From positions 1 through 49,599 of IMG/VR virus record IMGVR_UViG_3300050821_007602: DNA of 49,599 nt. The stretch is one strand, 5' to 3'. This document shows positions 1 through 49,599 of this stretch, piece by piece. The position numbers and the translations under genes were made by a program. The notes under the pieces are model-generated. The model did not search any database, was not told the origin of the DNA, and saw only the letters and a program-made list of their open reading frames with translations. Position 1 is the first letter of the stretch, and each line of letters opens with the position of its first letter. Source of the stretch: a virus.

Positions 1-461
1 TGTTCGTACAACCGTAAGGTCATAACAGCGTCCGTCGTAGCGTAGGAGCCCAGTATATCCCACGGAATGTCTTCCGTCTGGACTCCACGTTTCCAATATT
101 CCGCTACCTTGTCCTCTTTGTGTCCAAGACCATGTTTGACCAAGGACTCTTCGAGACTTGGATATTTCCATTGTTGGTTACTCAGTAAGAATTCAGCTAC
201 TTGACAACACCAGATCCGTTTTTCTTCTAGGTTGATTTCGAGTTTTCGGCAGACGTTCGCATCGTATTTAATATTGAAGCCAACGATTGTTCCAGCTTTA
301 TCAACTCTTCGTTGCAGGAGTTCAATTGATTCCGGAGAGATCCTTTCTGCACCAGAATCTTGTTCATCTGCGAAAGAATAGCAGACAGGTTTGTGTCTTC
401 GGTCACTCCAACTCCCTTTGTTCCAAGTGTTTGACTCGGTATCGATAGCCAGAACATTCAT
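1..461 (-). CDS. DNA polymerase, family A, 3'-5' exonuclease domain (N-terminal fragment, runs off window)
   Basis: This is the N-terminal 153 residues of a phage replicative DNA polymerase, cut by the window edge. The protein starts MNVLAIDTES, which is exonuclease motif I (the D and E bind metal). Motif II, TIVGFNIKYDAN, lies near residues 63-74, and a motif III-like segment, ILGSYATTDAVMTLRLYE, is near the end with the Y...D pair. The order and spacing match the proofreading domain of T7/Pol I type enzymes; the polymerase domain lies outside the window. The ATG at 461-459 overlaps the stop of the upstream 60-residue gene (ATGA), the usual coupling in this operon. An open frame of 76 codons at 227-457 lies in another frame of the same DNA and is a shadow. 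It is last in the helicase-polymerase operon that starts near 2.6 kb. Confidence 0.88.
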   Translation of the reverse strand, partial: MNVLAIDTESNTWNKGSWSDRRHKPVCYSFADEQDSGAERISPESIELLQRRVDKAGTIVGFNIKYDANVCRKLEINLEEKRIWCCQVAEFLLSNQQWKYPSLEESLVKHGLGHKEDKVAEYWKRGVQTEDIPWDILGSYATTDAVMTLRLYE

Positions 462-640
462 TCGTACATCATCGTAGTTAATACAAAGAAATGAATATCT
501 AGTTTCTGTTCTTCCATTGAGAGATTATATCCTTCCGAGTTACCTTCAGCAGTTTCCAGATCTTTGAATACAGCTACTGGATGGAAGTCATCTCCAATCT
601 CCCGCATTACTACATATACCTGTGTAGATTTAAAGGTCAC
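458..640 (-). CDS. hypothetical protein (60 aa) between helicase and polymerase
   Basis: A small acidic protein of 60 residues that I do not recognise. The GTG start follows GGAAG with suitable spacing and lies 11 bases inside the end of the helicase gene. Its stop overlaps the polymerase ATG by one base, so it looks translationally coupled on both sides. The core YVVMREIGDDFHPVAVF looks like a small folded alpha/beta protein. Its position suggests a replication-associated role, but the sequence does not show one. Confidence 0.65.
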   Translation of the reverse strand: MTFKSTQVYVVMREIGDDFHPVAVFKDLETAEGNSEGYNLSMEEQKLDIHFFVLTTMMYE

Positions 641-1853
641 GATATCTTCCTATCTCTGGTTCAATCAACGTTTCCCAACGATCATGTCTCAACTTCGGAT
701 CAGTATCTTCATCTCCCCACAACTTATTCTTACTCAGATGAAGGAACCGAAGATTATCATATCCGGCTTCATTCACTTTTCCAACACCAAGAATCCAGTC
801 CGCCTCAGCCTGTTTGCTTGTCTTCGCGTTAGCCACGTTTGCCATGGACAACCAGCGAACTCCCTCACCAGACCCATCCGCCTGGCAGACCCCGATGACC
901 GGACAATATGTCTTGGCAAGTTCACGAGCCCAAATGTATATGGATCCGAGTCGCAGATCCTCTCGATCATTGTCAAATCCTTTGAGCTTATCGATCTGAT
1001 CGAAAACAATGAGGCTCGGCTGGATTTTCTTACAGATGGCCTCAACTTGTTTAAAGTGAATTGACGCACTGTCCTTGAGCTTAATGTTGTCCTTCGTCGC
1101 CTGAAGATATTTCTCACGATTCTCTTCCAGATTACTCAGAAGTTGGGTGTTATCCATTCCAAGAGCAGACTGGTAACACCGAAGCATTACTTCCGTTCCG
1201 ACCTGTTCGTTGTTAAACCAGAGTACAGGATTCGTAGCTTGCGCAGCCATGAATGTAACTTCCGAAGCCAGTAACGTGGTTTTCCCTGTTTCCGGCCGTG
1301 CAAATATAAACCCAAAATTGCCCTGTCTAAGCGACCCAAGACGTTTATTGAGAGATTCAAGACGCCATCGCAAGCCTTCCACAGCGCGACTTGTATTAAC
1401 GATCTCCACAAGATCACTGCTAACGAAATCATTATCCTCGTCTTCACATAGTTGCTCCGGTGACTTGAGTTGTTCTACCAGTTGTTGATAGTCTTCTTCC
1501 TTACCCCGACCCTCCGCTAACTCGTAAGCGGATACAGATAGTTCCCGTAGAAGTCGACTACGCTTGAACGTCTCAATAAGTTTTTCAGTCGAGAAATCAT
1601 TTGCATCTACCTGTTTGAGAGCGTCGAAGACGCCTGAGTAGAAATCTACCTTACTACGATTACTGGAGAAATACAGATTAGATAAGTCATCGACGGTCAG
1701 ATCACCGTCGGATTCTGTGGTAGTAAAGTACCCGTCGATGGTACGTACTACAGGATGTAGTTCCTTGGAGAAGTCGGATACATCCAGGTTATCTCTGATC
1801 TTATTATAATTCTCTTTACTCAGAAGATATTTTACAATACTTAACTCTATCAG
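630..1853 (-). CDS. DnaB-like replicative DNA helicase (non-canonical CUG start proposed)
   Basis: A RecA-fold hexameric helicase of about 407 residues that unwinds the fork. The Walker A motif is FARPETGKTTL, the Walker B region is SLIVFDQIDKL, and a later ICQADGSGEG segment corresponds to the H3-like glutamine motif, as in phage DnaB-type helicases. A GTG at 1409 gives only the ATPase half. The frame continues open for about 150 more codons upstream, to 1877, with a DnaB-like helical N-terminus (KYLLSKENYNKIRDNL...) and contains no ATG, GTG or TTG. The best start is CTG at 1853-1851, which overlaps the TGA of the HNH gene (CTGA, like the ATGA overlaps elsewhere) and sits five bases after GGAGG. 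Function is confident; the start codon is inferred. The primase is a separate gene at 4.7-5.5 kb. Confidence 0.85.
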   Translation of the reverse strand: MIELSIVKYLLSKENYNKIRDNLDVSDFSKELHPVVRTIDGYFTTTESDGDLTVDDLSNLYFSSNRSKVDFYSGVFDALKQVDANDFSTEKLIETFKRSRLLRELSVSAYELAEGRGKEEDYQQLVEQLKSPEQLCEDEDNDFVSSDLVEIVNTSRAVEGLRWRLESLNKRLGSLRQGNFGFIFARPETGKTTLLASEVTFMAAQATNPVLWFNNEQVGTEVMLRCYQSALGMDNTQLLSNLEENREKYLQATKDNIKLKDSASIHFKQVEAICKKIQPSLIVFDQIDKLKGFDNDREDLRLGSIYIWARELAKTYCPVIGVCQADGSGEGVRWLSMANVANAKTSKQAEADWILGVGKVNEAGYDNLRFLHLSKNKLWGDEDTDPKLRHDRWETLIEPEIGRYRDL

Positions 1854-2458
1854 ATATACCTCCCTCCAACTAGTTTCTTATCTTTGATAAAATCTTCAAT
1901 AGCTTCATGAACTTCTTTGCTACTGAAAGTTGCTCGTTGTTGTCTCAATAACGTAGGTCTATGGAATTCTTCTCGGATTCTTTGAGATTCCTTTTCATGT
2001 ACCTGATGAGCTTGGGTTACGGTTTCAAAGGGACCAAACATATGTTTAACACCATCATAAATAATCTGTACATTCCACAATTGAGATACTGGATCAAGAT
2101 GAACTCCCTTGGCACCAGATAGGGTTTGTTGTCTACGCCGCCGATTTGCTGCATTTTCTATATCCGTTGCTAACCTTAGATTCTTCCATCGATTATTCTT
2201 GGTGTTACCATCTTCATGATCCACCATCATATCTTCAGGTGGCCATTCTTCTGTCATGTAAAACCAGGCCAGACGATTCATACGAAGTACAATTGTTTTG
2301 TATGTAACAGTCTGATATGGAATGGTAGACAGATACCCTATAGGTTTACCAAGTCGTCGTCCATGTCCTCCGACTAACCAATAGAACTCACCAGTATCTG
2401 GTTCGTAATAAAGTTCTTCTAATAGTTCTTTATGATTTATATCTTTATATGTATTCAT
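1850..2458 (-). CDS. HNH homing endonuclease with AP2-like C-terminal domain
   Basis: A selfish site-specific nuclease of 202 residues. The HNH motif is MMVDHEDGNTKNNRWKNLRLAT, with the catalytic D-H pair and downstream N residues, preceded by RLAWFYMTEEWPPE, typical of phage HNH proteins. After it, GAKGVHLDPVSQLWNVQI...FGPFETVTQAHQVHE resembles the AP2/ERF-like DNA-binding domain often fused to HNH nucleases. The chosen ATG gives MNTYKDIN; an upstream in-frame start would add nine hydrophobic residues. It is the first gene after promoters A and C and directly abuts the helicase, a common target neighbourhood for freestanding homing genes. Confidence 0.9.
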   Translation of the reverse strand: MNTYKDINHKELLEELYYEPDTGEFYWLVGGHGRRLGKPIGYLSTIPYQTVTYKTIVLRMNRLAWFYMTEEWPPEDMMVDHEDGNTKNNRWKNLRLATDIENAANRRRRQQTLSGAKGVHLDPVSQLWNVQIIYDGVKHMFGPFETVTQAHQVHEKESQRIREEFHRPTLLRQQRATFSSKEVHEAIEDFIKDKKLVGGRYI

Positions 2459-2485
2459 AGGTAGGTCAAAACAGAAAGAAAACAA

Positions 2486-2520
2486 ATCAGCAGAGCCTTT
2501 GATGACTCTGCTTCAAAGAA
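2486..2520 (-). terminator. promoter-proximal terminator/attenuator in leader A
   Basis: Read leftward, a 7-bp stem AGCAGAG/CTCTGCT (2512-2506 with 2495-2489) is followed by GATTTGTTTTC. It lies 15-45 bases after the -10 of promoter A and before the HNH gene. A second, mutually exclusive 6-bp stem CTTTGA/TCAAAG (2518-2513 with 2502-2497) interlocks with it, so the leader could switch between two folds or form an H-type pseudoknot. The T-tract is only moderate, so attenuation is inferred. Confidence 0.5.
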
Positions 2521-2534
2521 AACAAAGAATAAGT

Positions 2535-2563
2535 ATTCTATCCTAAATTGTTTGATCTGTCAA
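2535..2563 (-). promoter_or_regulatory. sigma70-type promoter A (TTGACA-17-TAGAAT)
   Basis: On the minus strand a perfect -35 TTGACA (2563-2558) is followed by a 17-base spacer and TAGAAT (2540-2535). The downstream start CTTATTCTTTG is shared with promoter B at 20.04 kb, which has the same hexamers and spacer. It should transcribe HNH, helicase, the 60-residue protein and polymerase. Confidence 0.75.
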
Positions 2564-2615
2564 CTTCTGTTGTAAGAAAACAACAAAACACCCCTCTATT
2601 GTTCAACTAAACAGT

Positions 2616-2645
2616 ATTGTACCATACAAATGGGTACCTTGTCAA
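2616..2645 (-). promoter_or_regulatory. sigma70-type promoter C (TTGACA-18-TACAAT)
   Basis: On the minus strand TTGACA (2645-2640), an 18-base spacer and TACAAT (2621-2616) form a second promoter about 80 bases upstream of promoter A, directly after the stop of the 62-residue gene. Tandem promoters here would boost the replication operon. Confidence 0.65.
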
Positions 2646-2653
2646 GAACTTTC

Positions 2654-2842
2654 TTAATTCTCTGCGTAGTGGTAGAGGGGTCGTAGTCCTTCTCTCCAAT
2701 CGAGTCTACCCCTAAGCCTTCCAAGTTCCCAGGTGTTGTAGTCATATTCCCCTTCGGCAGGTACATAAGGATTGTCCCACACAAAACCTCCATCATAAAA
2801 CCCAACACGGTATCCCTCAATATAAGATTGACTTCTAATCAT
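2654..2842 (-). CDS. hypothetical protein (62 aa), aromatic/glycine-rich
   Basis: A 62-residue protein rich in Tyr, Trp and Gly (YIEGYRVGFYDGGF, then NPYVPAEGEYDY and NTWELGRLRGRLDW). The spaced GYRxGxxDG, NPY and WxxGRxxGR pattern resembles small phage proteins related in appearance to ribosome-modulation-factor-like sequences, but I make no functional call. The overlapping frame at 2596-2820 lacks such a pattern. It is the last gene before promoters C and A. Confidence 0.65.
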   Translation of the reverse strand: MIRSQSYIEGYRVGFYDGGFVWDNPYVPAEGEYDYNTWELGRLRGRLDWREGLRPLYHYAEN

Positions 2843-2860
2843 GGCGTACCTTCGATGTTG

Positions 2861-3133
2861 TCAACTACGTTCGGCTCTGGATTGCTGGAACTCCTCATAC
2901 CTGTATTGTACCTTACCTGTTCGGTTGTTCCGTCTGCGATAGGTTACCTTACGTCCGGTCCACCAGTACTCCTGGTCGTTGACGTTTCCGTAGGGATCAC
3001 AGTCCCGCCAGATGCGTCTCTCCCTCACAACCTTAGTATCTTCCTCGATACTCCAAGGTGACCACCCAAGTAATTTACTCAGCATCTGGTACCACCGCCC
3101 TGTGTCCCTTGTTCCGTTCAAGTGCTTTGGCAC
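2861..3133 (-). CDS. hypothetical basic protein (90 aa)
   Basis: A basic 90-residue protein rich in Arg and Trp, with a WSIEEDTKVVRERRIWRDCDPYGNVNDQEYWWTGRKVTYRRR segment. Not recognised. It overlaps the end of the upstream gene by about 60 bases, and the minus-strand frame fits the operon direction. High Arg content suggests nucleic-acid contact, which is only a guess. Confidence 0.5.
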   Translation of the reverse strand: MPKHLNGTRDTGRWYQMLSKLLGWSPWSIEEDTKVVRERRIWRDCDPYGNVNDQEYWWTGRKVTYRRRNNRTGKVQYRYEEFQQSRAERS

Positions 3134-3416
3134 AGTGGTTCTCCTGAAAGATAGCTAGAAAGGAACACATACGACATCCCCACCCCCATGATGGGGGAGT
3201 AGTACTCTGCTCATACAGCTCAGCCTTGCTAGAACGGCTGGAGATCGTTTCGTCCGGGTCACCGAAGGCCAGGGTATTACCGAGACAGTCCAACGTCACC
3301 AGGACGTTTTTAACGTACCCATCGTCAGTACTGTACTTGTAGATCCCCAGGATAGACCGGGGTACCCGCCATAGAGCAATCCCCAGATTCTTGAAGTAAA
3401 GAATAAATAGATTCAC
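3075..3416 (-). CDS. conserved phage protein (113 aa) with GDPDETISSR motif
   Basis: A 113-residue protein with a hydrophobic N-terminus (MNLFILYFKNLGIALW). The central motif NTLAFGDPDETISSRSSKAE is followed by a Cys-containing segment, CRMCSFLAIFQENHCAKALE. I recognise this D-G-N-x-GDPDETISSR...C..C..HC pattern from small uncharacterised phage proteins, where the cysteines and histidine could bind a metal. The GTG start overlaps the upstream stop (GTGA). Function unknown. Confidence 0.65.
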   Translation of the reverse strand: MNLFILYFKNLGIALWRVPRSILGIYKYSTDDGYVKNVLVTLDCLGNTLAFGDPDETISSRSSKAELYEQSTTPPSWGWGCRMCSFLAIFQENHCAKALERNKGHRAVVPDAE

Positions 3417-3574
3417 TTTAAAATACTCCTGTAAAATTGTTCAAAGATCCGATCCAGTTGTAGAAGTAATCGATCATACTTGTCGGGAATACCTTTAAAT
3501 GAATTCCTTCGTTGACGAATCTCTTCATACTGTTGCAGGCACCATTTATAGTATTCCGGATCAAGCATTCTCAT
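3413..3574 (-). CDS. hypothetical small protein (53 aa)
   Basis: A short reading frame of 53 codons starting MRMLDPEYYKWCLQQYEEI, mostly helical and charged. It has a good ribosome site (GAGGAA seven bases before ATG) and its stop forms a GTGA overlap with the next gene. Not recognised. It fills what would otherwise be a 235-base gap. Confidence 0.6.
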   Translation of the reverse strand: MRMLDPEYYKWCLQQYEEIRQRRNSFKGIPDKYDRLLLQLDRIFEQFYRSILK

Positions 3575-3575
3575 A

Positions 3576-3653
3576 TCATTTCCTCAACATTATGATAACA
3601 TAGAGAATCAGGGTTCCCCAGAATAGTATATCAATTAAATCATAAGGGTTCAT
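3576..3653 (-). CDS. small membrane peptide (25 aa)
   Basis: A 25-residue frame, MNPYDLIDILFWGTLILYVI then IMLRK, is one predicted transmembrane helix with a basic C-terminal end. Its ATG overlaps the upstream TAA by one base (TAATG), which suggests coupling. Comparable tiny membrane peptides are common in phage early regions, with varied or unknown roles. Confidence 0.45.
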   Translation of the reverse strand: MNPYDLIDILFWGTLILYVIIMLRK

Positions 3654-3856
3654 TATGGATGCTCGTAAATGCGTTTGATTGTATTCGCCGCGATTCGTTT
3701 CTCAATCCATTTCTCTGCCTCGGTAGATATTTGAAATTCCCTGTCAAACAGGTGCCGCTGATCCGCGTCCATGGCAGTATGCCAGAAGAACCAGCCTTTA
3801 TATTGTACCTTACAGGTACCATTCTGATACTTAATTATCCGATATCTGGTAGTCAT
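3653..3856 (-). CDS. hypothetical protein (67 aa)
   Basis: A 67-residue protein starting MTTRYRIIKYQNGTCKVQYK, with a GWFFWHT aromatic patch and a charged helical C-terminus. It starts four bases inside the serine-protease reading frame and ends in TAATG with the membrane peptide. The pattern looks like a small beta-rich phage protein; no function recognised. Confidence 0.6.
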   Translation of the reverse strand: MTTRYRIIKYQNGTCKVQYKGWFFWHTAMDADQRHLFDREFQISTEAEKWIEKRIAANTIKRIYEHP

Positions 3857-4125
3857 TTGAGATCCGCAAGTTCAGAAGCCGGGGTCAGGTAACCAATCAT
3901 AAACGGAATACCATTAATAACCTTCACTTGATCCATTTCAGCAAGCCCCATCACGCAACTGAGGGAATCATCTACTGCAGGGCCACCACTGTTCCCAGGA
4001 ACTACCGAGGTATCATACTGGATAAAATGATCAAATGGAACTGTCAGAATATCCTCTTGGGAGCGATCAGGGTAAGCAACATGGCCAATAGAAACAGTCT
4101 TGGATAGACCCAGGGGTCCTCCCAT
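3853..4125 (-). CDS. trypsin-like serine protease, C-terminal half after in-frame UGA (catalytic Ser)
   Basis: This segment carries the catalytic serine motif VVPGNSGGPAV and the strands that follow in trypsin-like (HtrA/S1) folds. It lacks His and Asp, which are in the upstream segment 4183-4545. The two are in the same frame: after ATC AAC the codons run TGA CCC GTT GGG CTG... and reach MGGPLGLSKTVS without any other stop, and that bridge (AVCSFKPYYGEVLDLMGGPLG) is just what the family has at this place. The ATG at 4125 may therefore not be the natural start. The full-length product by UGA readthrough would be about 230 residues. Confidence 0.7.
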   Translation of the reverse strand: MGGPLGLSKTVSIGHVAYPDRSQEDILTVPFDHFIQYDTSVVPGNSGGPAVDDSLSCVMGLAEMDQVKVINGIPFMIGYLTPASELADLK

Positions 4126-4182
4126 GAGATCAAGTACCTCTCCATAGTATGGTTTAAACGAGCATACAGCCAGCCCAACGGG

Positions 4183-4545
4183 TCAGTTGATCGTGGCATC
4201 ACTGGTGGTAAGGGTCATGATGTCCGGACCCGTTGTATCGTCTGCATCACCGAGCTTCTGAATGTGGAAAGGATGTTTCTTCCCATCCCCAAAATCTACA
4301 TTCAACACTGCTGTTGGATCCAATCCTTCGGCACAGTGTGCTGCCGTTACTACCTCATGAGTTCCTTTGAGTACCCAACCACTACAGTATCCTGAATCTG
4401 TTGTCACTGCTACTACATTCTCTAGTTTCTGTTCCAGAGTCGGTGGAGGAACATAGTGACTAGTCTCATAATAGATATGACCAAACAGAGACACCATAGC
4501 AATGAATGCCAAGGCACCAAGGGCGCTACCGATCTTCGTAAACAT
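4183..4545 (-). CDS. membrane-anchored trypsin-like serine protease, N-terminal half (catalytic His, Asp)
   Basis: It starts with a membrane anchor or signal (KIGSALGALAFIAMVSLFGHI), then YCSGWVLKG, the catalytic histidine in VVTAAHCAE, and the Asp region GPDIMTLT. Translation stops at TGA (4185-4183) in the context UGA-C, the leakiest stop context known in bacteria. The same frame then continues into the GNSGGP half. Either the gene is read through, or it is decayed, or the base is a sequencing error. The protease would act at the inner membrane or periplasmic face; its target is unknown. It lies between a small hypothetical gene (TAATG overlap) and a 67-residue protein. Confidence 0.75.
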   Translation of the reverse strand: MFTKIGSALGALAFIAMVSLFGHIYYETSHYVPPPTLEQKLENVVAVTTDSGYCSGWVLKGTHEVVTAAHCAEGLDPTAVLNVDFGDGKKHPFHIQKLGDADDTTGPDIMTLTTSDATIN

Positions 4546-4736
4546 TATTTATCACCTTTAAGAATTTCTTCTAAAGCCACATCATCATAAATTGTGTTGA
4601 TCAACTTATTTGCTGCACGAATAGCGGGTTTCATCAACTGCTCTGCAGTATATACGTTACCCGGATTACTAAGCGTACTTCCAATAATACCTGCTGTATA
4701 ACAAAGGAGCCGTTCACGCTCATTACTTAATTTCAT
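4545..4736 (-). CDS. hypothetical protein (63 aa)
   Basis: A 63-residue, mostly helical protein (MKLSNERERLLCYTAGIIGS...VALEEILKGDK). Not recognised. It overlaps the primase stop by one base and its own stop overlaps the protease ATG, so it is firmly within the operon. Confidence 0.6.
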   Translation of the reverse strand: MKLSNERERLLCYTAGIIGSTLSNPGNVYTAEQLMKPAIRAANKLINTIYDDVALEEILKGDK

Positions 4737-5524
4737 TACAGTTTCAAAGCCTTTTGAATTTGATCAAGTGCATGGTCCTTCGGATCATCTAATGTAAATA
4801 TTGCTCGGCTATGTACCCCCAACATACCCAGTTGACGTGCCATCTTCTGTGCTTCCGGAAACTTATCATGGTCCAACCACACAAAGATATTCTTGTATAG
4901 CTGGCGGATACGACTTAGCTTTTTGAGCGGCATCGCTGCACTAAAGCACGGGATTCCATCAATGCCTGCGTGGCTAACGCAGATTCCGCTGATGCAGTCT
5001 TCAACAATACAAGCCGTGTTTGTTGACGTGCGACTATAATAAGCTGCAATAACGTCCGCTGGCGTTCCTCCAGTAAAGAAGCGATTGTCATGGGTGGTAC
5101 CGGCTCGGAAATTACGGGCTTGCCACAACACCAGGTCCTTACCTTCTCCATAAAATCGGAAGATGAGTTGTTCACGAGATTTACTCCAACCAACATGGTG
5201 ACGGATCAGATCGGGAACCGCCAGACCGTACTTACCTACCCATTCCAGCACTACCTCAGGATATCCTCCAGACTCAGTGTCATCAGGACAGGATCGTAGT
5301 AGACTACTGCTCCCGCCACCAGCTCGAGGGCAGACGGCCTCTGATTGCGACTGTCCAGATAATTCTGATAGTCTCTTGACAAATCCGGATTCTCCCGGTT
5401 CATATGCTCCACATCCAAAACAGAATGCAGAACCTCCCTCGTACCGGGCCAGATTATCCTTTGATCCGCATACCGGACAGGGCTCATGCTTGAGAAATCG
5501 TGAGCTTTGTGCATAGCCATACAT
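4736..5524 (-). CDS. DNA primase (zinc finger plus Toprim domain)
   Basis: A 262-residue primase that makes RNA primers for lagging-strand synthesis. The N-terminal zinc ribbon is CPVCGSKDNLARY...FCFGC (residues about 16-39), similar to the T7 gp4 primase zinc domain. The Toprim core is seen as ACIVEDCISGICVSHAG (the metal-binding Glu of VED) and IFVWLDHDKFPEAQ (the DxD pair). There is no helicase domain, so primase and helicase are separate polypeptides here, unlike T7. The ATG at 5524 follows the zinc-ribbon gene by two bases. Confidence 0.9.
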   Translation of the reverse strand: MYGYAQSSRFLKHEPCPVCGSKDNLARYEGGSAFCFGCGAYEPGESGFVKRLSELSGQSQSEAVCPRAGGGSSSLLRSCPDDTESGGYPEVVLEWVGKYGLAVPDLIRHHVGWSKSREQLIFRFYGEGKDLVLWQARNFRAGTTHDNRFFTGGTPADVIAAYYSRTSTNTACIVEDCISGICVSHAGIDGIPCFSAAMPLKKLSRIRQLYKNIFVWLDHDKFPEAQKMARQLGMLGVHSRAIFTLDDPKDHALDQIQKALKL

Positions 5525-5526
5525 GG

Positions 5527-5814
5527 TTACCTCTTTTTCTTACTGAAGTGTTGTTTGGGAACGATGATGTCTACCACCATTACATCAGGTACATCCATCA
5601 TGTACTGGTTCACTTCTGCCAGATATCCCGTGGGAAGAGTACCCCGTTTAATATTTTGAATAGGACCGGATCGCATCTTCTCCATTACCTGACTGGTTTT
5701 CTGTGTCAACTCCTTGACTCCCGGGCAACTACAGTTGGGATTGTCACAGGTGGTTTTCTTCATCCACTCATCCCCGTTGAACCTTTGCTTACACGCCTTA
5801 CATGTGACAATCAT
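5527..5814 (-). CDS. zinc-ribbon protein (95 aa)
   Basis: The start MIVTCKACKQRFNG gives a first CxxC pair, and TTCDNPNCSCPG supplies three more cysteines, so a structural zinc site is likely. The rest is charged and contains RSGPIQNIKRGTLPTGYL. An upstream in-frame ATG would add 66 residues overlapping another gene; the chosen ATG lies one base after that gene's TAG. It sits directly before primase, so a nucleic-acid role is plausible but not shown. Confidence 0.65.
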   Translation of the reverse strand: MIVTCKACKQRFNGDEWMKKTTCDNPNCSCPGVKELTQKTSQVMEKMRSGPIQNIKRGTLPTGYLAEVNQYMMDVPDVMVVDIIVPKQHFSKKKR

Positions 5815-5815
5815 A

Positions 5816-6049
5816 CTACTCGCTCCCATTGTCGGCTCCCCTCGGGTCAAAGCTGATGCCTTCCATATCCTCGGCATTGTAATCCTCCTCATCTGCACCA
5901 AAACCCTCGGTGCTTTCGGTGATATCGGGTATCTCTTCCGCGACGTAAGAAAAGCACCGATCACATAGGTCAATAAAAGTCCCGCTAGAAGAATATTTGC
6001 GAGTGCTCTCACGATTGTTTAACCTCACATTGCAACTTAGGCAACGCAT
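5816..6049 (-). CDS. zinc-binding acidic protein (77 aa)
   Basis: MRCLSCNVRLNNRES and DLCDRCFSYV supply two CxxC pairs typical of a zinc ribbon, followed by a strongly acidic tail (EEIPDITESTEGFGADEED...). The ATG follows AAGGATAATAT. Acidic tails with a zinc knuckle occur in phage transcription or inhibitor proteins, but no specific family is recognised. Confidence 0.65.
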   Translation of the reverse strand: MRCLSCNVRLNNRESTRKYSSSGTFIDLCDRCFSYVAEEIPDITESTEGFGADEEDYNAEDMEGISFDPRGADNGSE

Positions 6050-6061
6050 ATATTATCCTTA

Positions 6062-6508
6062 TTATCGTGGCCGACGTGGCGGAGCAACTGGACGATTGAA
6101 GAGGTCGTCAAGATTCACGTCACGGGGTTCCCATCTATCAGGATCAAATTGAGCCGGAGCAGCAATCTTGGCTTTTTCCACTCGTTTAGCTTTTACTACT
6201 GGTTCGAGCTTCACTCCATCTGGTAAGACTTCCAGAATTGTTTCCTCTTCTTTCAGTCGATCCGGAAAATTCCGAGCCCGATCGTTGAACACCAGAATCG
6301 AGCCGGTAACAGGGGACTTCAGATTCTCCAACCCATCATTGGTTTCAATGACGAGCATGGGTCCTCCCCTGACTACCTTGTTCAGATCCGCCTGCATCAC
6401 GTGGAAACACTCACCCAACTTCTCTTCAATGAATCGTTGGGTAAATCCGATACGGAGTGTTCCTCGTGGACTGGTTTCTGTCCAGAGATTTCCGTTAACT
6501 TCTTTCAT
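6062..6508 (-). CDS. GcvH-like (biotinyl/lipoyl-fold) protein lacking the lipoyl lysine
   Basis: Residues 18-85 follow the glycine-cleavage H protein closely: an IGFTQRFIEEKLGECFHV strand-helix pattern, then GGPMLVIET, then LKSPVTGSILVFNDR, equivalent to YAPVSGEIVAVND in GcvH. The modified lysine of the family (ESVKA) is replaced: here the segment reads ETNDG, with Asp58 in that position, and Lys64 just after. It therefore should not be lipoylated at the usual site. The C-terminal 50 residues are charged and proline-rich. It lies in the same operon as the ATP-grasp and amidoligase genes (one small gene between), so it may be a carrier, scaffold or substrate for them; that is inference. The family call is from pattern only. 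Confidence 0.6.
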   Translation of the reverse strand: MKEVNGNLWTETSPRGTLRIGFTQRFIEEKLGECFHVMQADLNKVVRGGPMLVIETNDGLENLKSPVTGSILVFNDRARNFPDRLKEEETILEVLPDGVKLEPVVKAKRVEKAKIAAPAQFDPDRWEPRDVNLDDLFNRPVAPPRRPR

Positions 6509-6696
6509 TTCAAATCCCTCAAAAAGATTTCAATCTTCTCCAGTGTATCTGCATCGTCTCTAGAAAGTTTGGAGAACGCAGACGTTGGATGTAGAATCTC
6601 CCATCTAGCTCTATGTATGATTACCAAGAGATCGTCCAAGTCTTGCTTGGTCTCTAGAGTAATCGTCATCGGAGAAAATTGTTTTTGGATCTTCAT
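6505..6696 (-). CDS. hypothetical protein (63 aa)
   Basis: A 63-residue helical protein (MKIQKQFSPMTITLETKQDL...KIEIFLRDLK). Its start overlaps the ATP-grasp stop and its stop overlaps the GcvH-like start as ATGA, tying the amidoligase island and the GcvH-like gene into one translationally coupled string. Not recognised. Confidence 0.6.
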   Translation of the reverse strand: MKIQKQFSPMTITLETKQDLDDLLVIIHRARWEILHPTSAFSKLSRDDADTLEKIEIFLRDLK

Positions 6697-7478
6697 TTTA
6701 GATGCCTAACAAACGCTTGTGCGTAGTTTCCCACGGTACTGCCCTCAAGTCCTGGCGCGGTGTTGACTTCCAGACAGTAACACTCGTTCCGTTTTTCATT
6801 CCAAATGATGTCAACTGCACCAAAGTCGAGGTTGAGTTGAGCCACCACTCGTTGAGCCATTTGTCGCATCCCTTCAGGCTCGGTGATGTCTTCACGACAA
6901 TAGACCCATCCGGTTTGATGATTACGTACCTGAAAGTCCGCCTTAAAATCTTCTGGCAGATCCTTTCGTTTTCGCTTTTCCTGAACATCGATTACTTCTC
7001 CAAAGGCGACGTGGATCCGGAACTCTTTTTGCTTCTTGATGTACTGCACATACAACGGTGCCCGGACCAGTTTATCTTCGGTATCAGCAAGCACAATACC
7101 GGCACCAGAATGACCAGAAAGTACGGTCCGACACACCACAGTAATCTTTTCAGCCAACCAGCTAGTTGCAACAGCTCGGTCGGTAGTATAAACGGGTATA
7201 CGAATTCCATCCACATCCTTCAAGGCGTTAAAAGTACTCAGCTTATTACTGGCCACAGCTACAGCATCGAAATTGTTGATAGTCCGCTGCGGATGTCCAT
7301 TCGCCACTGTATGCCAATGGCTGTTACCCCAGTTAATCACAATAGTCCACGGATGATGAGTGAATGTGGGATTCGGTCGATCAATGAACAGTCTTCGGAT
7401 TCTGTAGCCGCAGAGTTCGCTCATTGATAGAGCCAGATTCCTTGCTGACTGAGAGCCGATCTTGTACGGCAGCAGCAC
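6693..7478 (-). CDS. ATP-grasp ligase of the phage amidoligase island
   Basis: A 261-residue ATP-grasp enzyme, which would couple a carboxylate, via acyl-phosphate, to an amine or thiol. Visible motifs: the N-terminal LLPYKIGSQSARNLALSM and TIVINWGNSHW; ATP-binding strands in YIKKQKEFRIHVAFGEVIDVQEKRKR; and the metal-binding core NLDFGAVDIIWNE...CYCLEVNTAPGLEGST, where D, E and N chelate magnesium as in RimK and D-Ala-D-Ala ligase. A GTG at 7478 after AAGGCGG gives the conserved N-terminus and makes the gene overlap the amidotransferase by 98 bases in another frame. Starting at the internal ATG (7424) would remove conserved residues. Confidence 0.82.
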   Translation of the reverse strand: MLLPYKIGSQSARNLALSMSELCGYRIRRLFIDRPNPTFTHHPWTIVINWGNSHWHTVANGHPQRTINNFDAVAVASNKLSTFNALKDVDGIRIPVYTTDRAVATSWLAEKITVVCRTVLSGHSGAGIVLADTEDKLVRAPLYVQYIKKQKEFRIHVAFGEVIDVQEKRKRKDLPEDFKADFQVRNHQTGWVYCREDITEPEGMRQMAQRVVAQLNLDFGAVDIIWNEKRNECYCLEVNTAPGLEGSTVGNYAQAFVRHLK

Positions 7479-8988
7479 TAGAGGCCGCCTTGGTGCGGGC
7501 TGCTTCAATTGCTTTCTTGGTGTTGGTGTACGATGCAAGGTACTTGCCACGGTAGTCCTCCCGTTCAATCTTCTTGGCGATACAGTCAGGGCACAACATT
7601 GTCAGTACATTAACTGGCTTTTCTTTCTTCGGCATGATGACATGCTTCTCAACGAGAGTTGTAAATACTTTCTCCCAAGCCTCTACCTTACGTTGACATT
7701 CCATACAGCATCCATGATTCATGGCATAGTCCCACAACATAACCGGGACTTCCTTGGAATGTACCTGTGTAAATGTAGCCTTCTTGGTATCCTTTACGTG
7801 GATGGTCCATCCTCCATTAACTGTATGGGTATGATGTTGTACCGTACCAATACACATTGTTTCAAACCACTGAGGCAATTCATTCCCAGATACATCATGA
7901 GGAAGAAAGCCCTTGACATCCAGACGTTCTTTTCCGGGGGTCATAACCAACCCATTGAAAGAGAATCGTCCATTGGCTGTCTTCGATGCTGCATGAATCT
8001 TGATCAGCATTGTCTCATTACGAGGGAATGCCTCATTGTACGCATGGATGGATGCAGTCCGTGCTTCAGCCTGATCCTCATCACTAGAAGGCGAGGTGTC
8101 TTTTGCGAGCGTTAGCGCGCAGGGCTTCGAAGGCGTCGGGGTCGAGTGGGCTTGTTTTGCGGGAGCCATCTCCGTCCCTTTCGGAAAAAGCTCACAGTCC
8201 TTCCGTGCTTGTGCCCTCATACCCGTACTATATCGTTGCCAAGCCAGTAGCTCGGCATCATCGTCGAACTCCCCCGATAGGGTCACATCCTCCTTATTAA
8301 AGGAGCCATCCGCGTTGAATACAAAGATCTCACCCGGTTCAATCGGGATTGACCGCTTGATCTCAATGTGAGCGCGCTGTGCCGGGAACGCAGCAATCCA
8401 CGCCTCAGAAGTGAGGAACATGAAGTTATCACTCTCCAGAATACAGAGAGGACGTTCATCATTCCGGGTAGCGTACAACTTCTCAGTATTGGTATCATAC
8501 CAGATCAGTGCAAATGCCCCATTGATCTTGGAGATTACTCTCTTGTAATCACCGTGATCTTCCAATTCACTTTCTTCTGCCAACGCGTGGGCAATAGCGT
8601 GGCTATCCACTTTGGTGCTCACGTCGGTCAGGTTCTTCTGATCCTTCAATGTACCGTTGTGAACCAGAATAATATTCTTTTCCACAAAGGGATGGGCGTT
8701 GTCTGTGTTGACTTCACCACGGGTCGCCGCACGGTTGTGCCCAACAATAAACTTACCCCGATTGGTAACACTAGACTTGAATTCTCCCCACTCCGTCGAT
8801 CGGAATAGATTGTAGGGATGTGAGCCATGCTTGATAGCTCGAACATCACCGTTACGGAAACGGGTAAATACTCCCGTCGAATCCTTCCCCCGGATGGAAT
8901 CAATCAGCAACATGGTTTCGAATACCTCCACGTCACCATAGTTGAATCCTTGGGGCTTACGAGCGATCATTCCCAAAAGTCCGCACAT
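7381..8988 (-). CDS. class II glutamine amidotransferase (Ntn-type) with C-terminal Cys-rich domain
   Basis: A 535-residue protein that starts MCGLLGMIA, the Cys2 nucleophile of Ntn amidotransferases exposed after Met removal. Further motifs are IRGKDSTGVF, VGHNRAATRGEV and ILVHNGTL (oxyanion and glutamine binding), then TRNDERPLCI, covering residues 1-235 as in GlmS and asparagine synthetase. A Ser/Thr/Pro-rich linker (about 290-310) leads to a second domain with HHTHTVNGGW and cysteine pairs CCMEC and LCPDC, likely zinc-binding. No synthase domain of a known pathway is attached, so it probably delivers ammonia, or a glutamyl group, to the neighbouring ligases. It is preceded by the amidoligase gene at a spacing of three bases. 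Confidence 0.88.
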   Translation of the reverse strand: MCGLLGMIARKPQGFNYGDVEVFETMLLIDSIRGKDSTGVFTRFRNGDVRAIKHGSHPYNLFRSTEWGEFKSSVTNRGKFIVGHNRAATRGEVNTDNAHPFVEKNIILVHNGTLKDQKNLTDVSTKVDSHAIAHALAEESELEDHGDYKRVISKINGAFALIWYDTNTEKLYATRNDERPLCILESDNFMFLTSEAWIAAFPAQRAHIEIKRSIPIEPGEIFVFNADGSFNKEDVTLSGEFDDDAELLAWQRYSTGMRAQARKDCELFPKGTEMAPAKQAHSTPTPSKPCALTLAKDTSPSSDEDQAEARTASIHAYNEAFPRNETMLIKIHAASKTANGRFSFNGLVMTPGKERLDVKGFLPHDVSGNELPQWFETMCIGTVQHHTHTVNGGWTIHVKDTKKATFTQVHSKEVPVMLWDYAMNHGCCMECQRKVEAWEKVFTTLVEKHVIMPKKEKPVNVLTMLCPDCIAKKIEREDYRGKYLASYTNTKKAIEAARTKAASSAAAVQDRLSVSKESGSINERTLRLQNPKTVH

Positions 8989-8991
8989 CAG

Positions 8992-9888
8992 TTATGCTCC
9001 GATAGTTTTAAAGTAAGGCGACTCTTTCGAGACACTTTTGATCAAGGTTATTAACTTGTTACGGTCGATAAACGACCTCTTGACTACACCACTCGAACGA
9101 CGGATATCTTCAAATGATTCAAACTTCAAACGGATATCATCGTTCCCAAAGATATCGTGTAGCAATTCCCTCCAATTCGTAAAGGCATTACACTCGATAG
9201 CCAACCGACGGATAGAGGGAGTCCCCACCTTCAATACATAGTCGATCAACTTGTTGATAATCCGAATCCAGATCACCACCTTATTGTGATTGAAGGTTCC
9301 ATGCATGTGACGGAATTCAATAGTGCCGAATTCCCCCAGCGGAATGATATTCAATCCCGCATACTTGGACCAAGTTTCTACAACGGCACCCAGATTCTCC
9401 CGACCCATACCAGTAGTCAGCATGGTATCCATCAAAGGTACACAGTAGATATTCTTGATCCGTCCACGACCCGTATACTTATAGAACAACGGTTCAAGGA
9501 TGGTATACAACATCAAGATGTCAGTTACCTGTGTGCCCGTCATCCCCTGACAATTCACATGTACGTGGATGGACGTACGTGGAGAGAAACAACAAGATTC
9601 AGCCAGACTATTCCCCAGCAAATCCTGCAATGCATTGGGGGCGTGCTTGGCCTCGATAGGATGGGTTATCCATTCCACACCAGCGTTGCGCAAACTACCA
9701 TCTGCCTTGTTCATCCACACCTGTTGTGGATTGTGCTTATATCCGGCATTCTCCACTTCCACTTCAATACCGATGGCCCGATCACAGTCGATAACCTCTG
9801 GACCAGGCTGCATCGTGGCATAGAAGGGACCAGCATCCAGTATCGTCGGAGGACGTACCCCGAAGATATCTCCTACAGTTTTAGCCAT
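8992..9888 (-). CDS. amidoligase (COOH-NH2 ligase family, PF12224-like)
   Basis: A 298-residue member of the glutamine-synthetase-like amidoligase family. Motifs: AIGIEVEVENAG (metal-binding Glu residues on the first strand), KADGSLRNAGVEWITHPI (the DGSL...E..T signature), RTSIHVHVNCQ (the HVHV metal or phosphate site) and GTIEFRHMHGT (ExRxxxG). These enzymes activate a carboxyl group with ATP and condense it with an amine. Family-level prediction comes from published comparative genomics of amidoligases; no substrate is known. It overlaps the upstream 208-residue gene by eight bases. Confidence 0.87.
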   Translation of the reverse strand: MAKTVGDIFGVRPPTILDAGPFYATMQPGPEVIDCDRAIGIEVEVENAGYKHNPQQVWMNKADGSLRNAGVEWITHPIEAKHAPNALQDLLGNSLAESCCFSPRTSIHVHVNCQGMTGTQVTDILMLYTILEPLFYKYTGRGRIKNIYCVPLMDTMLTTGMGRENLGAVVETWSKYAGLNIIPLGEFGTIEFRHMHGTFNHNKVVIWIRIINKLIDYVLKVGTPSIRRLAIECNAFTNWRELLHDIFGNDDIRLKFESFEDIRRSSGVVKRSFIDRNKLITLIKSVSKESPYFKTIGA

Positions 9889-10507
9889 GAATATCCTCCA
9901 GCAAGAATTGTACAGTCGGACGATAATCTTCTTCCATCAACACCGTGAGTTTCCCCTTCGAGTCCACTCGTGCAATCGGATGAACCCAATGCCATAGTAC
10001 ATAATCCGGATTCTCAAACAACGTTTGAGTCAAGGTGAAGTTATCCCGTAGTGCAACACCACGAAATCCCCCTCCCTTCAACATCTTCAATGCATCCTTG
10101 ACAGAATATGTTTCGTGCTCAAAGGCATCACGGATTTCTGCGTGATTCCACCGGGACCGATTACCCACCACATTTCGGGTAACATTAAACAGAACACTGT
10201 TGTCCGGACAAATTCCCCTCCGATATTGTCGTTGAGGACGGCGATAGAACACCATCGCGTCATTACCGTGCTGGAATACCCCGACCGGAGGATACTTGAA
10301 TCGGAGTTGATGCCCGTCCGATCCAAAATTAATCTGGAATTTACCCAGAGTATCACTGGATAGATGCATGGTGGCAATCTTCGATCCACCGGTCTCTTCT
10401 ACCAGATCTACCTTGACCAGTTCTTCCTCTCGATCTGCGATATCCAGCCAGACAAACGTACCTTGCCAACGACGGCCAAAGTCCTGGATCACTTCCGAGT
10501 TAGTCAC
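9881..10507 (-). CDS. hypothetical protein (208 aa) within the amidoligase island
   Basis: A 208-residue protein I cannot assign. Features: beta-rich N-terminal half (GTFVWLDIADREEELVKVDLVEE), a basic FYRRPQRQYRRG stretch, then YSVKDALKMLKGGGFRGVALRDNFTLTQ and an aromatic DYVLWHWVHPIARV segment. The GTG start overlaps the upstream ligase stop (GTGA). Because it is sandwiched between the two amidoligases with coupled translation, it is a candidate substrate-binding or accessory component. Confidence 0.7.
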   Translation of the reverse strand: MTNSEVIQDFGRRWQGTFVWLDIADREEELVKVDLVEETGGSKIATMHLSSDTLGKFQINFGSDGHQLRFKYPPVGVFQHGNDAMVFYRRPQRQYRRGICPDNSVLFNVTRNVVGNRSRWNHAEIRDAFEHETYSVKDALKMLKGGGFRGVALRDNFTLTQTLFENPDYVLWHWVHPIARVDSKGKLTVLMEEDYRPTVQFLLEDIHG

Positions 10508-11283
10508 AGTCCAATCTCCTGCTTCAGTTGAGCGAGCAACTTCAGATCGCTGTTGTTGATACAGGCTTGGATCATCTCACCTTGTTCATCCGTGAATGTC
10601 CGACCAGATGCTACGAATTCCAGAGCTTTTTCGGTCTGATCCCAGACCCACTGAATCCGTTCATCCGATTCTATCCACCGATTGGACGCGGTACGATACT
10701 CCACCCCGTAACTCTTCTTACGGAATGCTCCGGCCTTACCATACAACTCACGACGACCAGCATCGTTGTCAAACTCCAGCATCAGACAGCCAACAAAGGC
10801 GTCCATTGCCTTGACAACAGCCAGCATGTCCATCTCATCATGGTCAAACTGAATGTGGATATGGCCACCACAGGAACGGAGATTCTTGTTCGCTGCTTGG
10901 GGAGGGGGGTTTTGATTACCGTTATTCCACGCATTGTAATCCGGCTCACAGCCGAAAGTCTTAGCAGCACGAGTCTGCAACTGATCATCATCGAACACGG
11001 CACTGGGCTTGATCACCATTTCCAAACCCAACTCAGCAGCCCGAGCCTTAATCCAATCCTTGTTCAGATTGATGTTCTTGATGAAATCCGCCGCACTTCT
11101 GCAAGGAGGGGTGTTGAACTCAATCGTAACGTTGTCTTCCTGCACAGCGTTACCTTCATCGTCAATAGGACGAGGTTGTTCTTTCGAACCCCCTACCAGA
11201 CCAACACTGCTGATGAACTTGTTGTTCTTCGGATCGAAGAGAAACGTTTCAGGATCACAGCCAAGGCGTCGAATTTGTTGCAT
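10504..11283 (-). CDS. phiEco32-type COOH-NH2 ligase (amidoligase type 2, PF14395-like)
   Basis: A 259-residue second amidoligase of a different subfamily. It opens with RRLGCDPETFLFD (the D-x-E metal site), then FISSVGLVGGSKEQP, and NVTIEFNTPPC; the central SCGGHIHIQFD gives the H-x-H site, and YGVEYRTASNRW gives the ExRxxSN motif. This is the family first named from phage phiEco32. Two different amidoligases in one operon imply two successive amide bonds or two substrates. It starts at ATG seven bases after the C26 gene stop, with GAGG as ribosome site. Confidence 0.87.
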   Translation of the reverse strand: MQQIRRLGCDPETFLFDPKNNKFISSVGLVGGSKEQPRPIDDEGNAVQEDNVTIEFNTPPCRSAADFIKNINLNKDWIKARAAELGLEMVIKPSAVFDDDQLQTRAAKTFGCEPDYNAWNNGNQNPPPQAANKNLRSCGGHIHIQFDHDEMDMLAVVKAMDAFVGCLMLEFDNDAGRRELYGKAGAFRKKSYGVEYRTASNRWIESDERIQWVWDQTEKALEFVASGRTFTDEQGEMIQACINNSDLKLLAQLKQEIGL

Positions 11284-11290
11284 GTTAACC

Positions 11291-12034
11291 TCACTTATTC
11301 AGGATATATTGATCAACTTTACGCAGACAATACTGTACAAACGGACTTTCTTCCGGATTACCCACAAACTCCGGGTGACCTTGGATCGCGAGACCCTTGA
11401 TATCCGGGAACCACACAATTTCCGGTTCAGGGGTATCCGTCTTGTGCATCTCCATATCTTCAGCATCGCCCTCCGTGACATATGTGTTACTCCGCTTCGG
11501 CCACGCTTGTGCCAACAATACGTGAGACACATCAAACGGATACATCATCTGGTGGTGTACCGACGTGGTATTGATCAGGATATCTTCATCCAGACACTTC
11601 ATCCCGTGTGTACCACTGTGACTGTTCACATGCTGGATAAGACGACCACCAGCCAAAGCACAGAGCAACTGAGCCCCTCGACACACACCAATAAGAGGAA
11701 TATTCCGCTCCATAGCAGCAAAACATGCTTCAGCTTCCACCTGATCCCGTCGTGATAGGCTTGTACGAGCACCAGTATACTTACTGGGAAGCTCACCATA
11801 GAGAGAAGGAGAAATATCCTCGCCACCCCAAATAACGAGGGCATCAATGTCGGCTCCTTTTGCAATCTCCGTGGGAGTTACCAGTCGCCCCTTCTGGTAA
11901 CGTTGATCAAAGGGATCAAGAGTACCGGTACCCATTCCCACATGACCGAGAGTCAACACCTTTGGTTCTTGTCCCAACGTTAGTACTTCGCTTTCAACTG
12001 CCTTAACGATATCTGTCAATTTACTTACTCCCAT
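11291..12034 (-). CDS. class I glutamine amidotransferase / gamma-glutamyl hydrolase (peptidase C26-like)
   Basis: A 247-residue triad amidotransferase-fold protein. The nucleophile elbow is IPLIGVCRGAQLLCALAGG (Cys), and the catalytic His is in LAIQGHPEFVG followed by Glu; LVIWGGEDISPSLYG is the N-terminal G-G-x-D-x-x-P motif of gamma-glutamyl-gamma-aminobutyrate hydrolases such as PuuD. It should hydrolyse a gamma-glutamyl amide, in step with or opposed to the amidoligases, as PuuD opposes PuuA in putrescine metabolism. Its ATG lies inside the end of the upstream gene (14-base overlap). Confidence 0.87.
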   Translation of the reverse strand: MGVSKLTDIVKAVESEVLTLGQEPKVLTLGHVGMGTGTLDPFDQRYQKGRLVTPTEIAKGADIDALVIWGGEDISPSLYGELPSKYTGARTSLSRRDQVEAEACFAAMERNIPLIGVCRGAQLLCALAGGRLIQHVNSHSGTHGMKCLDEDILINTTSVHHQMMYPFDVSHVLLAQAWPKRSNTYVTEGDAEDMEMHKTDTPEPEIVWFPDIKGLAIQGHPEFVGNPEESPFVQYCLRKVDQYILNK

Positions 12035-12377
12035 TTGTCAGAACATAACATTCGAGGGTATTACCACTTCCCGGATTCTTCCACTTGTGGACAAACAAAC
12101 AGTCCGGTTGTTCACGCACCAGAGTGCGCAATTCCTTATTATCAAATATCCGATTACCACTACGTTTAACAAAGTTAAACACAATAGGTCGTTTTCCACA
12201 GCCCACGCGAGCGTTTTGTAACTCAGCAATCCATGCTTCTTTTAGCGTGGGAAATCCGGCTTTTCGCCACGAGAAAGTCCCCAAAAGCGGATATGAATCA
12301 AAACTTCCTGCCGTCATCATTCCACAGCAATATGGAATATCATCTACAGACATATCTGCTACAAATTTCTTGCTCAT
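12021..12377 (-). CDS. hypothetical protein (118 aa), paralogue of the adjacent upstream gene
   Basis: Shares a pattern with the gene at 12379-12687: PYCCGMMTAGSF, then RPIVFNFVKRSG, then a helix ending CLFVHKWKNPGSGNTLECYVL. The adjacent protein has PFCCGFNEAGYF, RPLIFNFVGSSP and VLYLGHWTNPGTYNRIDSYII in the same order. The conserved Cys-Cys-Gly, the N-F motif and the W-x-NPG end suggest a small alpha/beta enzyme or binding domain. Function unknown. It leads directly into the C26 gene of the amidoligase island. Confidence 0.7.
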   Translation of the reverse strand: MSKKFVADMSVDDIPYCCGMMTAGSFDSYPLLGTFSWRKAGFPTLKEAWIAELQNARVGCGKRPIVFNFVKRSGNRIFDNKELRTLVREQPDCLFVHKWKNPGSGNTLECYVLTNGSK

Positions 12378-12378
12378 T

Positions 12379-12687
12379 TCAATCCTCAGCAGTTGTCATA
12401 TTGTTCTTGATGATATAAGAATCAATCCGATTGTACGTACCCGGATTGGTCCAGTGCCCCAGATACAATACATCTGGGTGGTTCTTCACCGCCGCAACGA
12501 TTTCCTCCGGACTAGACCCCACAAAATTGAAGATCAGTGGACGACCATTGGCCTCGTGGATCAACTCTTCAACCAGTTCAACCGCCGAATCGGAATTGAA
12601 TTCGGTATCGTCATCGCCCGTGAAATACCCCGCTTCATTGAAACCACAGCAAAATGGTAACCGGGCGGTATCTGCTTGGAAACTCAC
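12379..12687 (-). CDS. hypothetical protein (102 aa), tandem paralogue
   Basis: The GTG start at 12687 overlaps the upstream stop (GTGA) and gives MSFQADTARLPFCCGF. A longer frame to 12804 would run through the upstream gene and gives a low-complexity Arg-rich N-terminus, so it is rejected. The protein aligns by eye with its downstream neighbour along the full length (CCG, FNFV, HWTNPG blocks). A tandem duplication followed by divergence is the simplest explanation. Confidence 0.7.
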   Translation of the reverse strand: MSFQADTARLPFCCGFNEAGYFTGDDDTEFNSDSAVELVEELIHEANGRPLIFNFVGSSPEEIVAAVKNHPDVLYLGHWTNPGTYNRIDSYIIKNNMTTAED

Positions 12688-13139
12688 AGTTCCACCTCCG
12701 GTTCCGTCGTTGTTTTGGCGACTGGCTTGAGAACCAATTCGCCTGCGTCGTTGTACTGCTTGGTGATAATGGTGGGCTGCGCGGTCTCGAAGATATCTCC
12801 ACACTTGAACACCCCATAGAGACGGGTAGGCTTCAACGCAGCTTGCTCTTCTGCATACGTCTTGGCTTTACCCTCCGATGTGAATACAACTATGTCATTC
12901 TTGGTCTTGGAATCCGGAAAGAAACCATAACCAGAATCTTCTGCGGGAGAATCTTCCACAATCACTTGAGGACGTCGCTCAGCGCGACGATTGTCCGGCT
13001 GTGCCCGGGCCGGTTGAGCTTCCTGCAACCCAAACCCCGGATCCCGTCCGATCCCATTTACGAGTACTAACTTGTTAGGATCAGCAGCTACGTCCAGTGG
13101 AACGACCAGCCACATACGCCCTACAGTTTTACCAGCCAT
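12684..13139 (-). CDS. hypothetical protein (151 aa) with disordered middle
   Basis: The N-terminus MAGKTVGRMWLVVPLDVAAD is followed by a disordered Arg/Ala/Gln/Pro-rich part (about residues 40-65), then a folded segment containing NDIVVFTSEGKAKTYAEEQAAL and a KCGDIFETAQ strand, and an acidic tail. Not recognised. It is upstream of the paralogue pair and has a four-base overlap with it. Confidence 0.6.
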   Translation of the reverse strand: MAGKTVGRMWLVVPLDVAADPNKLVLVNGIGRDPGFGLQEAQPARAQPDNRRAERRPQVIVEDSPAEDSGYGFFPDSKTKNDIVVFTSEGKAKTYAEEQAALKPTRLYGVFKCGDIFETAQPTIITKQYNDAGELVLKPVAKTTTEPEVEL

Positions 13140-13145
13140 TTTCTA

Positions 13146-13382
13146 TTACTCCAAAATAACATCGATTAGTTCGCGATCCCTCAAGAAACTAACTCCTTCC
13201 TCTTCCAGCACAGTCTGCGACAGAAAGACAAAAGGTTTCTTGAGCTCTCCCAAGAACTGCTCTACTGCACCCAGAATCTCATATGGTTCATGATTAACCG
13301 TGAGAACCGTTACGTATTTATTCCCACTGATAAACGTGAATTGCATCCATCGATCCCGGTAATAATTCCGGAAATCAATCAC
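13146..13382 (-). CDS. hypothetical protein (78 aa)
   Basis: A 78-residue protein beginning MIDFRNYYRDRWMQFTFISG. Its start overlaps the upstream gene stop by four bases (ATGA). Beta-rich N-terminal half, helical C-terminal half. No family recognised. Confidence 0.6.
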   Translation of the reverse strand: MIDFRNYYRDRWMQFTFISGNKYVTVLTVNHEPYEILGAVEQFLGELKKPFVFLSQTVLEEEGVSFLRDRELIDVILE

Positions 13383-13924
13383 ATTTGTTCCTCAATAATG
13401 GAATCCAGCAAGTCGTCCGACAGACATGCATGAATCACAAACAGATCCTCCGCCCATGCAGCTTCACGATTTGGTCCTTGCGGATCAAGCCATAAAATCG
13501 AAAAGGGAGTCCAGACGGTATCATTAGCCATCAAATACCGGTTTACATCCAGAATAACTCCCCACTGGATATGGGTCCTATACCTCCATCCACTGCACCA
13601 CTTGCGTGCCACGACTGTTCCCTTTCCATACCCGTGAATTTCTGCCTGTTTGAGATATTCATTCATCTCATTGGCAGTGGGTCGTTGGGGTGCGTGATAC
13701 TTGATTGAGTGGACTTTGTCCTTAAAAATAAAATCGTATTTATCCCGGGTGCTGGCCAATCGACAGGGACTTTCCAGACTTTTGGTATCCACTGTCATCG
13801 CCTGCTTTCCGGCACGAATGACTGAGATATCCACAACACTGGGTTTCTCAAAATACAACTTACCCGGAATACCTAAGTCATCTTGCATCTCTTCTGGCAC
13901 AGGGCCTTTATATCGGCGGCCCAT
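13379..13924 (-). CDS. hypothetical protein (181 aa)
   Basis: A 181-residue protein starting MGRRYKGPVPEEMQDDLGI. It contains CSGWRYRTHIQWGVILDVNRY and an acidic helical C-terminus (ACLSDDLLDSIIEEQ). No catalytic motif stands out. It starts one base after the preceding gene and ends with ATGA coupling. Confidence 0.6.
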   Translation of the reverse strand: MGRRYKGPVPEEMQDDLGIPGKLYFEKPSVVDISVIRAGKQAMTVDTKSLESPCRLASTRDKYDFIFKDKVHSIKYHAPQRPTANEMNEYLKQAEIHGYGKGTVVARKWCSGWRYRTHIQWGVILDVNRYLMANDTVWTPFSILWLDPQGPNREAAWAEDLFVIHACLSDDLLDSIIEEQM

Positions 13925-14134
13925 TTAAGCCACTCCGGAGACTTTCTTATTGATTTTGGAAATCACCTCTTTCTTCACAATCTTGACTTCAACTTCAACT
14001 TCTTCTGCTTCTAAGAAGCGACAGTCCTCGGGATCTTCTGGAGCATATCCCATCATGACAAGATCGTCATATGCTTCTTTTAATGACGTTCCTTGTCCGA
14101 CATATCCATCCGAAATACACAGGAATAAAACCAT
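13925..14134 (-). CDS. hypothetical acidic protein (69 aa)
   Basis: The start MVLFLCISDGYVGQGTSLKE at 14134 overlaps the upstream TAA by one base (TAATG). The protein has the look of a small beta-alpha-beta fold (SLKEAYDDLVMMGYAPEDPEDCRF) followed by an acidic/basic repeat VEVEVKIVKKEV. A longer frame to 14257 would overlap another gene without gaining a better ribosome site. Confidence 0.55.
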   Translation of the reverse strand: MVLFLCISDGYVGQGTSLKEAYDDLVMMGYAPEDPEDCRFLEAEEVEVEVKIVKKEVISKINKKVSGVA

Positions 14135-14382
14135 TAGTGAAACTCCTTCAGTAGTTGTTGGCGGGTAGATTCGGTGAGATGCAATCCGTTCAATTGGAGA
14201 ATATCCCGGGAACCATCTCGTTGACGAATAATACGGAAACGGCTCGCAACACCCCAACCCTCTCCGTAAAAAATATCATACAGATTGTGGTCCATCCGAA
14301 ATACCTTGGACCCATCCGGACGATTACGTGTGTGTGCCTTATGTTGCCGGACACAACGGCTGGTATATTCAGCCTCGGTCAT
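14134..14382 (-). CDS. hypothetical basic protein (82 aa)
   Basis: An Arg-rich protein from MTEAEYTSRCVRQHKAHTRN to LLKEFH. The start is placed at 14382, where only a 14-base overlap with the upstream gene remains; the longer frame (to 14502) runs inside that gene. Not recognised. Confidence 0.55.
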   Translation of the reverse strand: MTEAEYTSRCVRQHKAHTRNRPDGSKVFRMDHNLYDIFYGEGWGVASRFRIIRQRDGSRDILQLNGLHLTESTRQQLLKEFH

Positions 14383-14803
14383 CGCTCTTGATCTCCCATT
14401 CAATGATGTAAAGATTTTTACGAACCCCAGCAAAGAAGGTTTGTTGATTGAGCCAAATCTCTGCTTCTTGGCGTGAAGTGAAACCTTCACTATCGTCTGC
14501 ATGTTTTTTAATAAACTGAAATCGCTGGGTTTGGTGATTCCAGATGGCGTATCGTTTCTCGGGCGTCACATCCACCACAATCAACGACGAATTACAGAGT
14601 ACATCTGAACCAATCCCCTCATATACCCATAAGGTTCCATCCTTATTATTTATATAATTGGTCGAAACCAATCGAGCAGATCTCGGGGACGCGCCCACAG
14701 CTCCATTCCAAAACGCCTTCAATTTCCCACTCTGAACATTGGGGAGATCAGAAGGAACCAAAATACGATATTTGCGATCACTTTGTTGCTCGGACATAGC
14801 CAT
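14369..14803 (-). CDS. hypothetical protein (144 aa)
   Basis: Starts MAMSEQQSDRKYRILVPSDL, with either of two ATGs (14803 or 14797) after GAGG. It contains STNYINNKDGTLWVYEGIG and SLIVVDVTPEKRYAIWNHQT, suggesting beta-strands, and a C-terminal SRQEAEIWLNQQTFF helix. No function recognised. Overlaps its upstream neighbour by 26 bases. Confidence 0.55.
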   Translation of the reverse strand: MAMSEQQSDRKYRILVPSDLPNVQSGKLKAFWNGAVGASPRSARLVSTNYINNKDGTLWVYEGIGSDVLCNSSLIVVDVTPEKRYAIWNHQTQRFQFIKKHADDSEGFTSRQEAEIWLNQQTFFAGVRKNLYIIEWEIKSDDRG

Positions 14804-15587
14804 ATTTCCTCAAAAGGTCGTCGGGAACTTCTTTTGCACCGAGACAATCCTCTACGGTGAACAGTCGAGTCTGTCTTGCCTTTGCCTTTCTCAGTTCGGA
14901 CTGTCTCTGACGTTCGGCTATTCGAGCTGCTATCAGCGACCGTGCTGCCTCAATCAACTTGGCTTGTTCCTCCACCTTTAGTTGGTGATACCACAATGGA
15001 TTGTAAAATCCGTGTACCTTATCCTGGTAGACATATTTGTCCCATACTGCTTCCGGAACGTTCTTCGGCGAAAACACATGCAGATGCAACATGTGTGGGG
15101 CATGATTAAGATTGGGACGAACGTCTACTTCCTTAGCTCCAAGTTCGCGCAACAGATTCGCCACCGTATTCTTCAATTCCAGTTGATAATTAGCTGCAAT
15201 AAAATAGAAGTTCTGAGTGGTCATCAGATGCCGCCGGATCTGACACACGATATTCTGACGTGTCTTGGTATCCTCGATCTCCGTACCAATCGACTCAATA
15301 ATTGATGCTCCACAGCAGTTAAACTGGTGTGGTTGAGTATAAACCAGATATATAATGCTCCGGGGATAGTGCATCGGATCCGGGTATATATAGCAGATTT
15401 GTTGGGCTCCTTGTTTATACGCCGCCGGTTCTACGTACATCTGCATTACTTCCGGGAGGCAGGCTATTTCTCGGAGAGGAGCCGTGACTTTTACGCCCGT
15501 TTTATTGGCACCGGGGAGACTGAAGCCCTGAGTCAAAATCTCTATTCCACCCGATGAAAACGTGTTATTGATGAATTGCTGCTGCAT
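14778..15587 (-). CDS. hypothetical protein (269 aa)
   Basis: One of the larger unknowns of the middle block. The start at 15587 (MQQQFINNTFSSGG) has GGGGAG nine bases upstream; a start at 15596 has no room for a ribosome site. The protein contains QQICYIYPDPMHYPRSIIYLV, a GAKEVDVRPNLNHAPHMLHLHVFSP segment with several His residues, and a basic coiled-coil C-terminus (RSLIAARIAERQRQSELRKAKARQTR). The clustered His could bind metal, but no known motif is evident. Confidence 0.6.
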   Translation of the reverse strand: MQQQFINNTFSSGGIEILTQGFSLPGANKTGVKVTAPLREIACLPEVMQMYVEPAAYKQGAQQICYIYPDPMHYPRSIIYLVYTQPHQFNCCGASIIESIGTEIEDTKTRQNIVCQIRRHLMTTQNFYFIAANYQLELKNTVANLLRELGAKEVDVRPNLNHAPHMLHLHVFSPKNVPEAVWDKYVYQDKVHGFYNPLWYHQLKVEEQAKLIEAARSLIAARIAERQRQSELRKAKARQTRLFTVEDCLGAKEVPDDLLRKYGYVRATK

Positions 15588-15759
15588 CTCGTACATCTCC
15601 CCTAACGTAAATGAAAAGATTGAAGGAAAATACATCTTCCCCACTGCCAATGTTGATTCGCTCTGCCTCGGCCTCTTCTTGTGCCAATGCCCGCGCATTA
15701 ATTTCACGTAACTCGGTGTTGATTTCGTCGTATGTGTCTTCATTGAACACAGATTCCAT
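15565..15759 (-). CDS. hypothetical acidic protein (64 aa)
   Basis: MESVFNEDTYDEINTELREI and an Ala/Glu-rich helix precede FSFNLFIYVRGDVRDAAAIHQ. The ATG at 15759 follows the stop of the 45-residue gene by one base. Not recognised. Confidence 0.55.
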   Translation of the reverse strand: MESVFNEDTYDEINTELREINARALAQEEAEAERINIGSGEDVFSFNLFIYVRGDVRDAAAIHQ

Positions 15760-15760
15760 A

Positions 15761-15898
15761 TTAATCCTTATGGATGGAATAACATTTAAAAGACTTGGGT
15801 TTAACTTCTTCGATGTACGTGAATACTTCGTCAAGCGTATCGAAGTCAATCTCCACCAGATCTTTCCACTCATTCAAGTAGCGAAGACGCCATTTCAC
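15761..15898 (-). CDS. hypothetical small protein (45 aa)
   Basis: A 45-codon frame, starting VKWRLRYLNEWKDLVEIDFD, with a good ribosome site AAGGAG eight bases before the GTG. The start overlaps the upstream TGA (GTGA). It fills a 130-base gap between two genes. The pattern suggests a small alpha/beta protein. Confidence 0.6.
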   Translation of the reverse strand: MKWRLRYLNEWKDLVEIDFDTLDEVFTYIEEVKPKSFKCYSIHKD

Positions 15899-16098
15899 AA
15901 CAATGGCTCCTTGTTGCTCTGCAACTGCGTCTCCACATCGTTAATTTCCTTGACGGTCCGGGCTTCCAACTCCCGGATGTAATTAGCCAGAATACGACAG
16001 GCCAATGCGGGAACAGCGATGACATCATCCGCTTCAAAGATCGCTGCTACGCGTAGAGCATCATCTACTGTCATACTACTTTTGGTCTTTCCGGTCAT
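15895..16098 (-). CDS. hypothetical helical protein (67 aa)
   Basis: MTGKTKSSMTVDDALRVAAI to KEPLL, mainly helical. The start at 16098 has AGGGAG upstream and overlaps the end of the 102-residue gene by 23 bases. No family recognised. Confidence 0.55.
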   Translation of the reverse strand: MTGKTKSSMTVDDALRVAAIFEADDVIAVPALACRILANYIRELEARTVKEINDVETQLQSNKEPLL

Positions 16099-16384
16099 AA
16101 TACGCTGCTCCCTCATTTTGATAAAGGTAATGAATCGGAGACTGCTTCGTCGGATCGAAGTTTTCGACCACAAACACCTGACCGTGATTGAATCGTCCGC
16201 TGCTTACCAGACGACCGGTCCGGCGACAGAAGTTTTCCCGATCGGCACAACGAGCGATTGAGTATTTGAGCTTCCCTTCTGCGGCTTCGTACGCGATGGT
16301 TTTACCACCCTTAGTCCGGACAGTGTCTGTCTGTGTATCCGGACCATCGTTGATATCAACATAACGGAAATGAAGGAATTTCAT
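16076..16384 (-). CDS. hypothetical protein (102 aa)
   Basis: MKFLHFRYVDINDGPDTQTD is followed by GKTIAYEAAEGKLKYSIARC and GRFNHGQVFVVENFDPTKQS. The composition suggests a beta-rich fold. Not recognised. It starts eight bases after the 56-residue gene. Confidence 0.6.
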   Translation of the reverse strand: MKFLHFRYVDINDGPDTQTDTVRTKGGKTIAYEAAEGKLKYSIARCADRENFCRRTGRLVSSGRFNHGQVFVVENFDPTKQSPIHYLYQNEGAAYYDRKDQK

Positions 16385-16392
16385 ATGAACCT

Positions 16393-16563
16393 CTACTTGG
16401 AATCAACAAGTGTTACGATAACTTCATCCAACTTGAAGTTGCGATGTTGGAAGGAAATATGCACTCCTTGTCCAGCCTTGAGTTTGAATGTTTCGCCGAC
16501 ATGTTGAGTAATTATCTCGGCTAATTCATCCACATTAATGCGAATAACCTGTTCTTTTTTCAT
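16393..16563 (-). CDS. hypothetical small protein (56 aa)
   Basis: A 56-codon frame: MKKEQVIRINVDELAEIITQ, then HVGETFKLKAGQGVHISFQH and NFKLDEVIVTLVDSK. The balanced helix-strand pattern, in-operon spacing of three bases to the upstream gene, and ATG start support a real gene in an otherwise empty 180-base interval. Confidence 0.6.
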   Translation of the reverse strand: MKKEQVIRINVDELAEIITQHVGETFKLKAGQGVHISFQHRNFKLDEVIVTLVDSK

Positions 16564-16566
16564 AAG

Positions 16567-16791
16567 CTACTTGCCCCATCCCCAACCTACGGCTTCATCG
16601 AATGCCGATTGATTGGGAACAAATTGATCAGTGTTGACAGAATGAAATGTTGCACTACGGACATGAAAGTCTTTGTGCTCCTTTTCTGCTTGATCGAAAG
16701 CCTCCTGAATTGATACAGCATGGATAATCACTTCCTTCTTTTCAAAGGGAGTGGATTTACGAATGATAGATACAAGCCAATTTGTCATCAT
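16567..16791 (-). CDS. hypothetical protein (74 aa)
   Basis: MMTNWLVSIIRKSTPFEKKE then a VIIHAVSIQEAFDQAEKEH segment; ends in VGWGWGK. The beta-strand then helix arrangement is like small phage proteins that handle a repeated EAFDQA-type helix. GGAG lies nine bases upstream of the start. Not recognised. Confidence 0.6.
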   Translation of the reverse strand: MMTNWLVSIIRKSTPFEKKEVIIHAVSIQEAFDQAEKEHKDFHVRSATFHSVNTDQFVPNQSAFDEAVGWGWGK

Positions 16792-16822
16792 GAGCGTTGC
16801 TCCAACGCGATGTTATCGCTTT

Positions 16823-17008
16823 TTATTGAATGGGTACAGATAGCATTGCCATACTAAGAACGGGATACGAATTGCAAAACTCATCCCACGTATCACACTC
16901 AAATTCTGGATGGAGATGCAGATATTGTAGACATGCATCGGAGCTATCCTTCGCTGTAAATCTCGCTAGGATATTCATTGAGACCCTGTGAACCAATGCA
17001 ATTTCCAT
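16823..17008 (-). CDS. hypothetical protein (61 aa), first gene of the long leftward operon
   Basis: MEIALVHRVSMNILARFTAK with ATG at 17008 and AAGG upstream; a GTG at 17017 is also possible. Similar strand-strand-helix layout (SSDACLQYLHLHPEF) to the 74-residue protein downstream. It is the first gene after terminator 17093-17114 and therefore marks the start of the long operon toward the amidoligase island. Confidence 0.55.
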   Translation of the reverse strand: MEIALVHRVSMNILARFTAKDSSDACLQYLHLHPEFECDTWDEFCNSYPVLSMAMLSVPIQ

Positions 17009-17029
17009 GGTAATCACCTTAGTACTTAC

Positions 17030-17058
17030 CTTACATGAAGTAAGGCTTAAGATTACAA
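17030..17058 (-). promoter_or_regulatory. weak candidate promoter/operator in front of the long leftward operon
   Basis: A TTGTAA hexamer (17058-17053) is spaced 17 bases from TGTAAG. The -10 is poor, so the call is weak. The 15-base motif TTACAAACCCTACAA (plus strand 17053-17067) closely resembles TTACAACCCTTACAA at 18761-18775, also over a putative -35, which suggests a shared regulatory site. Confidence 0.3.
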
Positions 17059-17092
17059 ACCCTACAATTGTAACTGTAGGTCCTGTAACGCC

Positions 17093-17114
17093 AAAAGCCC
17101 CAATTAAGGGGCTT
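17093..17114 (-). terminator. intrinsic terminator after the 66-residue gene
   Basis: Read leftward: AAGCCCC TTAATT GGGGCTT followed by TTGG; a seven-pair stem with a short T-run. It lies 29 bases after the stop of the 17143-17343 gene and before the long operon. Confidence 0.7.
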
Positions 17115-17142
17115 AAGGGATACTACTAGATGGGTCAGTAAG

Positions 17143-17343
17143 TCAACACCAGACTACCTTGTTAAAGGAGACATAGCGCGTGGTGAGCGGTAGAGAACTC
17201 CATTTACAAATACGCTCGCTCCAGTATCCACGTCCACGTGGACAGTCATAAACTTGATTTCGGATCATTTTGCCAGCTCCAATCGACGTAACAGACCTTA
17301 AGGTCTGAAGTGGTAAGGGTTTGCTGCAAATGTGACATTCCAT
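17143..17343 (-). CDS. hypothetical Cys-containing protein (66 aa)
   Basis: MECHICSKPLPLQTLRSVTS then VYDCPRGRGYWSERICKW; the CxxC near the N-terminus plus later cysteines suggest a small zinc-binding protein. The ATG has AGGA upstream. It is flanked by terminators on both sides, so it is probably a single-gene early transcript or depends on readthrough. Confidence 0.55.
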   Translation of the reverse strand: MECHICSKPLPLQTLRSVTSIGAGKMIRNQVYDCPRGRGYWSERICKWSSLPLTTRYVSFNKVVWC

Positions 17344-17416
17344 CCTGATAAGTCATTAGATGGAGTGACAGAGACAGACCTAACAGGACGGATAACATCA
17401 CAATCTCCGGACGAAC

Positions 17417-17442
17417 AAAAAGCCCCTAAACTTCAGGGGTTT
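17417..17442 (-). terminator. intrinsic terminator after the L7/L12-like gene
   Basis: Read leftward: CCCCT GAAGTTT AGGGG then CTTTTTG. Placed eight bases after the stop of the L7/L12-like gene. Confidence 0.75.
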
Positions 17443-17449
17443 CGACCTG

Positions 17450-17728
17450 TTACTCATTCTCCGGTAAATCCGAAAAATCTTCAACAAACGAGGGAAGGAG
17501 CTCTTTAACATCGGCTACATATACCCCCCCATGGTAAATATGCGTACCGACCATGAATCGCCCAAACTGGGCATCCGTCATAACGACCGTGATACCCTCA
17601 TAAGTGTCAAACACTTTATCCATTACCTCTTTGGATTCTTTCAATCCCAAACCAGTAGCAAGCCGCATTGTCTTGATAGCGGCTACCTTATCACCGTCAC
17701 TCTTGATACGAAATTGGACCTTAAACAT
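17450..17728 (-). CDS. ribosomal protein L7/L12 C-terminal-domain-like protein
   Basis: A 92-residue protein whose central part, DKVAAIKTMRLATGLGLKES then KEVMDKV, matches the L7/L12 C-terminal domain signature (KxxVIKxVRxxTGLGLKEAKxxV), the domain that recruits translation GTPases. The preceding strand FKVQFRIKSDG and following strand GITVVMTDAQFG fit the same alpha/beta fold. The N-terminal dimerisation domain and hinge are missing. The ATG at 17728 (MFKVQF) is chosen over a TTG/GTG further up. It is its own transcription unit between two terminators in the early region. Confidence 0.65.
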   Translation of the reverse strand: MFKVQFRIKSDGDKVAAIKTMRLATGLGLKESKEVMDKVFDTYEGITVVMTDAQFGRFMVGTHIYHGGVYVADVKELLPSFVEDFSDLPENE

Positions 17729-17750
17729 TTTTGTCTCCAAGATAAATAGC

Positions 17751-17771
17751 AAAAGCCCCATTGAATGGGGC
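17751..17771 (-). terminator. intrinsic terminator after the 262-residue early gene
   Basis: Read leftward: GCCCCATT C AATGGGGC followed by TTTTGC, a near-perfect inverted repeat eleven bases after the stop of the 17782-18570 gene. Confidence 0.75.
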
Positions 17772-17781
17772 GGGCGTGATA

Positions 17782-18570
17782 TTACTCCGTTACTTCTTCT
17801 GCTTCGGGTTCCGTCTCCGGGGTTTCCGTGACTTCGACGCCAGCAGCGTCGAGCAACAGCTCTGCAATCTGAAACAGAACGTTCGGACCATACTTGCCAA
17901 TCAACTTTTCAGCTTCTTTGGTGGCCAATGACGTTTCCTTATCCGCACGAGCTTGTTGCATGGCGGACTCTGCAAGCTTGAATGTCCGCTCGTTCCATTG
18001 TGGGAGCGTCTCGATACGGCTATCAAACGGGTTATCCTTCTGGACGTCCTGAAGTGCGGCGACTTGCTCCTTATTGTCGCGTTGCAAGCGAGCGGTTTCT
18101 TTTTGCGCTTCTGTCTTCAAAGCGTCGCCTTTCCAGTCTACCCGAGCGGCATCAAGCGCCCGCTTGGCGAGCACGCGCATATCCTGATAGCCCGTCTTGT
18201 CGTCATACCCAAGAGCATCCAGATTACCGCGTGCAAAACGCAAAGCGCCCCATGCTTGCTGGATGACGGTACGCGTGTTCATTGCTGATTGCTCTTTCGG
18301 ACCGCGATCGGCACCTTTCGGCTTGCCTGTCGGCCAATCAACCAACACGGCCTTTTTGACCATGTTATCAGCGGCACCTTTGATTTGGAGCGCATCCGCG
18401 ATATCAGCCAATTGGCGGATGATACCCATCTTGGTGATTTGTGCGTCATCCGCTACAACGAACGTGTTATAGAGGTATTCACCCGTTACGACGAGGGGAC
18501 GAACGATAGGGGCAGGTGCGGCGGGTTCCATCTTACCGTCAACAACTGCGGCAGTAGCAACTTGAGACAT
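17782..18570 (-). CDS. hypothetical early protein (262 aa), GC-rich
   Basis: A 262-residue protein (MSQVATAAVVDGKMEPAAPA...) with a strong ribosome site AAGGAG before the ATG at 18570. It is Ala-rich and largely helical (ADIADALQIKGAADNMVKKA, ETARLQRDNKEQVAALQDVQ), ending in an acidic Glu/Thr-rich tail. It is monocistronic, between a leader of about 170-315 bases and a terminator. Its codon use is more GC-rich than its neighbours. These traits suggest an abundantly made early protein, perhaps a DNA- or host-interacting factor, but I recognise no domain. Confidence 0.65.
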   Translation of the reverse strand: MSQVATAAVVDGKMEPAAPAPIVRPLVVTGEYLYNTFVVADDAQITKMGIIRQLADIADALQIKGAADNMVKKAVLVDWPTGKPKGADRGPKEQSAMNTRTVIQQAWGALRFARGNLDALGYDDKTGYQDMRVLAKRALDAARVDWKGDALKTEAQKETARLQRDNKEQVAALQDVQKDNPFDSRIETLPQWNERTFKLAESAMQQARADKETSLATKEAEKLIGKYGPNVLFQIAELLLDAAGVEVTETPETEPEAEEVTE

Positions 18571-18737
18571 GGTGAAATACTCCTTAGAGGTTACAAGAAA
18601 GGGGACTACAAAGGTCATTGTAGACCATCTCCAAAGAAAAACAAGGTACTCACGTTAGGATTTTTCTTACAGCTACCTAACACCCGAATCCGACCGACAA
18701 ATACCACTAAGGGGAAGTATAGACCATAGAACAATGT

Positions 18738-18766
18738 AGCGTATGCTTAATTGAGAACTGTTACAA
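18738..18766 (-). promoter_or_regulatory. candidate early promoter (TTGTAA-17-TACGCT)
   Basis: The -35-like TTGTAA (18766-18761) preceded by GGG is spaced 17 bases from TACGCT (18743-18738). It is the best candidate to drive the monocistronic 262-residue gene. The -10 is imperfect. Confidence 0.4.
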
Positions 18767-18830
18767 CCCTTACAAACACCTTTCAAAGCAATATTCATGC
18801 CTGTAAGGTCAGTACTAACCAAAGGACAAT

Positions 18831-18856
18831 AAAAAACCCCGCTGGTTAGGCGGGGT
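18831..18856 (-). terminator. intrinsic terminator after the first early operon
   Basis: Read leftward: CCCCGC CTAACCA GCGGGG followed by TTTTTT. A textbook intrinsic terminator 29 bases after the stop at 18886. Confidence 0.85.
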
Positions 18857-18885
18857 GTATATGGTTTAAATGAGTTTACAGGCTG

Positions 18886-19086
18886 TTAGCGCCTTTCACG
18901 GGCACTACCCGGTACCTCTCTATAGGTGTTGGTCGGAAACGGCTCTAAAGGCTTCTTGATCGGTCCGGCCTTATTCATCCGTTCATCGAAAGCCTGTAAC
19001 TCCCGATCAATCTTGGCTGCATACCGTAGGGCTAGCGCCAGCGAGATTAGATCAATGGCGAAGATACCCAACAAGAGCTTGAACAC
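18886..19086 (-). CDS. small membrane protein (66 aa)
   Basis: The N-terminal hydrophobic segment FKLLLGIFAIDLISLALALRY forms one transmembrane helix, followed by a charged, cytosolic or periplasmic region (AKIDRELQAFDERMNKAG...). GTG start with GGGGG seven bases upstream, starting one base before the next upstream stop. Could be an inhibitor or anchor; no family recognised. Confidence 0.6.
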   Translation of the reverse strand: MFKLLLGIFAIDLISLALALRYAAKIDRELQAFDERMNKAGPIKKPLEPFPTNTYREVPGSARERR

Positions 19087-19087
19087 G

Positions 19088-19306
19088 TTAGAACCCCCAG
19101 TTCATGGGCTTGACTTCTGCCCGCTTCGCCTTGACGGCTGTCTGAAAACACGGTTCACACGAGTGGAGCTTGAAGTATCCCTCACCATAAACATACTCGC
19201 TGCGGAGCTTACACTCCGGCTCGCTCACGAACGTGTTGCACACAGGGCACGGTACTGTGACCGTGACTTTGAAAGCCCAAGAAGGGCGGGTTACATACTT
19301 GGTCAT
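19088..19306 (-). CDS. zinc-ribbon protein (72 aa)
   Basis: The start MTKYVTRPSWAFKVTVTVPC is set at the ATG that overlaps the TGA of the 19-residue peptide (ATGA), with GGAGCGG upstream. Cysteines PCPVCN, ECKL and SCEPCF form a probable four-Cys zinc site. Expressed in the first early operon; a transcription or translation-related role is possible. Confidence 0.6.
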   Translation of the reverse strand: MTKYVTRPSWAFKVTVTVPCPVCNTFVSEPECKLRSEYVYGEGYFKLHSCEPCFQTAVKAKRAEVKPMNWGF

Positions 19307-19362
19307 TTCCGCTCCGTGATAGCGATGTACACCAGCATTACACAAATGAGAACGAACAACAT
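19303..19362 (-). CDS. tiny membrane peptide (19 aa)
   Basis: MLFVLICVMLVYIAITERK, nearly all hydrophobic, preceded by a strong AAGGAG site at seven-base spacing and ending in an ATGA overlap with the zinc-ribbon gene. Too short for homology; it could be a real membrane peptide or a coupling leader. Confidence 0.4.
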   Translation of the reverse strand: MLFVLICVMLVYIAITERK

Positions 19363-19372
19363 AACAAGCTCC

Positions 19373-19525
19373 TTACAGGACGTCGTCCTTAGTGAGAACA
19401 GCAGAAGCCGGGAAACCATTAAACATTGACTGATAAGCCTTGTCTTCGACAGCCTGACTGAGCAAGTCTTCTGTGGCTAGCCAGTCATCCATCGCGTGGT
19501 AACGCGTACTGTGATCAATTTCCAC
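19373..19525 (-). CDS. hypothetical small protein (50 aa), first gene of the leftward early region
   Basis: VEIDHSTRYHAMDDWLATED to LTKDDVL; an acidic helical protein starting at GTG with AGGT upstream, 34 bases after the -10 of the promoter at 19559. First translated gene after the control region. Not recognised. Confidence 0.5.
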   Translation of the reverse strand: MEIDHSTRYHAMDDWLATEDLLSQAVEDKAYQSMFNGFPASAVLTKDDVL

Positions 19526-19558
19526 AATACACCTCATACATAGAGTTTGGGTATGTTC

Positions 19559-19587
19559 AGTATAGGTGATAACAATCAGGTTTACAA
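19559..19587 (-). promoter_or_regulatory. early promoter (TTGTAA-17-TATACT)
   Basis: Minus-strand TTGTAA (19587-19582), a 17-base spacer and TATACT (19564-19559). It lies 34 bases before the first leftward gene and should drive 19525-18886. Confidence 0.65.
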
Positions 19588-19733
19588 GGTTTCGAGATGG
19601 GTGAAGCGTACTAACCTTGTGACCTATCTAACAGCCAGCTAACTACTTGATTACACACATCTGATCCTTGACACCTCAAATAAACCCTTGCGGAAGACCT
19701 TATGTCTTTATTTAAAACAACCACTTATGCGAC

Positions 19734-19747
19734 GGGGGGTAGGGGGG
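19734..19747. other. G6-TA-G6 tract
   Basis: Plus strand carries six G, TA, six G, unique in the window; the minus-strand transcript would carry two C6 runs. Possible roles are a G-rich structure, a packaging or cleavage site, or simple chance. No function assigned. Confidence 0.4.
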
Positions 19748-19900
19748 AAAACGGACTTGATGAAATAGCTCGAAAGGCAGGATGCTATATTTCTAGTATT
19801 TTTTGAAAAGGAGGGACGTTCAGAAGGAAGATAAGATTTACTTGTAAATTCGGGCTCGGCGGTGAAGCATACCTCGCCAGTACCTGGCTCGTCCACTGTC

Positions 19901-19947
19901 GGGATCTATAAAAACCTAGCGCAGCTTGGTGCTGCTTTATGGATCCC
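19901..19947. repeat. 47-base inverted repeat with nested hairpin
   Basis: GGGATCTATAAA pairs with TTTATGGATCCC (12 positions, one T-G wobble in the plus-strand RNA), enclosing a second stem GCAGC TTGGT GCTGC. The wobble fits plus-strand RNA, while the minus-strand RNA has an A-C mismatch there. It lies in the leader downstream of promoter B, which would transcribe the minus version. Confidence 0.55.
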
Positions 19948-19991
19948 TCGCCATAGCTTTACATCTTATTTAAATAATATCAACCCGAAGA

Positions 19992-20021
19992 AAGAAAAAA
20001 GAGACATTCGTCTCTAAAAAA
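19992..20021 (-). terminator. promoter-proximal intrinsic terminator in leader B
   Basis: Read leftward: AGAGAC GAAT GTCTCT then TTTTTTC, a six-pair stem with a GAAT loop and a six-T run, only about 20 bases after the -10 of promoter B. Transcription from B would stop here unless antiterminated. Confidence 0.7.
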
Positions 20022-20036
20022 GAAAGAAGAATAAGG

Positions 20037-20065
20037 ATTCTATCATAATTTGTTTACTTTGTCAA
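20037..20065 (-). promoter_or_regulatory. sigma70-type promoter B (TTGACA-17-TAGAAT)
   Basis: Minus-strand TTGACA (20065-20060), 17-base spacer, TAGAAT (20042-20037). Hexamers, spacer length and the following CTTATTCTT are the same as promoter A at 2.5 kb, so these belong to one promoter family. Confidence 0.75.
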
Positions 20066-20102
20066 CTATTTCTAGATATATTTCATAAAGTGAAGAAAGT
20101 GC

Positions 20103-20131
20103 TTGACAAAACAAACAAACTGAGATAATAT
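20103..20131 (+). promoter_or_regulatory. rightward sigma70-type promoter (TTGACA-17-TAATAT)
   Basis: Plus-strand TTGACA (20103-20108), 17-base spacer, TAATAT (20126-20131). Near-consensus; drives the packaging and structural operon. A second TTGACA at 20154 has only a weak -10 (TAGGTC). The early leader can pair GAAAAAGTG with CACTTTT (20144-20172). Confidence 0.75.
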
Positions 20132-20280
20132 AGACCATGTAGTAGAAAAAGTGTTGACAAGTTCTCACTTTTGTGGTAGGTCTTGCATACCTATCCACTG
20201 ATTAGGGAGGTGATCCCATATCTCGTCAGCCGGCCACGTCAGACGTTAACAGGTTGTGGCATCTAACAAAAAGGACAAAG

Positions 20281-20871
20281 ATGGCCTTATCAGATTCCCC
20301 TATTGGACGTACTCTCCGGCCCGCCAGACGGGCTATTGCCGCTCGTAAGCGCAATTGGAGTGATGGTCAGAAGCTGGAAGCTGTCCAGACCTTTATGGTC
20401 CTGGGTAATCTCAAGTTGGTTAGTGGCACCCTGAAGATTCCATATGATACCCTGAAAGTCTGGAAAGCCAGTGAATGGTGGAAGACCCTAGAAGGGGAAT
20501 TGCGGGTACAGGATGATCTCCAGCTTTCCACCCGCCTGCAGCGGATCGTTGCCAAGTCGTATGATGTAGTAGAAGACCGGCTAGAACATGGTGACTTCGT
20601 CTACGATCAAAAGACTGGGGTAATGCGACGGAAGCCTGTAGCCATGCGGGATGCGCACAAGGTAGCACTGGATCTCTCAGACAAACGGGATCTGTTGATT
20701 GACCGGCACATGACCGGAGATACAATCACTACCGACAAGATTGAAAAAACACTACAAGATCTGGCAGCTAACTTCGAACGAATTGCTAACCAGATTACGA
20801 CCAGTAAACACCCTATTGATGTGACAGATGTGATATTCGGAGACGATGAACATGCCAAGGAAAAACCCTGA
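20281..20871 (+). CDS. terminase small subunit
   Basis: A 196-residue DNA-recognition subunit of the packaging motor. MALSDSPIGRTL begins at ATG 20281 with AAGGA upstream (an earlier ATG at 20254 lacks a ribosome site). The N-terminal helix-turn-helix region is NWSDGQKLEAVQTFMVLGNL then KLVSGTLKIPYDTLKVWKAS, typical of phage small terminases, followed by LQRIVAKSYDVVEDRLEHGDF and a C-terminal oligomerisation part. Its position just before HNH and large terminase supports the call. Confidence 0.82.
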   Translation: MALSDSPIGRTLRPARRAIAARKRNWSDGQKLEAVQTFMVLGNLKLVSGTLKIPYDTLKVWKASEWWKTLEGELRVQDDLQLSTRLQRIVAKSYDVVEDRLEHGDFVYDQKTGVMRRKPVAMRDAHKVALDLSDKRDLLIDRHMTGDTITTDKIEKTLQDLAANFERIANQITTSKHPIDVTDVIFGDDEHAKEKP

Positions 20872-21112
20872 TGGATCCCGAGACTACAGTTACGACACCA
20901 AGTACGAAGCAACCAAACAGCACCGACACGAACGGGTTGAGCGAGTCACCGCCCGACGAGAGTTGGCGAAGGAAGGTAAGGTTTCTAAAGGCGACGGCCA
21001 GGATGTTGATCATATCCGCCCAGTATCTAAAGGCGGTACGAACCAGCGATCGAATCTACGAGCGATCAGTGCTCACGCAAATCGATCGAAGGGGAACCGC
21101 AGCAAACCATGA
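20852..21112 (+). CDS. HNH endonuclease of the packaging module
   Basis: An 86-residue protein: MPRKNPDGSRDYSYDTKYEA, then VDHIRPVSKGGTNQRSNLRA and ISAHANRSKG. This is a complete small HNH motif (D-H, N, and a late H/N). HNH proteins beside terminase genes are known to assist terminase cleavage in cos and some pac phages. The gene overlaps the small terminase by 20 bases and the large terminase by four bases (ATGA). Confidence 0.85.
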   Translation: MPRKNPDGSRDYSYDTKYEATKQHRHERVERVTARRELAKEGKVSKGDGQDVDHIRPVSKGGTNQRSNLRAISAHANRSKGNRSKP

Positions 21113-22626
21113 AAATTACCAGTCAAGTCGTAGCAGGATTCGTGGGTAGTCTGCTGGCACCGAACTTCGAAGATAGTTGTGCTTCTCCGGAGTTTCACCA
21201 TGAAGTGTGGGATCTGTGTTGTAGTAACGAACGATTCGTCGCAATAGCAGCCCCTCGTGGACATGCTAAATCAACCGCTGTGACGTTCGGTTATGGACTA
21301 GCTACCCTCCTATTCAGGGAACGTAAATTCATGCTCCTGGTATCGGATACAGAGTCCCAGGCGGCTCTTTTCCTAGGGAATATCAAGAATGCTCTGCAGG
21401 ATAACCAGCAACTGATTGAACTGTTTGGATTGAAGCGTAATCTGGCTGGACAGGTAGCCTTTGTAAAAGATAGCGAAACTGACATCATTGTAGAATTTGA
21501 TGACGGACATAGATTCCGTATTATCGCTAAAGGCTCAGAACAGAAACTCCGTGGTCTTCTCTGGAATAACTCCCGTCCCGATATCATTATTGGTGATGAC
21601 ATGGAGAATGATGAACTGGTAATGAACAAAGAGCGTCGTCTCAAGTTCAAGAAGTGGGTAAACAATGCCCTGCTTCCCTGCCGGTCAGACAAAGGTATCA
21701 TCCGTTTTGTGGGAACTATTCTTCATATGGACAGTATGCTGGAAGGCTTGATGCCCAAAAGATACGCCAAGAAGACCGTGGAAGAACCTCTCAAGACATA
21801 TTCAACACAGCGGATGATGTGGAAATCGATTAAGTATCGTGCCCATAGTGATGACTTCAAACAGATCCTTTGGCCACAGAAGAAGACGGCTGAAGAATTC
21901 AAGATGCTCCGCCAACAGGCTTTTGATAACGGGATGCCCGATGGATACAGTCAGGAATATCTCAACATACCAATCGATGAAAGTACCACGTACTTCCGCC
22001 GAACAGACTTCCTTCCCATGCGAGAAGAAGATTATAAATCCCCTTGCCGCTATTACATTACAGCGGACTTGGCGATCTCTGACAAAGAAACAGCAGATTA
22101 CTCTGTATTTGTGGTCGGAGCAGTGGATGAAGACAAACGAATCCAGATCCGGAATGTTATCCGCGACCGCATGGATGGCCGGGAAATTGTCGACACCCTC
22201 CTGATGCTTCAGAAACTGTATCAACCTGAGGCTATTGGTATTGAGGAAATGCAGGTCTCCAAGGCGATTGGCCCGTTCCTTCGGGAAGAGATGATCAAGA
22301 ACAATAACTTCATTTCTCTGTATCCGTTGAAACACGGTGGTAAGGATAAGATTACTCGGGCACGTTCAATCCAGGCTCGTATGCGAGCAAGTGGATGTAA
22401 GTTTGATAAGGCCGGAGACTGGTATCTAACCTTCGAAGATGAATTGATGCGCTTCCCTCGGGATAAGCATGATGACCAGGTTGATGCCTTCAGTTATCTC
22501 GGTTTGATGCTCGATGTTATTATTGAAGCTCCTACAGTCAAAGAACTTGAAGAAGAGGAATACCAGGAAGAGTACGAAAAGTCTGGTATGAACAACCAAG
22601 GACAATGTGAAAGTACAGGATACTGA
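21109..22626 (+). CDS. terminase large subunit
   Basis: A 505-residue packaging ATPase-nuclease. The ATPase half shows a Walker-A-like AAPRGHAKSTAVTFGYGL and a Walker B PDIIIGDDMEND. The RNase-H-like nuclease half shows YITADLAISDKETADYS (first metal Asp), EAIGIEEMQVSKA (Glu) and a later DKHDDQVDAFSYL (Asp pair). The start ATG overlaps the HNH stop (ATGA). Confidence 0.95.
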   Translation: MKITSQVVAGFVGSLLAPNFEDSCASPEFHHEVWDLCCSNERFVAIAAPRGHAKSTAVTFGYGLATLLFRERKFMLLVSDTESQAALFLGNIKNALQDNQQLIELFGLKRNLAGQVAFVKDSETDIIVEFDDGHRFRIIAKGSEQKLRGLLWNNSRPDIIIGDDMENDELVMNKERRLKFKKWVNNALLPCRSDKGIIRFVGTILHMDSMLEGLMPKRYAKKTVEEPLKTYSTQRMMWKSIKYRAHSDDFKQILWPQKKTAEEFKMLRQQAFDNGMPDGYSQEYLNIPIDESTTYFRRTDFLPMREEDYKSPCRYYITADLAISDKETADYSVFVVGAVDEDKRIQIRNVIRDRMDGREIVDTLLMLQKLYQPEAIGIEEMQVSKAIGPFLREEMIKNNNFISLYPLKHGGKDKITRARSIQARMRASGCKFDKAGDWYLTFEDELMRFPRDKHDDQVDAFSYLGLMLDVIIEAPTVKELEEEEYQEEYEKSGMNNQGQCESTGY

Positions 22627-22628
22627 TT

Positions 22629-24917
22629 ATGCCTATTAATGGAACGCCCGGTGGGGCTATGCAAGCAATGCAAGCTGGCTCCCAAGGTGGGGGTTTTGAT
22701 CCGAACCAGGATCCGTACAATCTAGCTGACGTAGCTCAACAAGCGGGCCAACAACAGCAACAGATGAACCAGATGCCGCAGCAGCCGCAACAGCCTGATA
22801 TCCCTCACCCAGATCAACAACAACCTCACCAACGTCTGCGTGGTTTCATTGAATCTGTAAACATCGCTGAAAAGCTCGATGAACAAACTCTGATGAAGAT
22901 TGGCCATGATTGTGCCGAGGGTTTTGAAGTTGATCTAATGAGTAGAGATGTCTGGGAACGGAAGATCAATGAATATACGAAACTGGCTCAGCAACTTCAG
23001 GAACAACGGACTTATCCTTGGCCTAAAGCCAGTAATGTTAAGTACCCACTCCTTTCGACTGCTGCTATGCAGTTTGCTGCTCGGGCTTATCCTACCCTGG
23101 TTCCTTCTGATGGTAAAATCGTACTGGGGCAAGTGATTGGTAAAGATCCTGATGATGCTAAACAGGATCAGGCTGATCGCATCAGTACCTATATGTCTTA
23201 TGACATTATGCATCAGATGAAGGGTTGGGAAGAAGGTATGGATAAACTCCTTATCATGCTCCCGATTGTTGGGACGATCTTCAAGAAAACCTATTGGGAT
23301 CCAATCAAGAAACAGAATTGCAGTCATGTATTGATGCCCAAGAATGTAGTGGTTAATTATTGGGCTACCGATCTGTGTGATGCTGAACGGGTCAGTGAAA
23401 TGATCCCGATGACCAAGCGTCAGATCAAACAACGCAAGATGAGCAAGTTGTTTTGTGAAGATGTGGATCTGGGCGCTCCTCCGAGCATTCCTTTTGATCT
23501 TCATCCTAAGCAAACCCAGTGGATGCCTAGTAATGACGACACTACTCCTTATGAAATCATTGAGCAGCATTGTTACTACGATCTTGACGATGACGGGTAT
23601 GCTGAACCTTATATTGTTACCTTTCACAGGCAGACTCGTAAGGTTCTCCGGATTACCGCGCGTTTTGATGAAAACACTATGTTGTTTAACGACGATGGTA
23701 GTCTGGCTGGGATTGAGCCTATTCATTACTATACCAAGTTTGGGTTCATCCCAAGCCCTGATGGGGGTTTTTATGACATCGGCTTTGGCATGCTTCTCGG
23801 CCCGCTTAATGAATCAGTTAACACCCTCATCAACCAGTTGATCGACAGTGGTACACTTAATAACCTCCAATCTGGTTTTATCGGTAAGGGTCTTCGTCTG
23901 CGCATGGGTGACATGCGTTTTATGCCTGGTCAATGGCAAGCGGTAAACGCTGTTGGGGATGACCTGAAGAAACAGATCTTCCCACTCCCGACCAAGGAGC
24001 CTAGCCCCGTGTTGTTCAACCTCATGGGCACCCTCATTACCTCTGGTAAGGAACTAGCTTCTGTTGCTGACATTTTCACTGGTAAGATGCCTGGACAGAA
24101 TACTCCTGCTACCACAACGATGGCCACAGTTGAGCAGGGAATGAAGGTCTTCACCGCGATCTATAAACGGATCTATCGGGCTTTGGCTGAAGAGTTCTGT
24201 AAACTCTTTAAGTTGAATGCAACTTATCTGAATCCTCAGACCTACAGTGCTGTGGTTAACGAACCTATTGGACCAGATGATTTTGACGAAACCACGTATC
24301 GAGTTATCCCGGCGGCTGATCCCAATGCAGTCAGTGCGCAGGAGAAACTGCAGAAAGCACAGGGTCTGCTTGAGCTGTTGCCTATTGGAGTACTCGATCC
24401 TGTACAGGTTATCACACGAGTGCTTAAAGCACAAGAACAGCCGAATTATGAGCAGTTGTTCAACCAGGCAGTTCAACAGACAGGTCAAATGCCTCCGCCG
24501 CCACCTGACCCGAAGGCGCAGGAACTACAGATGAAAGCTCAGGCTCAGCAACAAGATGCTCAGCTTAAGATGGTAATGGGTCAGCAGAAGATGGAACTGG
24601 AAGGACGTAGCGCTGAACAGAAGATGGCTATGCAAGCCCAGGAACATCAGCAGGAAATGCAGTTCAAGCAACAGGAAGCACAGATTGGTGCTCAAGCCCA
24701 ACTTCACCAGACACAAGCCCAGATTCAGGGTGAATTGATGAAGAATAAGGCGGAAGCCCAGATGCATCAACAAACGTTGCAACATGGCGAAGAAGATCAC
24801 AAAGCTCAGTTGCAGCATGGTGAAGAAGCCCATAAGGCCACCATCCAACAGAAGAAGGAGACTTCCAAATTAGCAGCCCAATCCAAATCTTCGCCGACTG
24901 GCGCAAAGAAGAAGTAA
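22629..24917 (+). CDS. portal protein with long Gln-rich C-terminus
   Basis: A 762-residue portal forming the dodecameric DNA gate of the head. Recognised by length, place after the terminase, and segments such as YTKLAQQLQEQRTYPWPKAS, FGMLLGPLNESVNTLINQLI and IFTGKMPGQNTPATTTMATV typical of podophage portals. N-terminus is Gly/Gln/Met/Pro-rich (residues 1-60); the last 170 residues are a Gln/Ala/Met/Lys-rich coiled coil, reminiscent of the P22 portal barrel. It starts two bases after the large terminase. Confidence 0.9.
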   Translation: MPINGTPGGAMQAMQAGSQGGGFDPNQDPYNLADVAQQAGQQQQQMNQMPQQPQQPDIPHPDQQQPHQRLRGFIESVNIAEKLDEQTLMKIGHDCAEGFEVDLMSRDVWERKINEYTKLAQQLQEQRTYPWPKASNVKYPLLSTAAMQFAARAYPTLVPSDGKIVLGQVIGKDPDDAKQDQADRISTYMSYDIMHQMKGWEEGMDKLLIMLPIVGTIFKKTYWDPIKKQNCSHVLMPKNVVVNYWATDLCDAERVSEMIPMTKRQIKQRKMSKLFCEDVDLGAPPSIPFDLHPKQTQWMPSNDDTTPYEIIEQHCYYDLDDDGYAEPYIVTFHRQTRKVLRITARFDENTMLFNDDGSLAGIEPIHYYTKFGFIPSPDGGFYDIGFGMLLGPLNESVNTLINQLIDSGTLNNLQSGFIGKGLRLRMGDMRFMPGQWQAVNAVGDDLKKQIFPLPTKEPSPVLFNLMGTLITSGKELASVADIFTGKMPGQNTPATTTMATVEQGMKVFTAIYKRIYRALAEEFCKLFKLNATYLNPQTYSAVVNEPIGPDDFDETTYRVIPAADPNAVSAQEKLQKAQGLLELLPIGVLDPVQVITRVLKAQEQPNYEQLFNQAVQQTGQMPPPPPDPKAQELQMKAQAQQQDAQLKMVMGQQKMELEGRSAEQKMAMQAQEHQQEMQFKQQEAQIGAQAQLHQTQAQIQGELMKNKAEAQMHQQTLQHGEEDHKAQLQHGEEAHKATIQQKKETSKLAAQSKSSPTGAKKK

Positions 24918-25102
24918 CCGTTGCTGTGTTTGAATACCTGAAGACACTACGTGATACAGCCCTTCAGGACCTAGAGTTTAATGCTGGCAAAGATGCCCTA
25001 CATGACCGCTGGAATGCGGGCCTCCTTGCTGGAATTAATGAAGTGCTCAATATGAGAGCAGATTCTATTTTAGACGAGGAGAGTCAAGAGAATGACTATT
25101 AA
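24869..25102 (+). CDS. small conserved phage protein (77 aa, AUU start proposed)
   Basis: The frame reads (ATT)SSPIQIFADWRKEEVTVAVF and continues to DEESQENDY, a form typical of small head-module proteins that begin within ten residues of D-W-R. No ATG, GTG or TTG precedes that motif. ATT at 24869 lies eight bases after AAGGAG, an excellent ribosome site inside the portal C-terminus. A GTG at 24926 would delete the conserved N-terminus and has no such site. It overlaps the GroES-like gene by eleven bases. Confidence 0.6.
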   Translation: MSSPIQIFADWRKEEVTVAVFEYLKTLRDTALQDLEFNAGKDALHDRWNAGLLAGINEVLNMRADSILDEESQENDY

Positions 25103-25445
25103 AGCCGTATTACACCGATTGGTGGTACAACCTGTAGATATTGAAGTTTATGATGACGTGGCAATCAAGATGAAAGAACTAGGCTTAGCTCAGGCAAAGA
25201 CTGAGGAAACCAAATATCTTCATACTCAGATTGATCAGGGTTATGTTCTGGATGTAGGCCCTACAGCCTTCCTGGATTATGTAAAGAAACATGATCTGGC
25301 AGTTCCAATCAAAGTGGGTACTCTCGTTACCTATGCTCGTCACAGTGGTAAAGCAGTAAAAGAAGATCCGCGCAAGGATGATTACGTTGTTATTCTGAAT
25401 GACGAAGACATCTTGTGCATTCATGAGGAGACTCAAAATGGCTAA
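25092..25445 (+). CDS. GroES-like co-chaperonin
   Basis: A 117-residue protein beginning MTIKAVLHRLVVQPVDIEVY. The GroES pattern is visible: RLVVxPxxIE, then YVLDVGPTAF, VPIKVGTLVTYARHSGKAV and DYVVILNDEDILCI. The middle of the protein (LGLAQAKTEETKYLHTQI) is where the mobile loop should be. Like T4 gp31, it would cap host GroEL during capsid folding. It lies between portal and scaffold, consistent with assembly. No GroEL is present in the window. Confidence 0.8.
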   Translation: MTIKAVLHRLVVQPVDIEVYDDVAIKMKELGLAQAKTEETKYLHTQIDQGYVLDVGPTAFLDYVKKHDLAVPIKVGTLVTYARHSGKAVKEDPRKDDYVVILNDEDILCIHEETQNG

Positions 25446-26220
25446 TGATCCCAAGAATGAACAAGGCATTAAGATCGAAGGTGAAGCACTTACTCCGGTA
25501 CAACAAGAAGCTCTGGAACAGGGTTGGGTACCTAAAGATGAGTTTGATGGTGATCCGGAACGATTTGTAGATGCTGGTGAATTTCTCCGTCGTGGAGAAC
25601 TCTTCCGAAAGATTGAATCCCAATCCAAGGAAATGAAGGACATGCGCAGAGCTTTGGCTGAACTTGCGAAGCATAATTCCAAGATTGCTGAAGTAGAATA
25701 CAAACGTGCTATTGCAGATCTGAAGGCACAAAAGAAGACAGCGCTCTCTGAAGGAGACGCAGATAAAGTTGTAGAGATCGATGATAAGTTGGATCTCGTA
25801 AAAGATCAACAACGACTCGCCTCACAACAAGCAGTACAACAGGCAATTCCGCAAGAAGTTCATCCTGAACTGCAGAATTGGATCTCAAATAACTCCTGGT
25901 ATGAAACCAATAAGGGTATGCGAGGTTGGGCAGATGCCCGTGGTGTCGAACTTGCTGAAGAAGGTAAGTCCCCTCGAGAAGTTCTTAAGGCTCTCGAAAA
26001 AGAAGTCAAAGATCGTTTTAAAGAGAAGTTCACCAACCCTAACCGGGAACGTGCTGGTGCTGTTGAAGGAGTCCGTGGACGTCCTATGGCAAGCAAATCA
26101 GATGATTCCTATGAGTTGACTGATACCGAAAGAACGATTATGAATACTCTGGTGAACCAGAAGGTTCTTACCAAGGAAGAGTATATCAAGCAGCTCAAAG
26201 CTGTCAAAGAACGTAACTAA
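25438..26220 (+). CDS. scaffold/head assembly protein
   Basis: A 260-residue acidic, helical, Gln/Glu/Lys-rich protein (MANDPKNEQGIKIEGEALTP...). Its long coiled-coil portion (KDMRRALAELAKHNSKIAEV, AIADLKAQKKTALSEGDADK) and its place between portal and capsid are typical of scaffolding proteins. GAGGAG precedes the ATG at 25438. Confidence 0.75.
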   Translation: MANDPKNEQGIKIEGEALTPVQQEALEQGWVPKDEFDGDPERFVDAGEFLRRGELFRKIESQSKEMKDMRRALAELAKHNSKIAEVEYKRAIADLKAQKKTALSEGDADKVVEIDDKLDLVKDQQRLASQQAVQQAIPQEVHPELQNWISNNSWYETNKGMRGWADARGVELAEEGKSPREVLKALEKEVKDRFKEKFTNPNRERAGAVEGVRGRPMASKSDDSYELTDTERTIMNTLVNQKVLTKEEYIKQLKAVKERN

Positions 26221-26238
26221 CCCCAGAGGGATCATACA

Positions 26239-26673
26239 ATGGTAAACCGTAAAACCGCACAAGACGAATCAACTGTGACGAGAGCTCGTCCGAAACGTAC
26301 TCCTGTTGGAGCACGTCCCAGGCTGCATCTGGAAGGTAAAGATCCCAATTTTGAATATCGTTGGGTTAATGACACTCCGGGTAATGTCTCAACGTATAAA
26401 TATCATGGATGGCAACTCTGTACGAATGATGAAGTAGATACGGGTAACTTCCGGGCTGAACAAGCTACCGAAGTTGGCTCTCTGGCTTCCGCAATCGTAG
26501 ATGGTGGGAATGGTCTGAAAGCATATGTCATGAAGATTTCTAAGGAAGAATTCCAGGAAATCCAGGACTATTATGAAGAGATCAATCGCTCCACCGAAGA
26601 GACAATGCATCCGAATCGTAACGATGGCGAATATGGTAAAATTGAAATTGATCGCTCTGGTCGACGGATTTAA
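26239..26673 (+). CDS. hypothetical head-module protein (144 aa)
   Basis: Basic N-terminus (RARPKRTPVGARPRLHLEGK) then YRWVNDTPGNVSTYKYHGWQ, then a helical C-terminal part. Genes like this sit before the capsid gene in several podophages; function unknown. Good spacing from the scaffold stop. Confidence 0.65.
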   Translation: MVNRKTAQDESTVTRARPKRTPVGARPRLHLEGKDPNFEYRWVNDTPGNVSTYKYHGWQLCTNDEVDTGNFRAEQATEVGSLASAIVDGGNGLKAYVMKISKEEFQEIQDYYEEINRSTEETMHPNRNDGEYGKIEIDRSGRRI

Positions 26674-26717
26674 CCTTACTCTAGCCATCAAATCTTATTA
26701 ATTTTGGAGATTTATAA

Positions 26718-27323
26718 ATGGCTAACGTAAGTCGTATTAACGGGTTTGTTCCCGTCAAGCACTTCGACGGCTCTCCCTGGAATGGTCAAGTAAATCGGTA
26801 CGTCACTGCGACGACCGATGCTACTCCGATCTTCAAGGGTGACCTCGTGACTTTGGCTGCTTTTACTGATACTCCGGGTTCGACGCCTTATCAAGGTAAC
26901 GTCGGTGGTACCCAGGGTGTTACGAAGGCAACCATTGGTGTAGGTAATCCGGTTGTTGGTGTGGCAGTTGGTTTTATGATTAACCCGCTCAACCTCAACA
27001 GCCCTCAATATCGTCTGGCTTCTACCCAGGTTTATGTCCTGGTTGTGGATGATCCGACGGTTGTGTTTGAAGTTCAATCGAGTGTTGCTCCTACGCCGAC
27101 TGATCTGAATAGCAATGGTGTTGTTACCGATGGTGGTGGTTCTACAGTGACTGGCGTGTCTGGTCAAGTTGTTAGTTCCTACAATACTGCTGCTACCAAC
27201 CAGGTCAAGGTCATGGGTGCTGTACAACGAGTGGATAATGATATCACCTCGGCTAACTACAAGATTTTGGTGGCGCTGAACAACCATCAATACTCTGGTG
27301 GTACTGGCACTCTGGGCGTCTAA
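26718..27323 (+). CDS. putative head decoration/structural protein (201 aa)
   Basis: A beta-rich, Gly/Thr/Val-rich protein (MANVSRINGFVPVKHFDGSP...) directly before the capsid gene, with GGAG upstream. Contains IFKGDLVTLAAFTDTPGS and VFEVQSSVAPTPTDL. Decoration or head-stabilising protein is inferred from place and composition. Confidence 0.6.
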   Translation: MANVSRINGFVPVKHFDGSPWNGQVNRYVTATTDATPIFKGDLVTLAAFTDTPGSTPYQGNVGGTQGVTKATIGVGNPVVGVAVGFMINPLNLNSPQYRLASTQVYVLVVDDPTVVFEVQSSVAPTPTDLNSNGVVTDGGGSTVTGVSGQVVSSYNTAATNQVKVMGAVQRVDNDITSANYKILVALNNHQYSGGTGTLGV

Positions 27324-27335
27324 GGAGAATAGAAA

Positions 27336-28250
27336 ATGGCAAGTATTATCAATAGTTCGAGCTTTGCAAAAGCTCTTTGGCCTGGCGTAAATGCCTGGTG
27401 GGGTAAGGCCTACGATGAGTATCCTGTTGAATGGGACAAACTCTTCGAGAAGTTTACTTCGCGTAAACAGTATGAAGAAGATGTTGGTATCTCTTCGTTC
27501 GGTCTGGCATCGGTTAAGCCTGAAGGCGCACCGATCACGTATGATGGTGAAACCCAAACCTTCACGACTCGCTACACTCACATCGTCTATGCTATCGGGT
27601 TTATTATCACCCGAGAAATCATGGAAGATGATCAATATGATGTAGTTGGTCAGCGTAAGGCACAAGGTCTTGCTTTCTCGGTTCGTCAAACGAAGGAAGT
27701 CAATGGTGCTAACGTGTACAACCGTGCATTCAATGCATCGTATGTTGGTGGTGATGGTGTCTCGATGGTAAACTCGGCTCACCCCCTGTTTGCTGGTGGC
27801 ACGTTCTCCAACCAGATCTCGACTGCTGCTGACCTGAGCGAAGCTGCTCTGGAACAAGCATGTATCGATATCGCCAACTTCACGAATGACCGTGGTCTGC
27901 GTATTGCAGTTCGTCCGGAATCGCTGATTCTTCCGATTCAACTTGAATTCGAAGCTGAGCGTATCCTGAAGACGGAACGTCGTGTTTCGAGCAATCTTAA
28001 CGATGTCAATGCACTGAAAGAAACGGGACGTTTCCCGAAGGGCATCATCCTCAACCACTACTTCACCAACCCGCTTGCATGGTTCATCCGCACGGACGTG
28101 AAGAACGGTCTGAAGATGTTTGAACGTCGTGGTGATGAATTTGAAATGGATAACGATTTCGATACTGAAAACGCCCGTTTCAAAGCAACCTCGCGTTATA
28201 GCTTTGGTTGGACTGATCCTCGTTGCATCTACGCTTCGCCGGGTGTGTGA
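27336..28250 (+). CDS. major capsid protein (Mu gpT-like HK97 fold)
   Basis: A 304-residue capsid subunit. Segments such as YPVEWDKLFEKFTSRKQYEE, IVYAIGFIITREIMEDDQYD, MVNSAHPLFAGGTFSNQIST and GLRIAVRPESLILP are the pattern of the Mu gpT-like major head proteins. It is preceded by a strong AAGGAG and followed by a hairpin that could limit readthrough. No N-terminal delta domain is evident, in keeping with the separate scaffold. Confidence 0.9.
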   Translation: MASIINSSSFAKALWPGVNAWWGKAYDEYPVEWDKLFEKFTSRKQYEEDVGISSFGLASVKPEGAPITYDGETQTFTTRYTHIVYAIGFIITREIMEDDQYDVVGQRKAQGLAFSVRQTKEVNGANVYNRAFNASYVGGDGVSMVNSAHPLFAGGTFSNQISTAADLSEAALEQACIDIANFTNDRGLRIAVRPESLILPIQLEFEAERILKTERRVSSNLNDVNALKETGRFPKGIILNHYFTNPLAWFIRTDVKNGLKMFERRGDEFEMDNDFDTENARFKATSRYSFGWTDPRCIYASPGV

Positions 28251-28256
28251 TAAATC

Positions 28257-28274
28257 GCAGCCCTTCGGGGCTGC
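28257..28274 (+). terminator. UUCG hairpin after the capsid gene
   Basis: GCAGCCC TTCG GGGCTGC followed by TTCTTC: a perfect seven-pair stem with an extra-stable UUCG loop. The T-run is interrupted, so a partial terminator or mRNA stabiliser is likely. Confidence 0.6.
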
Positions 28275-28291
28275 TTCTTCTGGAGATTTAA

Positions 28292-28753
28292 ATGGGTATT
28301 AAGAATGTAGCGGATCTGATTTCGCTTAACCCCAGTTATCCGGACGCACAAAATCCCGTTCGTAAGTCTCGCCTTGTGGTTCCGTTCCAGGTTCTTCGCA
28401 CGAATACGACTGCTATTAAAGTAGCGGTACTTCCTGCTGATGCAACCATCGTTGGCTTTACCTGGTTTATCCAGACGGCCTCGAATGCGACGACGACTGC
28501 AACGGTAACACTTACCGGCCAAGGTGTGGGTCCGACTGGACAGACGTTTGCTTTTGGTTCACAAAACGTTTTGGTTACTGGTACGTATTTGATGAATTCC
28601 ACCGTGAATATCCTGACGGGTACTTTCAATCTGGAGCGCCCTCCGGCAGTTCAGACTTCCGGTGATATCATCGTTTATGCGACGTATGCTGAAACTGGTA
28701 CGGCTTCCACGACTGGTGGACCGTTCTATTGCATTATTGATTACGTTCGTTAA
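28292..28753 (+). CDS. hypothetical virion protein (153 aa)
   Basis: MGIKNVADLISLNPSYPDAQ then VVPFQVLRTNTTAIKVAVLP and a Thr/Val/Gly-rich beta region. Framed by UUCG hairpins before and after. Structural role inferred from location and composition. Confidence 0.6.
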   Translation: MGIKNVADLISLNPSYPDAQNPVRKSRLVVPFQVLRTNTTAIKVAVLPADATIVGFTWFIQTASNATTTATVTLTGQGVGPTGQTFAFGSQNVLVTGTYLMNSTVNILTGTFNLERPPAVQTSGDIIVYATYAETGTASTTGGPFYCIIDYVR

Positions 28754-28756
28754 TCT

Positions 28757-28780
28757 GGCAGCCTCTTCGGAGGCTGTTTC
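28757..28780 (+). terminator. second UUCG hairpin
   Basis: CAGCCTC TTCG GAGGCTG followed by TTTCAC: same architecture as the hairpin at 28257. A weak T-run suggests partial termination or 3' end stabilisation. Confidence 0.55.
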
Positions 28781-28795
28781 ACTTGGAGATACTTA

Positions 28796-29110
28796 ATGCG
28801 TCCCGTTACGGAAACAGTAACTGGAGTTGGGACTTCCCCAACTATCCCGATGGATTTTCGGGCACAGAATTTCAATATTGGTTTTGGGTGTGAGGTTACT
28901 GGTTCGGTGACGTATTCAGTGCAGCATACCTTTGACGATATTTATAATCCCTTGATTACACCCGTCTGGTTTAATCATGCATTTGTAAACGCAGTAACAA
29001 CGAGTATGGATGGTAACTATGCCTTCCCGATTCGTGCAATGCGCCTTAACGTTACAGCCGGTACTGGTTCTGTAACTATTAATATTATTTCGTCGTCTGG
29101 TCAGGGTTAA
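28796..29110 (+). CDS. hypothetical virion protein (104 aa)
   Basis: MRPVTETVTGVGTSPTIPMD, then FNIGFGCEVTGSVTYSVQHT and a Val/Thr-rich C-terminus. All-beta composition and place in the structural operon suggest a minor virion or fibre-associated protein. Confidence 0.6.
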   Translation: MRPVTETVTGVGTSPTIPMDFRAQNFNIGFGCEVTGSVTYSVQHTFDDIYNPLITPVWFNHAFVNAVTTSMDGNYAFPIRAMRLNVTAGTGSVTINIISSSGQG

Positions 29111-29115
29111 TCATC

Positions 29116-29796
29116 ATGACTACAGCCGTCTCTCTCGTTACAGGTGTATCTGGTGCAGGAGTCGGATTTCAACCCCCAGGTTCAAATTCTAATAATACTC
29201 CAGCGACGACTGCTTTTGTTAATAACCAGATTGCCTATTTTCATGCTACCCTCCCGCTTTCGGGTGTTACAGGTGGTGTTTATAACCAGGCTTCTCTAGG
29301 TAGTGGATGTACCTTTGCAATCCTGTCTTCTGGTGGGGTGATCACGGGAATTGCCACTATTGTCTCTGGTGGGGCTAATTACGTTGTTGGGGATATGTTG
29401 GTTGCCCAATCGGGTAATTATGATGCGGTGGTTCGTGTTACCTCAGTTAATAGTGGTTCTGTCCTGACTCTAGCGGTTGTATATGGAGGTACAGGATACA
29501 CCAATGGACTTCAAGCTACAGCTAATCAGATTCCTCCGGGTTCTCGTTTTGTTCCGATCTTTGGGGCCTTGACGAGCAATATGACGATCATTATAGCTAA
29601 CGGACCGTCTTTGACATTTAGTCGTTCCCCGATCTTTGCGAATAATACAAGTGGTGCTTTTACCGTTACGGTATTACTTAGTAATGGTGCTGGTGGAACT
29701 GTTGGTACTGGTGTCGTGTTGACACAGGGTTCAAACAATTCAACTGCCCAATTGGTAGTTACCGATGGTCAATCTGATGTCTGGAAAGTAGCATGA
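29116..29796 (+). CDS. putative tail fibre protein (226 aa)
   Basis: A Gly/Ser/Thr/Val-rich protein with an N-terminal NNTPATTAFVNNQIAYFHAT repeat unit shared with the fibre at 29975, followed by a GGAN/GGTGYT beta-region (VSGGANYVVGDMLVAQSGNY, VYGGTGYTNGLQATAN). Probably part of the short fibres; ATGA overlap with the next gene. Confidence 0.6.
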   Translation: MTTAVSLVTGVSGAGVGFQPPGSNSNNTPATTAFVNNQIAYFHATLPLSGVTGGVYNQASLGSGCTFAILSSGGVITGIATIVSGGANYVVGDMLVAQSGNYDAVVRVTSVNSGSVLTLAVVYGGTGYTNGLQATANQIPPGSRFVPIFGALTSNMTIIIANGPSLTFSRSPIFANNTSGAFTVTVLLSNGAGGTVGTGVVLTQGSNNSTAQLVVTDGQSDVWKVA

Positions 29797-29966
29797 CCTC
29801 TAACGTTACTATTGATCCGAGTGTTACAGATGGTCCTTCAGTGGTCGATGGTCCAGGAGTGTCTGAATATATTTCTACAACTGCTGGCGCTATGCAAGGA
29901 GATTTACTTCTGATGACGACAGCAATTCTTCTTCTAATGACTGGTGGTAGTCTTCTTCTTGTGTAA
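29793..29966 (+). CDS. hypothetical small protein (57 aa)
   Basis: Frame missed by length filters: MTSNVTIDPSVTDGPSVVDG to LLLMTGGSLLLV. ATGA overlap with the upstream stop. The hydrophobic end LLLMTTAILLLMTGGSLLLV could be membrane-inserted or a beta-repeat; a similar GGNWLLMTGG end occurs in the protein at 30944. Confidence 0.55.
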   Translation: MTSNVTIDPSVTDGPSVVDGPGVSEYISTTAGAMQGDLLLMTTAILLLMTGGSLLLV

Positions 29967-29974
29967 GGTATGAT

Positions 29975-30940
29975 ATGGCAGCGAATCAAAATGTAACACA
30001 ACTTACACAGCAAACGGGTACGGCTGCTCCAACTTCCTTATTCTATGCTGTGACAGGTGGGACCACTGATACTGGCCTACCTCTTTCTGTTCTTGTAAAC
30101 AGTCTGGGATTGACGGGTATCCCGACCGCTCCGACGGCTACAAATGGAACCAATACTACTCAGATTGCAACGACTGCTTATGTCGTTACATATGCCGCAC
30201 CTCTGGCTAGTCCTGTGTTTACAGGTACTCCGTCTTTGCCTACTGGTACTATAGCTGTAACACAGACAGCGGGTAATAATTCAACAGCAGTCGCTACGAC
30301 ATCTTTTGTAGCCACATCTTTTGCTCCCCTAGCTTCTCCTACCTTCACAGGAATTCCGGTGGGTCCGACTGCTGCTACAGGTACAAGTACTACTCAACTA
30401 GCAACAACTGCTTTTGTAGCTAATACCTTTGCTGCTCCTCCTTCATTAGGAGCAACAACTCCTAACGCAGTGCATGCGACTACGATTGGGGCATCTGGTC
30501 TTATTACACCAACAAGTACTATTGGTATTGTTGGTACGATTGCAGCCGACAACACCCAAGCCGGGAGTATTGGTGAATATATTACGGCTACATCAAGTGC
30601 TGTGTCTCTTACTTCCGGTTCAACTTCTAATATTGTCTCCATCAGTTTGACAGCAGGGGATTGGGATGTTTCGGGAAGTTTTTTATACAGTGCTGCTGCA
30701 GGTACGACAACGACTTTTGTATCAGGTGGAGTTAGCACGACAAGTGTAACTTTCCCTAGTATACCGCTGTATATTTATCTTGACAATACCTTTCCGACTG
30801 CGGCATTTTGTGGACAAACCGTGCCTACTCAACGGATTAATGTAAGTTCTACAACTACAGTATATCTGGTAGGTTCGGCTACTTTTGCAGTAAGTACAGC
30901 TACGATGATTGGATATATTCGAGCACGTCGCACAAGGTAA
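29975..30940 (+). CDS. tail fibre protein with ASPxFTGxP...TTAFV repeats (321 aa)
   Basis: Three degenerate units near residues 47-152: IPTAPTATNGTNTTQIATTA, APLASPVFTGTPSLPTGTIA...ATTSFV, and APLASPTFTGIPVGPTAATG...ATTAFV. This ASPTFTG..PTA..GT.TTQIATTAFV pattern is a common repeat of phage tail fibres and shaft regions. The C-terminal half (SITLTSGDWDVSGSF-like strands) resembles a receptor-binding beta-sandwich. Would bind the host surface. Confidence 0.8.
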   Translation: MAANQNVTQLTQQTGTAAPTSLFYAVTGGTTDTGLPLSVLVNSLGLTGIPTAPTATNGTNTTQIATTAYVVTYAAPLASPVFTGTPSLPTGTIAVTQTAGNNSTAVATTSFVATSFAPLASPTFTGIPVGPTAATGTSTTQLATTAFVANTFAAPPSLGATTPNAVHATTIGASGLITPTSTIGIVGTIAADNTQAGSIGEYITATSSAVSLTSGSTSNIVSISLTAGDWDVSGSFLYSAAAGTTTTFVSGGVSTTSVTFPSIPLYIYLDNTFPTAAFCGQTVPTQRINVSSTTTVYLVGSATFAVSTATMIGYIRARRTR

Positions 30941-30943
30941 ACT

Positions 30944-31384
30944 ATGCCACGTAATTACTATCAGGCTGGAGAATGGAATATCCGGTGTATGATTTGTGAT
31001 CGAAAGATCAAATCCGGATCGATTATGAAGCGCTGGGATGGCCTCTTAGTTTGTCCAGATGATTATGAAAATCGACATCCTATGGATTTTTTGAGGGCTC
31101 GGCAGGAACGTATTAATGTTCCATTCGCATATCCCTCGTCTTTTGATACATTTGATGTCCCAAACTATCCACCATATCCTTATTGTACGCAGCAAGGATC
31201 CAGTAGTCTTCCTACATGGGCCATAGCGGGATGTATGCGGCCTAGTCTCGGTTTTCCCAATGGATTACCGGTTACACCAGTCGAGATTCCTGATGAACCC
31301 ACTTACGTTCAATTAGGATTGATGTCTGGTGGAAATTGGCTACTGATGACTGGTGGTAATTTTACTACTGTAACTTTAGACTAA
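30944..31384 (+). CDS. conserved phage protein with zinc-ribbon-like start (146 aa)
   Basis: NYYQAGEWNIRCMICDRKIK then MKRWDGLLVCPDDYENRHPM; two CxxC-like pairs and the WDGLxVC..D.E.RHP.DF pattern are known from uncharacterised proteins near podophage tail genes. C-terminus ends in LMSGGNWLLMTGGNFTTVTL. Function unknown. Confidence 0.7.
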   Translation: MPRNYYQAGEWNIRCMICDRKIKSGSIMKRWDGLLVCPDDYENRHPMDFLRARQERINVPFAYPSSFDTFDVPNYPPYPYCTQQGSSSLPTWAIAGCMRPSLGFPNGLPVTPVEIPDEPTYVQLGLMSGGNWLLMTGGNFTTVTLD

Positions 31385-31391
31385 TAATAAT

Positions 31392-31592
31392 ATGATTGAA
31401 CTACATGAACGGCTCGCAGCCCTGGAGGAGCGAGTCGCCATCAATGAAACCGTTAACGATAAAATCCTGAAACATGTAGAGTCAATTGATTCTCATCTAA
31501 ATAGATATAAAGGTTTCATTGGGGCAATCTGGTTTGCGATCTCCTGCGTTGGAGTCTTTTTCAGCGCTATTAAATTTTTCCATAAAGGATAA
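31392..31592 (+). CDS. small coiled-coil membrane protein (66 aa), holin-like
   Basis: MIELHERLAALEERVAINET is an amphipathic coiled coil, followed by one transmembrane helix (FIGAIWFAISCVGVFFSAIK) and a basic end. This layout, directly before the holin, matches haemolysin-XhlA-like lysis accessory proteins. Confidence 0.65.
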   Translation: MIELHERLAALEERVAINETVNDKILKHVESIDSHLNRYKGFIGAIWFAISCVGVFFSAIKFFHKG

Positions 31593-31597
31593 TTATT

Positions 31598-32023
31598 ATG
31601 GGCGTGTTCGATATGGTCGCTGCTCCGATCCTGGATATTGTCAATAAACTTATTCCTGATCCTGCAGCGAAAGCTCAGATGCAACTTGAAGTTGCCCAAC
31701 TAGCTCAACAAACAGAATTCAAAGAACTTGATAACCAGTTAGCTATAACTGCCCAACAAACAGATACTAATAAAGTAGAAGCTGCAAGTACTAGTCTCTT
31801 TGTAGCGGGATGGCGACCATTTATTGGTTGGATCTGTGGGGGTACACTGGGATATACATATATTGGATCAAGTCTTATTGATGTTATTGCTACAGCATTA
31901 GGGCATCCATTAAACTTACCTAAACCTGATATGAGCGAGATGATGCCCATTCTGTTAGGGATGCTTGGTCTTGGTGGAATGCGTACCTATGAGAAAGTTA
32001 ACGGTATTAACGCGGGACAATAA
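31598..32023 (+). CDS. holin (3-TM holin family-like)
   Basis: A 141-residue protein starting MGVFDMVAAPILDIVNKLIP, with a helical N-terminal part (AAKAQMQLEVAQLAQQTEFK), then membrane segments around FVAGWRPFIGWICGGTLGYTY and ALGHPLNL...MMPILLGMLGLGGMRTYEK. The W-R-P-F-I-G-W motif is a hallmark of the three-TM holin family. It would set the time of lysis together with the lysozyme at 43949. Confidence 0.85.
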   Translation: MGVFDMVAAPILDIVNKLIPDPAAKAQMQLEVAQLAQQTEFKELDNQLAITAQQTDTNKVEAASTSLFVAGWRPFIGWICGGTLGYTYIGSSLIDVIATALGHPLNLPKPDMSEMMPILLGMLGLGGMRTYEKVNGINAGQ

Positions 32024-32025
32024 AT

Positions 32026-33606
32026 ATGAGTAATACAAATGTTACTTTTGTAGATTATGTTACACCCGTGACAGCGGCTTGGCTAAATAATGTCAATGCA
32101 GTTGTCAATAGTTCTGCTGCCGTGCCGTCGATTGCTCAATTGCGATTAACGAGTTCCACCAATGCTACATTTGCCATTGTCAATGGTTATACAACTGTTG
32201 GAGATGGTGGTGGTGGTGTTTATGCATTTAATGCTGCTGATGTTACTAGTGCCGATAATGGAGGCACTATTATTGTAGGTAATGATGGTGGGCGTTGGTA
32301 TCTACAACATAATAATGCAGTTTCAGTAAAACAATTTGGGGCGACGGGCAATGGTTCAACAGATGATACCAGTACGATTCAAAATGCCATCAATGTAGCG
32401 CAACTCACAGGAGCAGAACTTTATTTTCCCCCAGGAACTTATCAATATACTACTCTATCAATAACTGGATCTATCAAGATTTCTGGTGCTGGTCGAAATG
32501 CAACATTTTTTCATCAAAATAGCACGACGAATGTCGGGATTGTTGTTAATACCCCCTCTCCTGTTATTTTTGAAGGAATCTTTTTTTATCCGATCGGTAC
32601 TCCAACAGCCGGGGCAGCTATTTCATTAACTGCCTCGACAAGCAATACGGAAAGTGTTTTTCGAGATTGTTCTTTTGCTGGTAATTATATCGGGATTGAA
32701 ACAATTGCAGCAGCACAATGGGTGGTTGATAGTTGCTATTTTTCTCAATATATTGCAACGGGGATTTTAGTTCAAAATACGACGACTGCCGATAGTGGTG
32801 ATAGTGATGTTGTCGATTGTCTTTTTTCCTCGTCCGGGAATTCTGCTCAGGGTATTTTACAGTATTCTAGTGGTGGTCTAAAAATTTCCAACACCAAATT
32901 TATTGGTGGTGGTTATGGGTATCTTCTGCAACTTGCCGTTGGTGCTGCAACCTCTGATCTCCTATTCTCAAATTGTAGTTTGGAAAACCATACAGTAGCA
33001 GCAATTGATATTTCTAGACAAGGATCTAGTGGAACCTTTGCTAATATTGTAGTTAATGGTTGTCAATTTGCGCCGGCATCTGGTGGAATTCCCATGTCTT
33101 TTGGAGATTTTACAGCGGGTTGGTTATCTGGTGTTGTTGTTAATGGTTGTAATATTACTATTACGAATGCCACCGCAATTTTCATTAATGATGTAGCGGT
33201 ATTCAATGTTACCGGTAATAATTTCCTTGGTGTTGGTGCTTCTCAAAACGGAATTACAATTGCGGCTGGTGCGTCCAATGGTACGATTGGACCAAATACT
33301 TATAATAACTTAGGTAATCCAATTAATAATAGTTCGGTCTCGACTGCTATTGTTCCACGAACTGTTACCGGAACAGTTAATATTTCGTGTACTACTGGTG
33401 AAGGTTCTATTTTTGTCGGAACACAAGTCGTAACATTACCAGGTGGGGTGTTCCAAAGTGCTCCAGTAGCCACCGGTTCAATTACAGCGGGTAATGGTAT
33501 TAGTGTAGGATATTCAACATCCTCTCCTTCTGCTGTAACACTCTTTGCTACAGCCGCTGTTAGCGGAACTGTGACAGTTAGTTATGTAATTTCTGCACCT
33601 TATTAA
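32026..33606 (+). CDS. tailspike/tail fibre with pectate-lyase-like beta-helix (526 aa)
   Basis: The N-terminal part (TNVTFVDYVTPVTAAWLNNV, TTVGDGGGGVYAFNAAD) is a typical phage tailspike leader, and VSVKQFGATGNGSTDDTSTI is the start of a pectate-lyase-like right-handed beta-helix (GATGxGxxDDTxxIQNAI). Many Asn/Ser/Gly turns follow. Likely depolymerises or binds surface polysaccharide. The gene is clearly more AT-rich than the capsid genes, which hints at separate acquisition. Located between holin and the head-completion genes. Confidence 0.85.
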   Translation: MSNTNVTFVDYVTPVTAAWLNNVNAVVNSSAAVPSIAQLRLTSSTNATFAIVNGYTTVGDGGGGVYAFNAADVTSADNGGTIIVGNDGGRWYLQHNNAVSVKQFGATGNGSTDDTSTIQNAINVAQLTGAELYFPPGTYQYTTLSITGSIKISGAGRNATFFHQNSTTNVGIVVNTPSPVIFEGIFFYPIGTPTAGAAISLTASTSNTESVFRDCSFAGNYIGIETIAAAQWVVDSCYFSQYIATGILVQNTTTADSGDSDVVDCLFSSSGNSAQGILQYSSGGLKISNTKFIGGGYGYLLQLAVGAATSDLLFSNCSLENHTVAAIDISRQGSSGTFANIVVNGCQFAPASGGIPMSFGDFTAGWLSGVVVNGCNITITNATAIFINDVAVFNVTGNNFLGVGASQNGITIAAGASNGTIGPNTYNNLGNPINNSSVSTAIVPRTVTGTVNISCTTGEGSIFVGTQVVTLPGGVFQSAPVATGSITAGNGISVGYSTSSPSAVTLFATAAVSGTVTVSYVISAPY

Positions 33607-33617
33607 TAGGAATTAAA

Positions 33618-34376
33618 ATGGCAGTTTCTGGAGATACCACTTGGACAATGACACAGGCATCTATTGTTAATGCCGCCTTTCGTAAAATCGGTATTGGTGT
33701 TGATGGAAGTACTGCCACACCTACCCAGATCATTAATGCGAATGAGGCATTAAATAATCTTGTCTTCTCTTTGTATGCAATGGGCATGCCTTTATGGGCG
33801 ATGTCAACAACTTCTTTTACTCCACAATTAGGGATTATAACATATCCTGTAGGTCTTACCTCTGGTACCCAGACGAATTTAATTATTCCCGCACCTCTTA
33901 AGATTACTCAAGGATGGAGTCGAGATAATATTAGTAATACCGATATTCCATTAAACATTTATACTCAGTATAATTATAATTTATTGAGTACAAAAATTAA
34001 TAAAGGATATCCAGTCCACTTGTGGTACCAACCCTTGAATCAAACTGGAGTCATCACTATCTGGCCCGCTCCAGATCAATACACAGCAACAAATCGTTCG
34101 ATCTGGTTTGTCTATCAACGACCTTTTGATCAGTTTGATGCTACAACGGATACTCCCGATTTTCCTCAGATCTGGTTGGAACCCTTGATTTATTCCTTAG
34201 CACATCGACTTTCTCCTGAATTTGGACTACCCTTGAGTGAACAAGATAAATTGAATGAAACTGCCAATGCTCTTATTCAAAAGGCTTTGTCTTTTGGTAC
34301 AGAAGAAGGTGGATTATTTATTCAACCTGATTGGGTAGTTATGGGGATGGGATCGGATAATCCAAATGGATATTAA
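33618..34376 (+). CDS. P22 gp4-like head-tail adaptor / DNA-stabilisation protein
   Basis: A 252-residue protein: TMTQASIVNAAFRKIGIGVD, then NEALNNLVFSLYAMGMPLWA and a W-x-P...F.YQRPFDQFD segment. This matches the tail accessory factor family (P22 gp4), which plugs below the portal after packaging. Its neighbour is the gp10-like protein, as in P22-like arrays. Confidence 0.8.
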   Translation: MAVSGDTTWTMTQASIVNAAFRKIGIGVDGSTATPTQIINANEALNNLVFSLYAMGMPLWAMSTTSFTPQLGIITYPVGLTSGTQTNLIIPAPLKITQGWSRDNISNTDIPLNIYTQYNYNLLSTKINKGYPVHLWYQPLNQTGVITIWPAPDQYTATNRSIWFVYQRPFDQFDATTDTPDFPQIWLEPLIYSLAHRLSPEFGLPLSEQDKLNETANALIQKALSFGTEEGGLFIQPDWVVMGMGSDNPNGY

Positions 34377-34387
34377 TTGGATATATC

Positions 34388-35824
34388 ATGGCCACTAATC
34401 CCTATTTTACACAGTATCATACACAGCGTTTTTCTTTTATTGGATCACCACAACAGCGAGATGGTACTTATGTTAAGGATCAACGTTTCCTTAATATGTA
34501 TCCAGAACTTATTAAAAGTCCAATCACGGATGGAAAAAAATATTATTTGAAAAAGCGGCCGGGACTAGCTGGAGGTATTCAACTTCCTGCAGGCGCTGCC
34601 CAAGGGATCTATTTTTGGAATGGTGTTTATTACACGGCAGTGGGTGGGATTTTATATCGTAATGGTACAAGTATTTTGAATCTATCACAAACATCAACCA
34701 GAGTTGGTTTTTGTGAATACAGAGATGATACTCAAGATTTGTTATTTGTGTGTGATGGAAATGAGGCATGGTTGATTACTACGAGTAATACGATTAATCA
34801 CATTACCGATCCAAATTTTCCAGCACCACATATCCCCACCCCAGTGTTTCTCGATGGGTATATCTTTATTCCTGCTGCTTCAACCCAGACGATTCACAAT
34901 AGCACACTTTTGACTCCTGCTACATGGCCAGTTGATGGTTTCATCGATGCTGAAATGTTTCCAGATAATATTGTCGGATTAGCGAAAGTTCAAAACTATA
35001 TTGCAGCAATTGGTGGACAATCTATTGAATGGTTTTATGATAACGCAAATGCAACGGGATCTCCTTTAAATCGAAACGCACCGGCTGTTTCTCAATTTGG
35101 ATGTCCAGCTCCAATGACCATTAATCAGACTGAGATGGAATTAATTCTCGTTGGTCAAACGGCCAATGGTGGTCGAACAGTATGGGTAGTTAATGGATTT
35201 CAACCTACTGAAATTGCGAATGAACCTGTAAGAGAAGCTCTTGATTTAGAAGGAACTATTTTAGCCAATGCTAATGGCATGACTATCCAATGTGCTGGTC
35301 ATAAATGGTATATTCTCAATCTCTTAAGTGCCCAGAGAACGTTTGTTTATGATTTTGAAGAACAGATGTGGCATGAATGGTCATCTGGGACAACTCAAAC
35401 AAATTTCCAATGGGCATTTAGTGCAGACAGTGGTAATGGTGAACCTACTTTCATTAATTATACCACTGGTTTAGTAGCTTCCATGACTCCCACTACGTAT
35501 ACTGATATTGGAGCTACTATTAATTGTGAAGTTATTACTTCTAAAATCGATTTTGATACCATTATGCGAAAACGATTCTTTCGGATGTCCTTAATCTGTG
35601 ATGGTCCAAATGGCGATAATAATGTTCCAATTACAGTAAATTGGTCAGATGATGATTATAATACGTGGGTGGGTAATTTTACTCTTAATATTAATTCAAG
35701 TTATCCCACAGTAACTCAAATGGGTTTTAGTAGACGAAGGGCATATCAATTCATTTATCAACAACCCTATCCACTTCGGATGGAATCATTTGAACTAGAT
35801 ATTATCCAAGAAGTAAGGAGATAA
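34388..35824 (+). CDS. P22 gp10-like packaged-DNA stabilisation protein
   Basis: A 478-residue protein: RDQRFLNMYPELIKSP-type start (KDQRFLNMYPELI), KKRPGLAGGIQLPAGAAQGI, FVCDGNEAWLITTSNTINHI and AQRTFVYDFEEQMWHEWSSG. These are typical of the gp10-like hub proteins with beta-propeller-like repeats. Works after gp4 in closing the head. Confidence 0.8.
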   Translation: MATNPYFTQYHTQRFSFIGSPQQRDGTYVKDQRFLNMYPELIKSPITDGKKYYLKKRPGLAGGIQLPAGAAQGIYFWNGVYYTAVGGILYRNGTSILNLSQTSTRVGFCEYRDDTQDLLFVCDGNEAWLITTSNTINHITDPNFPAPHIPTPVFLDGYIFIPAASTQTIHNSTLLTPATWPVDGFIDAEMFPDNIVGLAKVQNYIAAIGGQSIEWFYDNANATGSPLNRNAPAVSQFGCPAPMTINQTEMELILVGQTANGGRTVWVVNGFQPTEIANEPVREALDLEGTILANANGMTIQCAGHKWYILNLLSAQRTFVYDFEEQMWHEWSSGTTQTNFQWAFSADSGNGEPTFINYTTGLVASMTPTTYTDIGATINCEVITSKIDFDTIMRKRFFRMSLICDGPNGDNNVPITVNWSDDDYNTWVGNFTLNINSSYPTVTQMGFSRRRAYQFIYQQPYPLRMESFELDIIQEVRR

Positions 35825-35825
35825 G

Positions 35826-36332
35826 ATGGCTGCAGGATTACCACCACCACCACTCAATTCCCCCAATGGTAGTTATTATTGGTTGGAATGGTATACTAAT
35901 CTTACGAATATTCTTAATTCGAATGGACTTCCTTTTACTTCACTGAGTTTTACAGGTTCTGATATTTCTCTGATTCAGACTCGAAATCACAATGAATTAA
36001 CAAATATTCAAGGTGGTACAGCTACTGGAACAACTCCTGGTGCAGGGAATGCTTGGCATGTAACAGGTAAAGGTTATGTCTCCTCAAGTGGAACTGGAAC
36101 GGGTATGCCAACTGGATGGTCGATTTCAGAAACCAGTACAGGTGTTTATACTCTAGTAACTGGTTTATCAACAACCTTACCTAATATTGGAGCAATTGCG
36201 ACATCAAACACGTCTGGGGTAATAGTGGAGTGGATTGATTTATCGAATACTGGACAAGTGATATTCCACTTGGTAGCTATTAATACTACGACTCCAACAT
36301 CTGGAAATTTTACTTTCATTGTGAGTACTTGA
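35826..36332 (+). CDS. hypothetical virion protein (168 aa)
   Basis: MAAGLPPPPLNSPNGSYYWL then WYTNLTNILNSNGLPFTSLS, a Thr/Gly-rich beta region follows. Location between gp10-like and ejection genes suggests a minor tail protein. Not recognised. Confidence 0.6.
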   Translation: MAAGLPPPPLNSPNGSYYWLEWYTNLTNILNSNGLPFTSLSFTGSDISLIQTRNHNELTNIQGGTATGTTPGAGNAWHVTGKGYVSSSGTGTGMPTGWSISETSTGVYTLVTGLSTTLPNIGAIATSNTSGVIVEWIDLSNTGQVIFHLVAINTTTPTSGNFTFIVST

Positions 36333-36778
36333 TGATTCAGACGAAACTAACCCGGATAGATGCTGAAAAAATTATGGAATTGGGTAGACACCTACATCAG
36401 GAATCCCGCTTTGCTCATCAACCCTATGATGAACTCCGATGCTGGCAAGCTCTTGATAATACCCTAGCTTCTCCTGATCGGCACTTCATCGCATTTGATT
36501 CGGAATATCGGGGATTTATCTTGATGGCAATGACCCAGGAATTCTTCTCTGGTACAAAATGGTCAGGTGATCGATGTCTTTATGTAGCTCCCGAACATCG
36601 TGGTGGATCTCTGGTAGTACGATTACTTGATGCAGCTTATAACTGGTCAAAAGAGAATGGTGCAGAAGAAATGGTAATCCTGCACAATACGGGCATCAAT
36701 ACTGATAAAGCCCCTAAACTATTTAATAAATTGGGATTTGATATGAAGGGTTATATCTTTGTGAAGGAGATCCAGTAA
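36329..36778 (+). CDS. GNAT-family acetyltransferase (149 aa)
   Basis: The CoA-binding core is visible as CLYVAPEHRGGSLVVRLLDA (motif A, R-G-G) and the last strand and helix as EMVILHNTGINTDKAPKLFN then KLGFDMKGYIFVKE. ATGA overlap with the upstream gene and one-base overlap with the following gene. An enzyme in a virion operon could acetylate a virion or host protein; the substrate is unknown. Confidence 0.85.
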   Translation: MMIQTKLTRIDAEKIMELGRHLHQESRFAHQPYDELRCWQALDNTLASPDRHFIAFDSEYRGFILMAMTQEFFSGTKWSGDRCLYVAPEHRGGSLVVRLLDAAYNWSKENGAEEMVILHNTGINTDKAPKLFNKLGFDMKGYIFVKEIQ

Positions 36779-38115
36779 TGTGTGGTATTATTGATGACGC
36801 CCTTCCTATTTTGGGTGGTATTGCCGGTACGTTCATCGCTCCAGGTATTGGTACAGCTATCGGGGCGGGACTAGGTGGTGCTGTTGGCAACTATGCACAA
36901 ACTCATAACTTCGGCTCGGCACTGGAATCAGGGGCTATCTCTGGTGGTACTTCTGCCCTCGGTAGTTGGGCTGGTCCTAGTTTGGGTAGTCTTGGAGCGG
37001 GTGATGCTGCTTTGAGTACTGCCCAACAAGGTGCCTCCACCCTTGGTGATGTTGAACAGGGTGCTGGTGGTGCTGCCTTGTTTGGTCCAGCAGCCGGTAC
37101 TGGTACAGCTATTGGAGGTGCTGCGGGGGGCCTTGGTGGTGCGGGTCTCGGCGTAGCTGGGGGGAGCTCTCTGGCAGATGTGGGATCTGGTCTGGGTTAT
37201 TTATCGGGATTAGGTGGTACTACTTCGGGCACTGGTTTAGGTCTAGGTGGAACAGGCTCCTCAGCAGATTTGAATGGGGTAATGAATGCTACTCAAGGCC
37301 CTGGAGGTCTTACCTCTGCCTCTCCGGTGCCTACTGCTCTGGGTCAAACAACTCCCACTGCAGGTGCTACAGGTGTATCAAGTCCCACTGGTGCCAACTC
37401 AATTGGATCGCTGTCCAACACTGGTAGTGTTGGTATGGAAGGTACTGGATCCCCTATGGGATTTGATCAAACTGGGGGTGCTCAATTTACCGATGCTGGC
37501 GCGCAAGCAGCCGCACCACAAGGATCTCTGTCGTCTATGTATGGGCCTACCTCGATGGCTGGTGGAAGCCCACAAGGCGCGCTCATCGCTCAATCGGGTG
37601 GATTGACGGATTCGGGGGGTGCAGCAGGAGGGGTACAGTTTGGTCCGATGGGACAAGGTACTGCAGGATCTCTTGGTAGTGAGGGGGCGAGTCCCACACT
37701 CGGTAGCATCTTTGGAGATACAGGTACTGATATGAAACTCCTGAATACAGGATTGAATGCATATCAGCAATTTGCTCAACAGAATGCTGCGAATAATTAC
37801 AAGAATTCGATCAACAATATTTTTAGTCCGACCGGTGCTTATGCACAACAGATGCAAAGTAATATTGCTCGTGAGTATGCAGCCAAAGGTATGAATGCTG
37901 AGAAGGGTCCGCAAGGAGTTCAACTCGCTGCCGCCCTGGCACAAGCCCAAGCCCAAGCACTGGGTGGAAGTAATTATGCGAGTGCTGCTCGTAATACCTC
38001 GGGGGCTAATGCCCTGAATGGATTATTTGCTAACTTCTCTACCCCTCAAGCACAACAAGGTTTAACTAACTTTGGTAAGAATGCTTTCCAGGGTCTTCAA
38101 ACTCTTTGGAGTTAA
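36778..38115 (+). CDS. internal virion/ejection protein, Gly/Ala-rich (445 aa)
   Basis: The N-terminus IIDDALPILGGIAGTFIAPG then IGTAIGAGLGGAVGNYAQTH is a glycine-zipper-like membrane segment followed by a very Gly/Ala/Ser/Thr-rich region; the last 100 residues are helical (NAYQQFAQQNAANNYKNSIN, AREYAAKGMNAEKGPQG). Like ejection proteins of podophages, it probably enters the host envelope with the DNA. Confidence 0.7.
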   Translation: MCGIIDDALPILGGIAGTFIAPGIGTAIGAGLGGAVGNYAQTHNFGSALESGAISGGTSALGSWAGPSLGSLGAGDAALSTAQQGASTLGDVEQGAGGAALFGPAAGTGTAIGGAAGGLGGAGLGVAGGSSLADVGSGLGYLSGLGGTTSGTGLGLGGTGSSADLNGVMNATQGPGGLTSASPVPTALGQTTPTAGATGVSSPTGANSIGSLSNTGSVGMEGTGSPMGFDQTGGAQFTDAGAQAAAPQGSLSSMYGPTSMAGGSPQGALIAQSGGLTDSGGAAGGVQFGPMGQGTAGSLGSEGASPTLGSIFGDTGTDMKLLNTGLNAYQQFAQQNAANNYKNSINNIFSPTGAYAQQMQSNIAREYAAKGMNAEKGPQGVQLAAALAQAQAQALGGSNYASAARNTSGANALNGLFANFSTPQAQQGLTNFGKNAFQGLQTLWS

Positions 38116-38118
38116 TCT

Positions 38119-39129
38119 ATGCCATACCAAAATGATATGTCTACTTTGGCAGATGTAGTGGGACCGGCATATGCAGCACAACAAGCGGGTATCCAGAATG
38201 ATTATGCCAATCAACAAGAGGCTGCTAAAGCTGCAGTAGCACAGGGTACAATTGGTGCTGAAATTGCAAAACCAACACTAGCTAATCAATTTACTCAAGC
38301 TCAGACTAGTGATGAACAAGGTCTGGCTAAGACCTCGAATGCTGCTGGTAACATTGCTCAGGCTGCTGAACCTAGTGGGGCACAAGCAGCAGTTGCTGGT
38401 AATCAGTTGAAGATGACGGCCGATCAAGCACAGAAACTTGGTCAAGTAGGTCAACTGGCGGGACAAGCTGCAGCATATATGGATAATGTTCCTGCTCCTG
38501 CTAGACCGGCTGCTATGGCACAATTACTGCAATCAAATAATATAGATCCCGCTAAATTAGGGCCTCTCGCTTCTGGTGATCCAGCGACCCTTCGTCAAGC
38601 GGCTGATGCAATGGCCAAGTCTTCGGCACAGTTTATTCAGGAATCTGCCCTCACTGGTCAGAAGGTTGCTGGAGAAGAGAATGTGGCTGGTATTGGTGCA
38701 GTGGGTCATATCCAAGCTACCAAGGAATTGGTTGGTGGTCGTGTGGATGTGGCTAATATCCAAGCGCAAGTTAAACAAGCAACGGCACCTTTGGCAGCTC
38801 TTCAGCAACAACTTTACACTAGACTTACCAATGGTACCTCCAAAGATCCTGCTAGTGATCGTGTAATGCTTAACAACATTAATCAAACAATTCAGCAAAT
38901 TCGACAAACCTCTCTGTTCCAACAAGGTATCACTGGTACGAATGCTCCGTCAACTGTACCTCCGGTACCCACGACGGGTGGAGGGGGTGGCACTCAACAA
39001 CCCCCAGAGAATCAACCAGCACCTGAAGCTCTAGCGAATGCAGCAAAACAAGTATGGCCTAATGATGATGTTAGTAAGTATGATTATCGAGTAGGGCCTG
39101 ATGGAAGTCTTCAACGGAAACCCAAGTAA
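38119..39129 (+). CDS. internal virion protein (336 aa)
   Basis: MPYQNDMSTLADVVGPAYAA, Gln/Ala-rich helical throughout, with a Pro/Gly-rich segment near residue 275-300. Between the Gly-rich ejection protein and the 1606-residue transglycosylase protein, in the place of the T7 gp14/gp15 pair. Function inferred from location. Confidence 0.65.
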   Translation: MPYQNDMSTLADVVGPAYAAQQAGIQNDYANQQEAAKAAVAQGTIGAEIAKPTLANQFTQAQTSDEQGLAKTSNAAGNIAQAAEPSGAQAAVAGNQLKMTADQAQKLGQVGQLAGQAAAYMDNVPAPARPAAMAQLLQSNNIDPAKLGPLASGDPATLRQAADAMAKSSAQFIQESALTGQKVAGEENVAGIGAVGHIQATKELVGGRVDVANIQAQVKQATAPLAALQQQLYTRLTNGTSKDPASDRVMLNNINQTIQQIRQTSLFQQGITGTNAPSTVPPVPTTGGGGGTQQPPENQPAPEALANAAKQVWPNDDVSKYDYRVGPDGSLQRKPK

Positions 39130-39131
39130 CT

Positions 39132-42100
39132 ATGGCAGATAATACCAACCAAGGTTGGGAGACCGCCCCCCAACAAGGGGGCGGTTCTATTCCAGCATCC
39201 GCAATGGCAGTCAATGATGCCATTATTCAACAGAATCATCCGAACTGGCCTACCGGTGGGACGGCAGCTCAGATTAACATGGAATCTAAGAATATTCCAG
39301 GACAAGTCTCACCTAAGGGTGCTATGGGTCTTCCTCAAGTTGAACCCAGTACTCTTGCTAATATTGAAAAAGCTGAAGGTCGTAAACTGGATCCAAATAA
39401 TCCTATTGATGCGATTACAATTCATCGATATGTTATTGAACAGAATATGCAGCATTTCGGAGAAGATCCCCGGAAAGCAGTTGCTGGATATAATGGTGGC
39501 TGGAATCCTGGTAACTGGAATAATCCAGAAACACAAGCATATGTTCAGAACTTCTCGGATGCTACTGGGATTAGTGGACAAGGACTAGCAGCCGCTAGTC
39601 AACCTACGCAACAACAATCACCACAACAATCATCTAATGATGCAGGGTGGGAATCGGCACCTCAAGGAAATAGTAATTGGGAAAGTGCTCCTGCGGATAA
39701 GAATAGCCTCTGGAATAATATCAAAGGGCTTGGTCTACAAGCAGCAAATCTGGCTGTAGCAGGGATTGAAACTCCGGCTATCCTTGGTGCCGGAGCTATT
39801 GGAGCCACCGGTCGGGCTCTTGAAGGTCAACCTTTAGCAGCGAACCTGGCCAAGACTGTTGAGAATGTTCAAAAGAACTACGGACAATTCTCTGCTGAAG
39901 CCGGGCTGAACAAGGCTGGTATTGATACATCAGGAGTCCAGGGTACGGCAGGGTATCAGCTTCCTAATGAAGCTATGAACTATATTGGAAACACTCTACC
40001 GGGGCAGTTGGCTGCTGCTGGAACTGCTGGTTCTCCGTTCAGTGCTGCTCAAGTACTTAATCCTGGTCAACAGGCTATCGCTAAACCAGCTCTGCAATTG
40101 GCTGAACTAGCCGCACCCTTCCTACATAGAGGCGGTGGTATAGTAGCCGAAGGTGCTGGTGCTCCTGCTGAGGCTGCTGCTAAACTAGCTAGTGATGATG
40201 CAGCCGCTCCTAGTGCTACTATACCTACGATGGGTCCGAATGAAGGACCTCAACGTCCTCCGATCACAGTAAATCGTGAGGGAATTGCTAATACCAATCT
40301 GGGTAATGCCCAAGAACAAGCTCCATTATTTAATCAACAAGCCGGTCTCGAAGCTGGTCAGTTCCGTCAGATGTCGGCTGAACAACAGGCAGAAGGAGAT
40401 TTATTTCCAGGTTCACGGGAAGGTCTTACTCCTGAATATAATGCACAAACTGAATTAGAAGCATATAACGCTCGACATCCAGAAGAACTGAACCCGGAAG
40501 GTAATGGAGATGCTGATAAACAGATGTCTCTATTCACCGAAGGTCCTAGAGGTGAAGTCAATGCAGTACCAATTGAAAATCGGGTCACTGATATTCAGAA
40601 GGCTTCTCCTGAAGAACTAGATCCCACTAGTGATGTTAATCACCCTGCGGCAGATGCTCCTGAGACTAATCGTTCTCTGGCTCCTGATGAATTCACACAA
40701 GCTATACAAGCTATTGTTGACCGAGATCCTACAAAATTCTCTATGCCTGCGGATATGGATCGAGCATATGAACGATATACCAGTATGGTTCATGATGAGT
40801 CTGGTGATTTAGTATCTAAGTCAGAGAGTGCGAAGCGCTTTGCTGAAGCTGTTACCCAGGAAATGGCTGACCAACGTGTAGCCAATCATCCGACAGTTAA
40901 AGCTAATCAGGCTCGTGTTGATAGTCTCCAAATTCGACTTAATGATGCTCTAAGTAAACAAGGACCGACTTCATCCATTCGGAATGCGTTGGATCGAGCA
41001 ACCAAGACTTTGGATAAGAGTAAGGAAAATATCGGTAAAGCACTGGGTACTGATCCTACCCTCCCATATGAAAGTAAGGGTGCAGTTAACATGTACACCT
41101 TTGGGCATCTTCCGGAGTTGTTTAAATCAATTGGTGCAGTGCTGAAAGCAATTCATGGAGTAACCTTCCGGACACTAGATCGGATGATTCCCAATAGTCG
41201 GAACCTAGATTCTTTTGGACAAATTGTAGGCCAAGGTATTAAGAACTTTGTTAATCGGGAAGCTAATCGAGATTGGTCACAGACCGTCAACGAGAAGCCG
41301 ATGGATCAACTAGGTAAGATCCCGGGTATGAGGAATGCTGTAGATTCTCTGAATCCCCATGCACAAGATGATCTTAGTCCAGAAGAACTGAAAGCACAAT
41401 TTAACCAAGCTAATGATCTATCAGATAGTAAGGTAGGTAACTTCCTTCGGAATAACGTTCTGCAGGGTGGATTGATGTTGTCTGATTTTAGTCGACATCC
41501 ACTGGTAAAATATACTACCGACTCTGTAGCGAAGGCATTCCGCTCTGCGGATAAGTGGGCTCGTGAAAATCTGTTGAATAAACAGACCGGGCTGGGTCAG
41601 ATGATCAAGGATATGCCTCTGGATCACTTCACTGAGATCCGTACTCTGATGGAAGCTAATGAAGGTACTCGTGAATTTTCTCCGTCTGAATTGAAGAATC
41701 GCGGATTCACAGATGAACAGATCAAGTATTACCAGCGTAGTTTGGAACTACAGAAGGAAGCCTTTACCAAGTTTAATGCGGGAAGACAAGCAGCCGGTTT
41801 GCCCCCAGTAACCCCTCGTATTGCCCACATCGCTGGATATTTCACTGGTGACTTTAAACAGATTGTAAAGGATAGTGAAGGTCGAGTGGTAGCAGTACTT
41901 GGACATAATAACCGAACGGCACTTGGCGTTATTGCTAAGCGGTTTCAGGAACTCCATCCGGACGGAGAAAATCTGGATATGGGTAAACCCATCCTACGTA
42001 AGGGTAGTGTGGATGATCATACCTTCAATGGCTTCATGAACATCCTGAATGAACTGTCCAAGACCAATGCAGATATTGATCGGATTGTACAGGCGTACCA

Positions 42101-43952
42101 TGACACCCAGATGGCCAGCACTAACAAACTGAGTCAGATGGCTAACCGAGGTAAGTTCAAATCTAATCCGGAGAATACAGTTGGTGGAGCAGAGGGAAGT
42201 AAACTTTGGCAGTCGATGCAACAGAATGCAATCGATGGTGGGAAACAACAGTTGAAGTATCTAGATTCCGTGAATCGCTGGAGCGAGTTTCAACAAGCTA
42301 TCAGCAAAGCTGAGAACTTCATCAAGGATCCTACTGTAGATGCACCCAACGCTAAGGCTGTTAGTCAAGCCTATCTGGACAATCAGATGCATAGGAACCT
42401 TGGTGATCTGAATAAGTTCACCAACAGTATGGTGAATGGTATTGCTGAAGTCACTGGTGTAGGTCCTACCCAGATGAGACAGATGGCAAATCTTACCAAG
42501 ACTGGGTTGCTTAACATGTTTGTTGGTCTTGGGAAATTCAGTCATAGTCTGGTAACATTGATTCAACCAGCACTAGGAATTCCCATGGTAAATAGTGTAA
42601 TGAGAGCTGATGGTGCCGCTTTTGGCAAGGCTAGTGTTCTGTCAGTGTTCAAATCTATTATGGATCAAAAAGAGATCCTGCAATCTATGGCAACTAAACA
42701 ACTCCCCGCGGATCCTTTTCTTCGTGGAGCTTTACAGTATGCCAGGGATAATGATACATTAAATACCCAACAATTTAATATGGGGACAATCACACACCAA
42801 CCAACTCCGTTGGGTAAAGTAATGCACATTAATGTGACTGCACCGGAAAGTGGGATGCGTTCATTTACCTATATGTATTACGCCCGGATGTTGAAGGATA
42901 CTGTTGGTGATCAGATGTCTGATAAGGAGATCTTTGGTACAGCCCACAATGCTGTACAGAAGGTAATGGCAGATTATACCAGAGAAGCAGCAGCACCTAT
43001 GTTTAACAAGATGGGTTTCCTGGGTGATCTTACCCGGATGTTGACGACCTTCAAGATGAACCAGATCAGTCAAGCAGCCACAGCAGGTAAGATGTTTGGT
43101 CAAGGCAAGGTAGGTCCAATGGTAACAATGCTCGCAACTAGTATTGCTGCTTCAGGAGTTCGTGGCTTTATTGGATACAACATTGCTAATGGTCTATTGG
43201 GGCAACTTACCACATGGGCCACCAAGCAAGGACTGATGCAACAGCCAACGAATCTAGATCAAATCCTATTGCATTCGCTTCATGGAGTGAATAAAGGTCT
43301 TGCAGATGCTCTGAACTTTGGGATGACATCGGGTCTTGGTATTGATATGACCGGTTCTCTGTCTCATGCTGATGACATTCCGGATGATCCTCTAGGGACG
43401 CTTTTACCCGAAGGCTCTCCAATTGCCAAAGTGATTGGATCTGCCACAACTCTAGCTGAACATCCCAACAAGCAGAATGCGAAGGTGGCTCTGTATGATG
43501 CATTACCTAACTCTATGAAAGGGGTTATGGAGAACATGGCTTACACGGATAAGAATGGTAACTATTATGATCCCCACACCGGGAATCTGGTAGCTAACCG
43601 TACACCCACTGATCAGATGAAACGGAACTTCTCATTCCGTCCGCTGGACGAAAGTAAGATGCGTCTGCAGGCTACCGTGGGTGCTGAACAGAATCAACAA
43701 CTGGAAACAGTTAAGGCTGAGATTATTAAACGGGCTTTAAGCGATTCAGATTCAGGTAGTCTTACCCAACAAGCTATGCATGATTATGCAAATAGGTATT
43801 ACCAGGCTGGTGGAGATCCCACTGAACTAGCTAATAAACTAGCTACTCATATGGGAGTTAACAAGCATCTTAACATTGAACAACGTGAAGCCGGTATGGC
43901 CAGTGGCCTAGCTGGTGCAGAACGTTATCAACGAGCACAAGGACTTAAATGA
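39132..43952 (+). CDS. large internal virion protein with N-terminal lytic transglycosylase domain (1606 aa)
   Basis: Residues 20-150 hold an SLT domain: AQINMESKNIPGQVSPKGAM (catalytic Glu), GLPQVEPSTL and KAVAGYNGGWNPGNW (the A-G-YN-G motif). Residues 150-500 are low-complexity and Ala/Gln/Pro-rich; the rest is long helices with glycine-zipper-like segments (MVTMLATSIAASGVRGFIGY). This is the organisation of T7 gp16: it digests peptidoglycan and forms the channel for DNA entry. It is the largest gene of the window and overlaps the endolysin by four bases. Confidence 0.85.
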   Translation: MADNTNQGWETAPQQGGGSIPASAMAVNDAIIQQNHPNWPTGGTAAQINMESKNIPGQVSPKGAMGLPQVEPSTLANIEKAEGRKLDPNNPIDAITIHRYVIEQNMQHFGEDPRKAVAGYNGGWNPGNWNNPETQAYVQNFSDATGISGQGLAAASQPTQQQSPQQSSNDAGWESAPQGNSNWESAPADKNSLWNNIKGLGLQAANLAVAGIETPAILGAGAIGATGRALEGQPLAANLAKTVENVQKNYGQFSAEAGLNKAGIDTSGVQGTAGYQLPNEAMNYIGNTLPGQLAAAGTAGSPFSAAQVLNPGQQAIAKPALQLAELAAPFLHRGGGIVAEGAGAPAEAAAKLASDDAAAPSATIPTMGPNEGPQRPPITVNREGIANTNLGNAQEQAPLFNQQAGLEAGQFRQMSAEQQAEGDLFPGSREGLTPEYNAQTELEAYNARHPEELNPEGNGDADKQMSLFTEGPRGEVNAVPIENRVTDIQKASPEELDPTSDVNHPAADAPETNRSLAPDEFTQAIQAIVDRDPTKFSMPADMDRAYERYTSMVHDESGDLVSKSESAKRFAEAVTQEMADQRVANHPTVKANQARVDSLQIRLNDALSKQGPTSSIRNALDRATKTLDKSKENIGKALGTDPTLPYESKGAVNMYTFGHLPELFKSIGAVLKAIHGVTFRTLDRMIPNSRNLDSFGQIVGQGIKNFVNREANRDWSQTVNEKPMDQLGKIPGMRNAVDSLNPHAQDDLSPEELKAQFNQANDLSDSKVGNFLRNNVLQGGLMLSDFSRHPLVKYTTDSVAKAFRSADKWARENLLNKQTGLGQMIKDMPLDHFTEIRTLMEANEGTREFSPSELKNRGFTDEQIKYYQRSLELQKEAFTKFNAGRQAAGLPPVTPRIAHIAGYFTGDFKQIVKDSEGRVVAVLGHNNRTALGVIAKRFQELHPDGENLDMGKPILRKGSVDDHTFNGFMNILNELSKTNADIDRIVQAYHDTQMASTNKLSQMANRGKFKSNPENTVGGAEGSKLWQSMQQNAIDGGKQQLKYLDSVNRWSEFQQAISKAENFIKDPTVDAPNAKAVSQAYLDNQMHRNLGDLNKFTNSMVNGIAEVTGVGPTQMRQMANLTKTGLLNMFVGLGKFSHSLVTLIQPALGIPMVNSVMRADGAAFGKASVLSVFKSIMDQKEILQSMATKQLPADPFLRGALQYARDNDTLNTQQFNMGTITHQPTPLGKVMHINVTAPESGMRSFTYMYYARMLKDTVGDQMSDKEIFGTAHNAVQKVMADYTREAAAPMFNKMGFLGDLTRMLTTFKMNQISQAATAGKMFGQGKVGPMVTMLATSIAASGVRGFIGYNIANGLLGQLTTWATKQGLMQQPTNLDQILLHSLHGVNKGLADALNFGMTSGLGIDMTGSLSHADDIPDDPLGTLLPEGSPIAKVIGSATTLAEHPNKQNAKVALYDALPNSMKGVMENMAYTDKNGNYYDPHTGNLVANRTPTDQMKRNFSFRPLDESKMRLQATVGAEQNQQLETVKAEIIKRALSDSDSGSLTQQAMHDYANRYYQAGGDPTELANKLATHMGVNKHLNIEQREAGMASGLAGAERYQRAQGLK

Positions 43953-44389
43953 ATACCAACAATCTAACGTATAGCCCGAACGGTTTTAAGCTCACAGAGC
44001 AATTCGAGGGTTTGTCCCTGACGGCTTACCAGGATGTAGCCGGTGTATGGACTAATGGTTATGGGAATACTCACGGAGTTGTTCCTGGTAGTACCATTAG
44101 TTTTCAACAGGCCCAGAATGATCTCGCGAGCAACATCGAAGGAGCTGAGTATGTTGTCAACCGTGTAGTTACTGTGCAACTCAATCAGAATCAATTTGAT
44201 GCATTGGTGGATTTCGTATTCAATCTGGGAAGCGCTAACTTTCAATCCAGCACCCTTCTCCGGAAGCTCAATGTGGGAGATATATCGGGCGCTAGTGCTG
44301 AGTTTCCTAAGTGGAATCATGCGGGGGGTGTAGTAGTAGATGGATTAACGAGACGAAGGCTCTCGGAACAAGCCCTTTTCAATAGCTAA
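43949..44389 (+). CDS. endolysin, T4-type lysozyme (GH24)
   Basis: A 146-residue lysozyme. Catalytic Glu in KLTEQFEGLSLTAYQDVAGV (E..G.....Y.D..G), followed by TNGYGNTHGVV. The remainder (QFDALVDFVFNLGSANFQSS, LTRRRLSEQALF) matches phage GH24 enzymes. No signal peptide, so it needs the holin to reach the wall. Followed by the terminator of the late operon. Confidence 0.92.
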   Translation: MNTNNLTYSPNGFKLTEQFEGLSLTAYQDVAGVWTNGYGNTHGVVPGSTISFQQAQNDLASNIEGAEYVVNRVVTVQLNQNQFDALVDFVFNLGSANFQSSTLLRKLNVGDISGASAEFPKWNHAGGVVVDGLTRRRLSEQALFNS

Positions 44390-44422
44390 AAGAAAGCCGC
44401 CTCAAGGGCGGCCTTTTCTTTT
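44388..44422. terminator. bidirectional intrinsic terminator between convergent operons
   Basis: AAAAGAAA GCCGCC TCAAG GGCGGC CTTTTCTTTT: a six-pair GC stem flanked by matching A- and T-runs, so it can stop both the rightward late operon and the leftward nucleotide-metabolism operon. Confidence 0.9.
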
Positions 44423-44423
44423 G

Positions 44424-44558
44424 TTAGATTTCAATTACATCTTTGTACCATAGAATCCGCAGTACTCCAAGATCCAGACATCCGATGAATCCCATCTGCT
44501 CATCTTCTACGTATTCAATACCAAAAGCTAAACCGTGAATAAACTGGAACACTATCAT
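44424..44558 (-). CDS. small hydrophobic protein (44 aa)
   Basis: MIVFQFIHGLAFGIEYVEDE then IGCLDLGVLRILWYKDVIEI. ATGA overlap with the reductase stop. I recognise the HG(L/I)AFGIEY...LDLG(V/I)xRIxW type from small proteins encoded beside nucleotide-metabolism genes of phages; function unknown. Too short for a length-filtered scan. Confidence 0.65.
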   Translation of the reverse strand: MIVFQFIHGLAFGIEYVEDEQMGFIGCLDLGVLRILWYKDVIEI

Positions 44559-46447
44559 AAGATGTCACAACTCCCTGAAGTACAGGCGAACTCTTGGGCA
44601 CCATTCGTAGTGTCTTCATTCGTCTCATAGTTATCAAACTCTACCCAAGGTATCTTTGGGAACGATGCTCGAAGTTCATTATACTTTTCCTCCGAGATAT
44701 CCTGGTATGGCGCTTGTTGATATACGTGATCATTGTGAGGTAGGAAAGAGACTCCACCAATTTCATCCAGGTGTTTATACACCCATGCACCAACTTCAAG
44801 CCACTCATGTTCCCTCACGTACACAGTAATACTTGGGTTATGCTCACACCAATGACGCTTAAAAGATAGGTAATGTTCCAACTGTTGGAGCGCAGTACGG
44901 TCCGATCGGTTAATACTACCAGCAGGAGCAGCCACTGGAAAAGAGAAAACAAGATTAGAACTATTCGTAACGTCCACTTCATATGGGACTCCTTTCTCCT
45001 GCATGAATACTGCAAGTGGATCTTTTACATCAGCTCGGACAGTACGCACATAATGACTATTATGGCGAGGGTGTATCCCACTAGCACTGTCCACCAACTG
45101 AGATACAGTGCCACTAGGCTTAACAGTAGTAATAGCAGCACTAGGATTAATCCCCAGCTTTGCAGACCACTCAGCATTCGTGTGAATAGTTTCATTCTTT
45201 AGTCCGGTGAGTAGATCCGCGAGATCAGTGCCCCTATCATGGCCCCTATCATGGCCGCTAAGGATAGGATTATCCATAATACCAGTAAGAGACACCCCCA
45301 ACAAGCGTTCGTCTTCCGCATTTACTTTCCATTGCTTTCGGATGTACCGAAAGTCTGTGAGTGTTGATTGGAACGTCCCAAGGATTGTAGCGAGCCTAAC
45401 CTTATCGATAAGTTCCTTACTAGTATCCGATTGTCGGACAACGACTTCTGTAAGGTTACAAAAACCGAAGGGTCGGAGAATGATCTCCCCGCAAGGGTTT
45501 GTTCCAAAGTCGTGATCAACTTCTCGGCGCCCAGTAGCTGCTGCTTGCTTCTTTGCAGATACCCGGTTATATATTCCACGTTCGCCTGATTTGCTTTCAT
45601 AGAGAGCATGCCATTCCTTCATAAAGATACCAACATCTGGCTTTTCAGTATACGCTACAGAATTATTGGCAAGAGCGCGGTGAACAGAACCATCCCACCA
45701 AGCACCATTCTTGGCGTTCCGCATACGTTCATCCGTGAGATTAGACAAGCTAATGAGGGCGCTACGACGAACCCCACCAACCACAACCACCTGTGCCACT
45801 TTACATACCAGGTCATGACATTCTATTGAGTTGAGCTTTCGGCCCAAGGCACCCTTGAATAGTTGTTTAGTGAAGTTGAATAGTTCCACCAAAGGAGCAG
45901 GACCACTTGCTCGGCCTCCGAAAGTTTTGAGGCGCGCTCCTGAAGGTCGGATTCGGTCAACATCAAGTGACGGAGATTGTCCTGAATAAAGGAGGGCGAT
46001 GAGTTGGCGAAATGCCGAAGCCCAGCCCTGTTTAGAATCTGCGACAACAATATTTGTTTCCGAATCGTAAATGCGCTCCGGAACTTCTGGAAGTTTATTA
46101 ATGTATTGTCTTTCAACACTGAATCCTACTCCAGTACCATTCATTAGAATGAACATAATTTCATCGAAACACTTCTGATCCTGAATAGGAATATAGGAAC
46201 AGTTATATCCTGCGATGTTATCCCGTTCAAGAGCCGGACCAGCCGTCATCAATGCCCGCATACTGGGCATTACCTCCAGACCATGAATAGCAGTATAAAT
46301 ACTATCATAGGGGAAAAGATCGCCAAACCTATTAGCCCAGAAATCACAATACCGCTTAACCGTTTCATGCCAATGTTCCCGTCGGCCCTCTTTATCTAGC
46401 CACCTTGCATAGCGGCTTTTATATACATAGTGTTGTAGATCGTTCAA
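44555..46447 (-). CDS. adenosylcobalamin-dependent ribonucleoside-triphosphate reductase (class II, monomeric type)
   Basis: About 630 residues. It reduces NTPs to dNTPs for phage DNA synthesis without oxygen or an iron cofactor, using B12. Active-site cysteines are all present: AGYNCSYIP (first redox Cys), FGTNPCGEIILRPFGFCNL (thiyl-radical Cys and the second redox Cys eleven residues later, as C408/C419 in Lactobacillus RTPR), and a C-terminal CTSGSCDIL pair. A TTG at 46447 with AAAGGGA ten bases upstream is used; a TTG at 46474 lies in the preceding gene. An in-frame 12-base tandem duplication (45231-45254) gives a GHDRGHDRG loop. Confidence 0.93.
   Translation of the reverse strand: MNDLQHYVYKSRYARWLDKEGRREHWHETVKRYCDFWANRFGDLFPYDSIYTAIHGLEVMPSMRALMTAGPALERDNIAGYNCSYIPIQDQKCFDEIMFILMNGTGVGFSVERQYINKLPEVPERIYDSETNIVVADSKQGWASAFRQLIALLYSGQSPSLDVDRIRPSGARLKTFGGRASGPAPLVELFNFTKQLFKGALGRKLNSIECHDLVCKVAQVVVVGGVRRSALISLSNLTDERMRNAKNGAWWDGSVHRALANNSVAYTEKPDVGIFMKEWHALYESKSGERGIYNRVSAKKQAAATGRREVDHDFGTNPCGEIILRPFGFCNLTEVVVRQSDTSKELIDKVRLATILGTFQSTLTDFRYIRKQWKVNAEDERLLGVSLTGIMDNPILSGHDRGHDRGTDLADLLTGLKNETIHTNAEWSAKLGINPSAAITTVKPSGTVSQLVDSASGIHPRHNSHYVRTVRADVKDPLAVFMQEKGVPYEVDVTNSSNLVFSFPVAAPAGSINRSDRTALQQLEHYLSFKRHWCEHNPSITVYVREHEWLEVGAWVYKHLDEIGGVSFLPHNDHVYQQAPYQDISEEKYNELRASFPKIPWVEFDNYETNEDTTNGAQEFACTSGSCDIL
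45231..45254. repeat. 12-base direct tandem duplication inside the reductase gene
   Basis: CCCCTATCATGG occurs twice in tandem, in frame, adding the four residues of a GHDR repeat. A recent in-frame slippage. Confidence 0.85.
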
Positions 46448-46449
46448 TA

Positions 46450-46563
46450 TTAATATGTCCCTTTCCAATACCAATAACCATTAAATTCTTTCAGCTTAAT
46501 ATAAGGAAGCAAATCAGGATAAGGAAAGCGAGGTGCTTTAATTACAAAGTAACTATGTCCCAT
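46450..46563 (-). CDS. hypothetical small protein (37 aa)
   Basis: MGHSYFVIKAPRFPYPDLLP to FNGYWYWKGTY, aromatic-rich. ATG with GGGAAG eight bases upstream; a longer frame (to 46680) overlaps the previous gene. Ends directly before the reductase start. Not recognised. Confidence 0.45.
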   Translation of the reverse strand: MGHSYFVIKAPRFPYPDLLPYIKLKEFNGYWYWKGTY

Positions 46564-46588
46564 CCATTGTACTTCCCAGAAGTAGACT

Positions 46589-46753
46589 TCAGTCTTCTTG
46601 GTCTTCCAGTTTAGACGCTGGGCGATTGGAAGTATCCTTGCCTTCAAGATATTCTTCCAGAATTTCTTTAACTTTAGCATTGTGAATATAGTTCCGTACC
46701 AGGAAGTCCTTGATCAATTCATCCGCCTCAGAGTCCCGTACTTCATTGGTCAT
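46589..46753 (-). CDS. hypothetical helical protein (54 aa)
   Basis: MTNEVRDSEADELIKDFLVR to KLEDQED. ATG within the last bases of the upstream gene. Acidic helical; not recognised. Confidence 0.5.
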   Translation of the reverse strand: MTNEVRDSEADELIKDFLVRNYIHNAKVKEILEEYLEGKDTSNRPASKLEDQED

Positions 46754-46982
46754 CTTTCGTTTCGTCTTGAAGTCCGTTTTCTTCATATTCTTTTACTACC
46801 CTGATTGCAGTGAAAAATTGTCGCAGGAGAATCCGGTGAGCATTCGATACCCGTGTATCGAGAAAGACCGTCAGTTCATTATGATCTTCTAGTCGAGGCA
46901 AGTTTGTATAGATATCATCGAGGGCTTCTGACGCATCGAGAACGGCCTTAGCCAACTTTACTGTTTGTTCATCAATCATCAA
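46743..46982 (-). CDS. hypothetical helical protein (79 aa)
   Basis: MMIDEQTVKLAKAVLDASEA to GLQDETKDDQ. GAGG six bases before the ATG. Helical; no family recognised. Confidence 0.55.
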   Translation of the reverse strand: MMIDEQTVKLAKAVLDASEALDDIYTNLPRLEDHNELTVFLDTRVSNAHRILLRQFFTAIRVVKEYEENGLQDETKDDQ

Positions 46983-47151
46983 TATCCTCGTCGAAATACT
47001 CTAGAAGCTGGTCATACTTTTCGATTACCTGGTCTGCTAGAAACTCCACCAATTCTTCACTGGTAATGTCCAACAGTTCTAGAATGGTGAGCTCGTCAAG
47101 CTGACTCAGCCTCTCCATCATTTCCTGCAGTGTCCGTTCCGTTATTGTCAT
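46972..47151 (-). CDS. hypothetical acidic helical protein (59 aa)
   Basis: MTITERTLQEMMERLSQLDE to YFDEDIDD, very acidic. The start could instead be at 47163, four residues earlier. Overlaps the end of the DUF4406-like gene. Confidence 0.5.
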   Translation of the reverse strand: MTITERTLQEMMERLSQLDELTILELLDITSEELVEFLADQVIEKYDQLLEYFDEDIDD

Positions 47152-47449
47152 TTTTGTAGTCATCTTCCTCGTAGTACATATCTAACCCCAGTGCCGAACC
47201 AATGGTGTGTTCCAGGGTAGCCCCCTTACTCTCTTGCCATCCAATAAGCATATACATCGCTTCACAATGAATCAATGCTTCAATATCCTTGATCATACAT
47301 TCTTTCCAGTCCGCATTTGGATCTGGGTTAATGTCGACCGGATTGATAACCTCCCAACCAGTATACCGAAGATCATCTGCAGCAGTATTGAAAGCATCGA
47401 AGTTCATCCCTTCATATCCAGACATCGGTCCAGCAATATAGATGCTCAT
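47096..47449 (-). CDS. DUF4406 / nucleoside 2-deoxyribosyltransferase-like protein (117 aa)
   Basis: MSIYIAGPMSGYEGMNFDAF then YTGWEVINPVDINPDPNADW, then LIHCEAMYMLIGWQESKGAT and EHTIGSALGL: the IAGPMSG...N..AF, NP, and D...GA..E...A..LG pattern defines the family, which is a Rossmann-like fold related to deoxyribosyltransferases. In the nucleotide operon, a nucleoside-related role is plausible. ATGA overlap with the gene upstream. Confidence 0.75.
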   Translation of the reverse strand: MSIYIAGPMSGYEGMNFDAFNTAADDLRYTGWEVINPVDINPDPNADWKECMIKDIEALIHCEAMYMLIGWQESKGATLEHTIGSALGLDMYYEEDDYKNDNNGTDTAGNDGEAESA

Positions 47450-47790
47450 TTTTTTAGATCATCCAGGTCAGGTCGATTCTTCATGAAATGAGATAAGAAC
47501 ATCCAGCAGCAACCCACATGATCAATATGAGGGAGACCACTCTCCGGATCATTATACTCTCCCTTAAGTATCGCGAAAATATGTCTAAGCAAAGCAGCAA
47601 TAACACGGCTCCAGCTAATTCCGCCGCGCCAATTATTGCGAGCATACTTCTTGGCTCCAAAGGTAAGAACAGCCGCAAGACCTTCTAAGGCATCTGGATC
47701 CAGTAGATCCATCATTACCTTATCCTGATCATCCTTACGGCCTGTTGGTTGGTTACTCCATTCAAGGAGTTCTAGTTCTTGAATGCCCAT
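47446..47790 (-). CDS. dATP/dGTP diphosphohydrolase-like protein (114 aa)
   Basis: Residues from KDDQDKVMMDLLDPDALEGL, then VLTFGAKKYARNNWRGGISW, SRVIAALLRHIFAILKGEYN and DPESGLPHIDHVGCC match the phage family annotated as dATP/dGTP diphosphohydrolase N-terminal-like (D.....KYGxxNW, E..H). The family is related to MazG-type all-alpha NTP pyrophosphohydrolases. The start is at 47790, just after the previous stop; an in-frame ATG at 47853 overlaps that gene. Likely adjusts dNTP pools with the reductase. Confidence 0.7.
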   Translation of the reverse strand: MGIQELELLEWSNQPTGRKDDQDKVMMDLLDPDALEGLAAVLTFGAKKYARNNWRGGISWSRVIAALLRHIFAILKGEYNDPESGLPHIDHVGCCWMFLSHFMKNRPDLDDLKK

Positions 47791-47791
47791 A

Positions 47792-48034
47792 TTAATATGC
47801 GGTAATGACCAAAGGTTTATCGGTGGCAGCTTTAAGTTTTTCCAGTCGATCATTTAGATCCAGAATAGCCATAGAGAGAACATGGAATGTGGTTGCATCG
47901 GCTGTCTGCCAATCTTCCAGATCCTTGGCATACACCAGAGCTCCCCCAGCCCCATGCATCAACTCTTCAATCCGTTTATAATCGGACGCATCCATGCGTG
48001 CCGAACGAGCTGTGCTCTTATCAGTTTGATCCAT
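47792..48034 (-). CDS. hypothetical protein (80 aa)
   Basis: MDQTDKSTARSARMDASDYK, then IEELMHGAGGALVYAKDLED. Helical; not recognised. Overlaps the phosphoesterase end by 14 bases. A longer frame (to 48115) runs inside that gene. Confidence 0.55.
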   Translation of the reverse strand: MDQTDKSTARSARMDASDYKRIEELMHGAGGALVYAKDLEDWQTADATTFHVLSMAILDLNDRLEKLKAATDKPLVITAY

Positions 48035-48788
48035 ACTTACGCTCCAGATAGGGGAGACTAATAAACATCTCATCGAACTCACCATCATCGACTTCATTGA
48101 GCATGAAGGCGCCACGCCAGTGTTTATTACCCTGGGATCCTAGATAATCTTCATCATGTTCATAACATGAACCTGCAATGATAGAGGAGATACGTCGTCC
48201 ATCTGCCCGGTATCCATAAGCGACCTGTCGACCTTGTTGGTGGCCAGCAATACAACTCATGTGCTTTTTGTTAAGAGTGAGTTGAGCACTTGAGATAGGA
48301 CGGTTGCTAACACCGGTGACAAAATAATGGCTGTAAGCAATACCATCAATAACAACCACGTCAAGAAACGGGTGTACTTCCCACCCATAATCGCTGTAAC
48401 CCAGGTCATCGACACTAATAGTCCCATCGAGTTTAGGATCACCATTAACCACGCGATCAATTCGATTCTCGTGGTTACCGAGGGTAAGAACCATTCGAGG
48501 CTTGTACTGACGTTTACCATTCTTTCGCTGCCTATCGTTGTGTTCCTTAATAGGCTTCAGAAGGTGCTCCATTGCTTTATGGCTTGCTTCCACGTCAGCG
48601 ATATACCGACGACCTTCGAACGCCTTTTTACCAATATCGTAGCTAGACAAACTAGCCATATCGGCGAAATCCCCAATATTAATAATAATATCAGGTTGAT
48701 GGTCACAGATATAATTACCAATTCGTGTAAGATAATCATAACTGTGACCAGGTTTTACCTGACAATCTGGCAAAATAAAATGTCGCAA
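48021..48788 (-). CDS. calcineurin-like metallophosphoesterase (255 aa)
   Basis: Metal-binding motifs are in order: MRHFILPDCQVKPGHSYDYL (DxH-like start), IIINIGDFADMASLSSYDIG (GDxxD-like), RMVLTLGNHENRIDRVV (GNHE), then HYFVTGVSNRP and IAGHQQGR (GHxQ/H) near the end. It would hydrolyse a phosphomono- or diester; possible targets are nucleotides or nucleic acid. TTG start. Confidence 0.85.
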   Translation of the reverse strand: MRHFILPDCQVKPGHSYDYLTRIGNYICDHQPDIIINIGDFADMASLSSYDIGKKAFEGRRYIADVEASHKAMEHLLKPIKEHNDRQRKNGKRQYKPRMVLTLGNHENRIDRVVNGDPKLDGTISVDDLGYSDYGWEVHPFLDVVVIDGIAYSHYFVTGVSNRPISSAQLTLNKKHMSCIAGHQQGRQVAYGYRADGRRISSIIAGSCYEHDEDYLGSQGNKHWRGAFMLNEVDDGEFDEMFISLPYLERKYGSN

Positions 48789-48790
48789 GA

Positions 48791-48982
48791 TTATTGCTCC
48801 GTATCGGGCATTTCGTAAATGTCGAAGCCCTCATGTTCTAGTGTTGAAACAAAGGGAACTGCACCAGCTTGTATGATAGCTTCCATCCCCATCTCAATTA
48901 CAAACGCCAGTTCCTTTCCTTCGAGCACTCCTTGGAATACTACACTTCCATTATCTTTTTCTGTTACATGCTTAATGTGCAA
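48791..48982 (-). CDS. hypothetical protein (63 aa)
   Basis: Start set to a TTG six bases after AGGAGG, giving MHIKHVTEKDNGSVVFQGVL; a TTG at 49009 upstream of that site is less likely. Strand-rich with an acidic end (GFDIYEMPDTEQ). Not recognised. Confidence 0.55.
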   Translation of the reverse strand: MHIKHVTEKDNGSVVFQGVLEGKELAFVIEMGMEAIIQAGAVPFVSTLEHEGFDIYEMPDTEQ

Positions 48983-49005
48983 ACCAGACCTCCTGTCGTT
49001 GTCTC

Positions 49006-49383
49006 TCAATCATTGAGCAACCAATGATCGGGAATCGTGTCGATTGTTGCCCATTCAATCCCATGCTTATCACAGTACTCACCGTATGTAGTCTTGGAGA
49101 CTCGGCTCAGCTTATTATTGGGATTCTGGAAAACTAGATAGACCGTTACTTCAGGATGCTGTTCCCGGATATGCAGGTGTTTGGCTCTATCTGCTGCTCG
49201 CCACAGACCTTTGGTTTCTATATAGACGTTCTCTTTTATTTTCCAGTCTGGGTTATAGGTATGTTCTACCAGATATTTCAGCTTGTTAGTTTCATATTCT
49301 AACTGAGGATATCGGGTGTGAAACTCCTGCTCAAATTTACTCTTGTACGGTAAGGTCGAGACTCGTTTCTTTTTGCGTGTTAT
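49006..49383 (-). CDS. T7-type endonuclease I (Holliday-junction resolvase), non-canonical AUA start proposed
   Basis: The frame, 125 codons, shows YKSKFEQEFHTRYPQLEYET (catalytic Glu), VEHTYNPDWKIKENVYIETK (catalytic PD...E.K), GLWRAADRAKHLHIREQHPE, VYLVFQNPNNKLSRVSKTTY and GEYCDKHGIEWATIDTIPDH, all aligned with T7 gp3. No ATG, GTG or TTG occurs in frame before the first catalytic Glu; ATA at 49383 lies five bases after AGGGGGG. It would resolve branches and replication intermediates before packaging. Identification is firm, the start is inferred. Confidence 0.85.
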   Translation of the reverse strand: MTRKKKRVSTLPYKSKFEQEFHTRYPQLEYETNKLKYLVEHTYNPDWKIKENVYIETKGLWRAADRAKHLHIREQHPEVTVYLVFQNPNNKLSRVSKTTYGEYCDKHGIEWATIDTIPDHWLLND

Positions 49384-49428
49384 AGTAGCCCCCCTTGAGC
49401 CACGTACATGGGAAACGATCCAGCCCTG

Positions 49429-49599
49429 CTAGATAGTATCCGATGTAGGGTCGTTCAATTCCTGCGATGAAGTCTGTGATGACAACCTTGCTGCCTGCTC
49501 GGCTAGTTGTGTAAAGTGGATAGCCCAATCGTCGTCTTCCTTTCGCCAGATATAAAGTAATCGTCCTTGTCTCAATAACCTTTCATCATCATTGTACAA
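49429..49599 (-). CDS. C-terminal fragment of an unidentified protein (56 residues in window)
   Basis: A frame that enters the window from the right: LYNDDERLLRQGRLLYIWRK then WAIHFTQLAEQAARLSSQTS, ending at TAG 49431-49429. It lies immediately upstream of endonuclease I. Not recognised. It could be the end of a replication gene. Confidence 0.5.
   Translation of the reverse strand: MYNDDERLLRQGRLLYIWRKEDDDWAIHFTQLAEQAARLSSQTSSQELNDPTSDTI

Follow-up and report, generated by a model that had tools for sequence, protein, structure and literature searches.

The question raised by this locus is whether a UGA codon that interrupts a phage protease gene is kept as a regulatory device, is a recent mutation, or is a mistake in the record. 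In the window, i.e., the whole stretch of DNA analysed, a 49.6-kb phage record, translation yields a single frame of 231 codons on the minus strand (4545..3853), terminal stop included, that encodes a trypsin-like serine protease and contains one internal TGA, codon 121 (4185-4183). This TGA sits 3' of the His and Asp motifs of the catalytic triad and 5' of the Ser motif, and the translation runs in the order M...TAAHC...GPDIMTL...ATIN*PVG...GEVLDLMGGPLG...GNSGGP...ADLK*. The first half carries a hydrophobic N-terminus, CSGW...TAAHC and GPDIMTL; the second half, with GEVLDLMGGPLG and GNSGGP, continues in the same frame. The internal TGA is followed by CCC, which gives a UGA-C context, and the gene's own terminal stop (3855-3853) is UGA-C as well. 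The features of the gene are as follows, G001 being the nearer of two related phage records.

3853..4545, minus strand: trypsin-like serine protease gene, 230 codons and a stop, broken at codon 121 (translation, family match, intact homologues)
4183..4545, minus strand: first ORF, 120 aa, with hydrophobic N-terminal segment, TAAHC (His) and GPDIMTL (Asp) (ORF list, translation; localization putative)
4183..4185, minus strand: in-frame TGA, codon 121, TGG (Trp) in both relatives (translation and the relatives' codons)
3853..4182, minus strand: downstream half with GNSGGP (Ser), same frame, purifying selection, ending in TGA then C (translation; dN/dS 0.03 against G001)
3853..4125, minus strand: the second half's only ORF with an ATG, GTG or TTG start, 90 aa (ORF list)

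With an X in place of the internal stop, the read-through protein matches the Pfam families Trypsin_2 (PF13365; 7.8e-12, 46.6 bits, cut-off 27.6) and Trypsin (PF00089; 1.6e-7, 31.8 bits, cut-off 20.6), each match forming one stretch that spans the stop, whereas the halves alone match weakly and neither reaches the Pfam cut-off. A profile of three proteins, the window copy and its two homologues, retrieved solved structures of HtrA-type proteases (best E 4.7e-7), while a protein search of annotated phages returned only weak DegS/HtrA matches of 60-70 residues. An AlphaFold model built from three sequences only has a mean pLDDT of 40.5, too low to be used for judging a double beta-barrel fold. 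Weak PADLOC RT-Protease matches (4e-4) were taken as general trypsin similarity. The encoded protein is a trypsin/HtrA-like serine protease, probably membrane-anchored and extracytoplasmic, the localization being suggested by the hydrophobic N-terminus and the cysteine pair in CSG...TAAHC. It resembles the Trypsin_2/HtrA-type enzymes (PF13365; HtrA, DegS, DegP) in the His-Asp-Ser order, in GNSGGP and in similarity across the protease domain, and its putative N-terminal anchor recalls DegS. It differs from HtrA, DegS and DegP in the stop codon of the window copy and in the PDZ domain, which is absent from its 230 residues, only trypsin models being matched; the Cys pair flanking the His region is shared with trypsins, unlike HtrA-type proteases.

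The frame is not a product of chance, since this protein is also encoded, with no stop inside it, in two related phage records. A scan of viral contigs identified a 230-residue homologue with 97% amino-acid identity in IMGVR_UViG_3300045020_000038 (G001, 54 kb), and IMGVR_UViG_3300045020_000011 (G008) encodes a 231-residue homologue with 55% identity; neither has an internal stop, and the frame is 230 residues long in the window and G001 and 231 in G008. The catalytic motifs are all in frame in the three genes and lie in one polypeptide in both relatives, but not in the window copy, where the stop separates Ser from His and Asp. The preliminary description had read the locus as a trypsin-like protease, some 230 residues long, that an in-frame UGA-C interrupts between Asp and Ser, with GNSGGP in the same frame, and translation, Pfam and the intact homologues bear this out. 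Window, G001 and G008 share the gene order primase-like gene, small protein, protease.

4545..4736, minus strand: gene for a 63-aa protein directly upstream of the protease, with ATG overlap, conserved in the relatives (ORF list, comparison)
4736..5524, minus strand: DNA primase-like gene upstream, conserved in the relatives (gene match, comparison)

In the gene-long alignment, codon 121 is TGG (Trp) in both G001 and G008, and the residue belongs to a conserved T-x-N-W-P motif. Because both relatives carry TGG at this position, Trp is most simply the ancestral state and the TGA appears as one substitution private to the window record; the comparison draws on two relatives from one metagenome, the nearer at about 94-95% nucleotide identity. 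A conserved UGA, which would have spoken for the regulatory role first proposed for the codon, was thus not found in either.

The terminase gene yielded 80 relatives of the window phage. Fifty of the other related records were queried both with the intact protease and with PF13365, and the gene turned up in G008 only; many of these records are fragments, so that absence is weak evidence. Scanning viral contigs with an alignment of the three proteins returned the same two relatives and nothing further, the corresponding scan of bacterial genomes gave no homologue, and a nucleotide search of annotated phages gave no match; DNA pattern scans for more alleles, with narrow patterns that would miss distant ones, recovered G001 only. 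Within this phage group the protease is found in three records, the window, G001 and G008, and its absence from most related records searched marks it as a likely accessory gene. Judged by terminase, the window phage lies closest, among annotated phages, to an uncultured Caudoviricetes (48.8%) and to Alcaligenes phage vB_Af_QDWS535 (56.9% over 70% of the length), matches that do not fix the host.

Several other features of the window were noted. Directly 3' of the protease stop lies a segment of about 200 bp (3655-3855, minus strand) that is absent from G001 and contains a 67-aa orphan ORF without a homologue in G001, the G008 locus or the other loci compared; AATGA occurs at both of its edges, and the segment may have been gained or lost through recombination between short repeats. 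An HNH endonuclease gene (1850-2485, minus strand) has just 47% identity to its G001 counterpart, whereas the adjoining DnaB-like helicase gene (630-1409) has 98%, which suggests a mobile endonuclease site. In the region 29116-36332 (plus strand), synonymous divergence from G001 exceeds 1 in several genes, against values mostly of 0.05-0.35 outside it, a pattern that would suit recombinational exchange of the block. The first ~180 residues of a 1606-aa protein (39132-43952, plus strand) match 'internal virion protein with endolysin domain' and endolysin families. A cluster of amide-bond enzymes, identified by PHROG matches, occupies 6693-12034 on the minus strand.

6693-7568, minus strand: RimK-like ligase (PHROG match)
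7381-8988, minus strand: glutamine amidotransferase-like (PHROG match)
8992-9888, minus strand: amidoligase (PHROG match)
10504-11283, minus strand: COOH-NH2 ligase (PHROG match)
11291-12034, minus strand: second glutamine amidotransferase (PHROG match)

On balance, the accessory phage protease gene in the window probably carries a nonsense mutation that is isolated and arose recently. One substitution would have converted the conserved Trp-121 codon UGG into UGA, and translation would mostly halt after 120 residues; since this product lacks the catalytic Ser, the window copy should be mostly or wholly inactive. Background misreading of the UGA by tRNA-Trp, a process known from some bacteria, could restore Trp and leave a little full-length enzyme, and such leaky insertion at codon 121 is possible.

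The Trp in both relatives would also suit a phage or host that reads UGA as Trp. However, TGA ends 26 of the 60 counted genes, many of them ending in TGA in G001 too, while the counted genes use TGG for Trp 195 times; no second in-frame TGA was encountered, and the window is devoid of tRNA genes. With so many TGA-ending genes and a single in-frame case, a changed code is in practice refuted, and its probability is negligible. Selenocysteine at the UGA is unlikely as well, given the Trp in the relatives and a post-UGA stretch that folds no better than shuffled sequences.

Selection on the gene bears on the age of the stop. Over the whole protease gene, dS against G001 is 0.266 and dN 0.013 (dN/dS 0.05), with a dN/dS of 0.08 before the stop and 0.03 after it; the part after the stop has 24 synonymous and three non-synonymous differences (dS 0.386, dN 0.012). 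When G008 is used to polarize the differences, 12 synonymous changes map to the window branch; apart from the stop, no amino-acid change is resolved there. The site in alignment column 184 has no branch assignment, and in column 51 the window retains the outgroup's residue. Downstream of the stop the branch shows seven synonymous and zero resolved non-synonymous changes, an outcome that would have a probability of 5e-5 if evolution were neutral. If the gene has been unconstrained since the stop arose, the stop dates to about the last 8-12% of the window branch; the branch and dating figures come from simple counting with a single outgroup at 55% identity and are rough. Neither the gene as a whole nor its downstream half shows random decay. 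A recent origin agrees with the published finding that in-frame stops in bacterial genes are mostly short-lived, with polymorphism-scale persistence, and are over-represented in the mobilome category, which includes phages (PMC7918605). The present case is like those of Belinky et al. 2021 (PMC7918605) in that one nonsense substitution, apparently very recent, occurs in a gene under purifying selection; it differs in that their main set needs the stop in at least two species and here it is in one record.

A gene free of decay would be just as expected were the TGA a mistake of sequencing or assembly, or were readthrough keeping the gene useful. The first of these, a consensus, sequencing or assembly mistake for a true TGG, is a less likely explanation. 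In its favour, the stop is one isolated difference in a gene otherwise without sign of decay, and both relatives have TGG. Nothing speaks directly against it; the record does not look generally error-ridden, because no other premature stop was seen between the window and G001 in shared genes on the expected coding strand, in a list judged by eye with overlapping-frame ORFs set aside; a lone premature stop fits a single mutation and a single error equally. We infer that the base at codon 121 is real. Of the alternatives raised at the outset, decay and base error, a single recent mutation or a base error fits best, and general decay does not fit.

Useful readthrough would mean that selection keeps the UGA-C because a low, constant proportion of ribosomes puts in Trp there and so yields active protease. 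The conserved downstream half speaks for this idea, as does the context, inefficient termination at UGA followed by C being documented for bacteria (PMC5289835); the misreading of UGA is probably due to tRNA-Trp (PMC9481147), and Trp is the relatives' residue. In one reporter study, UGA readthrough ranged by species from 0.04% to 12% and was attributed to tRNA-Trp, with about 12% in E. coli (PMC9481147) and only 0.04-0.08% in Pseudomonas species (PMC9481147), the latter arguing against selected readthrough. The supposedly readthrough-prone context is genuine, but the +4 C opens a Pro codon present in the relatives (CCC in G001, CCG in G008) and, being part of this pre-existing codon, was not selected for readthrough. 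UGA-C also forms the gene's natural end and ends three of the 26 counted TGA-ending genes. Neither the RNA fold of the region nor that of the stretch immediately 3' of the UGA is more stable than those of shuffled sequences (z 0.69 and -0.31). Among the hallmarks of readthrough genes, only the conserved downstream frame is present, and a recent origin of the stop already accounts for it; in place of a conserved stop both relatives have a Trp codon, and neither a stop-specific stimulating context nor RNA structure was found. The locus resembles natural UGA readthrough by tRNA-Trp in its UGA-C context and in the residue that Trp would restore; it differs in that the stop is not conserved and its context is inherited from an intact gene. 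Selected readthrough is therefore improbable, and the further proposal that the phage lineage maintains the UGA as a low-yield switch setting the dose of a membrane-anchored protease is, if anything, slightly more so. The regulatory switch of the preliminary description is not supported, the evidence for it having been removed; a trace of leaky full-length enzyme is still compatible with the data.

A split protease, whose two halves would be translated independently, with a restart at ATG 4125 for the second, and would then assemble, is very unlikely. The stop does fall between the Asp-holding and the Ser-holding regions, and a GGAGAGG stretch lies 11 bases before ATG 4125. This purine stretch, however, encodes a Gly-Glu common to all three proteins, the restart product would be without the anchor and without 20 conserved residues after the stop, and the protease is a single chain in both relatives.

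The position of the stop, its private occurrence, the Trp in both relatives, the absence of decay and the absence of a code change are established by the analysis, and the best reading is that a recent nonsense allele or a base error fits better than a regulatory switch. A real switch, if true, would be an unusual way for a phage to control protein dose, but the evidence does not favour it. The locus illustrates how earlier sense codons can leave behind, as a side effect, a suggestive stop context, and how cheaply such cases can be decided from relatives that have a sense codon.

Follow-up and report, generated by a model that had tools for sequence, protein, structure and literature searches.

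The window, a 49,599-nucleotide stretch of viral DNA, carries six tightly packed genes on the minus strand, from position 12034 to 6693. Read along that strand, they encode a C26/PuuD-fold hydrolase (C26, 247 aa, 11291..12034), a phiEco32-type COOH-NH2 ligase (CNL2, 259 aa, 10504..11283), a protein of 208 aa (U208, 9881..10507), a PF12224 amidoligase (AL, 298 aa, 8992..9888), a protein with a class II (Ntn) glutaminase domain and a further C-terminal half (GAT2, 535 aa, 7381..8988) and a RimK-like ATP-grasp ligase (GRASP, 261 aa, 6693..7478). The distances between successive genes are +7, −4, −8, +3 and −98 nt. The ORF holding GRASP (6693-7568) opens at the TTG at 7568; judging by the family consensus start, translation probably begins at the GTG at 7478 instead. 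All of the motifs and gene identities quoted in the original prediction were found in the translations: CRGAQ and QGHPEF in C26, GCDPE and GGHIHI in CNL2, GIEVEVE, HVHV and EFRHMHGT in AL, and MCG at the N-terminus of GAT2. With curated cut-offs applied, all five enzymes exceed their Pfam thresholds, and PHROGs assignments for the cassette proteins agree with Pfam. The range first proposed, 6062-12687, does enclose the cassette but is wider: a 148-aa ORF and a 63-aa ORF fall inside it, together with one complete tandem paralogue and part of another, whose profiles have relatives in only 3–5 of 41 sequences. None of the six cassette proteins matched a PADLOC 2.0.0 anti-phage defence model at E ≤ 0.01. 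Synthesis of Z-DNA (2-aminoadenine) in the window was considered and rejected, PF18909 being found and a PF00709 (PurZ-type) match being absent.

We compared the window with 114 non-redundant loci. These were found via CNL2, so the frequency of that gene is fixed by construction. The cassette genes share one strand in these loci. A search for the gene order, as proposed in the original prediction, found C26-CNL2-U208-AL-GAT2-GRASP in 51 of the 114, as well as in the window (a separate entry, listed reversed); the order varies among loci. Since the six-gene order recurs this often, the cassette is far beyond chance. Among the 61 well-flanked loci (5.5 kb or more on each side), AL was present in 60, GAT2 in 60, GRASP in 58 and all four core enzymes in 58. 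Carriers range over phiEco32-like coliphages, Bruynogheviruses and crAss-like phages, and the cassette looks virus-restricted. Five enzymes and a partner are thus retained across very different tailed phages, and because the set stays together in them, its product must matter.

Primase/helicase replication genes lie within 3 kb in 73 of the 114 loci. The set itself, gamma-glutamyl cyclotransferase (GGCT) and replication genes aside, no family within 3 kb exceeded 35 of the 114 loci, and an encoded acceptor is therefore not apparent. Likewise, no conserved carrier or precursor peptide was found near the cassette among ORFs of at least 40 aa. For these counts, single-linkage clusters were split where the primase/helicase family (73 loci) had merged with the CNL2 cluster, and 13 ORFs of 338–347 aa with the U208 cluster. 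Of the 310 CNL2 phage records, 60 were listed, and every bacterium named in them is Gram-negative; one, Cellulophaga, belongs to Bacteroidota. This fits an acceptor common to diderms.

C26 scored 65.9 bits against Peptidase_C26 (PF07722; cut-off 20.5) and has the Cys-His-Glu set, with C118 in 29/30 and H220 and E222 in 30/30 aligned ORFs. Its nearest solved structures are Lin1909, a 'probable glutamine amidotransferase' and PuuD, and its catalytic residues correspond to those of PuuD. It is probably a hydrolase of gamma-glutamyl amides. The analogy with PuuA/PuuD drawn in the original prediction stands as a resemblance but not as closer kinship: C26 reached 19.7 bits on the PuuD equivalog NF008471 (cut-off 266). 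Its best NCBIfam match, gamma-glutamyl-CDP-amidate hydrolase, gave 32.6 bits, far under the cut-off of 250.

The window phage has C26 and lacks GGCT. GGCT has a fold unlike that of C26 and acts on the same kind of bond. C26 was absent from 10 of the 61 well-flanked loci, nine of which had GGCT, and one or the other was present in 60 of the 61, counted anywhere in the fetched locus and not solely inside the cassette. The pattern corresponds to roughly five branches that lack C26, of which four have GGCT. We do not rely on p values here (p = 0.006 for C26/GGCT in the 61 loci), since this Fisher test, like that for U208/GGCT, ignores kinship and there were too few pairs for the tree-based test. 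Within the sensitivity of tblastn, the GGCT of PaP3 matched 209 of 50,697 phage records and the window's C26 matched 58; by this measure, phages in general seldom carry a close relative of either. The 65-kb record L080 has neither gene anywhere. L095 is not a C26-less locus, as C26 was found at the other end of its contig, and neither PaP3 orf49/orf50 nor the 323- and 399-aa proteins of YW01 were supported as divergent C26. A minimal CNL2+C26 module in L024 and L128 was also rejected, because GAT2 and GRASP matches occur elsewhere in the 95-kb L024 virus record and on the same contig for L128; AL was not found in the L024 record or the L128 contig.

The two amidoligases match different Pfam families. 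CNL2 scored 36.3 bits against COOH-NH2_lig (PF14395; cut-off 25) and matched phrog_3815 at E 3e-68 and NCBIfam TIGR02050 at E 5e-5, the latter under its cut-off. Its alignment (n = 22) has 36 invariant columns, and it appears distantly like the GCS2/YbdK carboxylate-amine ligases. AL scored 29.7 bits against Amidoligase_2 (PF12224; cut-off 22) and matched phrog_7469 at E 3e-39, with G40, E42, E44, D63, S65 and E72 in 37/37 and H108, H110, E191 and R193 in 36/37 aligned ORFs. Compared profile to profile, CNL2 and AL gave an hhalign probability of 0.4%, and only the HxHx stretch was aligned.

U208 adjoins AL (≤400 nt) in all 81 loci holding both and is probably its partner; AL and GAT2 adjoin at the same distance in 92 of 107. 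The U208 structure model has a pLDDT of 92.4, and the sequence weakly matches phrog_11055 (E 4e-5). Nothing in the PDB matched at E ≤ 0.001 and no family stood out in PDB and VIA searches, which does not imply a new fold. VIA matches fall chiefly in residues 1–121, where the modelled N-terminal part resembles small beta-barrels at Z up to 6.1, a level (about 6) also reached between unrelated small barrels. Where U208 is missing, AL is nearly always N-terminally extended: its amidoligase domain begins at residue 116–275 in 25 of the 26 U208-less loci with a measurable start, against a median of residue 14 in loci with U208. In the 26th (L111) the domain starts at 67 and an unmatched 231-aa ORF fills the U208 slot; in L105, AL is split. 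The idea that U208 is a hidden domain of the long ALs was not supported, as U208 and the extension share no profile similarity (hhalign probability 0.1%).

GAT2 scored 57.4 bits against GATase_6 (cut-off 27), and its best Foldseek match was the GlmS glutaminase (E 1e-15). C2 is kept in 33/36 aligned ORFs and R86, N111, G112 and D128 in 35/36; these positions align with GlmS. Matches to the NCBIfam GlmS (glutamine-fructose-6-phosphate transaminase) profiles extend only to profile position 236, with 74 of the 381 bits required for the subfamily and 58.8 of 418 for the equivalog. The C-terminal half, to which Pfam assigned no domain, contains a CxxC...CxxC pair that is present in the family consensus.

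GRASP exceeded the Pfam RimK cut-off (25.9 versus 21 bits) and matched phrog_2599 at E 3e-73. Residues K109, E182, R184, K198, D253, E267 and N269 (numbered from TTG 7568) are present in 34/34 aligned ORFs. Its closest solved chains are two 'probable alpha-L-glutamate ligases' and two S6-glutamate ligases (E 1.3e-13 to 4.5e-12). Pfam and NCBIfam found no Mur-ligase or wall-binding domain in the cassette, only sub-threshold D-Ala-D-Ala ligase matches of GRASP; such matches are common to the ATP-grasp fold. In SU10, an ATP-grasp protein, a glutamine amidotransferase and a YtfP-type protein were detected by mass spectrometry (PMC4281155).

As far as sequence can tell, the active-site residues of all five enzymes are intact and the enzymes are conserved jointly. 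Loss of catalytic residues or a lack of co-occurrence would have spoken against the original prediction; instead, the residues are kept in aligned relatives and the genes strongly co-occur in related loci. Its central idea, a pathway coupling amide formation to gamma-glutamyl trimming, holds up, and the set may, as it suggested, attach two amine-bearing groups to a target.

We propose a virus-restricted, cytoplasmic, glutamine/glutamate-fed pathway that would form amide bonds on a host acceptor, for which peptidoglycan precursors are the least forced choice. GAT2 would split glutamine to give ammonia, and CNL2, as a distant GCS2/YbdK-type ligase, would make a gamma-glutamyl amide. AL with its adjacent partner U208 would form a second amide, possibly using GAT2's ammonia, and GRASP would add another amino acid, probably glutamate in alpha linkage. 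C26 or GGCT would strip gamma-glutamyl groups, for protection or editing. No carrier gene was seen travelling with the set, which makes a common host molecule the probable acceptor; candidates are the stem-peptide precursors of peptidoglycan, whose alteration might exclude rival phages. We regard the chemistry as likely. The full statement, acceptor included, we offer tentatively, at a little under an even chance, and peptidoglycan as the acceptor is more doubtful still. The search for the target is narrowed by the lack of a conserved carrier, by a nearly constant gamma-glutamyl-cleaving enzyme of two folds and by U208 as AL partner.

The product could instead be a free small molecule, a gamma-glutamyl amide or amidated peptide active in the infected cell, for example against host defence or on nitrogen/polyamine metabolism. 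Gamma-glutamylation followed by removal by C26 or GGCT is small-molecule logic, known from PuuA/PuuD and butirosin BtrJ/BtrG. The best NCBIfam match of C26, far under its cut-off though it is, and the lack of a carrier or precursor gene point the same way. A passage of PMC11898732 reports that infection by phages including LUZ24 alters amino-acid pools or genes, but it also names six other phages in which the cassette is not shown. Outside replication, there was no further widely conserved family to serve as exporter or effector (unnamed families were not annotated individually), and we consider a free product unlikely.

GRASP is nearest to RimK-type ligases, which goes against the peptidoglycan reading. 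RimK modifies a protein. In this rival reading, GRASP together with CNL2 and AL might attach glutamyl or other amino-acid groups to a protein of the host (or of the phage), with U208 recognising the substrate and C26/GGCT acting as eraser. The barrel-like N-terminal part of the U208 model would suit such a role, but its Z lies in the range that unrelated small barrels reach. R2K, another family of phage ATP-grasp ligases, is predicted in the portion of PMC4431377 consulted to modify host proteins. Against this, GRASP fell below the NCBIfam RimK-family cut-off (TIGR00768; 40.1 versus 143.4 bits), and protein modification accounts less well for the near-constant retention of two further ligases and a glutaminase. 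We judge it improbable.

The cassette's position in the replication module, beside primase/helicase, raises the possibility that it modifies nucleotides or DNA bases and so shields the genome from restriction. A passage of PMC11990801 describes Gordonclarkvirinae as remarkably resistant to restriction-modification (RM) systems, with no known modification pathway; EcoRV, EcoKI and EcoP1I are named in this paper. The set is present in Bas88, the one member examined, and in the region of YW01, a similar coliphage. Site loss does not explain the resistance for these three systems in this one genome, because Bas88 is not depleted in their sites (observed versus expected: EcoRV, 30 versus 18.9; EcoKI, 9 versus 8.5; EcoP1I, 131 versus 136.8). 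However, the BASEL authors, in the same passage, favour a dCTP deaminase and a nucleotidyltransferase, both of which Bas88 has. Phage tf has genes for the amidoligase and the glutamine amidotransferase, as well as homologues of two UFV-P2 proteins, the COOH-NH2 ligase and the ATP-grasp; the part of PMC3517423 consulted reports its DNA as cut by RsaI, HpaI, EcoRV, SmaI and HaeIII. We rate DNA modification as very unlikely. A joint reading fares no differently and we think it highly improbable: a virus-only pathway would make a new amide-linked, gamma-glutamyl-derived modification, either of nucleotides or in the form of a free anti-defence compound, and this would partly account for the RM resistance despite the sites, with U208 a previously unrecognised adaptor presenting the acceptor to AL and replaced by the AL N-terminal extension in the branch with the crAss-like phages. 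Since Gordonclarkvirinae coliphages carry the set and show unexplained restriction resistance, the cassette is testable in E. coli K-12; the laboratory model would be Gordonclarkvirinae infecting K-12 with restored O-antigen.

The pathway we prefer, acting on a host acceptor, belongs to a cassette that is not new, and the window phage is another member of an already described set. The literature available to us in part names no tested substrate, as the original prediction had supposed, and the portions of PMC7824862, PMC6209634, PMC6256558, PMC7881722, PMC12118408 and PMC12733950 consulted contain nothing on the function of the set. That prediction knew of single members from phages; such members exist, but a passage of PMC5498523, citing Hardies 2013 and Iyer, describes a whole 'peptidoglycan modification cassette' in RIO-1, PSA-HP1, phiEco32, 7-11, PA11, tf, MR299-2, LUZ24, PaP3 and CW02. 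Peptidoglycan as the target is likewise a proposal in print (passages of PMC5498523 and PMC10580990). The published cassette, like the window, brings together a gamma-glutamyl amidoligase, a second amidoligase, an ATP-grasp protein, a glutamine amidotransferase and a gamma-glutamyl hydrolase, and in the window these lie on one strand with the two COOH-NH2 ligases different.

Individual phages differ in the trimming enzyme. Over the full PaP3 record, GGCT is present and C26 is missing, the opposite of the window, and Bas88 and the YW01 region also have GGCT and no C26. Judged by CNL2, the nearest phage record (51.8% identity) is Alcaligenes phage vB_Af_QDWS535, which has the same order of all six genes, but with an additional GGCT upstream. 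Among cellular systems, the PuuA/PuuD pathway likewise places a C26 hydrolase beside a gamma-glutamyl-type ligase, whereas CNL2 is PF14395/GCS2-like rather than PuuA-type and C26 is far from the PuuD equivalog. GAT2 shares with GlmS the Ntn glutaminase fold and what we take to be glutamine-pocket residues but, unlike GlmS, matched no sugar-isomerase domain in Pfam. Similarly, GRASP shares with RimK (ribosomal protein S6 glutamate ligase) the residues that presumably form the metal and ATP sites of the ATP-grasp fold, yet scores outside the NCBIfam RimK family.

The window, a virus record of 49,599 bases, has a podovirus-like layout: its plus strand encodes terminase, portal, head and internal-virion proteins, and its minus strand carries the genes for primase and DnaB-type helicase. 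Sharing the minus strand is a cassette of six packed genes, running from 12034 down to 6693 in the order C26 (a hydrolase), CNL2 (a phiEco32-type COOH-NH2 ligase), U208 (208 aa), AL (a PF12224 amidoligase), GAT2 (a class II glutaminase with an unassigned C-terminal half) and GRASP (a RimK-like ATP-grasp ligase), with successive gaps of +7, -4, -8, +3 and -98 nt. GRASP probably starts at GTG 7478, though its residues are numbered here from TTG 7568. The original prediction of an island of amide-bond-forming genes is borne out by Pfam and PHROGs, which assign five of the six proteins to known families. Immediately upstream of C26 are tandem paralogues (12021-12377 and 12379-12804, minus strand) sharing a CCGxxxAGxF-type motif; the profile of each retrieves both copies, in only 3 of 41 sequences. 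Other minus-strand genes in the window include a trypsin-like protease that appears split across two adjacent ORFs (3853-4125 and 4183-4545; Trypsin E 0.002 and Trypsin_2 E 8e-5, both short of the cut-off), a B12-type ribonucleotide reductase (44555-46474), a PF18909 dATP/dGTP diphosphohydrolase (47446-47853; E 1.5e-32) and a metallophosphoesterase (48021-48788). An adenylosuccinate-synthetase-like PurZ was not found anywhere in the window record.

We compared 131 sequences, made up of the window, four phage records, 11 genome-contig loci and 115 loci on viral contigs. Two scans supplied the viral-contig loci; the second confirmed 393 stretches, of which the best 80 were returned. Removal of 17 overlapping copies left 114 loci, and in none of them are the detected cassette genes split between strands. 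The exact order seen in the window, which is itself listed in reverse, recurs in 51 of the 114. Among the 61 well-flanked loci, those with at least 5.5 kb on either side of CNL2, we detected AL in 60, GAT2 in 60, GRASP in 58, C26 in 51, U208 in 39 and GGCT, a gamma-glutamyl cyclotransferase, in 30. All four core genes (CNL2, AL, GAT2 and GRASP) were present in 58 of the 61, the exceptions being L024, L036 and L114, and C26 or GGCT was present in 60; with the window and the near-identical contig L041 left out, these figures become 56/59 and 58/59. Since loci were located via CNL2, the counts measure what travels with CNL2. Within this frame, the genes proposed from one sequence co-occur strongly. 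One 39-kb MAG contig (L128) carries an expanded set, with C26 and the GAT2 and GRASP regions each present twice alongside GGCT, and no AL detected.

The catalytic residues, whose loss would have counted against the original prediction, are kept in the five recognised enzymes. Across alignments built from the first 41 sequences, some of whose ORFs are cut by contig ends, C26 retains His220 and Glu222 in 30/30 and Cys118 in 29/30; GAT2 retains Cys2 in 33/36 and Arg86, Asn111, Gly112 and Asp128 in 35/36; GRASP retains Asp253, Glu267 and Asn269 in 34/34; AL retains Glu42, Glu44 and Asp63 in 37/37 and His108 and His110 in 36/37; and CNL2 retains His141 and His143 in 40/40. HMMER alignments place the conserved residues of GAT2, C26 and GRASP on positions of GlmS, PuuD and RimK, respectively, that we take to be functional in those proteins. 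Searches by sequence for solved relatives returned no chains for CNL2 and a single chance-level match for AL (E 0.61). CNL2 weakly resembles GCS2 (E 0.019) and YbdK (E 5e-5), both below the cut-off.

C26 is absent from 10 of the 61 well-flanked loci, and nine of those ten have GGCT, which also occurs in 21 of the 51 loci with C26. In the CNL2 tree, sequences lacking C26 occupy about five branches (the PaP3-like one, a group close to the crAss-like phage, L029, L131 and L080), and GGCT was found in the first four. Whole-record searches of PaP3, L029, L109 and L080 gave no C26, but the L080 record also gave no GGCT, which counts against the alternation. L131 belongs to a MAG of 2.3 Mb, and other parts of that assembly have C26-type matches. 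In coliphage Bas88, and in the region of coliphage YW01, GGCT was found and C26 was not. The pattern is suggestive, short of proof, of a need for gamma-glutamyl bond cleavage, with either fold sufficient.

Across 50,697 phage records, CNL2 matched 310 and AL matched 336. For the seven genera listed under both, the two counts are close to equal; the AL matches also include 14 Arthrobacter and 7 Porphyromonas phages. GGCT (PaP3 query) matched 209 of these records, 6 Bacillus phages among them, and C26 (window query) matched 58; phages overall therefore seldom carry a close relative of either. None of 72,556 plasmid records matched CNL2, and a search of 5,426 E. coli genomes with the cassette DNA of Bas88 gave no near match. 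A scan of 84,980 species genomes, which relies on short patterns and may miss distant cellular relatives, yielded 11 loci, every one on a MAG contig of 4.8-49.5 kb; these fit stray phage contigs. The cassette looks virus-restricted.

U208 lies within 400 nt of AL in 81/81 loci and next to CNL2 in 79/81. Loci lacking it fall mostly in one region of the CNL2 tree (two changes), and in almost all of them AL is extended at its N terminus. We infer that U208 is the partner of AL; the extension may be a replacement for it or a divergent homologue. Its structure model (pLDDT 92.4, pTM 0.86) had no Foldseek match in the PDB at E<=0.001 and nine at that threshold in a viral library, the named ones being uncharacterised phage proteins; in VIA it met small beta-barrels, mostly over residues 1-121, at an uninformative level (Z <=6.1). 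In L029 (7022-8803), U208 is fused C-terminal to about 380 residues with two WxPWxGG-type repeats, with no Pfam match. In two crAss-like phages AL is followed directly by a uracil-DNA glycosylase gene (L147, 11264-11974; L005, 11738-12376), and in phi14:2 the two genes share 10 nt.

The glutaminase GAT2 has no recognised synthase domain, and its ammonia must therefore pass to a different enzyme; among its neighbours AL is the most frequent (92 of the 107 loci that hold both). The gamma-glutamyl amide that C26 or GGCT would cut is most plausibly made by CNL2, and GRASP would attach an alpha-linked residue in the manner of RimK. Neighbour families outside the set were drawn from ORFs of at least 40 aa within 3 kb of the cassette in the 114 loci. 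Primase/helicase is the commonest (73 loci) and never falls inside the cassette, followed by GGCT (38 loci) and three families in 35, 26 and 23 loci. A small MRCxxC protein in the window (5816-6049, minus strand) resembles, by eye, the zinc-finger family near the cassette in 35 loci. No conserved family among ORFs of this size fits a carrier, so the phages are unlikely to encode an acceptor that is conserved alongside the enzymes.

A host-made molecule shared by the Gram-negative hosts named in the listed CNL2 records (60 of 310) is the probable acceptor. Peptidoglycan precursors fit this description; a protein or a small molecule may take their place. DNA may also be the acceptor, given that Gordonclarkvirinae, with which Bas88 is placed, withstand restriction-modification systems for unexplained reasons (PMC11990801) and that EcoRV, EcoKI and EcoP1I sites are not depleted in Bas88, but the cutting of phage tf DNA by five enzymes (PMC3517423) is a clear point against it. 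Sites that are depleted in Bas88 are PstI (0, expected 21.4), GATC (167, expected 297.0) and EcoRI (9, expected 25.0). For the resistance, PMC11990801 suggests a dCTP deaminase and a nucleotidyltransferase; the words "amidoligase" and "glutamine amidotransferase" are absent from its main text.

The phage cassette is real, intact, well conserved and already described. In RIO-1-like podoviruses it appears as a seven-gene "peptidoglycan modification cassette", listed also for phiEco32, 7-11, PA11, tf, MR299-2, LUZ24, PaP3 and CW02 and credited to Hardies 2013 and an Iyer paper (PMC5498523). Cell-wall modification by phiEco32 against superinfection is a suggestion of Iyer 2009, according to PMC10580990. 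UFV-P2 carries cassette genes, a GGCT-like ORF among them (PMC3890496), and a concentrated SU10 preparation gave six ATP-grasp, nine glutamine amidotransferase and two YtfP-type peptides (PMC4281155). The literature searched, with most subscription journals outside its coverage, yielded no experimental substrate. Relative to the descriptions found, what is new here is the wide sampling with counts, the alternation of C26 and GGCT, the pairing of U208 with AL together with a confident U208 model, the finding that no carrier is conserved, and a laboratory-tractable host, with a phenotype yet to be explained, to which the cassette is now linked.
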